Source: Paludibacteraceae bacterium (GTDB lineage: Bacteria > Bacteroidota > Bacteroidia > Bacteroidales > Paludibacteraceae). From it: 49,586 nucleotides of DNA. Under the pieces are notes generated by a model. The model saw only the letters and a program-made list of their open reading frames with translations. It was not told the DNA's origin and made no database searches. Below, one piece after another: positions 1 through 49,586 of this stretch. The position numbers and the translations under genes were made by a program. Numbering within the stretch: the stretch's first letter is position 1; each line of letters starts with the position of its first letter. The DNA lies in assembly GCA_017625155.1 (NCBI GenBank), contig JAGALP010000005.1, positions 1 through 49,586 on the forward strand, read 5' to 3'.

Positions 1-34
1 CTAAGCTTCTACAGTCAATACGTTAACCCCATAA

Positions 35-142
35 TTTAGGTGGTTATAGCGCTGAGGTCCCACCCCTTCCCATTCCGAACAGGGTCGTTAAGCTCAGCAA
101 CGCCGATGGTACTGCGTTTGTGGGAGAGTAGGTAGCCGCCAC
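35..142 (+). rRNA. rrf: 5S ribosomal RNA
   Basis: The segment has the conserved 5S landmarks: the 5' strand around TTTAGGTGGT, the loop B/C block CCATTCCGAACAG, the loop E strand GCCGATGGTACTGCG, and the 3' closing strand GTAGCCGCC, which pairs with GGTGGTTA at the 5' end. The length of about 108 nt is normal for Bacteroidota. It should be the last gene of an rRNA operon whose 23S lies outside the window to the left. The ends are set by pairing and may be off by 1-3 nt. Confidence 0.96.
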
Positions 143-146
143 TTTC

Positions 147-180
147 AGAAGCCTTCATTATTACGATGAGGGCTTCTTTG
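147..180 (+). terminator. Intrinsic terminator of the rRNA operon
   Basis: A 12-bp stem (147-158 with 166-177, one G-U pair) is followed by a short T run. It lies 5 nt after the 5S gene and sits between the 5S and the convergent gene ending at 206, so it may act from both sides. Hairpins with compensatory base changes follow the two other 5S-tail copies at 12294-12328 and 16722-16755. Confidence 0.85.
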
Positions 181-205
181 TATATGTGACGATACTACAC
201 AGTGT

Positions 206-2533
206 TTACTTCGAACCGCTTAAAATTCCGTTTTCTTTGTCCTCGTTGTTGATGCGCTTGCCGCGTTCGCCGTGTTGCGTACCGAAATCGAGGTTGCAAT
301 GGAAATTGAGACTAAGCACTTGGCGATAGTTCTGCATAACGGCGGTATTGGCAGTCGGGGCAAGGGAAGAGAGATCTTTTGTGACGGTTGTTGAGCCGTG
401 CGGAGAGAATGGATTAACCATCATAATACCAAAACCGAAATGCTCTGAATTATAGTTGATGCCTATATCGTGCGTCAACTCGCCGAGGGTCAGCGTTTCG
501 CCCCATAAGTTATGCTGCGCAGTAACCACATCGGCAAAGAAACGCCATCCCTTCAGCAGATAGAAAATGCCTCCACGCACTCCGTAATTGACATGTTCAT
601 GATTGTAGTTGTTGCCCTGACTGACCATGTATTTGACAAACGGCGTGATATTGAACATCAGTTTGTTATCAAGCAGTTTGACCTGCACACTCGGCGAGAC
701 ATTCAATTTATGATAGCCGCGCTGGTTGTCATACATGCGGATGGCATAAGGCGACCCGTCTATAATTTCCTCAAAGGTTTCTTCCATAATAGGCTTGTGG
801 TCGTAGCTATAATTTGCCCAAAGGTTGAGATTTACATGCTTGGACTGCCAAGAGAGTTCCATCTCATTCGACACATACATGACAGATTTCAGGTTGGGGT
901 TGCCTCGCCGCATTTGGTACTTGTCAATCTGTTGCGTAATATCGGACAACTGCGACAAAGAGGGTTGGTAGCCGGACACATAGCCTTTGTATTTCCAGAA
1001 CCAGCCTTTGCCGAAATCATAACTCATGGTCAACTGCGGACGGGCAATCCAATTGCTTTGTTTCTGTCCGGCTTGGTCAATGAGAGTGTGCATAACTCCG
1101 ATACCTACCACATATGAAAACTTATCAACTCTGTGCCGCATTTCTGCAAACACGTAGGTCTCGGCGGTGGTCATGTTTACGGTCGCTTCGGTGCTGCCTA
1201 AATACGTATTTTTCACCCATTGTTGGTTATGCCGTGCACCTACGGTGAGCATGATATTTTCCCATTCCTTTTCATAGATAGCTTCGCCGATAAGCGACCA
1301 CTTGTCACCCCTCACGGACGAAAGTACGTTCGTTGTATCGTTAGAAGCCGAGCCCCGAAGCGGTGTTTGTAGGAATCGGCGGTCGCTGTGCGTGTTGATG
1401 TATGTACCGACCACGTCAAAATACAAGTGCTGCTTGTGAGGTAGGTTGTGCTGATAATAGATGTCCAATGAGGGCGACTGACTGCTGCTGTTCTCATGGT
1501 CGTGTATCTCAAACGAATCTGTCTGCTGATATAACCGACTGTCGCGGTCGGATGCTCCGTAAGGCATGTAAGCCATGTTGTCGCGTAAGCGGATGTTCAG
1601 CATATTTTTGTCGCCGTTTGTCCAGTTGTAGTTCAATGACACATTAACTGGATAAGTCTTGTAACGCGTCGGTTCGCCTACTTCGTTGTTCTCTATCTTG
1701 CCTGTCAAAAAATGGTAGGTCTCATTGTTGGTGCGCGTCCAATATATGTCATATGGCGCATAAGTGGCGACTGCTTGTAAAGACGATTTGCCAAAATGCA
1801 CCTTACCTGCCAGATAGTAATTACCGATACCCGGCAGGGTCAATCCGTTTGTTCCTGCAAGCATGAGCGAACCGCCTGTGTCGCGGTGTTTGACGATATA
1901 ATCCACCACAGCAGCTGCGCCGTTGTATCGCACGCCCGGTTGGTCGTGGTACTCCACGCGGATAATATCTTTCGGATTGATGGCTTTCACATCCGATGTG
2001 CTTGCCTCTACACCGTTGATGCGTAACTGCACACTTTCGTCAGAAAGCGTTTTGACGGAATTGTCTATAGGACTGATCACGATGCGCGGTATTTGCAAGT
2101 TCTGTAACAGAGAAACGCCATCTGAGGAAGTCTGCATCTGCTCTTTCGACGGTAACAAAATTTGCCTGTCCACTTTCTGAATTATGGCTTGGCTTTCCAC
2201 GACTACCTCACTTAATTCCGTTGCTCCTTCTTGCATTTGTATCGTGCCTATATGCGTATTGTCGTTCACGGTAAGAGCCATGCGGATTGTTTCATAACCG
2301 ATATAGGAGAGTTCCAGAATATAATCGCCCTTCTCGGCATTCAGCGTGACTTTGCCGTTGCTGTCGGTGGTGGTACCTGCAACCTGACCGCTATCATTGC
2401 TTAGCGTCACATTGACACCGATTAGTTTGGAGTTGTCCGTCCTGTCTATTACGGTTCCATTCACTTTGTTTTGGGCATACGACGCCCCTGCACTGACGAT
2501 TGCCAGTGCTACAAATAGCACACGTGTTTTCAT
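206..2533 (-). CDS. Outer-membrane beta-barrel protein with CarboxypepD_reg-like N-terminal domain
   Basis: This 775-residue protein has a signal peptide of about 20 residues (MKTRVLFVALAIVSAGASYA). A carboxypeptidase-regulatory-like beta-sandwich follows at about 22-105 (VNGTVIDRTDNSKLIGVNV, then GDYILELSYIGYE). Residues 110-215 resemble a TonB-receptor plug, with an LSEVVVES motif. The rest is a barrel rich in alternating aromatic strands, of the OMP_b-brl_3 kind. This family sits in the outer membrane and is usually grouped with TonB-dependent receptors; no substrate can be read from the sequence. It is the last gene of the sigma/anti-sigma/DUF4252 operon, 23 nt after DUF4252, so it is the likely target or effector of the ECF factor. 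The length is typical. Confidence 0.88.
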   Translation of the reverse strand: MKTRVLFVALAIVSAGASYAQNKVNGTVIDRTDNSKLIGVNVTLSNDSGQVAGTTTDSNGKVTLNAEKGDYILELSYIGYETIRMALTVNDNTHIGTIQMQEGATELSEVVVESQAIIQKVDRQILLPSKEQMQTSSDGVSLLQNLQIPRIVISPIDNSVKTLSDESVQLRINGVEASTSDVKAINPKDIIRVEYHDQPGVRYNGAAAVVDYIVKHRDTGGSLMLAGTNGLTLPGIGNYYLAGKVHFGKSSLQAVATYAPYDIYWTRTNNETYHFLTGKIENNEVGEPTRYKTYPVNVSLNYNWTNGDKNMLNIRLRDNMAYMPYGASDRDSRLYQQTDSFEIHDHENSSSQSPSLDIYYQHNLPHKQHLYFDVVGTYINTHSDRRFLQTPLRGSASNDTTNVLSSVRGDKWSLIGEAIYEKEWENIMLTVGARHNQQWVKNTYLGSTEATVNMTTAETYVFAEMRHRVDKFSYVVGIGVMHTLIDQAGQKQSNWIARPQLTMSYDFGKGWFWKYKGYVSGYQPSLSQLSDITQQIDKYQMRRGNPNLKSVMYVSNEMELSWQSKHVNLNLWANYSYDHKPIMEETFEEIIDGSPYAIRMYDNQRGYHKLNVSPSVQVKLLDNKLMFNITPFVKYMVSQGNNYNHEHVNYGVRGGIFYLLKGWRFFADVVTAQHNLWGETLTLGELTHDIGINYNSEHFGFGIMMVNPFSPHGSTTVTKDLSSLAPTANTAVMQNYRQVLSLNFHCNLDFGTQHGERGKRINNEDKENGILSGSK

Positions 2534-2556
2534 GTTACACTATGTTTTAGGGAGTG

Positions 2557-3003
2557 TTATTTGTCTTTGAGCAAGACCACCATCGAGCAATCTTCCTCGC
2601 GGATATTACAAATGATGAACTCGTTAGGAGTGGCTTTCTCGTTGTGCAAAAAAGTGGCATTGTTGCCGTCAGCCGAATGGGACTGCATCAGTAGTTCGTA
2701 GTCCTTATCTTTTGCCAACTTCTGAATGTCGTTATAAAGTTGCTGCTTCTTGTCTCCTTTGGCAGTAATAATAATCATCCGGTTATAGTTGGCGAACTTG
2801 CTTAGGTCGGTGCCCTGCGTGTTGGCTTCATCTACAACCACTTGACCGCCTGTCGCAATAGACAAACCGGCACTGAACATGGCTTTGTTGATGCAAACAT
2901 ATTCCACGCCTTCCATTTGGGCGTACTTCTCAAATATCTTATTTTGGGCTTGTGCAGCGATAACGCAAAGGGCTATGACTGCAATTAATAACATCTTTTT
3001 CAT
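2557..3003 (-). CDS. DUF4252 domain-containing secreted protein
   Basis: This 148-residue protein has a clear signal peptide (MKKMLLIAVIALCVIAAQAQ). The mature part begins with FEKYAQMEGVEYVCINKAM, which matches the start of the DUF4252 family as I know it. That family is found in Bacteroidota next to ECF sigma factors; its biochemical role is unknown. The gene starts 11 nt after the anti-sigma candidate and precedes the outer-membrane barrel gene, so it is probably cotranscribed. There is no lipobox, so a soluble periplasmic or surface location is most likely. Confidence 0.85.
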   Translation of the reverse strand: MKKMLLIAVIALCVIAAQAQNKIFEKYAQMEGVEYVCINKAMFSAGLSIATGGQVVVDEANTQGTDLSKFANYNRMIIITAKGDKKQQLYNDIQKLAKDKDYELLMQSHSADGNNATFLHNEKATPNEFIICNIREEDCSMVVLLKDK

Positions 3004-3014
3004 ATCAGTATAAT

Positions 3015-3584
3015 TTATTGGTTAATATACGGTTGGATTTTGCCTAATGTCTCATTGATGTCGTTCACTTGCTCGGTTGCAATCATCGTTGAACGCAAGA
3101 ACGGAGCAGCGGAACGGTTTATGATGTCATTGGCATACAGAATGGCATTAGCAGCTTCTTCCGGTGTGCTACACGTGTCGCGGAAAGGGTCAGTTGTGTA
3201 TGTTTGTTGATGAAAGAACACACCGCCGCCTATTGCGAAAAGAATAGCCACCGTTGCTGCTACTCGATACCACATCTTCGGAGGTGTTTTTAGACGGTAG
3301 ATGATTCCTTTGTGGTGCTTCATCTCTGATAGAATCGGCTTTTTCTCCGTTTGTCCGAGGTTGTTCACAAAAGCGGTTATTTCTTCGGCAATGTCAGTCG
3401 GCATTTCTTGGTCGGAGATTTGCGCAAGCATAAGGAATAGTTGCTTGTCCTCTTGCAACTCTTCCGGCACATCCTCACGACGGAAGAAATCAGCCAGCAG
3501 CCTTTCTTCTTCCGATGTCGTTTGCCCCTCGTAGAAACGAGCGAGTAACGATTTGATTTGTTCTATGTTCATAGTGTATGTCAT
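3015..3584 (-). CDS. Putative membrane anti-sigma factor
   Basis: This protein of 189 residues has an acidic helical N-terminal region (about 1-75), one transmembrane segment at about 103-123 (VAATVAILFAIGGGVFF) and a periplasmic tail of about 65 residues. The layout fits an anti-sigma factor that holds the ECF factor at the inner membrane, but no zinc-binding HXXXCXXC motif is present. Its first ATG overlaps the sigma stop codon (ATGA). A second ATG four codons later, at 3572, would give MNIEQIKSLL and is also plausible. The role is inferred from position and topology. Confidence 0.7.
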   Translation of the reverse strand: MTYTMNIEQIKSLLARFYEGQTTSEEERLLADFFRREDVPEELQEDKQLFLMLAQISDQEMPTDIAEEITAFVNNLGQTEKKPILSEMKHHKGIIYRLKTPPKMWYRVAATVAILFAIGGGVFFHQQTYTTDPFRDTCSTPEEAANAILYANDIINRSAAPFLRSTMIATEQVNDINETLGKIQPYINQ

Positions 3585-4066
3585 AGTTTTGCAGTCAGTT
3601 CTTTTAATGTTTTTCTTGCTCTTGATAGCAAGGTATAAATGTTTTCGCGACTGAAACGGGTAAGTTCTTGTATTTGGTCTATCTCCAGTCCGTCAACCGT
3701 GCGTAATCGAAGCACTGTTTGTTGGTCGGGAGGCAGTTTTTCAATCAGTTGGATCACTGCGTTAAGATCACTTGCTGCGTCAATTTGATTTTCGGTGTTG
3801 TGGTCTAAAAGCGTCTCAATGAATTCATCGCTTGGCTCTGTGTTTCGGGCTTTGAGACGGTCGAGGCAGTTATTACGCACCATTGTTAATACAAACGGAA
3901 GTGGTGATTTGTAGGGTTCTATCGTGTCCCGTTTGATCCATAACTCGGAGTACACATCTTGCACGCAGTCTCGCGCCTCGTCGCGGTTACGGAGCAAGTT
4001 GTATGCAAGCGCATACATCTTTCCACTAAACGGTAAATATATTTGCGTAAACTGCTCGTGCGTCAT
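3581..4066 (-). CDS. RNA polymerase sigma-70 factor, ECF subfamily
   Basis: This is a 161-residue ECF sigma factor. Region 2 is at about 5-70 (YALAYNLLRNRDEARDCVQDVYSELW written in parts: the DxxQxxYxxLW pattern is clear). Region 4 is at about 105-158, with LPPDQQTVLRLRTVDGLEI and a helix-turn-helix ending in LLSRARKTLKEL. It should direct RNA polymerase to its own operon and perhaps other genes. It is the first gene of a four-gene operon on this strand and overlaps the anti-sigma candidate by 4 nt, which implies translational coupling. A standard TAnnTTTG box lies about 90 nt upstream. Confidence 0.95.
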   Translation of the reverse strand: MTHEQFTQIYLPFSGKMYALAYNLLRNRDEARDCVQDVYSELWIKRDTIEPYKSPLPFVLTMVRNNCLDRLKARNTEPSDEFIETLLDHNTENQIDAASDLNAVIQLIEKLPPDQQTVLRLRTVDGLEIDQIQELTRFSRENIYTLLSRARKTLKELTAKL

Positions 4067-4153
4067 ACTCTGTTTGGATGGCTTTCTATATGTAATACGA
4101 TTTTCGTGCCTAAATCTTACAACAAAACGTCATTTTCCAAAAAAAAATCAGCA

Positions 4154-4161
4154 CAAAGATA
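4154..4161 (-). promoter_or_regulatory. -7 box (TATCTTTG) of the ECF sigma operon
   Basis: On the minus strand TATCTTTG matches the Bacteroidota -7 consensus TAnnTTTG and lies about 90 nt before the sigma start codon. The -33 position 20 nt upstream reads TTAG, a weak match to TTTG. A leader of about 80 nt is predicted. Confidence 0.6.
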
Positions 4162-4237
4162 CAATAATTTTTCGAGATATGCTAATAAAATTTTGATTTT
4201 GATAGGGAATGTTTTGATATTTGAGTTGATATTTGTG

Positions 4238-4261
4238 TTGCTTTCCGCGTTGCTTTCCGCG
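4238..4261 (+). repeat. 12-bp tandem repeat, two perfect copies
   Basis: Two exact adjacent copies of TTGCTTTCCGCG lie in the 334-nt gap between the ECF operon promoter and the end of the next gene. A third, degraded start (TTTGCTCC) follows. Apart from the promoter and a terminator I see nothing else in this gap. Confidence 0.8.
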
Positions 4262-4321
4262 TTTGCTCCTGTGCATTCTCTTCCAAATCTAAAGATTTTG
4301 TGCCATACATTACAGAATGAA

Positions 4322-4346
4322 AAAACACCGCGCGTGGCGGTGTTTT
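4322..4346 (-). terminator. Intrinsic terminator after the membrane protein gene
   Basis: A perfect 10-bp stem AAAACACCGC/GCGGTGTTTT with a 5-nt loop continues on the minus strand into more T residues. It lies 55 nt after the stop codon of the gene ending at 4401, so it ends that transcript before the ECF operon. Confidence 0.85.
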
Positions 4347-4400
4347 ACAAATATTGTTCTTCTAGTTGTTGTATATTCTCAGTCTTGTGATATAAAGTCA

Positions 4401-6221
4401 TCAATTTTGTTTGTGTTGAGATAACCATTTGACAATGTTTTCTTTGTAGGTCAAAGAATCCTCTAACTGATAATACTTCACCCAATCTGTTTCTTTTGTT
4501 GTATTTTGTACTAATCCTATAAGTCCGTCAAGGTATCTATCTTTATTCCACGTTGTTTGTAACTCTATAAGACCATTACCTGCGTTTCCATTCCATAATG
4601 CAAACAATAGTAAGCATGTGAATTGTCCTATTGGATTCCCAGTATTCAGTCTGTCGAAAAGGTTGGGATCATTTGTAAATGAAAAACGAGACCGATTATT
4701 GAAATCCGAATACCAATCTTTTACAATAATGTATGTTCTTAATGCGTCTTCAAGGTTATTTGGAATCAAATACCACTTGAAAGGCATACATTGACTATAT
4801 TTGAGTGCATAATTAAGTGAATTGAAATTGTTGATTCCTATTAAATATGCGCAACCTAGATAATGTATTGCGTAATATAGACTTTGGGCACTGTTAATTT
4901 TATCAATTATTGGGCATTCTCCTGGGATTTCTGTATGTTTGTGATATTTTCTAGAATAGAAGTTACAAGCCCTTTGCCAATATTTTGGGAAAATTTCATC
5001 ATTAGAGCCGTTTATACATTTTACCATTGAATGCCACATAAACTCTATAGTCTCATATGACAATTCGTATTGTATTTTGTGTATTTCTCTCTCTGGCTCT
5101 CCGTATTTTCGTAGAACAGGAAGATGGGCTTCAAGTAGAGTGTTTAGAAATACCATTGCTTCATTTTGATATCTGATATCTTTTTGTTCAATAGCCCAAT
5201 CTAAACAAGCATATACAAAGTTATAATAACAATTAGTATAGTGTTTAGTGTTCTCTATTATGATAGAAGCAGTTCTGCTTTTTTCTTCCCAAAATCTGTC
5301 TATCTTTTTGCGAGCAGGGAAGTCTTCGCGAAATAATACATAGATGCGTGAAATTGCCACATACGGTTGTGTGGAGTCATTATCATATTCAGAAATAATG
5401 CGTAGTTTTTTTAAACGTTCACTTTCTTCTTTACTGCCGTATTGGAGAGGAACACATATACTTGCGTCAAAATAATATGGAGGCCTGTGCATTTTTACTA
5501 TATCTTCCTTTATGATTTCCACGAGATTACTGGGGGTCATAAAGGCTACGATTTTCCATATTAGAACCAAAAGAGATATGACTAAAACAATAGTTGCTAT
5601 GTAAAGTAAGAACATTGATAGATTGTTCCAAAAGATTGAGTGGGAAATGAAAAAATAGCAACATAACCAGCATGCAGATAACCCCAAAGAAATATATAGG
5701 GAGTATTTAAAGATCTTTAATTCTTTTCTTTTTTGAAAAATAGTTACTATATAATTATTTTGGTATCTTACACTCAAATTGTGCATAACATTGATGATAA
5801 CAGGAAATGCAATTGCCATAATGCTGATTATTGTTCCAATTGCAACAGATGTTGCAACTCCAATGTCATCTTTCTCATGGTGTAGTTTTAAGTATTTTGC
5901 TATAACAGCAAATATATCTGTGAAAAAGTATAGAGCAAGTAAGCCGCCTACAACAGAAAGAACAAAACACGACCAATAAATAACATTCTTGTGTACAGAT
6001 AGCCAATGCATTATGATTGTGTAAAATCTCCTAGTCCATTTGAGGACATTGCCAAAGAACACTTTTATTTTTTTATGTGCAAAATATATGTAATAACATA
6101 GCATGATAAAACCAGCAAAGCAATATCCAAAAGTTGAGAATATACATATACCTCCCACCCATAGTCCGTATGTGAAGGCAATGATACAAAGGAATATTAT
6201 TACAGCATAAAAAATATTCAT
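4401..6221 (-). CDS. Multi-pass membrane protein of unknown function
   Basis: I do not recognise this protein. It has 606 residues from the ATG chosen here. The N-terminal 240 residues carry about six hydrophobic segments (for example FYAVIIFLCIIAFTYGLW and FLLYIATIVLVISLLVLIW), with an intervening charged loop. The remaining 360 residues look cytoplasmic and mostly helical, rich in Trp, Tyr and Asn. An in-frame TTG at 6260 would add 13 residues, but the promoter box at 6273-6280 would leave that start almost no leader, so ATG 6221 is preferred. It is divergent from the kinase-HNH-methylase cassette and shares its low GC, so it may belong to the same acquired island. Confidence 0.8.
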   Translation of the reverse strand: MNIFYAVIIFLCIIAFTYGLWVGGICIFSTFGYCFAGFIMLCYYIYFAHKKIKVFFGNVLKWTRRFYTIIMHWLSVHKNVIYWSCFVLSVVGGLLALYFFTDIFAVIAKYLKLHHEKDDIGVATSVAIGTIISIMAIAFPVIINVMHNLSVRYQNNYIVTIFQKRKELKIFKYSLYISLGLSACWLCCYFFISHSIFWNNLSMFLLYIATIVLVISLLVLIWKIVAFMTPSNLVEIIKEDIVKMHRPPYYFDASICVPLQYGSKEESERLKKLRIISEYDNDSTQPYVAISRIYVLFREDFPARKKIDRFWEEKSRTASIIIENTKHYTNCYYNFVYACLDWAIEQKDIRYQNEAMVFLNTLLEAHLPVLRKYGEPEREIHKIQYELSYETIEFMWHSMVKCINGSNDEIFPKYWQRACNFYSRKYHKHTEIPGECPIIDKINSAQSLYYAIHYLGCAYLIGINNFNSLNYALKYSQCMPFKWYLIPNNLEDALRTYIIVKDWYSDFNNRSRFSFTNDPNLFDRLNTGNPIGQFTCLLLFALWNGNAGNGLIELQTTWNKDRYLDGLIGLVQNTTKETDWVKYYQLEDSLTYKENIVKWLSQHKQN

Positions 6222-6272
6222 CGTGTAATTATGATAAATGGTTACTAATGTTGTTGACAATTAAATTCGCTA

Positions 6273-6280
6273 CAAAGGTA
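6273..6280 (-). promoter_or_regulatory. -7 box (TACCTTTG) for the 4401-6221 gene
   Basis: TACCTTTG on the minus strand fits the Bacteroidota -7 element. Transcription should begin near 6266. No good TTTG lies 20 nt upstream. The position decides the start codon in favour of ATG 6221. Confidence 0.6.
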
Positions 6281-6551
6281 CAACAAAAATTTCAAATAAC
6301 CAGAGACTTTGCAATTATTTTCTTCATTAGGGATTCCTTTACTATACTAACTCATTGCTCCTATGATTCCCCTATGTCTGTAATCTTTATTGGAGCATGT
6401 ATGCCTATATGTCTAATAGCGATAGGTGTTTTGCAGGGTCAATGACGAAATAAATTGCAATCATCGGTAAATTAAAAATGGGGAAAGGATGTAAAATAAC
6501 CGTTTTTTTTGTGTGTTAAGAGGCTATTTTGTTAGAAAATTTTATTTTCTA

Positions 6552-6583
6552 TTTGTATAATTCAATTTTTTTTTGTAATTTTG
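6552..6583 (+). promoter_or_regulatory. Promoter of the kinase-receiver-HNH-methylase cassette
   Basis: TTTG at 6552-6555, a 20-nt spacer and TAATTTTG at 6576-6583 match the Bacteroidota promoter exactly, 30 nt before the first ATG. The 353-nt divergent gap (6261-6613) holds this promoter and the opposing one; I see nothing else in it. Confidence 0.85.
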
Positions 6584-6613
6584 CAGCGCTAATTGTAAAT
6601 GTTTTTTTGAGTT

Positions 6614-8911
6614 ATGGAAATTCCTTTTTCGGTATCAGCAAGAACAGCAAAACTTATAGGATTGGAAAACTTCTCCAACCCAGAGGGTGCTATTATCGAA
6701 CTTGTTAAAAATACCTACGATGCAGATTCTAAGTATTGTTTTATCTTATTTAATGAGGACGAGGAGATACCAAGTATATACATATTGGACTTTGGTTGTG
6801 GTATGACAGCAGATACCATTATCACAAAATGGATGTGTATAGGAACAGATGATAAGTTATACAATGAGTACTCAGAGAACGGACGTGTAAAGTCTGGCGC
6901 AAAAGGCATTGGTCGTTTTGCCTTGAATAGATTAGGACAAGTATCAAAAATGTGGACATATACTGAGAATGGAGATGGACATGTGTGGGACGTTGATTGG
7001 CGCGAATTTGATACTCCGCATGCTAATGTTTCTGATGTCAAAGCAACTTTGGAAGAAATCTCCTTTAGTGGCATATTGAAAGAAGTAGAATCAGTATTGA
7101 GCTATTTTGATTTATCGGACAAGGTTACGTTTCAACATGGAACGCTATTAAAAATTTCATTGTTAAATGATGTTTGGGATGAGAGAATTATTCAAAAATT
7201 ATATGAGAATTTACAAGGGTTAATACCGCCATTTGATATTCCTGCTTTCGCAATATTTTTACACTCTACCGTTTCCCCCAATGAGTATGGTAAGATTACG
7301 GGAAGTGCTGAAGCGGATTATGATTATAAGATTGTCGCGCAATATGGAGGGGGGAATTCTGGTTCGCTGGAAGTTGACATTACAAGAAACGAACTGGATG
7401 TTCAAAGACTGAGAGAAGAATATGCTGCACTTTTCGAAATGCCAGAAATGAGCGAGTTTCCTTATACATTAGATGTCTTTGAGCAAAAGACATTTCATAT
7501 TAAGAAAAAACTCTCTGAATTAAAAATCCCCAACAAGCAGAAATTGGAATTATTGCAAAATGAATTAGGAAAATTTAAGTTTACATTCTATTTTGCTAAA
7601 AATTCTATTAATGATACAAGAGGAGAAGGAGATATTTCTAAGTTCCCGTATAAACCAATTTCATCAAATAGACGGAAATGGTTGAAGCAAAATATGGGAG
7701 TGAAAATATTTAGGGATAATTTTAGAGTTCGCCCTTATGGCGAATATGGTAATGACTGGTTGAGGTTGGGGGATCGATATACTACAAATCCAAGCGGTGC
7801 AGGACAACGTTTGGGTGGATACTATATCCGTAGAAATCAAATTGTGGGTGCTGTAGAAATTTCCAGAATAGATAATAAGAAATTAGAAGATAAATCAAGT
7901 CGAGAAGGACTGCAGGAGAATGAGGTATTTGATTTGTTTAAGGATATTTTAATTGGAATTATTGAATTGTTCGAGCGGGATAGGAATCATATAATGTATC
8001 ATTTAAGTCAATTGTATGATAAGAATAATCCCAAAGGCAAAACAAAAAAAGAAGCGGAGGCGGCTACAAAGTCTGGATACACAGAAGAAAATTATCAAAA
8101 GATAGTAGCTGGATATAATACAATTAAACAGCAGTTAGAAGAAAATGAAGAAGAATTGAGTCTTATTAGAAATTTGGCAAGTACTGGATTAGTAATTACT
8201 TCGTTTTCGCATGAATTAAGGAATATTCGTGCATTGCTTCAATCTCGTTATTTGGACATTAAAGAAGCACTCGAAAATATCATTCCTAATGAGGATTTGA
8301 TACAACGTGGTATTAATCCATATGAGAATCCTTATAACATGATAGAGGATTTAGGTATACAAGACCAAAAAATTAGAGGTTGGTTGGAGTTCTCATTGAA
8401 CTCAATAAGGCGAGATAAACGTAAGTCAGGAATCAGTAATCTAGAAACATATTTTTCTTCTTTTAAGGATACATGGAAATCTGTTCTTCAAGAACTTAAT
8501 ATAGAAATGGTAATTACCGGTTTCTCTGATGTAATGAATGTGAAAATGTTTCAAATAGATTTAGATACGATTTTTAATAATTTACTATCTAATTCAATAT
8601 ATGCTATTAAAGAAACAAAACGCAGTACTAATCGGTTCATATATATATATGGTGAGGTAATAGGTGATATAGTGCAGATATCATTTGTTGACACAGGTAT
8701 TGGACTAGCATCAGAGTACAAGACACATCCATATGATATCTTTAACGCATTCGAATCTTCGAAAGTAGATGAAGATGGGAACAAAGTAGGAACCGGATTG
8801 GGCTTATATATTACCAAAGCAACTATTGATAAATACGAAGGTGAAATTCGGATAATTACAAATAATATATCTGGATTTGGACTTAATGTAAGATTAAATA
8901 TAAATAAATGA
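6614..8911 (+). CDS. Double-GHKL sensor histidine kinase with MORC/Hsp90-like ATPase domain
   Basis: This 765-residue protein has two ATP-binding GHKL modules. The N-terminal one has an N box ELVKNTYDAD (N33), G1 LDFGCGM (D59) and G2 SGAKGIGRFA (94-103), as in MutL/MORC/Hsp90-like ATPases. A transducer-like region and a Lys/Glu-rich coiled coil (about 465-520) follow. The second part is a kinase core: H-box SFSHELRN with the likely phospho-acceptor His533, N box FNNLLSNS (654-661), G1 VDTGIGL (D693) and G2 GTGLGLY (726-732). No transmembrane segment is seen, so it is cytoplasmic. The next gene, 1 nt downstream, encodes a receiver protein, its probable partner. Low-GC codon use suggests transfer. 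Confidence 0.9.
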   Translation: MEIPFSVSARTAKLIGLENFSNPEGAIIELVKNTYDADSKYCFILFNEDEEIPSIYILDFGCGMTADTIITKWMCIGTDDKLYNEYSENGRVKSGAKGIGRFALNRLGQVSKMWTYTENGDGHVWDVDWREFDTPHANVSDVKATLEEISFSGILKEVESVLSYFDLSDKVTFQHGTLLKISLLNDVWDERIIQKLYENLQGLIPPFDIPAFAIFLHSTVSPNEYGKITGSAEADYDYKIVAQYGGGNSGSLEVDITRNELDVQRLREEYAALFEMPEMSEFPYTLDVFEQKTFHIKKKLSELKIPNKQKLELLQNELGKFKFTFYFAKNSINDTRGEGDISKFPYKPISSNRRKWLKQNMGVKIFRDNFRVRPYGEYGNDWLRLGDRYTTNPSGAGQRLGGYYIRRNQIVGAVEISRIDNKKLEDKSSREGLQENEVFDLFKDILIGIIELFERDRNHIMYHLSQLYDKNNPKGKTKKEAEAATKSGYTEENYQKIVAGYNTIKQQLEENEEELSLIRNLASTGLVITSFSHELRNIRALLQSRYLDIKEALENIIPNEDLIQRGINPYENPYNMIEDLGIQDQKIRGWLEFSLNSIRRDKRKSGISNLETYFSSFKDTWKSVLQELNIEMVITGFSDVMNVKMFQIDLDTIFNNLLSNSIYAIKETKRSTNRFIYIYGEVIGDIVQISFVDTGIGLASEYKTHPYDIFNAFESSKVDEDGNKVGTGLGLYITKATIDKYEGEIRIITNNISGFGLNVRLNINK

Positions 8912-8912
8912 T

Positions 8913-9569
8913 ATGATAACAATCGGTTATTTGGACGAGGCGAATAATCCTCGTTATACTTTTAACAGGGTGTTTAAGCAAGATTTTAATGTTAAAATGC
9001 TTGATAACCCTGAGTTAATATCAACCCCGGATGATTTAATAAATCAAATTGAAGAAATGAATCTGGACGTGTTAGCTGTTGATTATAAATTAGCAGACGG
9101 AGGTTGGCTCCCATATAATGGAGATGAGGTCGTAAAGGTTATATGGGAGAAAAAAAGATATTTCCCCGTGTTTATGCTAACCTCTTACCCCTCCGATGCA
9201 ATGTCAAAAATGGAAAATGTTTTCTTGGTAAGGGACAAAAGTATAATCACAGATGCGAAGAATTCAAGTTCTGCCGAGAATCCGGAACAATCTCTGGATT
9301 TCTTGAAGGAGCAAATAAGAAAATCTGTCGAAAATTATAAAATAATCATTACAAAGAGAGAGAAACGAGCCCGTGAAATAGAAGAAAAACAAGTGCAAGG
9401 ACTATCTTTTGAGGAAGAGAATGAGCTATTAGAATTGCATATGGAACTGCATGCCATAGACCCGAAAGCGAATCCCATTACTCCTGCGGATTTACAAACA
9501 ACGGCTGTGAAGAAATTGCAAGAAATGGTAGTTGCTTCTCGTGATATATTGAAACAGTTATCAAAATAA
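8913..9569 (+). CDS. Stand-alone response-regulator receiver protein
   Basis: This 218-residue protein keeps the receiver signature: an acidic pair D8/E9 after the first strand, phospho-acceptor D57 in LAVDYKL, T90 in FMLTSYP and K109 in LVRDKS. Residues 61-75 form a longer loop than usual. After about residue 130 there is no DNA-binding domain, only a charged helical region (KREKRAREIEEKQ) that could be a coiled coil or a docking surface. Its gene begins 1 nt after the kinase stop codon. The likely role is to pass the kinase's phosphorylation state to the HNH or methylase protein. Receiver assignment is firm; the target is inference. Confidence 0.82.
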   Translation: MITIGYLDEANNPRYTFNRVFKQDFNVKMLDNPELISTPDDLINQIEEMNLDVLAVDYKLADGGWLPYNGDEVVKVIWEKKRYFPVFMLTSYPSDAMSKMENVFLVRDKSIITDAKNSSSAENPEQSLDFLKEQIRKSVENYKIIITKREKRAREIEEKQVQGLSFEEENELLELHMELHAIDPKANPITPADLQTTAVKKLQEMVVASRDILKQLSK

Positions 9570-9578
9570 TTCCAAATT

Positions 9579-10160
9579 ATGGCGAACAGATTAAGGAAAC
9601 AGACTCCAAAGCGTAGAACAGATGTCCCTACAAGAACTGATTATCGAAAATATCGAGAAGAGTTAAGAGCAGATTTTGATTGTCATTGTGGATATTGCGG
9701 AGATAGAGATTGGCCAAGGAAAGAACATTTTGAGATAGATCATTTTGTTCCTAAAGAGCAACTAAAAATCATACGTGAAAACGATTACTCAAATTTGGTG
9801 TATGCGTGTCGATCCTGTAATAATGCGAAACGTGCAAAGTGGCCAACAAATGATGAAAGGCAACCTAATAATGGGAAATGTGGCTGGATAGATCCATGTG
9901 ACAATTTGTATGATGAACAGTTCGAACGAACAGAGACAGGAGCAATTACACCTAAGACGGAGATAGGTGATTGGATGTATGAGAACTTAAAACTATGGAA
10001 GAAGCAGCATGAAGTATTATGGAATTATGAACAATTGGAAATAATAACCGAGGAGATTAAACCAAAAATTCAAGATTGTGATGATATTGAAATATCAAGA
10101 AAACTTAATGCATTGCTGATAGAACAACAGGAATGGTTGAAGAAATTATATGATGAATGA
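9579..10160 (+). CDS. HNH endonuclease
   Basis: This 193-residue protein carries a zinc-stabilised HNH fold near its N-terminus: CxxC (C37, C40), the catalytic strand FEIDHFVPK with D54/H55, N72 in YSNLVYAC, and a second CxxC (C77, C80) followed by NNAK. All residues expected for metal binding and catalysis appear present. The C-terminal half (about 120-193) is helical and charged. The motif layout resembles the HNH partners found in retron and Septu-type defence operons. The upstream neighbour is the receiver gene (9 nt) and the downstream methylase overlaps it by 4 nt. It is the probable DNA-cutting effector of the cassette. Confidence 0.9.
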   Translation: MANRLRKQTPKRRTDVPTRTDYRKYREELRADFDCHCGYCGDRDWPRKEHFEIDHFVPKEQLKIIRENDYSNLVYACRSCNNAKRAKWPTNDERQPNNGKCGWIDPCDNLYDEQFERTETGAITPKTEIGDWMYENLKLWKKQHEVLWNYEQLEIITEEIKPKIQDCDDIEISRKLNALLIEQQEWLKKLYDE

Positions 10161-12004
10161 ATGCATATATATTAAGTTTCCTTAAAAATAATATTTCTTC
10201 TGATACAAGGTTTATTAATAGATTGTTTGTAACTGCAGTTATCACTAGAAACAAATGGGTAGTAAAGAAGAACTCTTTATTGTCCTCTTTGATAATTGAT
10301 AAGGCTCATCCTGATTATCAGGTGTTAACTCAATTTATAGATGTCTTAGAGAGATATAACTTCCAATATACTTTTGATGATTTAATTAGTTTGTTTGAGT
10401 TTGTTGTTTCCCCCCATGATAAGATTGTAAATGGAGCTGTCTATACTCCCCAATATATTAGAGATTATATAGAAGACTATTGTTGGTCAGTATATAAAGG
10501 AAATATAGACGTTTGCAGAATTATTGACTTGTCATGTGGGTGTGGCGGTTTTCTTGTAGATATGGCAAGAAAAATGAAAGAAAGATCAAACAAAACATAC
10601 AAACAGATTTTTTCTGAGAATATATATGGAATAGATGTCCAAGGCTATGCTATAGAACGAACCAAGATACTATTATCTCTTCTGGCATTGAGCATGGGAG
10701 AAGATGATGAATTTTCTTATAATCTCTGGTCGGCAAATACACTAAATTTCAATTTTCAAGAAAAGTTTAGACCTTATCATGGCTTTGATATTATAATTGG
10801 AAATCCACCATATGTTTGTTCTCGAAACTTACCACAAGAAACAAAAGAAATCATAAAAAAGTGGTCTGTATGTAGTACTGGTCATCCGGATTTATATATA
10901 CCATTCTTTCAAGTCGCTATTGAGAATCTTTCATCAAATGGTGTTATGGGCTATATAACAATGAATAGTTTCTTGAAAAGTGTAAATGGGCGTGCTTTAC
11001 GTGAATATTTCAATACACTTCATAAATCAATACACATTATTGATTTTCGAGGTCGGCAAATATTTCAGTCTAAAAACACATATACATGTTTGTTTTTTGT
11101 GGAGAATAAGAAATCGGATTATCTGTATTACGGCGTATATGATGGCCTATTCGAGAATTTTAAATATAATAGGTTTGAATATAGAGGATTAGATAGTAAA
11201 AAGGGATGGGACTTAAATGAAACAACTAAAATACACCAACTAGAGAGTATCGGAAAACCCATTCGGAAATTTGCACAATCTCGTCATGGACTTGCGACAT
11301 TATGCAATAAGGTATATATTTTTGCCCCAGTTCGAACAACAAAGAGGTTTTATATTCTTCGGCAAAATGGAGTGGATTATCCAATAGAAAAGACGATATG
11401 TATGGATATAGTCAATCCTAATAAATTTAATTCAGAAGTAGTATTTGCCGATGTTATTAGAAAAATTATTTTCCCATATGAAAAAAATTATGAAGGGAAG
11501 ATGACGATAATGCCCGAGCATAAACTACAAGAGCTCTATCCATATACATATCGTTACCTATTGACACAGAAATTGCAATTAGCAGCACGTGATAAAGGGA
11601 AGGGGAAAAATTATGATATATGGTATCAGTTTGGGCGAACGCAGTCTCTAAATCTGCCTTCTCTTAAGTTGTTTGTCCCTAAAATTGCTAATAGAGCTCC
11701 TCGCTGTATACTTATAGATAATCCAAATTTGTACTTTTATAATGGCTTTGCTTTCGTGGGAGAAAATGTTGAGACTCTATGTGTTTTGCAGAAAATATTA
11801 GAGTCCTCTATATTTTGGGAATATATTGTGGCAAATAGTAAACCATATTCATCGGATTATTATTCTATAAGCGGTTCATATATTTATAATTTTGGGATAC
11901 ACAATTTTAGTACAGAAGAAAAGCAATACTTACTAACCGAGAATAGAAAAGAAAAAATAGATAGTTTTCTTCGCAGGATCTATTTCCCAGAAAAAGCAGA
12001 ATGA
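10157..12004 (+). CDS. Eco57I/TaqI-like N6-adenine DNA methyltransferase
   Basis: This protein of 615 residues has SAM-binding motif I DLSCGCGGF (124-132) and catalytic motif IV NPPY (216-219), the N6-adenine type. A region of about 350 residues downstream fits a target-recognition domain like those of gamma-class methylases. No PD-(D/E)XK nuclease motif is seen at the N-terminus, so it does not look like a fused type IIG enzyme; the HNH protein would supply cleavage. Its ATG overlaps the HNH stop codon (ATGA), which implies coupled translation. A terminator follows. It should modify host DNA at a site I cannot predict. Confidence 0.9.
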   Translation: MNAYILSFLKNNISSDTRFINRLFVTAVITRNKWVVKKNSLLSSLIIDKAHPDYQVLTQFIDVLERYNFQYTFDDLISLFEFVVSPHDKIVNGAVYTPQYIRDYIEDYCWSVYKGNIDVCRIIDLSCGCGGFLVDMARKMKERSNKTYKQIFSENIYGIDVQGYAIERTKILLSLLALSMGEDDEFSYNLWSANTLNFNFQEKFRPYHGFDIIIGNPPYVCSRNLPQETKEIIKKWSVCSTGHPDLYIPFFQVAIENLSSNGVMGYITMNSFLKSVNGRALREYFNTLHKSIHIIDFRGRQIFQSKNTYTCLFFVENKKSDYLYYGVYDGLFENFKYNRFEYRGLDSKKGWDLNETTKIHQLESIGKPIRKFAQSRHGLATLCNKVYIFAPVRTTKRFYILRQNGVDYPIEKTICMDIVNPNKFNSEVVFADVIRKIIFPYEKNYEGKMTIMPEHKLQELYPYTYRYLLTQKLQLAARDKGKGKNYDIWYQFGRTQSLNLPSLKLFVPKIANRAPRCILIDNPNLYFYNGFAFVGENVETLCVLQKILESSIFWEYIVANSKPYSSDYYSISGSYIYNFGIHNFSTEEKQYLLTENRKEKIDSFLRRIYFPEKAE

Positions 12005-12029
12005 TGTATTTAACTATATTTTATATGTG

Positions 12030-12056
12030 AGTGCCTTATTGTAGGCACTTTTTTAT
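12030..12056 (+). terminator. Intrinsic terminator of the methylase cassette
   Basis: A 7-bp stem AGTGCCT/AGGCACT with a 6-nt loop is followed by a run of T residues, 25 nt after the methylase stop codon. It closes the four-gene cassette. Confidence 0.88.
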
Positions 12057-12919
12057 TTGTCTATATCCAACAAGTAGTTCTTATCTCACTTCGTTCGAAT
12101 GATTTCAACAAGGAGTTCGTTTCACTCACTTCTGGTTTAACGATTTTTTCTTTCCCCCTTTTTTAATAAGGTGTTCTCTGCCGCTCCGCTCTATCGATTG
12201 CTGCGCTTCGCTCACGGCTTTGTCTTTGCTCCGCAAAATTTCTTTATAGGATGGGGGCAGCTTACCGCTTGCATCGCCAGACATGCTATACAAAGAAAGA
12301 ACCCCCGAGACGAATCTTAGAGGTTCTCAAAGTGGCGGCTACCTCCTCTCCCACAATATTCCGCAGTGCAGGTCTGCCGCGTTGTGCTGGTGAAGCGATT
12401 GAGGCGCACCGAGAATGTCCGGGGGACATTCGAAGGAGTAAGTGCGCTGCGCGAGTGCGGGCAGCCCTCACTGCTGCACGCACATAGAATTCCTTATTGT
12501 AGCCGCCTTTGTTTTATGTCGGCTTGTATTATTGGAGTCCCAAGTTTGTATCGGGTAGTGTTGTAGTCTTATTGTTTAATAGCCTTATAAACTATGCAGA
12601 TAGCGTATATACTCATCAAAAACACATTGCCCCGTGTTCTTAACCCCTATGGGGCACGATTATTTCCGTGTTACGCATTCCCCAACAGCTCCAAAACGTT
12701 TCGATTGAGTATATACTATCGCCTACGGGACGAGTTTATATAGTGAGAGCCGCACTCTCGCACGGCTCTTGCTTATTGCTACGATATGACTACTTGATTT
12801 CTGCGGCAGTTATCCCTTGCCGTACGTTTCGCAAGTCATGTATTTCGTTTCCTCCTGAGGCACAGCGCATTGTACACCTTCTCCCCGCGGAGGATGAGGA
12901 TTCCGTAAATTATGACATC
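12057..12919. other. Non-coding, structured region between convergent operons
   Basis: No convincing gene is seen in these 860 bases. There is an inverted 5S-tail copy (12294-12355) and a hairpin at 12413-12431 (8-bp perfect stem, GGG loop). The 11-bp inverted repeat GTATATACTCA at 12605-12615 recurs as its complement at 12706-12716 and encloses a TGCCCC/GGGGCA hairpin. The longest reading frames (78 and 84 codons) have no recognisable features. A small RNA or a decayed gene are both possible. Confidence 0.5.
12294..12355 (-). repeat. 5S rRNA 3'-tail fragment with its own terminator hairpin
   Basis: Read on the minus strand, 12355-12329 matches the last 27 nt of the 5S copy at 119-145 with one mismatch. 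A hairpin (GAGAACC...GGTTCT) and CTTTGTATA follow, as after the real 5S gene. The rest of the 5S sequence is missing, so this is a fragment and not a functional gene. Confidence 0.8.
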
Positions 12920-12926
12920 TAAAAAA

Positions 12927-12955
12927 AAGCGCGGGGCAATAAATGCTCCGCGCTT
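12927..12955 (-). terminator. Intrinsic terminator of the OmpA/lipoprotein operon
   Basis: The 8-bp stem AAGCGCGG/CCGCGCTT continues on the minus strand into a T run. It lies 45 nt after the stop of the lipoprotein gene ending at 13000. Confidence 0.88.
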
Positions 12956-12999
12956 GAAAAAATATGATATCTCAATGGTTGATAATCAGACCTTTACTA

Positions 13000-13389
13000 T
13001 TAATCTTCGTCGCGATCATAGCACGTACTTTCGTCATCCGGCGTTTGCTCCAGCGTGCACTTACCGGTAACCGAAGCACTTGCGCCATAAGCTGAAGCAC
13101 TTACATTGTGTGAGTACAACCACATAGCTTTTTCATACTGGGCCCACAATTCCGTCAACCATTCGTAGTCAACGCCACTCTCGTGAACATCAGCTTCTCC
13201 GGTTGATTTCTCGGTGTACTCCCATGTGAATTTCCAGCACTTGTACTCCGTGTTGTCATAGTACTTGCCATCCAATGTGCTGTTCGTTTCATCCAATTGC
13301 GGTTCATCACCTACCGATACGCGAGGTATACAACCGATGAAACAACTGAGCACCAAAGCCATTACGGCTGAATAGATTAATTTTTTCAT
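13000..13389 (-). CDS. Small lipoprotein with CW..T and ESCY/D-E motifs
   Basis: This 129-residue protein has a lipoprotein signal peptide with the lipobox FIGC (Cys about 20). The mature part contains KCWKFTWEY, a YEWLTELWAQYEKAM helix and an acidic end DDESTCYDRDED. The same layout occurs in the lipoprotein at 48828 (EKCWEITTT, a helix, then DEESCYALDGDE), so the two are paralogues. I do not recognise the family. It lies 146 nt after the secreted protein gene on the same strand; the gap holds a possible leader hairpin (CTTCTT/AAGAAG) and no clear promoter. Function unknown. Confidence 0.8.
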   Translation of the reverse strand: MKKLIYSAVMALVLSCFIGCIPRVSVGDEPQLDETNSTLDGKYYDNTEYKCWKFTWEYTEKSTGEADVHESGVDYEWLTELWAQYEKAMWLYSHNVSASAYGASASVTGKCTLEQTPDDESTCYDRDED

Positions 13390-13535
13390 TTTTTTGTAAA
13401 TTTTGAGGTTAATAAAGATTGTTAATTATATTGTGTTTACTTCTTGGGAATATGGTTTATCCCTTGAAGAAGAATGTCCAGCAGTACGATTCCTCTTGGT
13501 GAGCTACATGCGGGATATGATTGATTTCGTATAAT

Positions 13536-14795
13536 TTAGAACGCTTCAACAATCGTGTAGCCGGTTGTTGCTACATGCTCGATGGCAGGGAAAGCCATCG
13601 CGTCTCTTATCGGAACATAAAGGCTCATCATTTGACCGTAGAGTGTGCACACTAATTTCTTATTCGTCAGATAAATCATCTCCTCGGTGTCGCCTTGCTG
13701 ACCTATCTTATCGTTCTCCATACCCAGTTCGGCGATGCGTCTGAAGATCGGACGGTATGCCTTGTCGCCATCTTCTGCCACTTTTATCCATTTCGTTGCC
13801 CAACGCTTGTTCCATTGGTCAATGAGGGTATTCTCTTTCTGGCGCTCAGTGGTGAACCATGCGGGATAAGGAACGTCGCCTTTTACATTATTAAGTGTCA
13901 GAGACCACTCTTCAATGCGTTTCTGCAGTGCCGCTTCTATCGTCTCAATCTGCTTTGCCTCGGGACTGTTATCCCACTCTTTTTCCATCTGTTCGTAAAT
14001 CTTCATATACTTCGAATGGGTTTGGCTATATTGAAGATTATCTCCATAGGCAACACGAGCCTCCTGCAGGTCGTCCTGCGCTTTGAGCAGTCCATCATTG
14101 ATGCGATCGAATTCCGGTTTGCGAGGATCGTCGGCATGGACGTTCTCATTGCCGTACGGCGCGTTGGCTGCATAGAGACGCTTGTAAAGATCAGGATGAT
14201 TCGATTTGAGATAGGCCTCCGTTCCTTTGGGATTGGATTGCGCCATATTGATGATTTTGATGTACTCCTGCTTGGAGATCCCCCATTTAGCAGCGAACTT
14301 ACCAGCCATTACGTCCATCATCTGTGCTTCGGACATGTTCTCCTTGATCTCACCAGACATATAGAGCTGCATCATCTCTTCCTGAGAAGGCATGAGACCT
14401 GCGTTCACGTTACTCTGGTACTGCGCCATGGACTTTTGGTTGCTCTTTTGCTGTTTCTCGCCTGCTACCTTAATGCGGCGGTCCACATCGCGACTTACCT
14501 CGCCATTCTTATCCCAAGCAGCAAACAGTGCTTTCTCATATGGCTGATAGATATCCCGCAAGGCTTTTTCTTTGGCTTCCACCGTGTAGATTTGCTCTGC
14601 GGTCGGGAACGCCGGCATTCGGTCTACAGCCTCCAACATATTCTTCGGAGTCGAAGCGGCTTTAATATCATCGAGATTAATAGAGGTGGAGTACCAAGAA
14701 GGTATCCAGCCCTGCGTGTAATGCCATACTTCTTCCTCTTGTGCCATCAATGGCATGGTCAGCATGATTGCTGCCATTAAGATTAATTTTTTCAT
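13536..14795 (-). CDS. Secreted, largely helical protein of unknown function
   Basis: This protein of 419 residues has a signal peptide (MKKLILMAAIMLTMPLMAQ). The mature part is rich in Lys, Glu, Gln and Met, is predicted helical throughout, and has no motif I recognise. There is no transmembrane segment beyond the signal. Its ATG is 6 nt after the OmpA-family gene's stop codon, so the two are very probably cotranslated and may act together in the periplasm or envelope. Confidence 0.8.
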   Translation of the reverse strand: MKKLILMAAIMLTMPLMAQEEEVWHYTQGWIPSWYSTSINLDDIKAASTPKNMLEAVDRMPAFPTAEQIYTVEAKEKALRDIYQPYEKALFAAWDKNGEVSRDVDRRIKVAGEKQQKSNQKSMAQYQSNVNAGLMPSQEEMMQLYMSGEIKENMSEAQMMDVMAGKFAAKWGISKQEYIKIINMAQSNPKGTEAYLKSNHPDLYKRLYAANAPYGNENVHADDPRKPEFDRINDGLLKAQDDLQEARVAYGDNLQYSQTHSKYMKIYEQMEKEWDNSPEAKQIETIEAALQKRIEEWSLTLNNVKGDVPYPAWFTTERQKENTLIDQWNKRWATKWIKVAEDGDKAYRPIFRRIAELGMENDKIGQQGDTEEMIYLTNKKLVCTLYGQMMSLYVPIRDAMAFPAIEHVATTGYTIVEAF

Positions 14796-14801
14796 ATCGT
14801 T

Positions 14802-16052
14802 TTACTTTTTAACAAATTCTACACGTCTATTTTTTGCACGACCTTCGTCGGTCGAATTATCCGCAAGCGGGGCGCTCTGTCCCATTCCTTTAGCGGACAG
14901 GCGGTTGGCAGCGATGCCCATCTCTACTAATTTATTTACAATCGCCTGCGCGCGTTGTTCGCTCAGTTTCTGGTTACCGGCCACGGTACCTGTGTTGTCC
15001 GTGTGTCCCTGCACTTCAAACTTGAGGTCACCGTTGTCTTTCATCAGTTGGGCGATGCGGTTGATCTCGGTCATCGATTCGGGTTTGATATTTGCCTTGC
15101 CGATATCGAAGGTAATGGCATAGGTGATAATCTTACCATCGGTTATAAGGCGGTTATACAGAGGTACTGCACCTTTGCACAGACGCACGTTGGTCATCAA
15201 ATTACGATGGTCTGCCCAGTAGGAACGCTGCAGTGTGAAGTACTGCGGGCGAGCACAGTTAGGGATATTGACTATACGGCTGCCGTTGAGGTATACCTTG
15301 AGTGCACGCTTGTTGAAGGACAAGGCCGCATGGTTCCATTCCTCCTCTTTAGCCGGCGCTGCAGAACGGTTCTCGCGCTGTTCTCCGCTGACGGTGATCC
15401 ACGATGTATAAGCCCAGCCGGAAGCTGTACCGTTGAGATTGATGGTAGCAACGTCCTCTCCCTCTATATTCTTGAGGTGGATGATATAATCGCAATAAAT
15501 GGATTTCTCGTCACTACCGCCGAGGAAGTCAAACTCGAGCGTGAAGGCTTCGGTCAGATAGTTCTTCTGATTTTCCATGAGCGGCATGATTTCCGTGGAG
15601 ATGTCGGTGAGGCTGATGACCGTCTTTCCGTTAACGGAAGCGATCTCAGCATTACCTTCCAGCAGATCCCATTTGGACGGAAATTCTCCCATTTGTTCGC
15701 CGACCAAATCGTCCTCGAACATAATCTCATCGCCGGGTACGAAGTCGGACTTTGCGTAGGCGCTTTCTAACGTTTTTGTCGAAGCGGGAGTAGGTGCTTG
15801 TGCTTGCGGTTGCCGCTGAACCGCTTGTTGTTGGGGTTCAGCTTCTTCCTGTTGCTGTTGTTCTTGTTGCTCCTTCTCGGGAACCTCCGGGTTGAAGGCT
15901 TTATCAATGCCCTCTTCCACTTTTTTGTTCACTTGTTGCTCAATGGCATCTTCAGCACTCTTCTTCGCTGCATCAATCAAACGGTTTAAAAACTGTGCAT
16001 TCATGGGGGTTGTTAACCACAAACCACACATTAGAATAAGTAACTTCTTCAT
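14802..16052 (-). CDS. OmpA-family protein with concanavalin-like middle region
   Basis: From the ATG at 16052 the protein has 416 residues, a signal peptide (MKKLLILMCGLWLTTPMNAQ), a Glu/Gln-rich linker (about 65-90) and a beta-rich middle (110-295) of LamG/concanavalin type. The C-terminal OmpA peptidoglycan-binding domain contains FEVQGHTDNTG, LSEQRAQAIVNKL and NRRVEFVKK. It should anchor to peptidoglycan while the middle domain binds a ligand, perhaps a glycan. A GTG at 16082 would add ten residues ahead of the signal peptide, so the ATG is preferred. First gene of a three-gene operon; no consensus promoter is visible upstream. Confidence 0.88.
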   Translation of the reverse strand: MKKLLILMCGLWLTTPMNAQFLNRLIDAAKKSAEDAIEQQVNKKVEEGIDKAFNPEVPEKEQQEQQQQEEAEPQQQAVQRQPQAQAPTPASTKTLESAYAKSDFVPGDEIMFEDDLVGEQMGEFPSKWDLLEGNAEIASVNGKTVISLTDISTEIMPLMENQKNYLTEAFTLEFDFLGGSDEKSIYCDYIIHLKNIEGEDVATINLNGTASGWAYTSWITVSGEQRENRSAAPAKEEEWNHAALSFNKRALKVYLNGSRIVNIPNCARPQYFTLQRSYWADHRNLMTNVRLCKGAVPLYNRLITDGKIITYAITFDIGKANIKPESMTEINRIAQLMKDNGDLKFEVQGHTDNTGTVAGNQKLSEQRAQAIVNKLVEMGIAANRLSAKGMGQSAPLADNSTDEGRAKNRRVEFVKK

Positions 16053-16177
16053 TTTGTCACACCCTGTGAGTATCGGGCGCACTTTTAAAAATTATTGTTG
16101 GTTTTGTTATTATATGTCGCAATAGATGCTATAGGACGTAATAGGACACGAAAAAGCGTGCGCTTTCGTTCGCTTCA

Positions 16178-16318
16178 TTTGATTGTTTGAGGTCCTAGAC
16201 TTACCTTTATTCTTCAAATAAATGCACGGAAAACTCACGCTAATACGTGAACGTGCATAAACCGTACTTGAAGAATAAATGATGTTTGTGAACTTGTCTA
16301 GGGTTTCAAACAATCAAG
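16178..16318. repeat. Long imperfect inverted repeat (about 140 nt)
   Basis: The arms pair in matching order: TTGATTGTTTGA with TCAAACAATCAA, CCTAGAC with GTCTAGG, TTTATTCTTCAA with TTGAAGAATAAA, and GCACG with CGTGC. Unpaired bases separate the blocks. The result would be an extended hairpin; a folded RNA or a small non-autonomous element would both look like this. Confidence 0.75.
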
Positions 16319-16705
16319 TTGGGCTTATTACGCTTTATTTATGTATGTTGTTTGTCTGTTGTTTTATGCCATAGGCGGTAATGTTGTTATTTTATATGTT
16401 ACTTTCTCCGGTTTAGCGTCTTTAATTGGTCGTGCCATAGTTTTGTGCTCCGTATTTGCGGGTGTATAATACCCCTATTTTACTTGACGCTTGCAAAATT
16501 ACAAATAAATTCTGATATATGCAAATATATTTTGCATTTTGTGCAAAATTTGGCACTAATCTGCCGGTTGTTGGGTGGATTGATCGGCTTTGATGGATTG
16601 ATAAACTATGGAGCGGATGAAATTGTCTAGTCGAGCATAACGTTTTGGGGCAAGGGTGAGCTGTCGCAAGGCGATAGTCAATGCACAAGATAGCTAGACG
16701 CGACA

Positions 16706-16755
16706 GGTAGCCGCCATTTTCAGAGCCCTTCATCATTACGATGAGGGGCTCTTTG
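16706..16755 (+). repeat. 5S rRNA 3'-tail remnant with terminator hairpin
   Basis: GGTAGCCGCC followed by ATTTTCAGAGCCC and a hairpin (16722-16733 with 16741-16752) plus CTTTGTATAT mirrors the 5S end at 131-186. The stem bases differ from the 5S terminator but pairing is kept (AGAGCCC/GGGCTCT against AGAAGCC/GGCTTCT). No upstream 5S sequence is present. Confidence 0.72.
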
Positions 16756-16821
16756 TATATAAAGTGGAAGAATGAAAAGTGAAGAACATACGGTGGATTT
16801 TGCCCACAAATAGGACACATT

Positions 16822-16960
16822 TAGGCAATAGATGTGCTACAGTGGTCGCGAAGTGGTCGCGTAGCCTGAAGCCAACTTGAGAGCGACCTAATACAGCCAC
16901 CGAAAGCCCACAGATGTCTTAGTGATGTCCTATGGTGCTCCCGAAACTTACAAGAAATTT
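16822..16960. repeat. Dispersed intergenic repeat, copy 1
   Basis: The stretch from GATGTGCTACAGTGGTCGCG to about CAAGAAA aligns along its length with 45905-46045, and its second half more weakly with 48118-48187. It contains an internal near-duplicate, AGTGGTCGCGA then AGTGGTCGCGT. Confidence 0.75.
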
Positions 16961-16989
16961 GTATATTTCAAAAAAAGATACTATCTTTG
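16958..16989 (+). promoter_or_regulatory. Promoter of the 17021-19389 gene pair
   Basis: TTTG at 16958-16961, a 20-nt spacer and TATCTTTG at 16982-16989 match the Bacteroidota consensus, 31 nt before the ATG. Confidence 0.85.
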
Positions 16990-17020
16990 CAGTAAATTTT
17001 GATAGAAATACATAATACCT

Positions 17021-17419
17021 ATGAAAAAAGTATTCTTACTATTGGCTGTTTGCACGACGATGATGGCACATGCAAGCACGTACAATTTTCTTGTATTTAC
17101 CAATACAGAAGGCACTAACACTATTTTCAATGTTAAGAATCTGACACTGAATGTGGAGGGCAGCGACTTACTAATAACCAATGCAGAAGGAACGGTAAGT
17201 ATGTTACTAACAGCAATGAAATCAATGCAATTCTCGGAGGATGGTACTGTAAGTGCAGTAGAGAATATTTTGAATGCAGATACTCCTGTGCAAGTATTTA
17301 GCGTATCGGGCACTTCGCTTGGCGTGTACGGTTCGCTGATGGAGGCGGCTCAAACGCTTAACGCAGGTGCGTATGTGATTTCTAATGGAAGTGTAACGCA
17401 AACAATTGTAGTGAAATGA
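17021..17419 (+). CDS. Small secreted protein with T9SS-type-A-like C-terminus
   Basis: This 132-residue protein has a signal peptide (MKKVFLLLAVCTTMMAHA), a short beta region (FNVKNLTLNVEGSDLLI) and a C-terminal segment of about 50 residues (VQVFSVSGTSLGVYG, LNAGAYVISN, TIVVK). That end resembles the type A sorting domain used by type IX secretion, here with almost no cargo. It overlaps the following gene by 4 nt (ATGA), so the two are translated together and may be displayed together. Confidence 0.75.
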   Translation: MKKVFLLLAVCTTMMAHASTYNFLVFTNTEGTNTIFNVKNLTLNVEGSDLLITNAEGTVSMLLTAMKSMQFSEDGTVSAVENILNADTPVQVFSVSGTSLGVYGSLMEAAQTLNAGAYVISNGSVTQTIVVK

Positions 17420-19389
17420 AAAAGATAATACTATTGATAATCAGTTGTTTCGCTATTTGTGGACTCCTGAATGCTCAAACGCTGAATATGCAAGTAGGGC
17501 AAGTGAACTATCAATTTCCTGCCGACCAAGCAGGGGTGATGAATTATGCTGAGGGTACTACATTGACAATTATGAATAAGGTGTTCACCTTGGCGGATGT
17601 AGCAACGATGTATGTGGATGAGTCGGCGGTGAAAGATAACACGGTAGCAGTAGCGTACAATGGGCAGACGGTTGCTATCACCGTGGCAGGCAATGTGGCG
17701 CAATACTTGACTATCACCACAAGTGGCGCACATGTGAATATAGAGCAAAGTAGCGAGTTAGCTGAGGAGATCACTTATACATTGTCAGGGAGTTCTGAGG
17801 ATGGCGAGTTTTATATGTCGGGTTCGTATAAAGCGACTGTGGAGTTGAATGGCTTGACATTGACCAATGCCAAGCCTGTGACTTCGGGTGCTGCTGTGCA
17901 TATCCAAAATGGCAAGCGCATCAAGGTGAAAGTATTGGAAGGCACAAGCAATACGCTCGTAGATGCTGCTAATGGTTCGCAGAAGGGTGCGTTGTATGTG
18001 AAAGGACATCCAGAATTCTCTGGCAAAGGTACACTGACTGTGACTGGAAATGTGAAGCATGCGATAAAGTCAGGTGAGTATATGACGGTGAAGGATGCTA
18101 CTCTCGTTGTCAAATCTGCTGCAGGTGATGGTATCAACTGCGGGCAATACTTCTTGATGAAGAGTGGTGTGCTCGATATTAGTGGTGTAGAGGATGACGG
18201 CATACAATGCGATATTGATGATACCGAAGTTGGTTCAACAGGCGAAACTGCGGACCACGAGGATGAAGATAGTGGAAACATCTATTTGGAAGGCGGACAG
18301 ATTACCATCAATACTGCGGGTATTGCAGCCAAGGGCGTAAAGTCAGAAGGCGATTTGATAGTGAAGGGTGGAGTGATTGATATTACTACCACAGGAAAAG
18401 GCAAGTGGGATGAGGAAGATGTGAAGACTAAAGCTGCTGCTTGCTTGGGAAGTGATGCTAAAGTGGTTATCTCAGGCGGTACTTTGACTTTGACCAGCAC
18501 AGGTGCTGGTGGTAAGGGTATCAACTGCGATGCGGCATTTGAATTGTCGGGTGGCGAGGTGACTATCGTGACCAAAGGTGCATTGTACTACCACAACGGA
18601 ACGACGGAGAATACCAATTATACGGGTAATACGGATAATGTGAATAGCGATTATTATTCTTCTTCGAAAGGTGTGAAAGCCGATGGCGCGATCACTATTT
18701 CTGGTGGAAAGATTAGCGTGGCTACCGCAGGTAAGAACGCAGAAGGTATTGAGAGTAAGACATCGATTTTGATTTCGGACGGCGAAGTGACAGTCAATTC
18801 GTATGACGATGGTATCAATGTGGGCGGTGACGGTAGTGATTTGATCATCTCAGGCGGTTATGTGTATTCGCGTGCGATGAATAATGATGGTATTGACGGC
18901 AATGGTAATGTGTATGTGAAGGGCGGTTTGGTGTATGCTATTGGAGCGAACTCGCCAGAGGTGGCTATTGATGCCAACTCGGAGGAGCAGAAGAAACTGT
19001 ATGTGCAAGGTGGTACGCTGATAGCCGTTGGCGGTTTGGAGAGTGGTGCACAAATCTCAGGCGGTACATGCAAGCAGACGACTTCGTTTACGGCAGAGGC
19101 ATGGTATGCGTTGTACAATGGCAGTGAATTGGTAGCAGCGTTTAAGACTCCTACGGCTACTACATCAAGCTCGGGTGGTGGTCGTCCTGGTGGCGGTCCT
19201 GGAGGCAGTGGAAGTAAGAAACTGGTGGTATATACCTCTTCTACTCCTGCGTTGAAGTCGGGTGTGACGGTTAGTGGCGGCACAACGTATTTCGATGGCG
19301 CAGCAAATATAGGTGGTACAGTTAGTGGTGGTAGTTCGGTGACACTGAGCAATTACACTAGTAGCGGTGGTCCTGGTGGCAGACCGTAG
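17416..19389 (+). CDS. Carbohydrate-binding Cthe_2159-like beta-helix surface protein
   Basis: This protein of 657 residues has a signal peptide (MKKIILLIISCFAICGLLNA) and a small beta domain (to about 85). A long parallel beta-helix region of about 460 residues follows, in which xxISGGxxxIxxxGKGI-type turns repeat (for example VVISGGTLTLTSTGAGGKG, VKGGVIDITTTG). This matches the Cthe_2159 polysaccharide-binding family as I know it, with its acidic Asp-rich turns that bind calcium. The C-terminal 90 residues are Gly/Pro/Ser-rich (GGGRPGGGPGG) and end GGPGGRP. It starts inside the stop codon of the upstream gene. Confidence 0.85.
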   Translation: MKKIILLIISCFAICGLLNAQTLNMQVGQVNYQFPADQAGVMNYAEGTTLTIMNKVFTLADVATMYVDESAVKDNTVAVAYNGQTVAITVAGNVAQYLTITTSGAHVNIEQSSELAEEITYTLSGSSEDGEFYMSGSYKATVELNGLTLTNAKPVTSGAAVHIQNGKRIKVKVLEGTSNTLVDAANGSQKGALYVKGHPEFSGKGTLTVTGNVKHAIKSGEYMTVKDATLVVKSAAGDGINCGQYFLMKSGVLDISGVEDDGIQCDIDDTEVGSTGETADHEDEDSGNIYLEGGQITINTAGIAAKGVKSEGDLIVKGGVIDITTTGKGKWDEEDVKTKAAACLGSDAKVVISGGTLTLTSTGAGGKGINCDAAFELSGGEVTIVTKGALYYHNGTTENTNYTGNTDNVNSDYYSSSKGVKADGAITISGGKISVATAGKNAEGIESKTSILISDGEVTVNSYDDGINVGGDGSDLIISGGYVYSRAMNNDGIDGNGNVYVKGGLVYAIGANSPEVAIDANSEEQKKLYVQGGTLIAVGGLESGAQISGGTCKQTTSFTAEAWYALYNGSELVAAFKTPTATTSSSGGGRPGGGPGGSGSKKLVVYTSSTPALKSGVTVSGGTTYFDGAANIGGTVSGGSSVTLSNYTSSGGPGGRP

Positions 19390-19458
19390 AGGGGACGCCC
19401 ACTTAGTGGGCTATTGGCTATGGGACGCGGCAAAGCCGCTATAGGTTATAGGCAAGGG

Positions 19459-19489
19459 AACGGTTGTACAAAAGTGCAGCCGTTTTTTT
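19459..19489 (+). terminator. Intrinsic terminator after the beta-helix gene
   Basis: An 11-bp stem with two G-U pairs (AACGGTTGTAC/GTGCAGCCGTT) and an AAAA loop is followed by seven T residues, 70 nt after the stop codon. Confidence 0.9.
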
Positions 19490-19512
19490 GTGGTAGGTAG
19501 TGATTATCTAGA

Positions 19513-19556
19513 TTTGTCTATATGAAATAAGCAGAAAAAGCAGTACCTTTGCAGCA
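19513..19556 (+). promoter_or_regulatory. Promoter of the BspA-like gene, near-copy of the one at 24554
   Basis: TTTGTCTATATGAAA and GCAGTACCTTTGCAGCAC recur, at the same spacing, as TTTGTCTATATGAAA and GCAGTACTTTTGCAGCAC at 24554-24597. The -7 box is TACCTTTG at 19544-19551. The TTTG at 19513 is 27 nt from it, not the usual 20, so the upstream block may be an activator site and not a -33 box. Confidence 0.75.
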
Positions 19557-19619
19557 CGATTTGAAGTAGGTAAAAAATATACATAACATATATATAACTT
19601 CTATAATCTTTTAAACACA

Positions 19620-22600
19620 ATGCGTATGAAAAAGTTTTTATCGCTTGTTGCGTTGTTCTTGTGTCTATCATTAGGATTGCGCGCAGAGAGTGGCACCTGT
19701 GGGGCTAATCTCAATTGGGAGTATGCAAATGGTACTCTCACTATTACTGGTTCTGGTCCGATGACTAATTTTAATGCTGCAGGATCTCAACCTTGGGCTT
19801 CTGTTCGCGGAAGTATTGTACAACTGGTTTTGCCAGAAGAGCTGACAGTCATAGGAGATTATGCGTTTGCCTATTGTAGTAAACTGCGCATGGTGACAAT
19901 TCCGAACCAAGTTACTCGTATCGGTAGGGAGGCATTTCGGGAGTGTCCTGCGCTTAGTAGAGTGACCTTTGCAGAAGGTTCAAAAATGCAAACTATAGGT
20001 GTAGGTGCATTCCTCAGTTGTACTGCGCTGGCAAGTATGCAATTGCCTGGGGGGTTGGTGTATATAGAGAATGGTGCTTTTAATAATTGCAGCAAACTTA
20101 GTGCGATTGATATTCCAGCCAGTGTGCTTTCAGTGGGGGAATCTGCATTCATCTATTGTTCCGATTTGAGCAAGGTGACGCTACACAATGGTACGCAAAC
20201 CATTGGTCAGAGCGCATTTTACGATTGCAGAAACTTGAGTTCTGTGACTCTGCCTGAATCGCTAGTAAGTATAGGTCAAAGTGCTTTTAGTTCGTGTACT
20301 TCGTTGACATCTGTGGTTGTTCCTAAAAATATCAAGACTATTGAAACGGGAACTTTCAGAGCTTGTTCGTCTTTGACTAATATTGTGCTCCCAGATAGCT
20401 TGGTGACTATTGGTGAAAGAGCATTCCAAGGTTGTGGTATGAGCCAGATTCGTATTCCAGACAATGTGTCGGTTTTTGGCTCGTATGCTTTTAGAGAATG
20501 TGTGAATTTGACTTCCGTAGCCATTCCAAAATCTATGGCACATATTGCATATGGTGCTTTTTATGGGTGCTCTAATATGACCTCCGTGACTATTCCTGAA
20601 GGAGTGACAACCATAGAGCACAACGCTTTCCATCTTTGCAATTTGTTGAGCCTTAGTTTGCCACAATCGCTTACCACAATCGCTGGCGAAGGAAGCTATA
20701 CGGGTGCATTTTCGGATAATAAGAATCTATCCGTAGTGGTGATTCCTGACAATGTGACGACTGTAGTAGGAGGAGCATTTGCAGGTTGTACTAGTTTGAA
20801 GACCATTGTGTTTGGTGCTAATGTAACTACTTTGGGCGCGGGTATGCTCCGCGGCTGTACGTCGCTAACAGAAGTGAGTCTGCCTAAGAAGCTAACGATC
20901 ATTCCTAATAGTTGTTTTTTAGGTTGTCCTGCATTGTCTAAGGTGATTTTGCCAGAGGGACTTACCACTATTGAGGGTTATGCTTTTCAAGACTGCTCAT
21001 CCCTGCAAACGATTCAGTTGCCTAGTACGATTCGCGTCATGACCCAAGCTTTTGCAGGTTGTACGGGTTTGGTGGAGGTAGAGATACCTGAGGGCGTGAG
21101 TATCTTGGATAATACATTTATAAATTGTCCTAACCTGAGTAAGGTAACATTACCTTCTAGTTTGACCACCATTGGTACGCAAGCCTTTGCGTCTTGCCGC
21201 AATTTGGTATCGCTGCATATACCAAGTGGTGTGACGAATATTGCAAATAGTGCTTTTTATGGGTGCATTGCGTTGAGCAATATTGTATTGCCAAGCGGCT
21301 TGACAACTTTGGGAGATTATGCTTTCCAAGATTGTCGTGCACTCAGCAAGATTGTATTGCCTAATAAGCTGACAAGTGTTCCTAATCAGGCATTTGTAAA
21401 TTGTCAGTCGCTTGCGGATGTAACTCTTCCAGTGGGATTGAAATCGATTGGTGTGAGTGCGTTCAACGGATGTGGCTCCCTCAATACGATTCAACTGCCT
21501 CAAGGATTGACCTCGATTGGAGAGCGTGCCTTCTGTGAATGTGATGGACTGACCTCTTTGACCATTCCAAGTACGGTGATGTCTTTAGGTAGTTCTATAT
21601 TGTCAAACAGCGATGGTATCACGGCTATTAATCTGTTGCCATTGATGCCACCGACGATATCTAGCAAGACCTTTTCTGGTGCACCTGCTAATATGGCCAT
21701 CAATGTGTTGTGCGGCAACAAGGAGTTCTATGTGGAAGATGCCAACTGGGCATCGTACAAGGATCGTATGTACGAGATACCTGCAGCAGTACTCAGCGTG
21801 AAAGCCAGCGACAACCGCATGGGTGAGGTGATCGTGGTAGCACCAAACACATGTACCAGCGACGAGGCAACTATCCAGGCTATCCCTCGCGAGGGTTGTG
21901 AGTTCGTAGCATGGAACGACGGTAATACAGAGAATCCACGCGTGGTGACAGTGACGGAGGATGTGACTTATACGGCTACTTTTGGTGCAATCAGCACCTA
22001 CCAACTGACGGTGAAGTGTGATGCTAAGCAAGGTCATGTGGCAGGCGCAGGAGCTTATTACCCAGGTGAGGAAGCGGTATTGGAAGTGACTGCATTCGCA
22101 GGCTATCGTTTCTGGAAATGGGCTGACGGCGTGACAGATAATCCACGTAGCGTAGTAATGGATCAAGATACCACTTTGGAAGTGTTGTTTGTGGTGGGTG
22201 ACTTCTGTGGCGATAATATTCTCTATACCTTTACCAATGATACGTTGGCATTGAAAGGAACAGGCGAGATGTGGAACCAGAGTGCGTATGGATGGAATGT
22301 GTATGCGGACGAAGTGGAGGCAATCAGTTTGTCGGAAGGTATTACCAGTCTGGGTACCAATGCGTTTATGGACTTGATGTTTGTGACGGATGTGACTATT
22401 CCTAGGAGCGTGAAGACGATTCATAAGCGTGCGTTTGAGAATTGCCGTAGTTTGACTAGTGTGGAGTTCGCGCAAAATAGCCAACTGAAGACGATTGACC
22501 ATTGGGCATTCTACGAGTGTATCAATCTGCAAACGATGGATATTCCAGAAGGTGTGACAACGATTGGCAATGGTGCTTTCTATGGTTGCGCATACTTGGA

Positions 22601-22952
22601 GTCGCTTGTATTGCCTTCTTCATTAGAGAGTATAGCAGACAATGGTTTTGCGTTGTGCGCGAAGTTGGGTGAGATTACTGTTCATGCGACGGAACCTCCA
22701 GTAGTAGATAGCAAGACATTTGAGAATGTGAGTCGTAGTATCCCTGTGCACGTGCCTTATGGCATGGGTCCGAAATATCGTGCTGCTGCGGTTTGGCAGG
22801 AGTTTGATATTCGTGACAAAGCAGATGTGGTGACCGGCGTAGATAATGTGGATGTAGATACTATCTCTATAGAGAAAGTCATCCGTAATGGTCAAGTGAT
22901 GATTGTACGTGATGGTAAGATGTACAATATGCTTGGTCAAGAAATGAAGTAA
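19620..22952 (+). CDS. BspA-like leucine-rich-repeat surface protein with InlB-type B repeats
   Basis: This 1,110-residue protein has a signal peptide (MKKFLSLVALFLCLSLGLRA; ATG at 19620 or 19626). LRR_5 repeats of the BspA type (IGxxAFxxCxxLxxVxLPxxL) fill about 50-700. Two divergent InlB B-repeats follow at about 722-791 and 795-862 (FVAWNDGNTENPR, FWKWADGVTDNPR). A second short LRR block spans about 895-1010, opened by a repeat of the N-terminal GTGEM-type motif. The tail, IRNGQVMIVRDGKMYNMLGQ, resembles shortened T9SS-type ends. Such proteins act as adhesins. Its promoter is nearly identical to that of the HTH-SPFH-caspase operon. Confidence 0.92.
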   Translation: MRMKKFLSLVALFLCLSLGLRAESGTCGANLNWEYANGTLTITGSGPMTNFNAAGSQPWASVRGSIVQLVLPEELTVIGDYAFAYCSKLRMVTIPNQVTRIGREAFRECPALSRVTFAEGSKMQTIGVGAFLSCTALASMQLPGGLVYIENGAFNNCSKLSAIDIPASVLSVGESAFIYCSDLSKVTLHNGTQTIGQSAFYDCRNLSSVTLPESLVSIGQSAFSSCTSLTSVVVPKNIKTIETGTFRACSSLTNIVLPDSLVTIGERAFQGCGMSQIRIPDNVSVFGSYAFRECVNLTSVAIPKSMAHIAYGAFYGCSNMTSVTIPEGVTTIEHNAFHLCNLLSLSLPQSLTTIAGEGSYTGAFSDNKNLSVVVIPDNVTTVVGGAFAGCTSLKTIVFGANVTTLGAGMLRGCTSLTEVSLPKKLTIIPNSCFLGCPALSKVILPEGLTTIEGYAFQDCSSLQTIQLPSTIRVMTQAFAGCTGLVEVEIPEGVSILDNTFINCPNLSKVTLPSSLTTIGTQAFASCRNLVSLHIPSGVTNIANSAFYGCIALSNIVLPSGLTTLGDYAFQDCRALSKIVLPNKLTSVPNQAFVNCQSLADVTLPVGLKSIGVSAFNGCGSLNTIQLPQGLTSIGERAFCECDGLTSLTIPSTVMSLGSSILSNSDGITAINLLPLMPPTISSKTFSGAPANMAINVLCGNKEFYVEDANWASYKDRMYEIPAAVLSVKASDNRMGEVIVVAPNTCTSDEATIQAIPREGCEFVAWNDGNTENPRVVTVTEDVTYTATFGAISTYQLTVKCDAKQGHVAGAGAYYPGEEAVLEVTAFAGYRFWKWADGVTDNPRSVVMDQDTTLEVLFVVGDFCGDNILYTFTNDTLALKGTGEMWNQSAYGWNVYADEVEAISLSEGITSLGTNAFMDLMFVTDVTIPRSVKTIHKRAFENCRSLTSVEFAQNSQLKTIDHWAFYECINLQTMDIPEGVTTIGNGAFYGCAYLESLVLPSSLESIADNGFALCAKLGEITVHATEPPVVDSKTFENVSRSIPVHVPYGMGPKYRAAAVWQEFDIRDKADVVTGVDNVDVDTISIEKVIRNGQVMIVRDGKMYNMLGQEMK

Positions 22953-22968
22953 TAATATGTGAAACTAT

Positions 22969-23001
22969 CGCACCCTATTGCCGTAAAGGTAATAGGGTGC
23001 G
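22969..23001 (+). terminator. Hairpin after the BspA-like gene
   Basis: A perfect 11-bp stem CGCACCCTATT/AATAGGGTGCG lies 17 nt after the stop codon. The following tract (TTGTTGTCTTTG) is T-rich but interrupted, so termination may be partial. Confidence 0.7.
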
Positions 23002-23042
23002 TTGTTGTCTTTGTAGTTGATAGGAGAAGTTATCGTAAAATA

Positions 23043-23074
23043 TTTGTGTAATTCAAGAAAAAATAGTAATTTTG
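23043..23074 (+). promoter_or_regulatory. Promoter of the TPR-HTH regulator
   Basis: TTTG at 23043-23046, a 20-nt spacer and TAATTTTG at 23067-23074 match the consensus. The -7 box ends only 8 nt before the ATG at 23083, so the transcript would be nearly leaderless. Confidence 0.75.
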
Positions 23075-23082
23075 TCGGCGGA

Positions 23083-24504
23083 ATGAAGAAAGTATTATTG
23101 ATATTGTTCTTGGTGTCGTATTCAGTAGTGGATATGAAGTATGGAGTAGGATGCATGGCGTATGGGCAGGAAGCGACTGATCCGTATGTTTTGCGTCTGG
23201 AGGCATTGCATGATATTGATAAGGGAAGATCAGCCGATGCACAAAAGAAACTAATCAAAGCTTATGACCTATTTGTTGAGACGAAGAACTGGGATATGGC
23301 ATCTATGTGCTTGTATGAGCGGGCAATAGAGTATATGAACATCGCCGACTGGGCGAATATGCGGGCGCAATGTGAAGAGCTGCGATTGCTATATAAGCAG
23401 TATCCTTCGATCTTGGTGGCATACAACTATCACTCGGTAAAGTCGGGGTATTATTCGTATATGGAGGATAGCATACATTTGGCGATTGAGCATGGGTGGA
23501 GCGCAATAGATGCCTTGGAACAGATAGATAATCCTGTGGCATATAATATTGTGCCTGTGTGGAACTACTACAATATGGCATTCTTTTATGATGTCTATTT
23601 TCACCCCTCAATGGTGGATAGTGTGCGGCATTATTTGGATCTTGCGCGCGCGTCCATAAAAGATTCGCGCACGCGTAAGGACTCGTTGGAGGCACTGATT
23701 AGTATCGTAGATTTGGAAGCATGGCAAGAGTATAATGAGAAGGATTATCCAGAGGCAGAGGCTATGATGCTGCATGTGCTGGAGTTGATAGATACAGTGG
23801 CTCAGACCTCGCCCAACACGGTGGTGACCGAGCGTGGCGAGGCGTATAAGTTCATGGCCATGATTCATGAAGAACAAGGGCATTGGAGAAAAGCATTTAC
23901 ATACCAACAGAAATTGCTGGATAACAATGAGTTGCGCTATGATGAAGATAAACGCAGAGTGCTACAAGAGGTACAAACGCAATACCAGGTGGAGAAGCAA
24001 CAATTGGAGATGGATAAGTTGGTGGCAGAGCATAGTAGAGGCAGATGGTTGCTGGTGGCATTGTGGCTGCTATTGCTATTGTTGGTAATAGGCTGTTGGC
24101 TGTTGGTGTTGGGTCGAAGGAATGCCGAGGCGAAGTTGTATGAGGCCGCTTTGGAGGCAGATAATATGCGCCAAACGATTCAGAGTTTGGAAAGTCAGAC
24201 GGATGTAGATCCGTTGATGATATTGGTAGATGATTTGGTGGCGCAGTTGGAGGGTGGTGCTCGACGCGATTATGTGGAGCGGACAGTGGCACAGTTGCGT
24301 GAGTTGGATTTAGGTCATATACAGGTGATGTTGAGTCACGGCAAGAAGATAACGACGATGGATAAACGGTATATCCTGTGTTTTGCGGCAGGTATGACGG
24401 TGGAAGAAATAGCAGACTTCATGTCTTTGGAGCCTGCGAGTGTTTATACAGTGCGGTATCGTTTGCGTAAGAAATTCGATTCGGACTATCCGTTTTCGTA
24501 TTAA
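23083..24504 (+). CDS. TPR sensor / transmembrane / HTH transcriptional regulator
   Basis: From ATG 23083 the protein has 473 residues: signal peptide (MKKVLLILFLVSYSVV), about 280 periplasmic helical residues in tetratricopeptide-like hairpins, a transmembrane helix at about 323-345 (a run of Leu, Val and Trp), a coiled linker and a C-terminal helix-turn-helix (MTVEEIADFMSLEPASVYTV, then RYRLRKKF). This layout is common in Bacteroidota membrane regulators. An upstream in-frame TTG at 23017 precedes the promoter and is rejected. The last 100 residues align with the whole of the next gene product, so both may read similar DNA sites. It probably senses an envelope signal and controls nearby genes. 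Confidence 0.85.
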   Translation: MKKVLLILFLVSYSVVDMKYGVGCMAYGQEATDPYVLRLEALHDIDKGRSADAQKKLIKAYDLFVETKNWDMASMCLYERAIEYMNIADWANMRAQCEELRLLYKQYPSILVAYNYHSVKSGYYSYMEDSIHLAIEHGWSAIDALEQIDNPVAYNIVPVWNYYNMAFFYDVYFHPSMVDSVRHYLDLARASIKDSRTRKDSLEALISIVDLEAWQEYNEKDYPEAEAMMLHVLELIDTVAQTSPNTVVTERGEAYKFMAMIHEEQGHWRKAFTYQQKLLDNNELRYDEDKRRVLQEVQTQYQVEKQQLEMDKLVAEHSRGRWLLVALWLLLLLLVIGCWLLVLGRRNAEAKLYEAALEADNMRQTIQSLESQTDVDPLMILVDDLVAQLEGGARRDYVERTVAQLRELDLGHIQVMLSHGKKITTMDKRYILCFAAGMTVEEIADFMSLEPASVYTVRYRLRKKFDSDYPFSY

Positions 24505-24553
24505 AATACTCAAAAATTATTTATTTTTTTTAGCATATAGGCATTTGTCTATA

Positions 24554-24597
24554 TTTGTCTATATGAAAATAGGCAAAAAAGCAGTACTTTTGCAGCA
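24554..24597 (+). promoter_or_regulatory. Promoter of the HTH-SPFH-caspase operon
   Basis: TTTGTCTATATG at 24554, then TACTTTTG at 24585-24592 inside GCAGTACTTTTGCAGCAC. This is a near-copy of 19513-19556 with the same 27-nt gap. A second TTTGTCTATA lies directly upstream (24544), giving a 10-bp tandem pair that may be an extra binding site. Confidence 0.75.
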
Positions 24598-24626
24598 CTA
24601 TTCTAAATTTGGAATAGGTATATGCT

Positions 24627-24944
24627 ATGCAAAGTAAGGTACTGATTATTCAAAATGCGCTGACTCAATTGGAGGGTCAGATTCATACATCTTCTCTTTC
24701 TGCAGATGTGAAGAATCGTGCTTTGACTTCGGTTCGCGCGGTAGATGTTGAGCTGATTCTGAATCTTTATGAGTGTGCATCTGCTCCATTAACCAAAGCT
24801 AACCTGCTATATATCGTGTGTTTCTTAGCTGGTATTGACACGCAGGTGATAGCAAGTATTTTTCATGTAGAACCCGCTACTGTGTATACGGTACGGTATC
24901 GTTTGCGTTCACGCTTTAATACAATTAGTGTGTCTCCGTTTTGA
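24627..24944 (+). CDS. Stand-alone HTH protein, paralogue of the upstream regulator's DNA-binding end
   Basis: This 105-residue protein has no signal peptide or membrane segment. Its second half, YIVCFLAGIDTQVIASIF then EPATVYTVRYRLRSRF, matches YILCFAAG...EPASVYTVRYRLRKKF in the regulator at 23083; the first half also aligns (LTQLEGQ with VAQLEGG). It looks like the DNA-binding end set free from the sensor. It is preceded by the promoter shared with the BspA-like gene and followed after 53 nt, without a terminator or promoter, by the SPFH gene, so it is probably the first gene of that operon and may be autoregulated. Confidence 0.82.
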   Translation: MQSKVLIIQNALTQLEGQIHTSSLSADVKNRALTSVRAVDVELILNLYECASAPLTKANLLYIVCFLAGIDTQVIASIFHVEPATVYTVRYRLRSRFNTISVSPF

Positions 24945-24997
24945 TGTAAAACGGGGACAATGGGGTATTATACATAATCTTCTAAAACAATAGACTT

Positions 24998-26221
24998 ATG
25001 GGATTGTTTGATAAATTTCGTAGTGATGGTCAGACATTTGACGGTCAAGGTGATGCTCGTAAGGGCTTTATTGACAATGTGTTTGTGAATCTGGAGAAAG
25101 GTTGTTTGGTACATCGTTATCCATACGACAATCTCTCTACGCACGCGAAAGTAACGGTGCAAGAGGGACAACAGATGGTGTTTATGTCGGAAGGCATGTA
25201 CTCCGAACTGTTTGAGCCTGGCGGTCATGTGCTGTCCACAAACAATATTCCGTTCTTGGAAAAGATCATGAGTATCCCATATGGCGGTGATACAGTGTTC
25301 AAGACTTCGTTGTATGTGGTGAACACTACTCGTCAGCGTTTTGCTGGTGACGAGGGTGGCTGGGGAACAGGTCTGACGATACGCGATTATACATTGGCGG
25401 GTACTCCACAGGGGGTGACCATCGGCGTGGGTGCATTTGGAACGTATGAGTTTCGTATCACGAATGCGATAGCGTTTATACGTGAGTATTTGGGTACAAG
25501 CCATGAGTTGTATCTGAATGATTTTGTAGATGAGTTTACTTCGGCAGTCAGCCAGCGTGTGACGGTGGCGTTGAGCAAGTATTTTAGCCAGCAACGTGTG
25601 AGTATCACGGAGGTGAATAACTACCTGTTTGACCTCTCGGACTTTGCGAAACGTAGTTTGAATGAGTACTTTGAAGACTATGGTGTAGAGCTAACGAAGT
25701 TTGATGTAGAAGGAATTAATCCTCATGAGGATGACCCTAACTATCAAATGGTTATCAATGCTCAAGCGCAAGCTGCAAGTCGTTCAATACAAGGTTTTAC
25801 TTACCAACAAGAGCGTCAGTTGGATGTGATGGAGACTGCTGCAGGCAATACAGGTCCAATGGGTGGCATGATGGGGGCTGGTATGGGACTCGGTATGGGC
25901 TTTGGCATGGGTGGTGCTATGGGTGGTATGATGGGAGGAATTGCCCAAAATGCGATGAGTGCTACTCCTACACCTCCTCCACCAGCACCTCAAGCAGTGC
26001 AGATTTATCTCTATTTGAATAACGCACAGGCGGGTCCGTATGATATGCCTATCTTGCAGCAGTTGGTAGCACAAGGTGTATTGCGCGCAGATACACTAGC
26101 ATGGAAAGCCGGTATGCCACAGTGGGCTGCTGCGAATACGATTCCAGAGTTAGCGGCATTGTTCGTGCCAACCCCTCCTCCTATGGGTGCGCCAACTCCT
26201 CCTGTTCCACCTACAATGTGA
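24998..26221 (+). CDS. SPFH-domain protein with C-terminal GYF_2 domain
   Basis: This 407-residue protein starts with MGLFDKFRSDGQTF and an SPFH/stomatin-like region (about 25-265), of the type annotated as virion-core-protein-like in bacteria. A Met/Gly-rich linker follows at 287-313 (MGGMMGAGMGLGMG), then a Pro-rich stretch, a GYF_2 domain at about 335-388 (LNNAQAGPYDMPILQQL, WKAGMPQWA) and a Pro-rich tail. There is no signal peptide or transmembrane helix. SPFH proteins form large oligomers on membranes, while GYF domains bind proline-rich peptides. It precedes a run of membrane proteins by 6 nt and may scaffold them. Confidence 0.85.
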   Translation: MGLFDKFRSDGQTFDGQGDARKGFIDNVFVNLEKGCLVHRYPYDNLSTHAKVTVQEGQQMVFMSEGMYSELFEPGGHVLSTNNIPFLEKIMSIPYGGDTVFKTSLYVVNTTRQRFAGDEGGWGTGLTIRDYTLAGTPQGVTIGVGAFGTYEFRITNAIAFIREYLGTSHELYLNDFVDEFTSAVSQRVTVALSKYFSQQRVSITEVNNYLFDLSDFAKRSLNEYFEDYGVELTKFDVEGINPHEDDPNYQMVINAQAQAASRSIQGFTYQQERQLDVMETAAGNTGPMGGMMGAGMGLGMGFGMGGAMGGMMGGIAQNAMSATPTPPPPAPQAVQIYLYLNNAQAGPYDMPILQQLVAQGVLRADTLAWKAGMPQWAAANTIPELAALFVPTPPPMGAPTPPVPPTM

Positions 26222-26227
26222 TAGCTT

Positions 26228-26821
26228 ATGAAAACAAATCCATTCTACACTTGGTTACCAGGTCTCTTGACTGTAGTGGTAACGCTGTTGGGTTTTCTGG
26301 TCTTTGCACCTGAAGAACCAGATAAATTATTCTATATAAATATGGTATATCTTGTGGTGCTGGAAGGACTGTTCTTTGGCTGGTTCCATATGGGTAAACT
26401 GAAGAGCGATGCGGCTCAAACGCCTTATTTCAAGGTGTTTGTAGGCATGCACACCATGGGCTATTTGGTGGTCTCGCTGTTGTGGATGTTGATTTACTCG
26501 CTGTTCTTGTCGGAGAAAGTGGACTTGAAAGTCTATTTGTTGGTTATCGGCGTATTATCGTTGATATGGATTGTGCTAGCTAGTATTATAGGTAGTCAAG
26601 ACACGCAGTATCACGCACAACAAACGCAGTTGGAAGATACAACGATGGATATTCGTGCGTTTCGTGATGAGTTGAAAGCATTGGCAAAAGAACATGCTAA
26701 GCCCGAGACAGAGCGTGCGTGGAAGCAATTGATAATGGAGGCAGAGTCGGTGGCACCTAAGCAATTCGCGGCGCGCTATGCGAGTTTGCGTCAGAAAGCA
26801 GATAATTTGATAAATTCATAA
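26228..26821 (+). CDS. Four-helix membrane protein with cytoplasmic helical tail
   Basis: This 197-residue protein has four hydrophobic helices (about 4-26, 34-56, 71-97 and 102-122) and a charged helical tail (125-197). I do not recognise the family. It starts 6 nt after the SPFH gene and 25 nt before the next membrane protein, so it is almost certainly in the same operon. Confidence 0.78.
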   Translation: MKTNPFYTWLPGLLTVVVTLLGFLVFAPEEPDKLFYINMVYLVVLEGLFFGWFHMGKLKSDAAQTPYFKVFVGMHTMGYLVVSLLWMLIYSLFLSEKVDLKVYLLVIGVLSLIWIVLASIIGSQDTQYHAQQTQLEDTTMDIRAFRDELKALAKEHAKPETERAWKQLIMEAESVAPKQFAARYASLRQKADNLINS

Positions 26822-26846
26822 AAATAACTTAAAAAACACTACAATT

Positions 26847-28211
26847 ATGGGATTCTTTAAAGACAAATTCAAAAAAAGACGTGAGACACATGAGAATGGT
26901 TATGTGTCCTTCACGCAAGACGACTTAAAAGAGAAAATGAAAGCCAATCCTGCCAACGAGAAGGCGTATGAATTCTTGGATGCAGCGATGTGCACAAGTA
27001 GCAATATCACCATAGAGGATGCTAATAAGCAGACAGTCGATATCGATGACGTATATCCATGCTCAGAGGCAGAGTGCGATGAGATGGATCGCCTTTTGGA
27101 TCGCGCGCAAGCGGAGGTGAAAGATAAGAATGACCAGTACTTCAAGGAGCGTTATGACGAGTTGCGCGACATCGTAACATGGTCAAGAAAGAAACACTGG
27201 ACCTTCAAGTGGTCGTTGATCGCAGGATGTATCTTGTCAATCTTCATCATGTTCTATATCTCAGGTGAGGTTTCTCAAGATAGAGAAAGGATAGAGGCAA
27301 AGGTGAATATGGTCAAGAATTGGCAAAAGCAAGATACTACGATTGCATATGCTGATTGCAATACCGAAGTAGGGCATCCTGATTTAGTTACTGCAAATTT
27401 CACCAAGGCGAATGACCTACGAATAATCAAGAATAATTATAACGCAAAGGTAAAGACGATTGAGGAGCTCAAACAAAAGTTGGATACTGCTCAAACCAAG
27501 GAAACTAAGAAAAGACTCCAAAATGCAATTAAGCGCAACGAGGAAGGACTAGAAGAGTATCTAGAGGAATATGAAGCGTTAAACAAGATGAAGTTTAAAG
27601 AATATAAAAAGAAAACACTAAAAAGTCTGAAAAGCAAGTTGCGTGATGCTCGTCGTTTGGACCGCTTCGTATGGTTGATTTTTATTTATGTAATACTTTT
27701 GACTCCATTCTATATCTATAGCAGCCACCAATATGGTTACTATATCACTCGCTACCGCGCTGAGAGTGCACGTTTGGATAAACTGCAAAAGATTGGCTTT
27801 GGCTTAGCATCTTTCTTGTTGGGAGCAAGTCTAGCTTTGGAGTTCTTCCCAGAGACAAGAGTAACTACAGTATATTCAAGCGGCAGAAGAGAATCGCATA
27901 CGGAGTCTAATCCATTGGATATTGTTATTATCATTATCAAATTGTGCTTGTTGGCAGCTGCGGCATGTGTATTTAGCTTCGTATCTATTTATATTATGAG
28001 CCATGTGACCATCACTTCTCTCAAACGCAATCATGATTGGTCAAAGGTGGCAGCCGCTACAGCAGCATTGACAAGCAAGGCTACAGTTGTTGCAGGTAAG
28101 GCAGGTGAGGTAGCCAAGAAAGCCGCTACCAAGGCTGTTGAAGCAGCTAACGAGAAGATTCAACAACAAAAGGCATTGAAAGATGGCAACGCTGAAGATC
28201 CTAAGATGTAA
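26847..28211 (+). CDS. Multi-pass membrane protein with coiled coil, unknown function
   Basis: This 454-residue protein opens with MGFFKDKFKKR, reminiscent of the SPFH protein's MGLFDKF start, and an acidic helical region. Transmembrane helices lie at about 119-140, 273-292, 315-335 and 357-384. A Lys/Glu-rich coiled coil lies at 200-262 between the first and second. The C-terminal 65 residues are Ala/Lys-rich and helical. Family not recognised. Its end overlaps the next gene by 29 nt, which points to coupled translation. Confidence 0.8.
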   Translation: MGFFKDKFKKRRETHENGYVSFTQDDLKEKMKANPANEKAYEFLDAAMCTSSNITIEDANKQTVDIDDVYPCSEAECDEMDRLLDRAQAEVKDKNDQYFKERYDELRDIVTWSRKKHWTFKWSLIAGCILSIFIMFYISGEVSQDRERIEAKVNMVKNWQKQDTTIAYADCNTEVGHPDLVTANFTKANDLRIIKNNYNAKVKTIEELKQKLDTAQTKETKKRLQNAIKRNEEGLEEYLEEYEALNKMKFKEYKKKTLKSLKSKLRDARRLDRFVWLIFIYVILLTPFYIYSSHQYGYYITRYRAESARLDKLQKIGFGLASFLLGASLALEFFPETRVTTVYSSGRRESHTESNPLDIVIIIIKLCLLAAAACVFSFVSIYIMSHVTITSLKRNHDWSKVAAATAALTSKATVVAGKAGEVAKKAATKAVEAANEKIQQQKALKDGNAEDPKM

Positions 28212-30009
28212 GAACTGTACGGCACCTCTGCCTGCAGGGACTACAACTTGTCCTAAATGTCATGCGGTTAACCTCGTGCAAAGCGAGGTTAACCCATTGC
28301 AATTACCAAGTAACTTAACCAACGATTATATTGAATTCTTCAAGCAGCAAACCGAAGCTAATCCTAAAGATACCAATGCGTTATTCGGTATGGGATTGGT
28401 GTATATGGGCTTGAAGAACTATGAGTTGGCACAACGCAACTTTAAGTTGGCTGTTGATCAGTCGCCTTTGGATGCAGACGTTTACTATTATTTTGCACTT
28501 TCGCTGTTTGAGGGGCATAACCCAATGCACTTGAAAAACACTATCACCACGCGTATTGAGGAATGGCTGCATACAGCCACCAACCGTCAGGCGAAACGTA
28601 AGTATCTGATTCTCCAGATGATCTTGCGTCAAGGTGCGTTTATAGCAAATGGCCTGCAGGTCAAAGGCGAACAGCCCGTAGAGTTGTTTGAACGTATCTG
28701 CACCATGGTGCCAGAGGCAGATGAGATCAAGGAACTGGAGGAACATATCCAAATCACTGACCGACAGACACTTGAATGGTTAGAGCAGATTAAGAATGGT
28801 AAGCAAAAACCAGCGCAAACTGATGCTGAAGATCAAGGTGATATGCTGGGTGTCGGAATGAAAACATTCCGTGCCATCGATACTGTATCAGAGCGTGATG
28901 AGTATCAGTATTTTTCTAAGGGGATACCAGAATATGATATATCCGCCTTGGAAAGTACTTCCACTCGCGAAGAATTCTTTGATTATCAATATCCTCCGAT
29001 TGAGCCAGAAATGGAAAAAAAACCATTTTATCCTATTTGGCGTATGATCAAGGTGGCTATCGCCTATTTCTTCCTCTGGGTTGTTGCCCTCGTGGTAGTG
29101 GATGTGGTGCCTGTAGGATTTAGCAATATCAAAATAAAGAAAGTCAATCAGCAGACCCAGGCAGAGGTGCAAGCATTCTTTGATAAGCATGTAGTGATAG
29201 CTTGCAAACCGGCAGAAGAAGATGCCACCACCAGTTTGGGCTTGTATCGTGAGCCTGCTCAAGACCTCAATACGGTAGCGATGTACGAAGGTTTTGAACG
29301 CTCATGGATGGGGCTAGCAGGCGCAGGCCTACAGTTGTTGCCCATACTGATGTTTGTGATCCATTGGTTGGTCATCATAGGTACGACAAGCAAGAAACGT
29401 AGTGCGGTAGTTCAGCGTAATAAGGACAAGCAATTCAACTACAATATGGCGATGAGCATGTACCAAATACGTCCTACTAAATATGAGTATATGGAGTTCT
29501 GTCGCCACTACTTATCGCCACAAAGTCCATGCCTGAGCATGAGTAACGATCCTATTGCTCTAGCTCTTGAGGAATACAATATTGATGAGAAGGACATGCG
29601 TGGAAAGATCCTGTTTGTCAACTACTTTGAGGACGAAGATATGGATGGCGATCACACATCGAATCCGCTTGTAACGATGCGTCATATCTATTACGTGATT
29701 GCTATCCCTCAACGTGACAAGTTGGTGATGCTGAAGAATCGTTGGGATACGATGACCGATACAATGGAGTCATGCGATGCAGAATCGGTGTTCTATCGCA
29801 ATATCTTGTCACTCAATGTGAGTGGGGATGAGATTGAAATCGATCTGGTAGGCGGTACAAGTACAGGTATTGTGTTGCCGAGTACAGGTGAGAGCATTTT
29901 TGCATACCAAGACAAGAATCCATCTCATAAGATGACCTATTCTGCTACTCGTACATCTAACCCTCATGTGTTTGTGAAGGCATTGGAGACCTTGATCGCA
30001 AGTCATTAA
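28183..30009 (+). CDS. Zinc-ribbon / TPR membrane protein
   Basis: This 608-residue protein starts with a zinc ribbon (C9, C12, C23, C26; RCKNC then CPKCH). A TPR-like helical region follows at about 50-205 (ALFGMGLVYMGLKNYELAQ). Two transmembrane helices lie at about 290-312 and 385-403, enclosing a short extracytoplasmic loop. A soluble C-terminal domain spans 405-608. The ribbon and TPRs should face the cytoplasm and mediate assembly. The gene starts inside the preceding gene. A decayed copy of its last 30 codons lies at 33841-33930. Confidence 0.82.
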   Translation: MATLKILRCKNCTAPLPAGTTTCPKCHAVNLVQSEVNPLQLPSNLTNDYIEFFKQQTEANPKDTNALFGMGLVYMGLKNYELAQRNFKLAVDQSPLDADVYYYFALSLFEGHNPMHLKNTITTRIEEWLHTATNRQAKRKYLILQMILRQGAFIANGLQVKGEQPVELFERICTMVPEADEIKELEEHIQITDRQTLEWLEQIKNGKQKPAQTDAEDQGDMLGVGMKTFRAIDTVSERDEYQYFSKGIPEYDISALESTSTREEFFDYQYPPIEPEMEKKPFYPIWRMIKVAIAYFFLWVVALVVVDVVPVGFSNIKIKKVNQQTQAEVQAFFDKHVVIACKPAEEDATTSLGLYREPAQDLNTVAMYEGFERSWMGLAGAGLQLLPILMFVIHWLVIIGTTSKKRSAVVQRNKDKQFNYNMAMSMYQIRPTKYEYMEFCRHYLSPQSPCLSMSNDPIALALEEYNIDEKDMRGKILFVNYFEDEDMDGDHTSNPLVTMRHIYYVIAIPQRDKLVMLKNRWDTMTDTMESCDAESVFYRNILSLNVSGDEIEIDLVGGTSTGIVLPSTGESIFAYQDKNPSHKMTYSATRTSNPHVFVKALETLIASH

Positions 30010-30042
30010 ATGAAGAAAGAATATAAACATTAAAAAATTGTG

Positions 30043-30726
30043 ATGATGAAAAAGTTAATGATGGTAGCTATATCCTTGATTATAGCATGTGGCTCTAGTT
30101 TTGCAGAAACGAGCGCCAAAGAAATTCGCAAAGAGCGTCAGGAAATTAATAAGATGGCAAAGAAAGATTTGTCAGCTAAAGTTAGTAAAGCCACCAAAAA
30201 GGAGGCAAAACGTCTGAAAAAAGAAGGTTGGATTGTTTCTCCAGGAGCCTTACCATTGGAAAAACAATTAGAACGTTCCTACCTGATGGAGTATGAATAT
30301 ACCGAGGATCTATACCCTAAGTATATCATGGCTAATGCACAGTCTATCGCAGAACATTATGATGCGGCTAAGACAGCAGCCACCTCACTCGCAATCACCA
30401 ATCTGGCAGGACAGATCCAAACAGAGGTTACTGCGTTGGTAGAGAATACCGTGGCTAATAATCAGTTGTCCGCAGAAGAAGCTGTTAGCATCTCAGAAAC
30501 ATTGATGACCAGCAAGAATTTGATTAGTCAATCTATTGGTCGTACCATTGTAGTCGTGGAGTGTTATCGCGTGCTGGAAAACAAGAATCGCGAAGTAATG
30601 GTACGTATCGCTTATAATGGCGATATGGCAAAAGAGATGGCCAAGAAAATTCTTTGCGATGAGCTAGAAAAGAAAGGACAAAGACTTCGTGATCAGCTAG
30701 ATAAGGTGCTTGGCTTCCGAGAATGA
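30043..30726 (+). CDS. LPP20-like secreted protein
   Basis: This protein of about 227 residues has a signal peptide (MMKKLMMVAISLIIACGSSFA; ATG at 30043 or 30046, with a GTG just before). A very basic segment (RKERQEINKMAKKDL) follows, then a region like the LPP20 fold (IAITNLAGQIQTEV in part, IVVVECYRVLE, VMVRIAYNGDMAKEMAK). A C-G-S-S at the signal end does not form a good lipobox, so lipidation is uncertain. It overlaps the DUF4384 gene by 4 nt. Role unknown; LPP20-like proteins occur beside DUF4384 proteins in envelope operons. Confidence 0.75.
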   Translation: MMKKLMMVAISLIIACGSSFAETSAKEIRKERQEINKMAKKDLSAKVSKATKKEAKRLKKEGWIVSPGALPLEKQLERSYLMEYEYTEDLYPKYIMANAQSIAEHYDAAKTAATSLAITNLAGQIQTEVTALVENTVANNQLSAEEAVSISETLMTSKNLISQSIGRTIVVVECYRVLENKNREVMVRIAYNGDMAKEMAKKILCDELEKKGQRLRDQLDKVLGFRE

Positions 30727-31595
30727 GGAAGGTAGTATTAATTACCATATTATTGTTATGCTCACTAGGGACATTGATTGCTCAATCTGTCATTAATGCC
30801 TCTGGTGAGTACACGTATATAGCTCCATCAAATGTGTCTATAGAAGAGGCAAAACAAATAGCATTAGAACGTGCGCGTTTGCAATGTTTAGCAGATTGCT
30901 TTGGTACTATAGTTAATCAGGCTCATACTACTATGATGCGTGCTGTTGATGGGGAAAGTGAGGTTTCTCACTTCTTGCTTGGAGAATCAGAAGTTAAGGG
31001 AGAATGGTTAGGTGATTTGAAACAACCAGTATATAAAATCACTTATGATGAAGTTACAGGTTCTAATATAGTCCATGTTAAGGTATTTGGAAAAGTACGA
31101 GAGATTAGAAAGCCCAAAATAGATGTTTCTGTTCAGATATTATGCAATGGCATCACTCCACGTCATGAAAGAGAGAGGTTTTATGAAGGAGACCAGTTGT
31201 TTTTATCATTTACATCCCCTGTGGCAGGATATTTGTGCGTTTATCTTGTGGATGAAGATGCTAATGCTTTTTGTTTATTACCATATTCATCCAGTTCACA
31301 AGGTGTACATAGTGTCGCTGCAAATAAAAAGCATGTGTTTTTCTCTAACGAACAATCTGATGGTAATGAACTCGTAGATGAATATGCTATGAGTTGTATT
31401 CATGATGGAGAAATGAATATGTTTTACATTGTATATTCTCCAAATACATTTTCTAAAGCGATAGATCAATTATCGTCTTCGCTCCAGCAACTCAAATTGA
31501 AACAACTGCAAGATTGGCTATTAGATATTCAATCAAAGGATGCAGATCTTCAGGTAATTCGTAAAACAATTATTATTAATAAATTACGTCAATGA
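30723..31595 (+). CDS. DUF4384 domain-containing secreted protein
   Basis: This 290-residue protein has a signal peptide (MRKVVLITILLLCSLGTLIA), an N-terminal LPP20-like segment (about 25-125) and a DUF4384 domain (about 150-250), seen as YEGDQLFLSFTSPVAGYLC, LVDEDANAFCLLPY and FYIVYSPN. DUF4384 domains often sit in or beside bacterial caspase-like proteins, and here the next gene, overlapping by 4 nt, encodes a caspase. The two probably act as a pair outside the cytoplasm. Confidence 0.85.
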   Translation: MRKVVLITILLLCSLGTLIAQSVINASGEYTYIAPSNVSIEEAKQIALERARLQCLADCFGTIVNQAHTTMMRAVDGESEVSHFLLGESEVKGEWLGDLKQPVYKITYDEVTGSNIVHVKVFGKVREIRKPKIDVSVQILCNGITPRHERERFYEGDQLFLSFTSPVAGYLCVYLVDEDANAFCLLPYSSSSQGVHSVAANKKHVFFSNEQSDGNELVDEYAMSCIHDGEMNMFYIVYSPNTFSKAIDQLSSSLQQLKLKQLQDWLLDIQSKDADLQVIRKTIIINKLRQ

Positions 31596-33820
31596 ATGCT
31601 AGACCGTTAATACCTCTATTGCTATTTATTACCTTATTCGTAGAGGTGACGTTTGCTATGCTAACTGAACAGCAACAAGCAATTGAACAATCATTCTGGT
31701 CGCGGTATTCTGATGTACAATATTATCCAGAATATGGAGGCTGGTATTTATTAACTTCTCATCAGAATAATCATAAAACATACGCTATGGCTGATAACAT
31801 GGGTAATATTTTAGTATCTGGAGCGATTGATTATAAACGATATGATGGATATATACGGTTTCACTTGTTAGATTTAGCAAAAAAGCAGTTACATGACCAG
31901 TGGCAACTAGAGATGAAGGAATATGAGTCAAGATATGCAAACTATCGCGAAATTGAAAATGAATACGAACAAAAGTTAAATGCGTATAACATTAAACTAG
32001 AGGTCGCTAAACATCATGCAAGCGAATTGTATGAGCAAGAGATTACAACTGCACGACGCAAGGCACAAGCAGAGCATGAGTGTCAATCTAGCAATAGCAG
32101 TTCTGGTGGAATATTTGGAGGAATGTTGAAGGCAATAGGTTCTGTGGTTGTGCAGGCTGCTGCAACAGAAAATATTCGCTATGATGCCATACTAAAAGAA
32201 ATACTTGTGAGAGAAGATTTGTTGACGCCACCTAAGAAACCGTATAATCCCGAACCATTAAAGCCAGAAGAGCCTGAAACTGGATATTATTGGCAGTCTT
32301 TTACATATCGTCAACCATGTCCTTATAGTGAAATTAATTATGATGGTATAGCTATATCTGATGGGTATGCTGACGTGAAATTGGATGGTAGGTATGGGCT
32401 TGTGAATGCTCGGTTGGATGAGGTTATTCCTTGTATTAGTAAAAATAAGGTGTATCAAACAAAGCTTCATGAAAATAATATATTAGTGTCTGTCAATGGT
32501 AAGTATGGTATTTTATCTTCTATTACCGACCAATTAATATTATCGTGTGAATATGATGAACTCCAATATCGGGAGGGGTGTTTTTTGTGTAGACGTAATA
32601 ACTCCTGGGGAGTTTGTAGCAAGAATGGTGCAGTGCTTATTCCATCTATTTATTCGTCAATAGGTTTGGCATCAAATGTTTTTATCGCTACTTTGTCTAA
32701 CGGCACATCAGGTTTAATCGCATTTAATGGACAAGAGGTATTCCCTTTTGTATCATTTGAGATAGTAGAACTTCTACCTGAATTTATATTGATTCGTGAT
32801 TCACAAGATCGATATGGAGCGATAAACTACCAGGGAAAGTTAATTGTTCCTGTAAAAAATAAAAAGGATATAGTTAGCAGAAAAGTTGCAGCATATGGTA
32901 AGAAGGTTGATTTGACCAACGAGAACTTTACAACTTTATCCAATATTTCTGACTCTTATAATGCCTTCATACATCGTTTAAACCAATCTACTACTGAGTT
33001 TGGTAAGCAATTGACTGAATCTAATCACAATGTTGTGGGTAATTCCGATGTGGATATCCAAATTCCAACAACCTCTAGAATACAAGAAAATACTTTTGCA
33101 GTGATAATTGCGAATAAGAATTATGATGAAGCTCCAGATGTTGATTTTGCTCTCAATGATGGCTATTTCTTCAAAGAGTATTGTGTCAAAACGTTAGGTA
33201 TACCGTCTGAGAATATACGATTTAAGGAGGATGCTACATACAATAATATTCGTGAAGTAGTTAGTTGGATTCGCGAGATTTCCAATAATAAACTATATAA
33301 GGATAATGCTCGATTTGTCGTTTACTACTCAGGGCATGGTGTCCCTGATGAGATGACCAAAAGCATGTATTTACTTCCTACAGATGGAGTAGCAATGAAT
33401 ATAGCAACTACAGGGTATAAAGTAAGTGAGCTATTTGATGCTTTATCTGAAACTTCTTCAGAAAGTGTAGTATTCTTAGACGCATGTTTTAGTGGATTTA
33501 CCAAATCAGGGTCAGCTCTCGCATCTACAAAGGGTGTAGTTAAAATTAATACAGGTATCCCCAAGGGCAATGTGGTGGTTTTTAGTGCTTCTTCTAGTAA
33601 TGAAGTGGCGCATCAATATGAAGCAAAATCCCATGGCCTTTTTACCTATTACTTACTAAAAAAAATGCAGGAAACAAAGGGAGATGTTAGTTTAGGTGAT
33701 TTATTTCAATACATAGAAAAACAGGTGGTTCGAACGTCTCTCACAGTGATTCGTAAATCACAAACCCCCACAGTTATAGCAGGGACTACCGTTCGGATGT
33801 GGGAAGAAAAACCACTATAA
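31592..33820 (+). CDS. Secreted WG-repeat protein with caspase (peptidase C14) domain
   Basis: This 742-residue protein has a signal peptide (about 1-24), a coiled coil (105-165), a Pro/Glu-rich linker (about 210-235) and WG-type beta repeats (about 255-430; YGLVNARLDEVIPC, YGILSSITDQLIL). The C-terminal caspase domain covers about 500-735. The catalytic pair is intact: His582 in YYSGHGVP and Cys632 in LDACFSG. It would be a cysteine protease active outside the cytoplasm, with substrate and trigger unknown. It is the last gene of the operon and overlaps the DUF4384 gene by 4 nt. Confidence 0.9.
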   Translation: MNARPLIPLLLFITLFVEVTFAMLTEQQQAIEQSFWSRYSDVQYYPEYGGWYLLTSHQNNHKTYAMADNMGNILVSGAIDYKRYDGYIRFHLLDLAKKQLHDQWQLEMKEYESRYANYREIENEYEQKLNAYNIKLEVAKHHASELYEQEITTARRKAQAEHECQSSNSSSGGIFGGMLKAIGSVVVQAAATENIRYDAILKEILVREDLLTPPKKPYNPEPLKPEEPETGYYWQSFTYRQPCPYSEINYDGIAISDGYADVKLDGRYGLVNARLDEVIPCISKNKVYQTKLHENNILVSVNGKYGILSSITDQLILSCEYDELQYREGCFLCRRNNSWGVCSKNGAVLIPSIYSSIGLASNVFIATLSNGTSGLIAFNGQEVFPFVSFEIVELLPEFILIRDSQDRYGAINYQGKLIVPVKNKKDIVSRKVAAYGKKVDLTNENFTTLSNISDSYNAFIHRLNQSTTEFGKQLTESNHNVVGNSDVDIQIPTTSRIQENTFAVIIANKNYDEAPDVDFALNDGYFFKEYCVKTLGIPSENIRFKEDATYNNIREVVSWIREISNNKLYKDNARFVVYYSGHGVPDEMTKSMYLLPTDGVAMNIATTGYKVSELFDALSETSSESVVFLDACFSGFTKSGSALASTKGVVKINTGIPKGNVVVFSASSSNEVAHQYEAKSHGLFTYYLLKKMQETKGDVSLGDLFQYIEKQVVRTSLTVIRKSQTPTVIAGTTVRMWEEKPL

Positions 33821-33840
33821 TCCATTCGTTGTGTAAAACC

Positions 33841-34020
33841 AACAGATATCTATATTATTCAAAAAATGCCATATCAGATCCTCATATATTTGTAAAATTA
33901 TTAGAGATCTTGATTATTAGTCATTAAGTGATTGGATTAAGAGGGAAAATTAACAAATTAAGTTTCTTGTGTTGCGGCAAATGTGAAAGGATTTCGTAAA
34001 GAGCGTCAAAAAATTAATTG
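33841..34020 (+). pseudogene. Decayed duplicate of the zinc-ribbon/LPP20-like gene junction
   Basis: In one frame, about 33863-33928 reads YYSKNAISDPHIFVKLLEIL then IISH and a stop. The zinc-ribbon protein ends TYSATRTSNPHVFVKALETL then IASH and a stop. Further on, CGTAAAGAGCGTCAAAAAAT matches the start of the LPP20-like gene (RKERQEIN), broken by a stop soon after. The remnant keeps the order of the intact junction at 29940-30150, so it comes from a duplication that lost most of its sequence. The gap 33821-34119 holds nothing else clear. Confidence 0.8.
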
Positions 34021-34119
34021 ATTGGAAAAAAGAGCCTTCAATTAATGTAGCTACTTATACCTACTGAAAATATATCGGGGGTAGTACTATAGTGCTAAAG
34101 AAGAAAAAAAATAAGATAA

Positions 34120-36135
34120 TTAATTCATAGCTTGCAGTTTGTCCTCCATCTGTAGCCATTCGTCACGAAGGCGAGCGGCAGTATCAAAGTCAAGATTCTT
34201 GGCAGCTGCCAACATGGCACGTCGCTGTTGCTCAGAAGCTTTTTCGAGTTGTTTCTTACCGTATTTTTGCCATGGTGCAGATTGCCAAGCATCTTGTATT
34301 TTTTGTTCAAGATGTTGTTTCTCCTCTTGCTCCTTGCGCATGATTGCGATGAGTGGACTTGATTCAATAGTTTTGTTGAGTGCCGTAGGAGTAATACCAT
34401 TGGCTTGGTTGTAGGCGATTTGTTTTTCACGACGTCGAAGCGTCTCATTGATAGTGAGTTGCATAGAAGGCGTAATCTTATCACCATACATAATCACTTT
34501 GCCATCCACATGTCGTGCTGCACGTCCTGCTGTTTGCGTAAGTGAGCGATGGTCACGCAAGAATCCTTCTTTATCGGCATCTAATATGGCAACAAGGCTA
34601 ACTTCAGGTAGGTCGAGTCCTTCACGCAAGAGATTGACACCTACAAGTACGTCATATAGGCCTTTGCGGAGGTCTTCCATGATTTGTATGCGCTCGAGGG
34701 TGTCAATATCCGAGTGGATATAAGCGGAACGTACCCCATACTTGCGGAGGTATTCATCCATCTCTTCTGCCATACGTTTGGTGAGTGTGGTAATAAGCAC
34801 TCGTTGTTCTTTCTGTACGCGCAAACGAATTTCCTCCATGAGGTCATCGACCTGATGTTCTGATGGTCGCACTTCGATTTCGGGATCTAATAGTCCTGTA
34901 GGTCGGATGAGTTGATCTACAAAAATACCATTTGAACGATTAAGTTCGTAGTCAGCAGGAGTAGCTGAGACATAGATAGTTTGCCCCGTTTTAGTTTCAA
35001 ACTCATCGAAAGTGAGTGGACGATTATCGCGTGCTGCGGGCAGGCGGAAACCGTATTGAATGAGGTTGTTTTTTCGTGCACGGTCGCCACCATACATGGC
35101 GTGAATCTGCGGTACAGTGACATGGCTTTCGTCAATGACAAGAAGCATGTCTTTGGGAAAATAGTCGAGCAGACAGTAGGGTGGTGTACCCGCTTCGCGT
35201 CCATCGAAATAGCGGCTATAGTTTTCAATCCCCGAGCAGTATCCAAGTTCTTGAATCATCTCGATATCGTATTTCACGCGCTCTTCAATACGCTTAGCAT
35301 ATAGTGGTTCGTTGATGTCTTGGAAATACTGTATTTGGTTAGCGAGGTCGAGGCGTATTTGTGCAATCGCATCGGCTTGTTTATCAGGATTTGTGCAAAA
35401 GATAGTGGCAGGGTAGATGTTGTAGTTATCGAACTCCTCGATGACTTGGTTGGTGGCAAGGTCAAGGGTCATGATAGCATCAATCTCGTTGCCAAAGAAC
35501 TCTATGCGCAGAATATAATCGGCATAAGCAAGAGCAATATCAACCGTATCACCCTTAACACGAAAGCGTCCACGGTTGAGTTCGTTGTCGTTGCGAATAT
35601 ATTGTGAATCAACCAGTTGGTTGAGCAAATTGCTCATGTTGCGCACCTCACCCCGTGTGATGGAGATACATGATTGACTGAAGTCTTGTGGGTTTCCGAT
35701 GCCGTAAAGGCAACTGACGGATGATACGACAATGACATCTTTTCTACCGCTGAGTAGGGCAGATATAGCACTGAGGCGTAGGCGGTCAATCTCTTCGTTG
35801 ATGGAGAGGTCCTTCTCAATATAGGTGTCGGTGGAAGGGATGTACGCCTCTGGTTGGTAGTAATCGTAGTATGATACGAAATACTCTACCGCATTATTGG
35901 GGAAGAACTGTCGCATCTCGGAGTAGAGTTGTGCGGCGAGTGTTTTGTTGTGACTGAGTATGAGGGTAGGGCGATTGATTTGGGAGATGACATTGGCAAT
36001 GGTGAATGTCTTGCCAGATCCTGTAACACCAAGTAATGTTTGCGCTTCTGCTCCCGCACAAACGCCATCCACCAATTGGCGGATGGCTTCGGGTTGGTCG
36101 CCCGTTGGACGATATGGGGAGTGAAGTTGGAACAT
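34120..36135 (-). CDS. uvrB: Excinuclease ABC subunit B
   Basis: This 671-residue protein is full length for UvrB. It has Walker A GVTGSGKT (36-43), the beta-hairpin motif YYDYYQPEAYIP, the DESH box in LLVIDESHVT, helicase motifs VGVNLLREGLDLPEV and QTAGRAARH, and a C-terminal UVR motif (AAKNLDFDTAARLRDEW). It loads damaged DNA for UvrC incision in nucleotide excision repair. Its ATG begins 3 nt after the stop codon of the giant repeat gene, an unusual partner, and no TAnnTTTG promoter is visible directly upstream. Confidence 0.98.
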   Translation of the reverse strand: MFQLHSPYRPTGDQPEAIRQLVDGVCAGAEAQTLLGVTGSGKTFTIANVISQINRPTLILSHNKTLAAQLYSEMRQFFPNNAVEYFVSYYDYYQPEAYIPSTDTYIEKDLSINEEIDRLRLSAISALLSGRKDVIVVSSVSCLYGIGNPQDFSQSCISITRGEVRNMSNLLNQLVDSQYIRNDNELNRGRFRVKGDTVDIALAYADYILRIEFFGNEIDAIMTLDLATNQVIEEFDNYNIYPATIFCTNPDKQADAIAQIRLDLANQIQYFQDINEPLYAKRIEERVKYDIEMIQELGYCSGIENYSRYFDGREAGTPPYCLLDYFPKDMLLVIDESHVTVPQIHAMYGGDRARKNNLIQYGFRLPAARDNRPLTFDEFETKTGQTIYVSATPADYELNRSNGIFVDQLIRPTGLLDPEIEVRPSEHQVDDLMEEIRLRVQKEQRVLITTLTKRMAEEMDEYLRKYGVRSAYIHSDIDTLERIQIMEDLRKGLYDVLVGVNLLREGLDLPEVSLVAILDADKEGFLRDHRSLTQTAGRAARHVDGKVIMYGDKITPSMQLTINETLRRREKQIAYNQANGITPTALNKTIESSPLIAIMRKEQEEKQHLEQKIQDAWQSAPWQKYGKKQLEKASEQQRRAMLAAAKNLDFDTAARLRDEWLQMEDKLQAMN

Positions 36136-36138
36136 TGA

Positions 36139-39100
36139 TTATTGCTTTACAACAAACTTGCCCGATGCGATTTTGCGTTTCTCGTTTTCAAAGAAGACAT
36201 AGAAATAGCATTGGTTGGCAGCAGGTAATGTATAGGTTACCAATGGTGTACGTACATCTATCAGCGATTCAATACCTTCTGGATTGACAAAGATGGTAGC
36301 ATCGTTTTGATCAGACTCTGGTACTGGTGCGTAGAAGAGACGATGACCTTGTTGGTCGTATACACCTACGCTAACGCCCTTACGCAATGTGGCAAACATT
36401 ATGTCTAACGAACCTCCGATATGTCTAAATAACACATCATTGACAGTAGGAGTGGCAGCTGAATTGATGGTGGTCTCAAAGAAGGTGATGGTGTAGATGC
36501 ACTCAGTGCCATCAGCAGCAGTCACATAAATATTGTATGGTTCTCCGAGCGTGAATATACCATATTCGATGGTTGCCGCAGCGTCATTAGCGATAGCAGT
36601 AATCTCTGGCTGTGTGCTGTTGATGTAGTAAGTGTATTCCAGTACATCAGGCGTGAAGCCGAATAATGGGATGCTATCCAAAAGAATCATTTGCAGAGAT
36701 GCGTCACTGCTTTGTAGGATGGACTGCTTGACATGATAAATGCTGATGGTTTTGCCATCTTGCGCTGTCACTTGGATGATAAAGTCAACACCTTCTTCTG
36801 TGACAGTGACAACAGCATTGGTGTCTTCTGCAAAAGCTTTAATGTCAGATAGTTGAGCCAATTCAGTACTATCGGTACCAATTGGATACACAATATCGTA
36901 ATTGAGCGAGTCGCTATGGAAATTAGCGATAGTATCTCCCTTGATTGTTAGCATGCGAAGGCGACTATTGTCGTTTTGAGCAATCATCAATCGAATATCA
37001 TACTCAGATGAGAATACAGGATCTGGAGCAGTAACAGAGAAACGAATTGTAGTCTGAGTGCGTCCGTTGATTTCCGCAGTCAATGTGTTGATGTCCACTG
37101 TTTGTTTCTCATGTCCGAGGTCATATGTGAAGACGGGCAGTTCAATCGTTCCGAATGGCAGTTCAATGTCATATTCAAAAGAATCAACACGGAAACCATC
37201 AATCAGTTCGTCATTCATGTAAATAGCATCAAGATATGAGTATGACGATTGTTGACGTTGGAAAATAATCAAATAGGTAGATTGATAGTTGGTATCTTCT
37301 GCTGTGACAACGATGCGTGTGGTGTCTCCAAGTATGGTTTGCACTTGTTGTTTGTATTCAGCTTTTTCTACTAATACAGATGGAGTCGCTGCATTTTCAG
37401 GTAATTTTACGAGGTAATTGAATTGTTCTGGGTTGAATCCATCCAGGCTTTCTCCATTCACGTAGATGTTAGCGAGTTGGCTGTTGGTAGAAAGTATTTT
37501 TGCATATGTGAAATACAATGTATAAGTGCGATTATTGCCATTCTCTGCGGTGATGCTACATGTATATTTCCAACCAACCTGTTGCTCGTATAGCATATAC
37601 TCAGTGATTGTGTCTTGAATTTGCTGATAGATGTCACCTGCACTATATGCCATAATAGGTGCTAGTGAGTCATGCTGAGGAAGGGTAATATGGTATTCCA
37701 ATTGTTGAGCGTTGAAGCCTGGCAGTGAATCTCCCTTGATATAAATCATTTGCAGGGTATCTACATCGGATTTAGCCACTTGGTAATTGACTGTGTACGT
37801 ATTTTTTCTGCCTGACATAGCGAGTACGTTGATTTGCGTTGTTCGCTCGTATGGATTATCTATCAGTACATTAGCTGTTACTGTTTGCCATTGGTCTGCT
37901 TGATCCCACGTGAGTTCTGGCAAATAGCGTGTGCCAACAGGAAGAGTATATGAATAGTAGAAGGAATCAGGGCGGAAACCTTCAATCATAACACCATTCT
38001 CGTAGATAGCAGTAAGGGTGTCAGCGTTGGATTGTGTGATGGAGAACGCTAACATATATTGGCACTCGGTACCATCTTCGGCAGTCACTATAATGGTGTG
38101 CTGTAATCCAGATATCGAATCACGTAATGTTTGGGTGCTTTCTTGAGTAATTGCCAAAACGTTAGGTAATTGGTTTTGTCCAATAGGCAGCGAGATGAAA
38201 TAGTTGTAATTCTCAGGGACGAAATTAGCCAAACTATCACCATTGATATAAATCATTTGTAGATGTGCATTGTTGGATTTTGGTGCTTCAAATGAAAGTA
38301 CATATGTATTGGTGCTTATGCCGTCAGGAGCGGTAACGGTAATATTGGCACGCCAATCTTGAATATCAATATTAATCTGTTGACCATCTTCACTAAGTTT
38401 AGCAGCAATTTCTGGTAAGAACTCTGTACCTGATGGTAAGTTGATGGTATAACGTTGTTGCATTGGTGAGAATTCCAAATTAGGGTTGAGTTTTTCCTCA
38501 AATTGGTTCAAAGATTTGCCATTTAGCAAGATATCATTGAGCGTTGTATTCTCTGATAAAGTTTCATGATAGATATCGATGTGATAGTCACTCGTAGTAC
38601 CATCTTGTGCAACGACGTGAATGGTGTACGTGTCGTTTGTATTGGAGAGAGTGATATCTTGGAAGTTATCGTTGGAAGACCATGTGAGTTTTACGTTTTG
38701 CTCTTTGATCTGAACAGAATAATAATGACGTTGTGGTTCAAATTGTTCGATAGGAGTTCCATTTACTGCAATGCCAGTTAACTCGGCATTATGACTAGGT
38801 TCTGCCGTAATGAGCAATTGGTAGATGGCTGTTCGCGTTCCATCTTCTGAAGTAACGATAATGTTCGTACTTTCATTTAATAGACCGCTTTCAATCATCA
38901 CTTGTTGACGTGGTGCTGCTGTAGTGTATTGAATACTTGGTAGGGTTGGTTCTATAGTCTTATATGCATCGGTTGGTAAAACGATGGTGTAGTTTAACTG
39001 ATCTGATTGGAAATCATCTAAAGATACCCCATTCAAACTAATATCTTGTAAATAAGGATTGTTGTTGATATTAGGTTGAATTTGTACAGTATATGATTCT

Positions 39101-42100
39101 GTTGCACTGCCATTCTCTGCTGTAACGGTGTAGTTATAATACATCGTATCATTCTCTAATCGATGAGTAACAGACATTGTAGCTGTTGCGGGTGTTTCTA
39201 TCAACAAGTGCGTTGCGCTATCTGCAAGATAGGTGTACTCAGTGATTTGAGAATTAAAGCCTTCGATAGGGGTGTTATTAACAAAAATAGATTGTATGGT
39301 GGCATCGCTTGATAATTCCGTTGGGAAAGTGATGCGATAAGTATGCTGTTCTGTACCAAAAACTTGCCATTCCCAATAGAGATTATTCTGAACAAATACT
39401 ACAGAGTCGTTGTCGTTTATACGTGTGAATTTCGCATGATTAGGACGTGGAAGGGTGTATTCGTACTGGGTTGAGCTAAACGACTGCATTGGCATATCGT
39501 TGATTTCCAATTCTGCCAATTGACCAGTAGTAGTTTTATCTTGTTGTGCAAGTCGAATGACGTATTGTGCTTGTGCACCATTTTCTGCTGTGACAGTTAG
39601 TGTACCATTATTTAGATCAACGGTTTGGCCATCCATATTTTTAACAAATCTAATTGCAGGTAACTTGTCTGCCGTAATGGTATATTCCAGTTGTTCAGGG
39701 TCATAATCGGTTATACCGTCTGCAACAATAGAATTGAGTTTTGTGTCGTTAGAAAGGTCTTTTATGATGCGTACAGTATATCTTCTTATTTGTCCTTCTT
39801 CAGGTTTGATGCTAATAGTATATGTGGAGTCCGCATATGCAAGAACCAACTTTTGCAAATGGCTAGCTAATACTGGTTTGATGTCTGGCAAATGATTTCT
39901 GTTTGCAGGTATGTGATATTCATATGTGTTGGTAAGTTCATCAAATCCTTGTATCGTTTTACCATCAATTTGTAAATCCTGCAACCAGTTGCATGATTCC
40001 AAATGTCGTCTTACAGTCAATGTGTATTCAGTGGCTGTGCCATCTTCGGCGTAGTTGGTAATATTTGCGGTGCGTTCCGCATAGAGTGAGTTAACTATCT
40101 CATTGTTCCATGTCACCTTTTGTGCTTGGTCACTCACTTCACCAATGAATTCCAATGTAGGCAACAACGTGTTGTTTGATTCCTCTAGTGTGTAGGTAAA
40201 GTGATTGCCATCTCTTGTCGCTTCTTTACCATTGACTTTAATAGAGGTGAGGTTGCTATTATATACAAAACGAACGTAATCTACATACAAATTTGCATTA
40301 CTGCTTGCAGAAGGATATTTTCCTGTTGCATCAATAATGACGTCTAATCCAGATATCGCCTTCCCGTTGGTGTTCAATGGTACTTGTACTTCCGTATAGT
40401 TAGCATTGGTATTTTTTTGACGATAATCTACATCGTGAGATTCTCCACTCATATCAAAGAACTTGAATCTAAATAATGCACCATCACCAGCAGCATTGGT
40501 GTATTTATAATTAATCAAAGCCTTGTCTGGAGTATTGTGGAATCCAATAAAGCCATGTGGAATAACACGTGTTGCTCCCGCTACTGCAAATCCACTAGAC
40601 ATGTCACCGATGTTAATCACTGCTGGTACAGGACCAGCCAATGCTGCCCAATTGGTGGTTTGCAAATGTACGGCAGAGTTACCATCCTTGCTCACAGTAG
40701 GGCCAGCTTCTGCTGTTCCCAAATATACATCTAACATATCACCAGGTGCATTCCAACTAGTAGGTTTGTCTGTATTGGATGAGTTGGTTTTGCTCCATTG
40801 TGTAAATTCATTATTCGGTATGATTTCATTGACATAGTGAAAATAAATGCTGTATGTGTTTTGGAAGCCATCTTTAGTCACTTTTCCTTGCCAATGCCAT
40901 GTGTCACATATTGTTTCTACTTCTACTCCATTCGCTTTTGTGATAGTTACTTGTGGCGTTGTAGTCGTAGTACGATTTTGAATATATGAGAATCTATTTT
41001 TGTCATAGTCATTCACAAGCACACCATCAATGAAAATGCTATCTAATACAGCAGGATTCTGGGTATCTACAATAGGTGTAATAGTATATTCCATGTCTTT
41101 TTCGCCTGGGCGATTAGATTTCACCGTGATGATAGTTGCTTGACTGATACCGCCAGTTTTCACCCATACTGTTTGCTCTGCAAAAGCTTTGGTATATTCC
41201 ACATTCATCTGTTTACTGCCGTAGGGCAGCGCAACGCTATGTTCTTTTATACTTGGATCAAGTGACTGACCAGTCTCTGCGATAGTGATTGTTTTCAACA
41301 GGTTCTCTTCATCCGATAGTGTAGGCAAGAATGTCAAGTTATATGTACGCTCACTACCATCTTCTGCGGTCACTATCAGTTGGCTGGTTTGTCCTAACGG
41401 ACGTGAAATAAAACGTATTTCTTGTTCCTCTTCTGCTGCCTCATACAGTATCAATGGAACGTTGGTCTCTTGATACGGCAGATAAATTGTGTAATCGGTT
41501 GTATCTGGATGATATTTCAGTTCTACTCTGCTATCATCTAACTCAATATACTCCAGCGCCACATTGCTTGACTTGCGCACTGGGAAATGGATAGTATATT
41601 CATTGCTTGTCGCTCCATCTGCGGATAATACATGGATACGAGTAATACCATTGATAGCGCTATGATAGGTTGTAATAGTCTGATTGTCACTTCCTATTGG
41701 TTGCACGCATGGTACCACGTGTGTGCGCCATTCCAAACTATCTACATACTCAAACACATCACTCTTGAAACCTTCAAGCGAAACGCCATCCAACAAAATG
41801 TCTTTTAGATAAGCATCTGTCGAAATAGTACGTGTGTATGTTATTTTGTAGGTGTTCGTGTTTCCATTTTCAGCAACAACCAACACATTTTGTTCGTTTT
41901 TGCTCACATTATGTATGGAGGTATATTGTCCATCTCGTGCTACAATCTGCAGTGTTGGTAATGCTTCTCCTTCAGCCAGATTAAGCGTGTATTCAAGCGT
42001 ATTTGGTTCAAAATCAATCGAATGTCCTTCTACGCTCAAGTCTAATAATGTCGCATCGCTATATTTTGCTTTGTCAAAATGCAATGTATAGGCTGTTGAG

Positions 42101-45100
42101 TCGCCATTGGCAGCAAATACCAACATTGTATAGGTCGTCTCATTGGTCATACCTGCGTGTACTGTCTGTTGGTCTGAGTGCTTGCGGTATTGCACTGTAG
42201 GCACTACGCCTCCTGCTGCAATAGGTATGGTGTAATGTTTCACAGTTGGCACGTAATCTGCCAATTCTACGCCATCAATCAAAATCGCTTCCAGCGAACA
42301 ATCATCTGAGAGTTGCGTGCTAAATGTGAGGTGATATTGTGCTTTGTCGCCACCTTTTATTACGTAGATTGTCAGTGTGTTACCATTGCGGAAGGTGGTA
42401 ATCTTTTGTCCTTCCAACGTGTCGCAAGTCACTGTTGGGAATGTCCCTTGATAGTTCAGTGCATATTCAAATTTGTTAGGCTCAAATCCTTCTAAGGCCG
42501 CGCCATCAATGTATATTTGTTGCAACAATGCTTGGTTTTCGATAAGCGCATTTTCAAAATCAATGGTATATACGTTACCCGCTGCACCGTATGGCTTCAC
42601 ACTGATTTGTGCTTGACCTGCCGCATATGGGGTAGCAATAGTCACTTGTTGACCTTCCTCTTTGTCCACTGTTATCACAGGGCATGTGGCTTTAGTGAGG
42701 GTATAGGAATATGCAAATGTTTGTGGATCAAATCTTTCCAAGCTGTCGCCGTCCAGATAAATCATCTTCAAAACGGCGCTTTGTGAGCGTTGAATCACGA
42801 AGGTGATACTATATGTTTGGCTTCTTCCGCTTTCTGCGGTTACAGTAATGGTTTGTACATTGTTGCTGAGCAGTGCCAAAATCTTCTGTGACTCATCACC
42901 CTTGTCCCATGTCACAGTAGGAATAGTACTTACGCCCATTGGTAGGGTGTCCACATATTCCAATTTGTCAGGTGCAAAGCCTTCTAATTCTTTTCCATCC
43001 AAGTAAATCATCTTCAGGTTAATATTGTCTGAAGTTGCTACCGAGAAGTGCAGTACATACGTCTTACTTGCTCCTGATGGTGGACGAACTGTGATTTTGT
43101 AGTCGCCATTGATACCGCCAGAACGAACTGTAACGGTCTGATAGTCATCGCCTTGTTCGTATGTGATTACTGGCAGTTCGGTCGTACCTTGTGGTAGTGG
43201 ACAGTTGTATTCCAAAATGTCAGGATCAAATCCTTCCAATGGCTTACCGTCAAGGTAAATCATTTTCAGCGAAGCGTTGGTTGCTTGTGCCACGCTGAAG
43301 TTGATTTGATAGATAGTACTCTTGCCATTTTGTGCTGTCACTGTGATACGTGTTGTACCGTTTAATCCACCTTTGATGATGCTAACTGTCTGGTACTCAT
43401 CTCCTTTGTCTACGGTTATCTCTGGCAATTCTGTTGTGCCGATAGGCAATGGGTAGTCGTAACTTGTCACATTTGGCTCAAACCCTTCTAATGCTTCACC
43501 GCCTATATAGATCATGTTGAGTGTAGAAATTTCCGATAGTGCAGTTGCCACGTTTATCTTATACTCTGTGGTATTGATGCCATTGCCTGCGGTCACTTTC
43601 ACGCGAGTGATGCCGTTCAGTCCGCCCTCCGTTACTTCCACAGTTTGTGTGGATTCACCCTTCACATAGGTCACTTCGGGCAATTCTGTCGTACCCACGG
43701 GCAGATTTACGTAATATGTCAAATGCTCTGGATTAAAATTGGTTATCCAGTTCTCTCCCATCTGCAAATCTTTGAGCAGCGAGTAGGACGATGCCTCCAG
43801 TTTGAAAGTCATCTTATATGTCTTTGGTGTTGGATTACCTGGCGAAGACACATTGATTTGATATACACCGCCATCAATCACGCTTGGCGCGTTGTATGTA
43901 ATAGTCTGTGCACCAGCTGGGTATGCTGACACAGCCTCTACTGTTGGCATGGTGGTGGTAGATGTTGGCAACGATACGCGATAGGTGGTTTGGTTGGGTG
44001 TAAAGCCTGCCAAACTCTCGCCATTGATCTTAATATCTTTCAGTGTGTTGTCCGCGAGCAGTGCCACGCTGAAGTGCACGGTATAGGTTTGTTTTGTTTT
44101 GCCATCGGCTGCGGTCACGCGGATTGTTGAGCTACCTGTTGTGCTGGTTGGCTGAGTGATTTCTACTACTTGTTCATCTTCTTGTTTGTCCACGCTCACT
44201 ATTGGTGCATCGGTTGTACCGTATGGCAACTCTACGTTATAGGATGTCAATGTAGGTTGGAAGCCACTGATACCCTGACCATTAACAAAGATATTCGCCA
44301 ATTTTGCATTGGTGCTGGCTTGGCGCACAAACTTAATCTTATAGGTCATTGTGCTCTTGCCGTCTTCTGCTTTCACGGTGATAGTGGTTGGATTGCCATC
44401 TATCTCACCATTATTGATGCTAATCTCGCTGCCAGTCAGTTCGCGACCTGAGAAGGTGGCTGTTTCGCCTTTTGCATTGCTTATTTGACCTGCGCCACGA
44501 TATGCTTTTATCTCTGGTATGCTGCTGGCACTTTTTCCCAACGAATACACTTGCTCTTCCGTCGTGTTAGGGTTAAAGCCTTTCCACTCTTTGCCACCAA
44601 CGTATAGCTTCTGAATCTTAGATGAATAAATCAGTTCCACGTCGTCCACGTAGAGCGCATTGCCATTATATAACCCGCTGTTTGCGCGGTAGTTAGGGTA
44701 GTTACTTGCCGAGAAGATGATGTTCATCATCGTTGGCACGTCATTGTTGAAATAGTAGATAGGCACTTTGATATTAGTCCAATTGCCATATTCTTTTTTC
44801 TCACGCCACATACCTTCGGCAATTTGGTTGGCCTTTTGGTCTGTACCACATTCATTGGCATCCAATGCCAAACGGATATCACTCTCTTCATTGGTTTGTG
44901 TACCAGGCGATGAGCAATTGCCATTTTTGGCTTTATATTTGCTTCCTTTTGCTGTACCTGACCATGCATAGTAAAGTAGGTAGAAATCTTCTTTGTCCAC
45001 GTTTGCACCAGTACGTTTAATCCATACCGACATGGTATCAGGACGATATTTAAAACTCCATCCGCCAGATGTCCCTGCGGTCGCTGTCTTGGTGTCAAGA

Positions 45101-45423
45101 CCTTCCAAGAAACTCCATGGTTTACCCAATGAGAAATAACCAGGTGACACTTCGGTAATACCCATTGCTCCCACTTCGGTGTCTTTCACCATCATAGAAT
45201 AGCTACCTGTGTGTCCTGCTTCTCGGTGTGTGAGATTGAAGTTGATACCTACTTGACTGATATTGCTTCCGTACCAATCTTTCGGTTGAATCTCACCATC
45301 AAATTTTTCGCCGCTCCAATCCTCAAAACTTGCGTTGGGGACTTGTTGAGCGAATAGAGATGAAACGCCAAATAATAAAACTAAACTACTTAAGAATAAT
45401 TGTTTTAAGTAAACTTTTGTCAT
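36139..45423 (-). CDS. Giant secreted protein with about 30 cadherin-like repeats and two PCMD-like domains
   Basis: This 3,094-residue protein has a signal peptide ending SLFAQ and a PCMD-like beta-sandwich (about 25-268; VPNASFEDWSGEKF). About 15 repeats of roughly 85 residues follow (271-1530), then a second PCMD-like domain (about 1536-1715; IPNNEFTQWSK) and about 15 more repeats (1720-2985). The end (2990-3094) resembles a T9SS sorting domain. Each repeat reads LxxIYxxGxxLxGFxPxxxxY, LPxGTTELP, then ITVTAxNGxxxTYxIxF, which fits the cadherin-like beta-sandwich family. Repeats 4-6 are most alike. It is probably a long cell-surface adhesin. No frameshift is seen. Confidence 0.9.
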   Translation of the reverse strand: MTKVYLKQLFLSSLVLLFGVSSLFAQQVPNASFEDWSGEKFDGEIQPKDWYGSNISQVGINFNLTHREAGHTGSYSMMVKDTEVGAMGITEVSPGYFSLGKPWSFLEGLDTKTATAGTSGGWSFKYRPDTMSVWIKRTGANVDKEDFYLLYYAWSGTAKGSKYKAKNGNCSSPGTQTNEESDIRLALDANECGTDQKANQIAEGMWREKKEYGNWTNIKVPIYYFNNDVPTMMNIIFSASNYPNYRANSGLYNGNALYVDDVELIYSSKIQKLYVGGKEWKGFNPNTTEEQVYSLGKSASSIPEIKAYRGAGQISNAKGETATFSGRELTGSEISINNGEIDGNPTTITVKAEDGKSTMTYKIKFVRQASTNAKLANIFVNGQGISGFQPTLTSYNVELPYGTTDAPIVSVDKQEDEQVVEITQPTSTTGSSTIRVTAADGKTKQTYTVHFSVALLADNTLKDIKINGESLAGFTPNQTTYRVSLPTSTTTMPTVEAVSAYPAGAQTITYNAPSVIDGGVYQINVSSPGNPTPKTYKMTFKLEASSYSLLKDLQMGENWITNFNPEHLTYYVNLPVGTTELPEVTYVKGESTQTVEVTEGGLNGITRVKVTAGNGINTTEYKINVATALSEISTLNMIYIGGEALEGFEPNVTSYDYPLPIGTTELPEITVDKGDEYQTVSIIKGGLNGTTRITVTAQNGKSTIYQINFSVAQATNASLKMIYLDGKPLEGFDPDILEYNCPLPQGTTELPVITYEQGDDYQTVTVRSGGINGDYKITVRPPSGASKTYVLHFSVATSDNINLKMIYLDGKELEGFAPDKLEYVDTLPMGVSTIPTVTWDKGDESQKILALLSNNVQTITVTAESGRSQTYSITFVIQRSQSAVLKMIYLDGDSLERFDPQTFAYSYTLTKATCPVITVDKEEGQQVTIATPYAAGQAQISVKPYGAAGNVYTIDFENALIENQALLQQIYIDGAALEGFEPNKFEYALNYQGTFPTVTCDTLEGQKITTFRNGNTLTIYVIKGGDKAQYHLTFSTQLSDDCSLEAILIDGVELADYVPTVKHYTIPIAAGGVVPTVQYRKHSDQQTVHAGMTNETTYTMLVFAANGDSTAYTLHFDKAKYSDATLLDLSVEGHSIDFEPNTLEYTLNLAEGEALPTLQIVARDGQYTSIHNVSKNEQNVLVVAENGNTNTYKITYTRTISTDAYLKDILLDGVSLEGFKSDVFEYVDSLEWRTHVVPCVQPIGSDNQTITTYHSAINGITRIHVLSADGATSNEYTIHFPVRKSSNVALEYIELDDSRVELKYHPDTTDYTIYLPYQETNVPLILYEAAEEEQEIRFISRPLGQTSQLIVTAEDGSERTYNLTFLPTLSDEENLLKTITIAETGQSLDPSIKEHSVALPYGSKQMNVEYTKAFAEQTVWVKTGGISQATIITVKSNRPGEKDMEYTITPIVDTQNPAVLDSIFIDGVLVNDYDKNRFSYIQNRTTTTTPQVTITKANGVEVETICDTWHWQGKVTKDGFQNTYSIYFHYVNEIIPNNEFTQWSKTNSSNTDKPTSWNAPGDMLDVYLGTAEAGPTVSKDGNSAVHLQTTNWAALAGPVPAVINIGDMSSGFAVAGATRVIPHGFIGFHNTPDKALINYKYTNAAGDGALFRFKFFDMSGESHDVDYRQKNTNANYTEVQVPLNTNGKAISGLDVIIDATGKYPSASSNANLYVDYVRFVYNSNLTSIKVNGKEATRDGNHFTYTLEESNNTLLPTLEFIGEVSDQAQKVTWNNEIVNSLYAERTANITNYAEDGTATEYTLTVRRHLESCNWLQDLQIDGKTIQGFDELTNTYEYHIPANRNHLPDIKPVLASHLQKLVLAYADSTYTISIKPEEGQIRRYTVRIIKDLSNDTKLNSIVADGITDYDPEQLEYTITADKLPAIRFVKNMDGQTVDLNNGTLTVTAENGAQAQYVIRLAQQDKTTTGQLAELEINDMPMQSFSSTQYEYTLPRPNHAKFTRINDNDSVVFVQNNLYWEWQVFGTEQHTYRITFPTELSSDATIQSIFVNNTPIEGFNSQITEYTYLADSATHLLIETPATATMSVTHRLENDTMYYNYTVTAENGSATESYTVQIQPNINNNPYLQDISLNGVSLDDFQSDQLNYTIVLPTDAYKTIEPTLPSIQYTTAAPRQQVMIESGLLNESTNIIVTSEDGTRTAIYQLLITAEPSHNAELTGIAVNGTPIEQFEPQRHYYSVQIKEQNVKLTWSSNDNFQDITLSNTNDTYTIHVVAQDGTTSDYHIDIYHETLSENTTLNDILLNGKSLNQFEEKLNPNLEFSPMQQRYTINLPSGTEFLPEIAAKLSEDGQQINIDIQDWRANITVTAPDGISTNTYVLSFEAPKSNNAHLQMIYINGDSLANFVPENYNYFISLPIGQNQLPNVLAITQESTQTLRDSISGLQHTIIVTAEDGTECQYMLAFSITQSNADTLTAIYENGVMIEGFRPDSFYYSYTLPVGTRYLPELTWDQADQWQTVTANVLIDNPYERTTQINVLAMSGRKNTYTVNYQVAKSDVDTLQMIYIKGDSLPGFNAQQLEYHITLPQHDSLAPIMAYSAGDIYQQIQDTITEYMLYEQQVGWKYTCSITAENGNNRTYTLYFTYAKILSTNSQLANIYVNGESLDGFNPEQFNYLVKLPENAATPSVLVEKAEYKQQVQTILGDTTRIVVTAEDTNYQSTYLIIFQRQQSSYSYLDAIYMNDELIDGFRVDSFEYDIELPFGTIELPVFTYDLGHEKQTVDINTLTAEINGRTQTTIRFSVTAPDPVFSSEYDIRLMIAQNDNSRLRMLTIKGDTIANFHSDSLNYDIVYPIGTDSTELAQLSDIKAFAEDTNAVVTVTEEGVDFIIQVTAQDGKTISIYHVKQSILQSSDASLQMILLDSIPLFGFTPDVLEYTYYINSTQPEITAIANDAAATIEYGIFTLGEPYNIYVTAADGTECIYTITFFETTINSAATPTVNDVLFRHIGGSLDIMFATLRKGVSVGVYDQQGHRLFYAPVPESDQNDATIFVNPEGIESLIDVRTPLVTYTLPAANQCYFYVFFENEKRKIASGKFVVKQ

Positions 45424-45515
45424 AATTATGTTGTTTTTTAATATTTCATTATTGAATATTCATATTTTTAAGATTTTTATAAGCATTTTGCCGCATAAAA
45501 ACCCAAAAACGGCTG

Positions 45516-45547
45516 CAAAATTAATATAAACAAATCAATTATGCAAA
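45516..45547 (-). promoter_or_regulatory. Promoter of the giant adhesin gene (and probably uvrB)
   Basis: On the minus strand TTTG (45547-45544), a 20-nt spacer and TAATTTTG (45523-45516) match the consensus. The predicted leader is about 85 nt and AT-rich. Confidence 0.85.
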
Positions 45548-46206
45548 TTTTCCTCGCGCGTGCGTGCATTTTATTAAATTTCGATACCTTTTTCCCAATA
45601 TCCGTTGCTATTTGCGCTAAAATGTAGGTCAACTTTCGGCACAATCTTCGCGCGAAGAAAACTTTTTTTTAAAAAATACACCCACGCGGGAAGCATAGTC
45701 AACACTACACTTCCCGCATGTTGTATATACCATTTTACTCTCAAAAATCACCTGTCGTCTTATCTCGCCCAATGGGCTTGAACGATTAATCGCAAGCGAT
45801 TTTTCGGCACAAAAACGCTCAAACGCTGAGTATTCAGCATATAGAGGCGTAAGGAAAACGGAAAGGTAAAAATGGAAAACTAAAAGCCACCGCTGTGATA
45901 CAACTAGCCCACAGATGTGCTACAGTGGTCGCGAAGTGGTCGTGTAGCCCGCAGTCAACTTGAGAGTGATTTGAAAGCCACCGAAAGCCAAGAGATGTCC
46001 CAAAGATGTCCAATCGTAGTCTCCTAACCCGCAAGAAAAAAAAGGACAAAACACACAGGGGCATACCAGTGAATCGGCGCAAAATCACAAAAAACATTTG
46101 AATAATCGGCTCATTTTGCACCGAAAAATGTAAAAAATAATGCAAATTTGAGCCGATTCTATAAAAAAGACTATTAGATCATCTCAAAAAAGAGAAGACA
46201 TAATCC
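45548..46206. other. Non-coding region with hairpin and dispersed repeat
   Basis: No gene is seen. A hairpin GCGGGAAG/CTTCCCGC lies near 45688-45719, with a T run 10 nt further on the minus strand, so it may be a weak terminator. The dispersed repeat at 45905-46045 takes up much of the rest. Otherwise the sequence is AT-rich and featureless. Confidence 0.6.
45905..46045. repeat. Dispersed intergenic repeat, copy 2
   Basis: CAGATGTGCTACAGTGGTCG and the rest align with copy 1 (16822-16960): the first 30 bases are nearly identical, and the second half keeps CCACCGAAAGCC, AGATGT and GATGTCC in order. Both copies lie between genes. Confidence 0.8.
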
Positions 46207-47169
46207 TTATCCTGCAATCAGATACCAAGTATAGACTGCGAAAGCAATCACCATCAACGCGCCACCTACTCTGCCAATCTTACCACGGAAGCCAAAGAGC
46301 AACGGGAAAGCTGCCGCAGCAATCATGACGGCATAGTCCACAATCGTGATATCCGCAGATACCAAAGGCATGACTTGTGAGCTAAGACCCAAGATCAGCA
46401 AGATATTGAAAATATTAGAGCCCACAATATTGCCCAATGCCAGTTGGGTATTCTTCTTGCATGCTGCCACTACCGAAGCAGCCAACTCTGGCAACGAAGT
46501 ACCGCAAGCAACCAATGTGAGCGAGATTATAGCATCATCAACGCCCCAAGATTTAGCAATAGCCACTGCATCATCTACAAACATATCGCAGCTCACAATT
46601 AATATGCCCAACCCCACAACAACTTTCATAACCGCTTTCCAAACAGGCATCAAACATTGCATCTCCTTGTCATTTGCCCCTTCCGTTAGAGGAGGAATGG
46701 GGGTAGACTCTCTTTTGTCGCGAGCTATAGAATACCACATATACCCCGCAAAAATTAACAATAATACGATACCATCTATACGGCTTATCGTGGCAGGTGT
46801 GCCATTGAAGAAATTAAACGCCAATAAGGTCAGCAAGACCGAAACACCAATACACAATGGTATCTCAAAGGTCATATTTTTCTTGTCTATTGCGATTGGG
46901 AAGAGCAATGCCGTCAAACCCAAGATACCCAACACATTAAATATATTGGAGCCCACCACATTGCCAATCGCCACATCGGCATTGCCTTTCAGCGCGCCAA
47001 AGAAACTGACCACCAACTCAGGCACACTTGTACCAATGCCCACGATAACAGCACCAATCACAAAATCCGATACATGAAAGCGTTTAGCGATAGCTACGCT
47101 ACCATTTAGCAGCAAATCAGCACCTAACACGATGCCTACTAAAGTCACAATCAAAATAATATATTCCAT
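46207..47169 (-). CDS. Calcium/sodium antiporter, YrbG family
   Basis: This 320-residue membrane protein has about ten helices and the two alpha repeats of the CaCA family: GIGTSVPELVVSF with GNVVGSNIFNVLGILG, and ACGTSLPELAASV with GNIVGSNIFNILLILG. These repeats form the ion-binding site, with the Glu of each PEL motif coordinating the cation. It should exchange Na+ for Ca2+ across the inner membrane. The length is normal. The leader upstream carries six 10-bp repeats and a TACTTTTG box. Confidence 0.93.
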   Translation of the reverse strand: MEYIILIVTLVGIVLGADLLLNGSVAIAKRFHVSDFVIGAVIVGIGTSVPELVVSFFGALKGNADVAIGNVVGSNIFNVLGILGLTALLFPIAIDKKNMTFEIPLCIGVSVLLTLLAFNFFNGTPATISRIDGIVLLLIFAGYMWYSIARDKRESTPIPPLTEGANDKEMQCLMPVWKAVMKVVVGLGILIVSCDMFVDDAVAIAKSWGVDDAIISLTLVACGTSLPELAASVVAACKKNTQLALGNIVGSNIFNILLILGLSSQVMPLVSADITIVDYAVMIAAAAFPLLFGFRGKIGRVGGALMVIAFAVYTWYLIAG

Positions 47170-47177
47170 AGATGTGT

Positions 47178-47237
47178 TGTTTAGAATGGTTTAATATTGT
47201 GTAGAATTGTTTAGAGTTGTTTAGTATTGTTTGCACT
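47178..47237. repeat. 10-bp tandem repeat (six units) in the antiporter leader
   Basis: Six adjoining 10-bp units vary around TTAGAATTGT on the + strand (TTAGAATGGT, TTAATATTGT, GTAGAATTGT, TTAGAGTTGT, TTAGTATTGT, TTGCACTTGG). They fall between the -7 box at 47258-47265 and the start codon at 47169. The period of about one helical turn is exact, without indels. Confidence 0.85.
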
Positions 47238-47257
47238 TGGTACATTCAAAATCTGTG

Positions 47258-47265
47258 CAAAAGTA
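47258..47265 (-). promoter_or_regulatory. -7 box (TACTTTTG) of the antiporter gene
   Basis: TACTTTTG on the minus strand fits TAnnTTTG; no -33 element is visible 20 nt upstream. The predicted leader of about 80 nt contains the 10-bp repeats. Confidence 0.6.
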
Positions 47266-47328
47266 GCGCAATATTATTACATAAGTATGAAGATTTTGTT
47301 AAGAAATTATTAAATTCTGGAAATATCA

Positions 47329-47359
47329 TTGGACATGTGCATATTTTTTTGTACCTTTG
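47329..47359 (+). promoter_or_regulatory. Promoter of the small secreted protein
   Basis: TTG at 47329-47331, a 20-nt spacer and TACCTTTG at 47352-47359. It lies inside the longest open frame, so it rules out the ATG at 47329 as start. Confidence 0.8.
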
Positions 47360-47379
47360 CAGCATTAAATGGATTTGTA

Positions 47380-47808
47380 GTGAGAGACTTGCGCTATATA
47401 CTGCTCGTATTGATAATCGGACTATGTGCATCTGTGCATATGTCCGACCTTTCTGCTCAAGATACAGCATCTTGTCCATCAGCGAGTGCAAGCGCAACAT
47501 CTTCCGTATTAAATGATATATCAGAGGACTACGCCAAACGTCTTCAGCAACAATACGATTGGACTGATGCCCTCACTTCGTATCAAATCGGTACGCGTAG
47601 CGAAGATAATCGCTTGCGCACTCGTCGTCAGGAACGTATTTCTACATCATGGCAACTGCGTACCAACATGCAGCAATTGTGTGCAGCATTGCGCTACCAA
47701 GCCAATAGTATCTCTCACAATATCAAGCGTATAGTGGCACTATCATGTATAACGCCACTTAGTTTACCCACAGAACATATCTCTTTCCCATTCCATAGTT
47801 TTTGGTAG
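47380..47808 (+). CDS. Small secreted protein of unknown function (GTG start)
   Basis: A GTG start at 47380 gives 142 residues: signal peptide MRDLRYILLVLIIGLCASVH, then a Ser/Ala stretch and a charged helical region (DYAKRLQQQYDWTDALTSY, ending in LRTRRQERIS). The ATG of the open frame at 47329 lies upstream of the transcription start predicted from TACCTTTG at 47352, and the signal peptide begins at the GTG. I do not recognise the family. A microprotein gene follows after 73 nt. Confidence 0.65.
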   Translation: MRDLRYILLVLIIGLCASVHMSDLSAQDTASCPSASASATSSVLNDISEDYAKRLQQQYDWTDALTSYQIGTRSEDNRLRTRRQERISTSWQLRTNMQQLCAALRYQANSISHNIKRIVALSCITPLSLPTEHISFPFHSFW

Positions 47809-47881
47809 TTATCTAACCTATATCCAATAGGCGCAGCCGTCCGATAACTATAAGTTTAACTATCAAAACATAAAAACAACT

Positions 47882-48010
47882 ATGGATGATTTGACAATGA
47901 TCCTCCTTGCTTTGGGTATGGTAGCAGTCTTCATGGGTCCTTTCTTTGTGATTAGTGCAATCAAAGACCGCAAGGAAGCTAAACAAAAGCAAGAAGAGGA
48001 AGAAAAATAA
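47882..48010 (+). CDS. 42-residue single-span membrane microprotein
   Basis: ATG at 47882, stop TAA at 48008-48010. The product has a hydrophobic helix at about 5-26 (MILLALGMVAVFMGPFFVIS) and a highly charged tail made almost only of Lys, Glu and Gln. Hydrophobic-then-charged order and a terminator 15 nt after the stop support a real gene. It is probably cotranscribed with the gene at 47380. Function unknown. Confidence 0.7.
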   Translation: MDDLTMILLALGMVAVFMGPFFVISAIKDRKEAKQKQEEEEK

Positions 48011-48025
48011 CAACAATTTCCCACA

Positions 48026-48057
48026 AAAAGGTGTGTCACGATACTGACACACCTTTT
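48026..48057. terminator. Intrinsic terminator after the microprotein gene
   Basis: A perfect 13-bp stem AAAAGGTGTGTCA/TGACACACCTTTT with a 6-nt loop; the A/T ends give a U tract in either direction. Confidence 0.88.
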
Positions 48058-48117
48058 GTATTCTAACAAAAGCTTTTTATTAAGATTGCCGTCTCTTTTA
48101 CATCTCTTATACCTTGC

Positions 48118-48187
48118 CCTATTCCACCGACCGAAGACCAAGAGACGACCGAGAAATGACCGACTCAACTCCTTACCCACAAAAAGT
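48118..48187. repeat. Dispersed intergenic repeat, degraded copy 3 (3' half)
   Basis: CCACCGACCGAAGACCAAGA and the following CTCCTTACCCACAAAAAG align in order with 45983-46045 of copy 2. Conservation is low and there are small insertions, so the match is tentative. Confidence 0.45.
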
Positions 48188-48198
48188 GCTGTTTCTTA

Positions 48199-48290
48199 AG
48201 ATTGCTTCCAAATAAGGTTGTCTTGCTTCTTAAAAAAATTGACTACTTTCCTAAAAAGGTTGACTCATTTCCTAAAACCGTTTACTTATC
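48199..48290. repeat. About 21-bp imperfect tandem repeat (four units)
   Basis: Units beginning TTGCTTCC, TTGTCTTGCTTCTTAAAAAAA, TTGACTACTTTCCTAAAAAGG and TTGACTCATTTCCTAAAACCG follow each other. The last three keep a 21-bp period. They lie just upstream of the promoter at 48329. Confidence 0.65.
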
Positions 48291-48328
48291 TGTTTTTAAA
48301 GAAAAAATACCTTAAAGGGCGATTTTTC

Positions 48329-48359
48329 TTGCTTAATCCAAAATATTTCACTACCTTTG
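48329..48359 (+). promoter_or_regulatory. Promoter of the structured RNA / lipoprotein transcript
   Basis: TTG at 48329-48331, a 20-nt spacer and TACCTTTG at 48352-48359. Transcription should begin near 48366, about 460 nt before the next start codon. Confidence 0.85.
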
Positions 48360-48740
48360 CAGCCGCAAAGTCGTATTGACTTGGCGGACATATTATTAAA
48401 AGCGTTTATTAGCGCTTGTTTTGGCACTATGAAATCCGGAAAATTTCGCTAGCCCAAAGCAAGAAGGCAGTAAACGCCCTTTGGGATATGTATATCCCGC
48501 CGCAGAGCGTCCATGCGTGGACTGCTCTGTTTGGTGGCATTTCATATTCGGCGTGGGCGTTGCTTGCTTATTCTTGTTAGCAGGGTCTTTCCGGAACCTC
48601 ATAGTGGAGAATAAGCAAAGGTAAGGTTCCACGCTGTCTTTATGTATTCACGGGTCGTTTGGAGCCGATGTCCCAACCAAATAGATCATGCCTATGTGAG
48701 AAACCATTTATCTCTCATTCCGATATAGCATCACATATTG
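48360..48740 (+). ncRNA. Structured RNA or long leader of unknown identity
   Basis: Many helices can be read by eye: 48363-48366 with 48384-48387 plus 48368-48372 with 48378-48382; 48453-48459 with 48479-48485; 48503-48513 with 48518-48529 (11 bp, one bulge); 48428-48435 with 48539-48546; 48473-48479 with 48555-48561; 48564-48574 with 48608-48618 (11 bp). Some exclude each other or cross. It has its own promoter and no supported gene on either strand. It could be a stand-alone RNA or the 5' leader of the lipoprotein gene; the 3' end is uncertain. It is not tmRNA, RNase P RNA or SRP RNA by the landmarks I know. Confidence 0.7.
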
Positions 48741-48827
48741 GATGAGATTCTTATGTTTATTAGTGATGCATGGAGTTTGCGAAAAGCCAATAAGTGAGTA
48801 GCAACAATCTAAAAATAGAAATAAATC

Positions 48828-49145
48828 ATGAAAAAAGTTTTATTAGCACTATTGTGCATCATCGGGTTAGCGTTTGCTGCCTGCACTCCAAGAAACAATG
48901 TAGAGAACTTGGATGTAAACAAATTAGACAACACCGTAGAAAAGTGTTGGGAAATTACTACCACCGTTGGTGGGTATTCTGAATCCTACCATGATTGGGG
49001 GACCGAGTATGAAATCGGATTGGCACTCAAGACTGCACAAGAAATTATGGGTAATCTTGCCAAATACTCCTACAAACCCTCCAATGCAGCAGATGAAGAG
49101 TCTTGCTATGCTCTTGATGGTGATGAATACGAATATGACTATTAA
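48828..49145 (+). CDS. Small lipoprotein, paralogue of the one at 13000
   Basis: This 105-residue protein has a lipoprotein signal (MKKVLLALLCIIGLAFAAC). The mature part has EKCWEITTTV, a helix (IGLALKTAQEIMGNLAKYS) and an acidic end DEESCYALDGDEYEYDY. The CW, ESCY and D-E-rich motifs are shared, in order, with the lipoprotein at 13000-13389. Family and role unknown. A 460-nt structured leader precedes it and an outer-membrane protein gene follows after 61 nt. Confidence 0.82.
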   Translation: MKKVLLALLCIIGLAFAACTPRNNVENLDVNKLDNTVEKCWEITTTVGGYSESYHDWGTEYEIGLALKTAQEIMGNLAKYSYKPSNAADEESCYALDGDEYEYDY

Positions 49146-49206
49146 GATTCCGTAAGATATTTTAGTTTGTATTTTTACCCATAAATCAATTAAAAACAAA
49201 AAAATC

Positions 49207-49586
49207 ATGAAAAAAGGGCTTCTTTTGATAGCCATTTTAGCATTCGTAGGCGCAGCTACTGTAGTTGCACAACCACGCGCTGTCGGTGTTAATATCGGTT
49301 CTGGATTTGACATATCATACCAACACGCTCTTGGTGAGGCAAATATGATTGATGTTTCATTGAACCTCCCACTCTTTTCTGGTATCGGTGCTACCGCTAC
49401 TTATGATTGGATTAACCCATTTGGTACTGCAATTCCTTGGAATCTTGCTGGTCAATGGAATTGGTATCTTGGTGTTGGTGCTGGTGCTGGTGCTTATCAC
49501 TTGTTTAATCGATGGATTACCACCTCTTGGTATGTTGGTGCAGTTGGTCACGTAGGTGTTGAGTATTGCTTTGATTTCCCATTGCA
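49207..49586 (+). CDS. Outer-membrane beta-barrel-like protein (partial, runs off the window)
   Basis: The frame is open from ATG 49207 to the window end (126 residues). It has a signal peptide (MKKGLLLIAILAFVGAATVVA, cut before QPRAVG) and then alternating Gly/aromatic beta strands (SGFDISYQHALGE, WNWYLGVGAGAGAYHLFN, VGHVGVEYCFDF) typical of small outer-membrane barrels. It starts 61 nt after the lipoprotein gene and is probably cotranscribed with it. The C-terminal strands are missing, so the family cannot be set. Confidence 0.8.
   Translation, partial: MKKGLLLIAILAFVGAATVVAQPRAVGVNIGSGFDISYQHALGEANMIDVSLNLPLFSGIGATATYDWINPFGTAIPWNLAGQWNWYLGVGAGAGAYHLFNRWITTSWYVGAVGHVGVEYCFDFPL

Follow-up and report, generated by a model that had tools for sequence, protein, structure and literature searches.

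The window analysed here is a stretch of 49,586 nucleotides from a Paludibacteraceae bacterium (GenBank assembly GCA_017625155.1, contig JAGALP010000005.1), in which four tightly packed open reading frames (ORFs), K, R, H and M, span positions 6614–12004 (Table 1). They are separated by gaps of 1, 9 and −4 nt, and the ORF coordinates confirm the operon layout that an earlier note on this DNA had proposed. The four genes are also, as that note had it, poorer in GC than their surroundings (K 0.338, R 0.365, H 0.359 and M 0.320, compared to 0.465 in the left flank and 0.426 in the right). The low-GC stretch begins before K, at a divergent ORF (4401–6260, GC 0.325) that we considered as a fifth component and set aside, as it has no relative among the compared loci. 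No controller gene lies upstream of K in the window, and neither direct repeats nor tRNA genes provide convincing island boundaries at the locus.

Table 1 Features of the K-R-H-M locus, with positions in the window
Feature	Position	Strand	Basis
Possible Bacteroidota-type promoter (TTTG, ~20 nt, TAATTTTG), 5′ of K	6551–6585	+	Read by eye from the sequence; weak
K: MORC-like GHKL ATPase and histidine kinase, 765 aa	6614–8911	+	Pfam, Foldseek, conserved residues
R: stand-alone receiver, 218 aa	8913–9569	+	AlphaFold2, Foldseek, profile match, conserved residues
H: small HNH nuclease, 193 aa, distantly PtuB-like	9579–10160	+	Pfam, PADLOC, conserved residues
M: Eco57I-type N6-adenine DNA methyltransferase, 615 aa, type MA	10157–12004	+	Pfam, PADLOC, NPPY motif
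Intrinsic-terminator-like hairpin with T tail, 3′ of M	12029–12050	+	Motif scan

The promoter was read against the Bacteroidota-type consensus. Sigma-70-like sites are as common in shuffled sequence as in the region (31.6 and 31, respectively), so the consensus promoter that the earlier note had offered as evidence counts for nothing. Its single terminator fares somewhat better: the hairpin that starts 24 nt past M is plausible as a real terminator, but such sites occur at chance level (4 observed, 3.7 in shuffles). At the DNA level, the nearest relative (L022) resembles the window from one base 5′ of the K start codon to position 11925, within M, and the four genes thus behave as a single unit. 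In an empty-site search across 41 genomes of the family, the best full-length matches of the two flanking genes outside their own genome were 51% and 40% identical, with short pieces of up to 98%.

Domain composition and conserved active sites

In K, Pfam recognises an HATPase_c_3 domain (residues 23–138) and an HATPase_c domain (648–751), and both were found in all eight K proteins tested. The protein runs from HATPase_c_3 and a middle domain through a helical stretch to a DHp segment with H533 and the HATPase_c kinase domain. When its structural model was searched with Foldseek, ranks 1–15 were all MORC2 or MORC3, with TM-scores of only 0.27–0.30 over K, followed by histidine kinases, Topo VI-B and Hsp90; the model thus supports a predicted fold that is MORC-like in one half and a histidine kinase in the other. 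Among the 78 complete loci described below, the kinase residues H533, N656 and N660 and the G boxes are kept in all, D693 and G697 in 77, and residue 534 is a glutamate in 66 loci, an aspartate in 11 and a histidine in one. The N-terminal ATPase motifs (E29, N33, D36, D59 and G95-K97-G98-G100) are likewise kept in 78 of 78, a constancy that is partly built in because the relatives were retrieved through K motifs.

R matches Pfam receiver families only below threshold, and 27 of 73 R proteins match the classical Response_reg. Its AlphaFold2 model (pLDDT 91) has the alternating beta-alpha fold of a receiver followed by long C-terminal helices, Foldseek matches it to receivers, and a profile match links it to the PhoP receiver (1.3e-5). 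The pocket residues D57, T90 and K109 are kept in 78 of 78 loci, D8 in 75 and E9 in 74, which supports R as an active-looking receiver. No DNA-binding domain was recognised in the model or by Foldseek and, for a receiver with a helical tail, transcriptional output is unlikely. As the sole query against genome contigs R returned no matches, probably owing to its divergence.

An HNH domain (Pfam, 7.7e-11) is all that is recognised in the 193 residues of H, which matches PtuB in PADLOC (3.4e-12) and, weakly, retron-associated HNH proteins (TIGR02646, 6.5e-6, below its cut-off; Retron Ec83 HNH, E = 0.037). Its HNH residues D54-H55, N72 and N81 are kept in all 78 complete loci. The three residues singled out in the earlier note (H533, D57 and H55) were correctly named, and each is kept in 78 of 78. 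M matches Eco57I in Pfam (2.4e-28) and PDLC03335 in PADLOC (3.3e-96), with a catalytic NPPY at residues 216–219. All 38 loci labelled MA, three with M upstream of K among them, and 39 of the 40 MB loci have an NPPY-type motif.

Conservation of the operon among relatives

The comparison set comprised 89 non-redundant loci, the window included, each with a close relative of K. Eighty of them, from genome contigs, are the best 80 of 459 K relatives retrieved via the motifs GAKGIGRF and GA-IEL-KN, and conservation of gene order is therefore conditional on K similarity. K, R, H and M are contiguous in 79 of the 89, mostly from Bacteroidota, with median gaps of 2, −4 and −4 nt, and R adjoins K in 88. 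Three further loci carry M just upstream of K instead of after H, and in one (L066) K-R-H is present but no NPPY-type methylase was found within its 20 kb. For close K relatives, the kinase, receiver, HNH nuclease and adenine methylase thus form one conserved operon, as the earlier note proposed, and the dispersal of the genes that it named as a refutation is not seen; more distant K relatives have different partner genes. The distribution is patchy: at 1e-40, K was found in 5 of 395 genomes of the phylum, its own included.

The 78 complete loci leave out L015, L044, L050, L091 and L095, together with L025, L026, L059, L066, L070 and L071, in which genes are absent. L039 and L067 repeat the contigs of L017 and L014 and are therefore absent from the 89; L043 and L044 are from one species and were both kept in it, and the short duplicates L001–L004 and L006–L012 were not counted. 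The three loci with M upstream (L030, L088 and L101) carry the MA label by a low best score only; they are included in the 78-locus counts and excluded from the 75-locus trees, the partial correlations and the shared-DNA pair counts.

Small regulator-like ORFs lie just 5′ of K in 28 of the 89 loci. One checked member of family C1 (20 loci) has an XRE-type match in the PDB, and family C2 has no PDB match. We rejected a universal fifth gene, given that count and that the remaining small upstream ORFs look spurious by eye.

K, R and H evolve as a set and are replaced beside M

Across the 78 loci, pairwise distances correlate strongly between K and R (0.89), K and H (0.77) and R and H (0.79), and those of M, within its types, at 0.22–0.52. 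K-R-H evolve as a set to which M is loosely coupled, a point that is new here. The partial correlation of H with M given K, an indirect test of shared specificity, is 0.02 in MA (35 loci) and −0.21 in MB (40 loci), and in five pairs of loci whose M proteins are 81–93% identical, the H proteins are only 29–35% identical.

Shared DNA points the same way. In 179 pairs M is shared and the K body is not, and of these R is common to none, H to 11 and the upstream 200 nt to 61; in 81 pairs the K body is shared and M is not, and of these R is common to 63, H to 55 and the upstream region to none. By these comparisons, the K body, R and H have been replaced beside a common M and upstream region. A set of five chosen pairs had suggested that the K start also belongs to the frame that stays with M, which fails in the all-pair count, as K starts are similar in 98 of the 179 pairs with a common M and in 777 of 1,447 pairs that share neither.

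The type of M also changes at least nine times on the 75-locus K-R-H tree, all forced by starred branches, which speaks for loose coupling. M nevertheless keeps a tie to the core: randomly labelled tips need roughly 25 changes, 69 of 78 loci agree in M type with their nearest neighbour by K, and 68 pairs have both M and the K body in common.

As H tracks K and R, and the core is replaced while M stays, a classical sequence-specific partnership between H and M is improbable. The earlier note had read the HNH nuclease and N6-adenine methylase as a restriction pair, which in the classical sense is not supported, since H follows K-R rather than M. From module exchange, and from that only, we deduce that M would set the specificity of K-R-H.

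Relation to known systems

At E ≤ 0.1, the PADLOC hits of K are limited to two weak REase_II models and R has none, so that no named system fits the set; we also found no published name for the family. The earlier note's view that the system is unnamed stands in this respect, but the arrangement is less new than it implied. The general idea of a kinase (paraMORC) and receiver forming a two-component-like pair tied to restriction–modification (R-M) genes is already in print (Bellieny-Rabelo et al. 2021, PMC8011034).

The closest comparison is with the HEF_HK (PF19191) and Response_reg_2 (PF19192) pairs, in which a soluble, R-M-linked kinase made of HATPase_c_3, DHp and HATPase_c adjoins, as in K-R, a receiver with a conserved acidic pocket. 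K can be aligned with a kinase of that branch over 706 columns at 21% identity (hhalign 100%, 1.8e-39). Whereas K has 765 aa and R stands alone, in four Bacteroidota loci of the branch the kinase has 967–1001 aa and the receiver belongs to a longer protein (528–575 aa) whose C-terminal part is large. The sole neighbour checked there (L110) is a C5 methylase, in place of the HNH nuclease and N6 methylase of K-R-H-M. None of eight K proteins matches PF19191 at E ≤ 0.1 (a positive-control kinase in L111 does, at 7.1e-20), none of 73 R proteins matches PF19192 at E ≤ 0.01 (four positive controls do), the R profile has no convincing match to four Response_reg_2 proteins, and the profile match between the two receiver branches, R and the sister receivers, is weak (13.6%). 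Judged by these profiles, the family falls outside both Pfam domains.

Septu PtuAB shares with our locus a PtuB-like nuclease but has PtuA, whose models K does not match, where K-R-H-M has a MORC-kinase and receiver. Detocs relies on phosphorelay-type signalling that ends in an effector; its parts appear to differ from the present set, in which the effector is an HNH nuclease and which includes a methylase and a MORC half. K and R matched no Detocs model in PADLOC, a release that may not hold any.

GHKL and S5-type paraMORC ATPases beside HNH and methylase genes were described in R-M operons by Iyer, Abhiman and Aravind (2008, PMC2292703). K may be or include their paraMORC1, which is reported to carry a distinct extension at its C terminus and to neighbour HNH genes. 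The available part of that text describes helicases in many of the operons and no histidine-kinase half, and the word ‘receiver’ does not occur in it; K-R-H-M has both a kinase half and a receiver. In VcSduA, a Shedu nuclease, the available text reports that an N-terminal GHKL domain is needed for phage defence and is thought to control the nuclease, changes in either abolishing defence (PMC12137116). The nuclease there is of the PD-(D/E)xK type and fused in one protein, and that text describes neither phosphorelay nor methylase. In the legend to Fig. 6F of DefensePredictor (PMC13092281), HATPase and REC are among the domains keyed for predicted, unvalidated defence systems, a likeness at the level of the domain key.

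Proposed mechanism and alternatives

We propose, with a probability of roughly 0.55, that K-R-H-M is an unnamed, mobile, R-M-like immune system in which a phosphorelay gates the nuclease and M marks self. M would methylate adenines at its own sites. K would be a cytoplasmic, ATP-dependent clamp of the MORC type that carries a complete kinase core. On meeting DNA whose state is wrong, because it lacks methylation or is foreign in some other way, K would close, autophosphorylate at H533 and hand the phosphate on to D57 in R; recognition of such DNA probably goes through M or involves M as a partner. Once phosphorylated, R could use its helical tail to release or recruit H, which has no recognised DNA-recognition domain and would either cut the invader or degrade nucleic acid generally. 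K-R-H would form one exchangeable sensor–switch–nuclease core, and M with the upstream control region the frame that fixes the methylation pattern.

More tentatively, and at somewhat less than even odds, the nuclease would lack sequence specificity of its own and be licensed by the His-Asp phosphorelay of the MORC clamp, and the core would be interchangeable between methylases, swapped by recombination inside the methylase/control-region frame so as to renew detection or evade phage inhibitors with the methylation pattern unchanged. Core exchange would show that detection and cutting can evolve apart from methylation specificity, the reverse of the swapping of recognition domains that is usual in R-M systems, and the core would be expected to work with a foreign M. 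If the gating is as proposed, the direct target of a two-component phosphorelay would be a nuclease rather than gene expression, and the operon would offer a tractable bacterial model for the MORC-type clamps that human chromatin proteins also have, with the signal read by phosphorylation.

An abortive-infection switch, in which K senses infection rather than methylation, the phosphorelay activates H to halt the cell through non-specific DNase or tRNase activity, and M only protects, modulates or is a passenger held by methylation addiction, seems unlikely to us. The distant resemblance of H to PtuB and its weaker one to retron-associated HNH proteins are in keeping with such a switch, as are the lack of H–M co-variation once K is accounted for and the locus (L066) in which no M was found; it sits poorly with an M that directly follows H in 79 of 89 loci, lies just upstream of K in three more, and is retained with its upstream region while the core is replaced.

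We consider it improbable that the operon serves selfish or housekeeping DNA-state signalling, such as repair or plasmid stabilisation, instead of phage defence. GHKL and S5 proteins include MutL (PMC2292703, in its available part), and the neighbouring toxin–antitoxin genes of one plasmid-labelled copy (below) would suit stabilisation, but the patchy distribution of K, the low GC in the window and the mobile and defence genes among the neighbours of relatives argue against this. An ordinary type II pair, with H and M sharing a site and a two-component system tuning their expression or activity, is more doubtful still: an HNH nuclease and an N6 methylase do share one operon, and 28 of the 89 loci have small regulator-like genes 5′ of K, but the partial correlation of H with M is near zero or negative, H is only 29–35% identical in five pairs whose M is 81–93% identical, the HNH domain alone is recognised in H, and R has no recognised DNA-binding domain.

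Neighbours, plasmids and phages

The earlier note had suggested looking for defence-island neighbours, and defence-gene families are indeed more frequent in the flanks sampled: a sample of genes flanking the relatives matched 154 PADLOC families, compared to 5 in a control sample (110 genes each; the counts are of families, not proteins). Copies lie on plasmid-labelled records of Bacteroides finegoldii and Salipiger, the former adjoining toxin–antitoxin genes; the Salipiger and Ensifer plasmid loci were retrieved later and are outside the 89. In 50,697 phage records R had no match at 1e-5, and K was found in two short records only, one of which (L119) belongs to the sister branch. Two IMG/VR contigs carry K-R-H with M after H or before K.

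A contiguous four-gene set in the window and its relatives

The earlier note had described a candidate defence operon made of K (MORC-like ATPase and histidine kinase), R (receiver), H (HNH nuclease) and M (N6-adenine methylase). Coordinates and domains agree with one tight set of four open reading frames (ORFs) with gaps of 1, 9 and −4 nt, and the low GC content it reported is seen relative to both flanks; sites resembling its single promoter and terminator are present, but such sites occur only at chance frequency. By a simple hydropathy scan, none of K, R, H and M has a transmembrane stretch.

Coordinates and assignments of features in the window and in two relative loci
Feature	Coordinates	Strand	Description	Basis
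K	6614-8911	+	Two GHKL ATPase domains	Domain search
R	8913-9569	+	Receiver	Profile match, AlphaFold model, Foldseek
H	9579-10160	+	HNH nuclease	Domain search
M	10157-12004	+	Eco57I-type N6 methylase	Domain search
DNA similarity	6613-11925		Confined to this range, window against nearest relative	
Protein divergent from K	4401-6260	−	619 aa, seven hydrophobic stretches, low GC	
Repeat protein	19620-22952		1110-aa BspA-type leucine-rich-repeat protein	
Caspase-domain protein	31592-33820		742 aa, Peptidase_C14, WG-repeat match	
Long ORF	36139-45423	−	Single ORF, 3094 aa	
Interrupted H	L025:5700-6400		In-frame stop; uncultured Flavobacteriales	
ORF upstream of K	L075:8767-8970		Small, regulator-like	

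Relatives were drawn from order and phylum genome samples, a Bacteroides finegoldii record labelled plasmid, a species-genome scan from which the best 80 of 459 K relatives were taken, and viral contigs, which contributed two. In the order and phylum sampling, own genome counted, R occurs in 4 of 295 genomes at 1e-5 and K in 5 of 395 at 1e-40. The genes are indeed kept together in other genomes: the set is well conserved, being contiguous as K–R–H–M in 79 of 89 non-redundant loci (window included), with R directly after K in 88. Contig ends interrupt four of the ten exceptions (loci L026, L059, L070 and L071); in L095 a split K precedes R, H and M in their usual order, the interrupted H of L025 is either a pseudogene or a sequence error, M lies upstream instead of after H in L030, L088 and L101, and no M was found at L066. 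A Deinococcus plasmid has the order M–K–R–H. By record titles, some of them of metagenome bins whose labels may be wrong, the set also occurs beyond Bacteroidota, for example in Paenibacillus, Methanolobus, Saccharibacteria, Campylobacterota and Rhodobacterales, and its lateral spread is therefore likely. Locus L038, labelled 'archaeon', clusters with Prevotellaceae and Bacteroides loci and is probably a mis-binned contig.

K, R and H form one unit to which M is only loosely tied

Pairwise distances correlate strongly within the core (K–R r = 0.89, K–H 0.77, R–H 0.79). Those of M correlate with K, R and H at 0.30, 0.32 and 0.22 within one M type (MA, that of the window; 38 loci) and at 0.52, 0.47 and 0.35 within the other (MB; 40 loci), despite M being more conserved than R. 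With the three upstream-M loci removed, the partial correlation of H and M given K is 0.02 in MA (bootstrap −0.18 to 0.24) and −0.21 in MB (−0.35 to −0.05). The view of HNH nuclease and methylase as a restriction pair thus keeps their adjacency but loses their co-variation once K is accounted for. The data also speak against full independence of M from K–R–H: a quick K–R–H tree of 75 loci (LG+G4, with SH-aLRT as its sole support) needs nine M-type changes, all forced by starred branches, where a randomly labelled tree would need about 25, and in 69 of 78 cases a locus has the M type of its nearest neighbour by K. K–R–H is one unit, and M is only loosely tied to it.

Proposed exchange of the core within a frame that includes M

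In five pairs of loci picked for contrast, protein identity is 81-93% for M, 35-40% for K and 29-35% for H. All five have M as their long shared DNA block (80-93% over 1562-1989 nt, beginning near the M start codon), with shorter shared blocks upstream of K or at the K start and, in three pairs, short ones within K, R or H. Among all pairs of loci with at least 300 nt upstream, which are not independent events, the upstream 200 nt are common in 61 of 179 pairs that share M and not the K body (R in 0, H in 11), in none of 81 that share the K body and not M (R in 63, H in 55), in 25 of 68 that share both and in 21 of 1447 that share neither. The first 120 nt of K are common in 98, 72, 63 and 777 pairs of these classes, respectively; as this similarity runs across all classes, it marks the K start as generally conserved. 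In 63 pairs, the median distance between the beginning of the shared M block and the M start codon is 7 nt. Our reading is that the upstream region and M are a frame, and that the K body, R and H are an exchangeable core.

In 28 of 89 loci a small regulator-like ORF directly precedes K; among the 9867 ORFs at other places in the loci there were 4 such hits. It belongs to family C1 in 20 loci (one a 233-aa protein) and to C2 in 8. The C1 member tested has PDB matches among XRE-type DNA-binding proteins, HipB for example; the one C2 member tested had no PDB match, and its assignment as helix-turn-helix was made by eye only. When the ORF is present at both loci of a pair, the two copies belong to one family in 42 of 44 pairs with M common and K not, 5 of 22 with K common and M not, and 90 of 167 with neither common; the family follows M rather than K–R–H. 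In the alphaproteobacterial L081, L092, L094 and L097, a helix-turn-helix ORF on the upstream side of K, excisionase-like by eye, overlaps the called K start.

Conserved active sites and a putative phosphorelay

All 78 complete loci retain the phospho-acceptor His, the N box, most G-box glycines and the N-terminal ATPase motifs of K, D57, T90 and K109 of R, and D54, H55, N72 and N81 of H. The constancy of the N-terminal motifs is partly built in because they doubled as search patterns, which H533 of K and the R and H residues did not. Exceptions among the examined residues are D8 (75/78), E9 (74/78), and D693 and G697 (77/78 each); position E534 of K is E in 66 loci, D in 11 and H in 1. C40 and C80 of H are both Cys in 55 of 78 loci and replaced together in 23 (T/V, T/I or S/V), which suggests a zinc site lost as a pair. 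All 38 MA-labelled loci (the three upstream-M loci counted) and 39 of 40 MB loci have an NPPY-type motif in M.

In the R model (pLDDT 91), long helices (124-162, 166-182 and 197-217) come after a receiver fold, and the Foldseek matches of the model are receivers. In the K model (pLDDT 82, pTM 0.61) domain packing is unsure; its top fifteen Foldseek matches are MORC2 and MORC3, at low whole-protein TM-scores (0.27-0.30), followed by histidine kinases, Topo VI-B and Hsp90. Profile comparison matches the second half of the K sequence to DHp-CA kinase structures (best 4.8e-11; 2c2a 3.6e-10).

The conserved phosphorelay residues argue that the signalling function is in use. Because no DNA-binding domain is recognised in R, its target is more likely a protein than a promoter, with H, encoded by the next gene, the obvious choice. 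Two sister branches carry the receiver as part of a larger protein, which also suggests that it acts on an effector; the C-terminal part, with a Cys-Asp-Cys/Ser motif, is a candidate new effector domain. In L110-L113, L115 and L119, the receiver or receiver-like proteins (by eye for L115 and L119) have 409-575 aa, commonly with C-terminal Cys-Asp-Cys (Cys-Asp-Ser in L112), and their C-terminal parts gave no convincing Pfam domain. Were H on its own to cut at the site of M, the two should co-vary, and with K controlled for they do not. A core working beside varied methylases must owe its specificity to M, to some general feature of foreign DNA or to a signal from the phage.

Relation to described systems

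Bellieny-Rabelo et al. 2021 (PMC8011034) describe a kinase of the architecture HATPase_c_3 + HEF_HK + HATPase_c whose neighbour is a Response_reg_2 receiver, the pair being associated with type II restriction–modification (R–M) genes, and propose R–M control resembling a two-component system (TCS). K can be aligned with this HEF_HK-type kinase over 706 columns (hhalign 1.8e-39). Unlike in those pairs, Response_reg_2 is matched by none of 73 R and HEF_HK by none of 8 K, and R gave no convincing profile match to Response_reg_2 proteins. Iyer et al. 2008 (PMC2292703) report paraMORCs with HNH and methylases, and K may be their paraMORC1. DefensePredictor 2026 (PMC13092281) names HATPase + REC in the legend of a figure on unvalidated predictions, a likeness to K–R–H–M at the level of domain names. 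Searches of open-licence papers, bioRxiv not included, listed no name for K–R–H–M. The broad idea of TCS-like R–M control is already in print, and core exchange is new as far as we found; the exchange is a testable result, and the function of the system is a prediction.

Genomic surroundings

Among 110 of 264 genes beside relatives, 154 PADLOC families matched at 1e-10, compared with 5 for 110 of 171 control genes, counts in which one protein may match many families. Control genes were taken at two arbitrary sites per genome in nine genomes, only three of them known carriers, and defence-gene enrichment beside relatives is suggestive. Some copies also have mobile-element genes (TraG, resolvase, integrase, IS66) and toxin–antitoxin genes nearby.

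In the window, the 619-aa protein divergent from K has no Pfam match and no relative in the loci compared. The caspase-domain gene belongs to a second stretch of low GC (31-34 kb, GC 0.34-0.37) and is possibly another conflict or cell-death gene; the 290-aa protein beside it matches DUF4384 below threshold.
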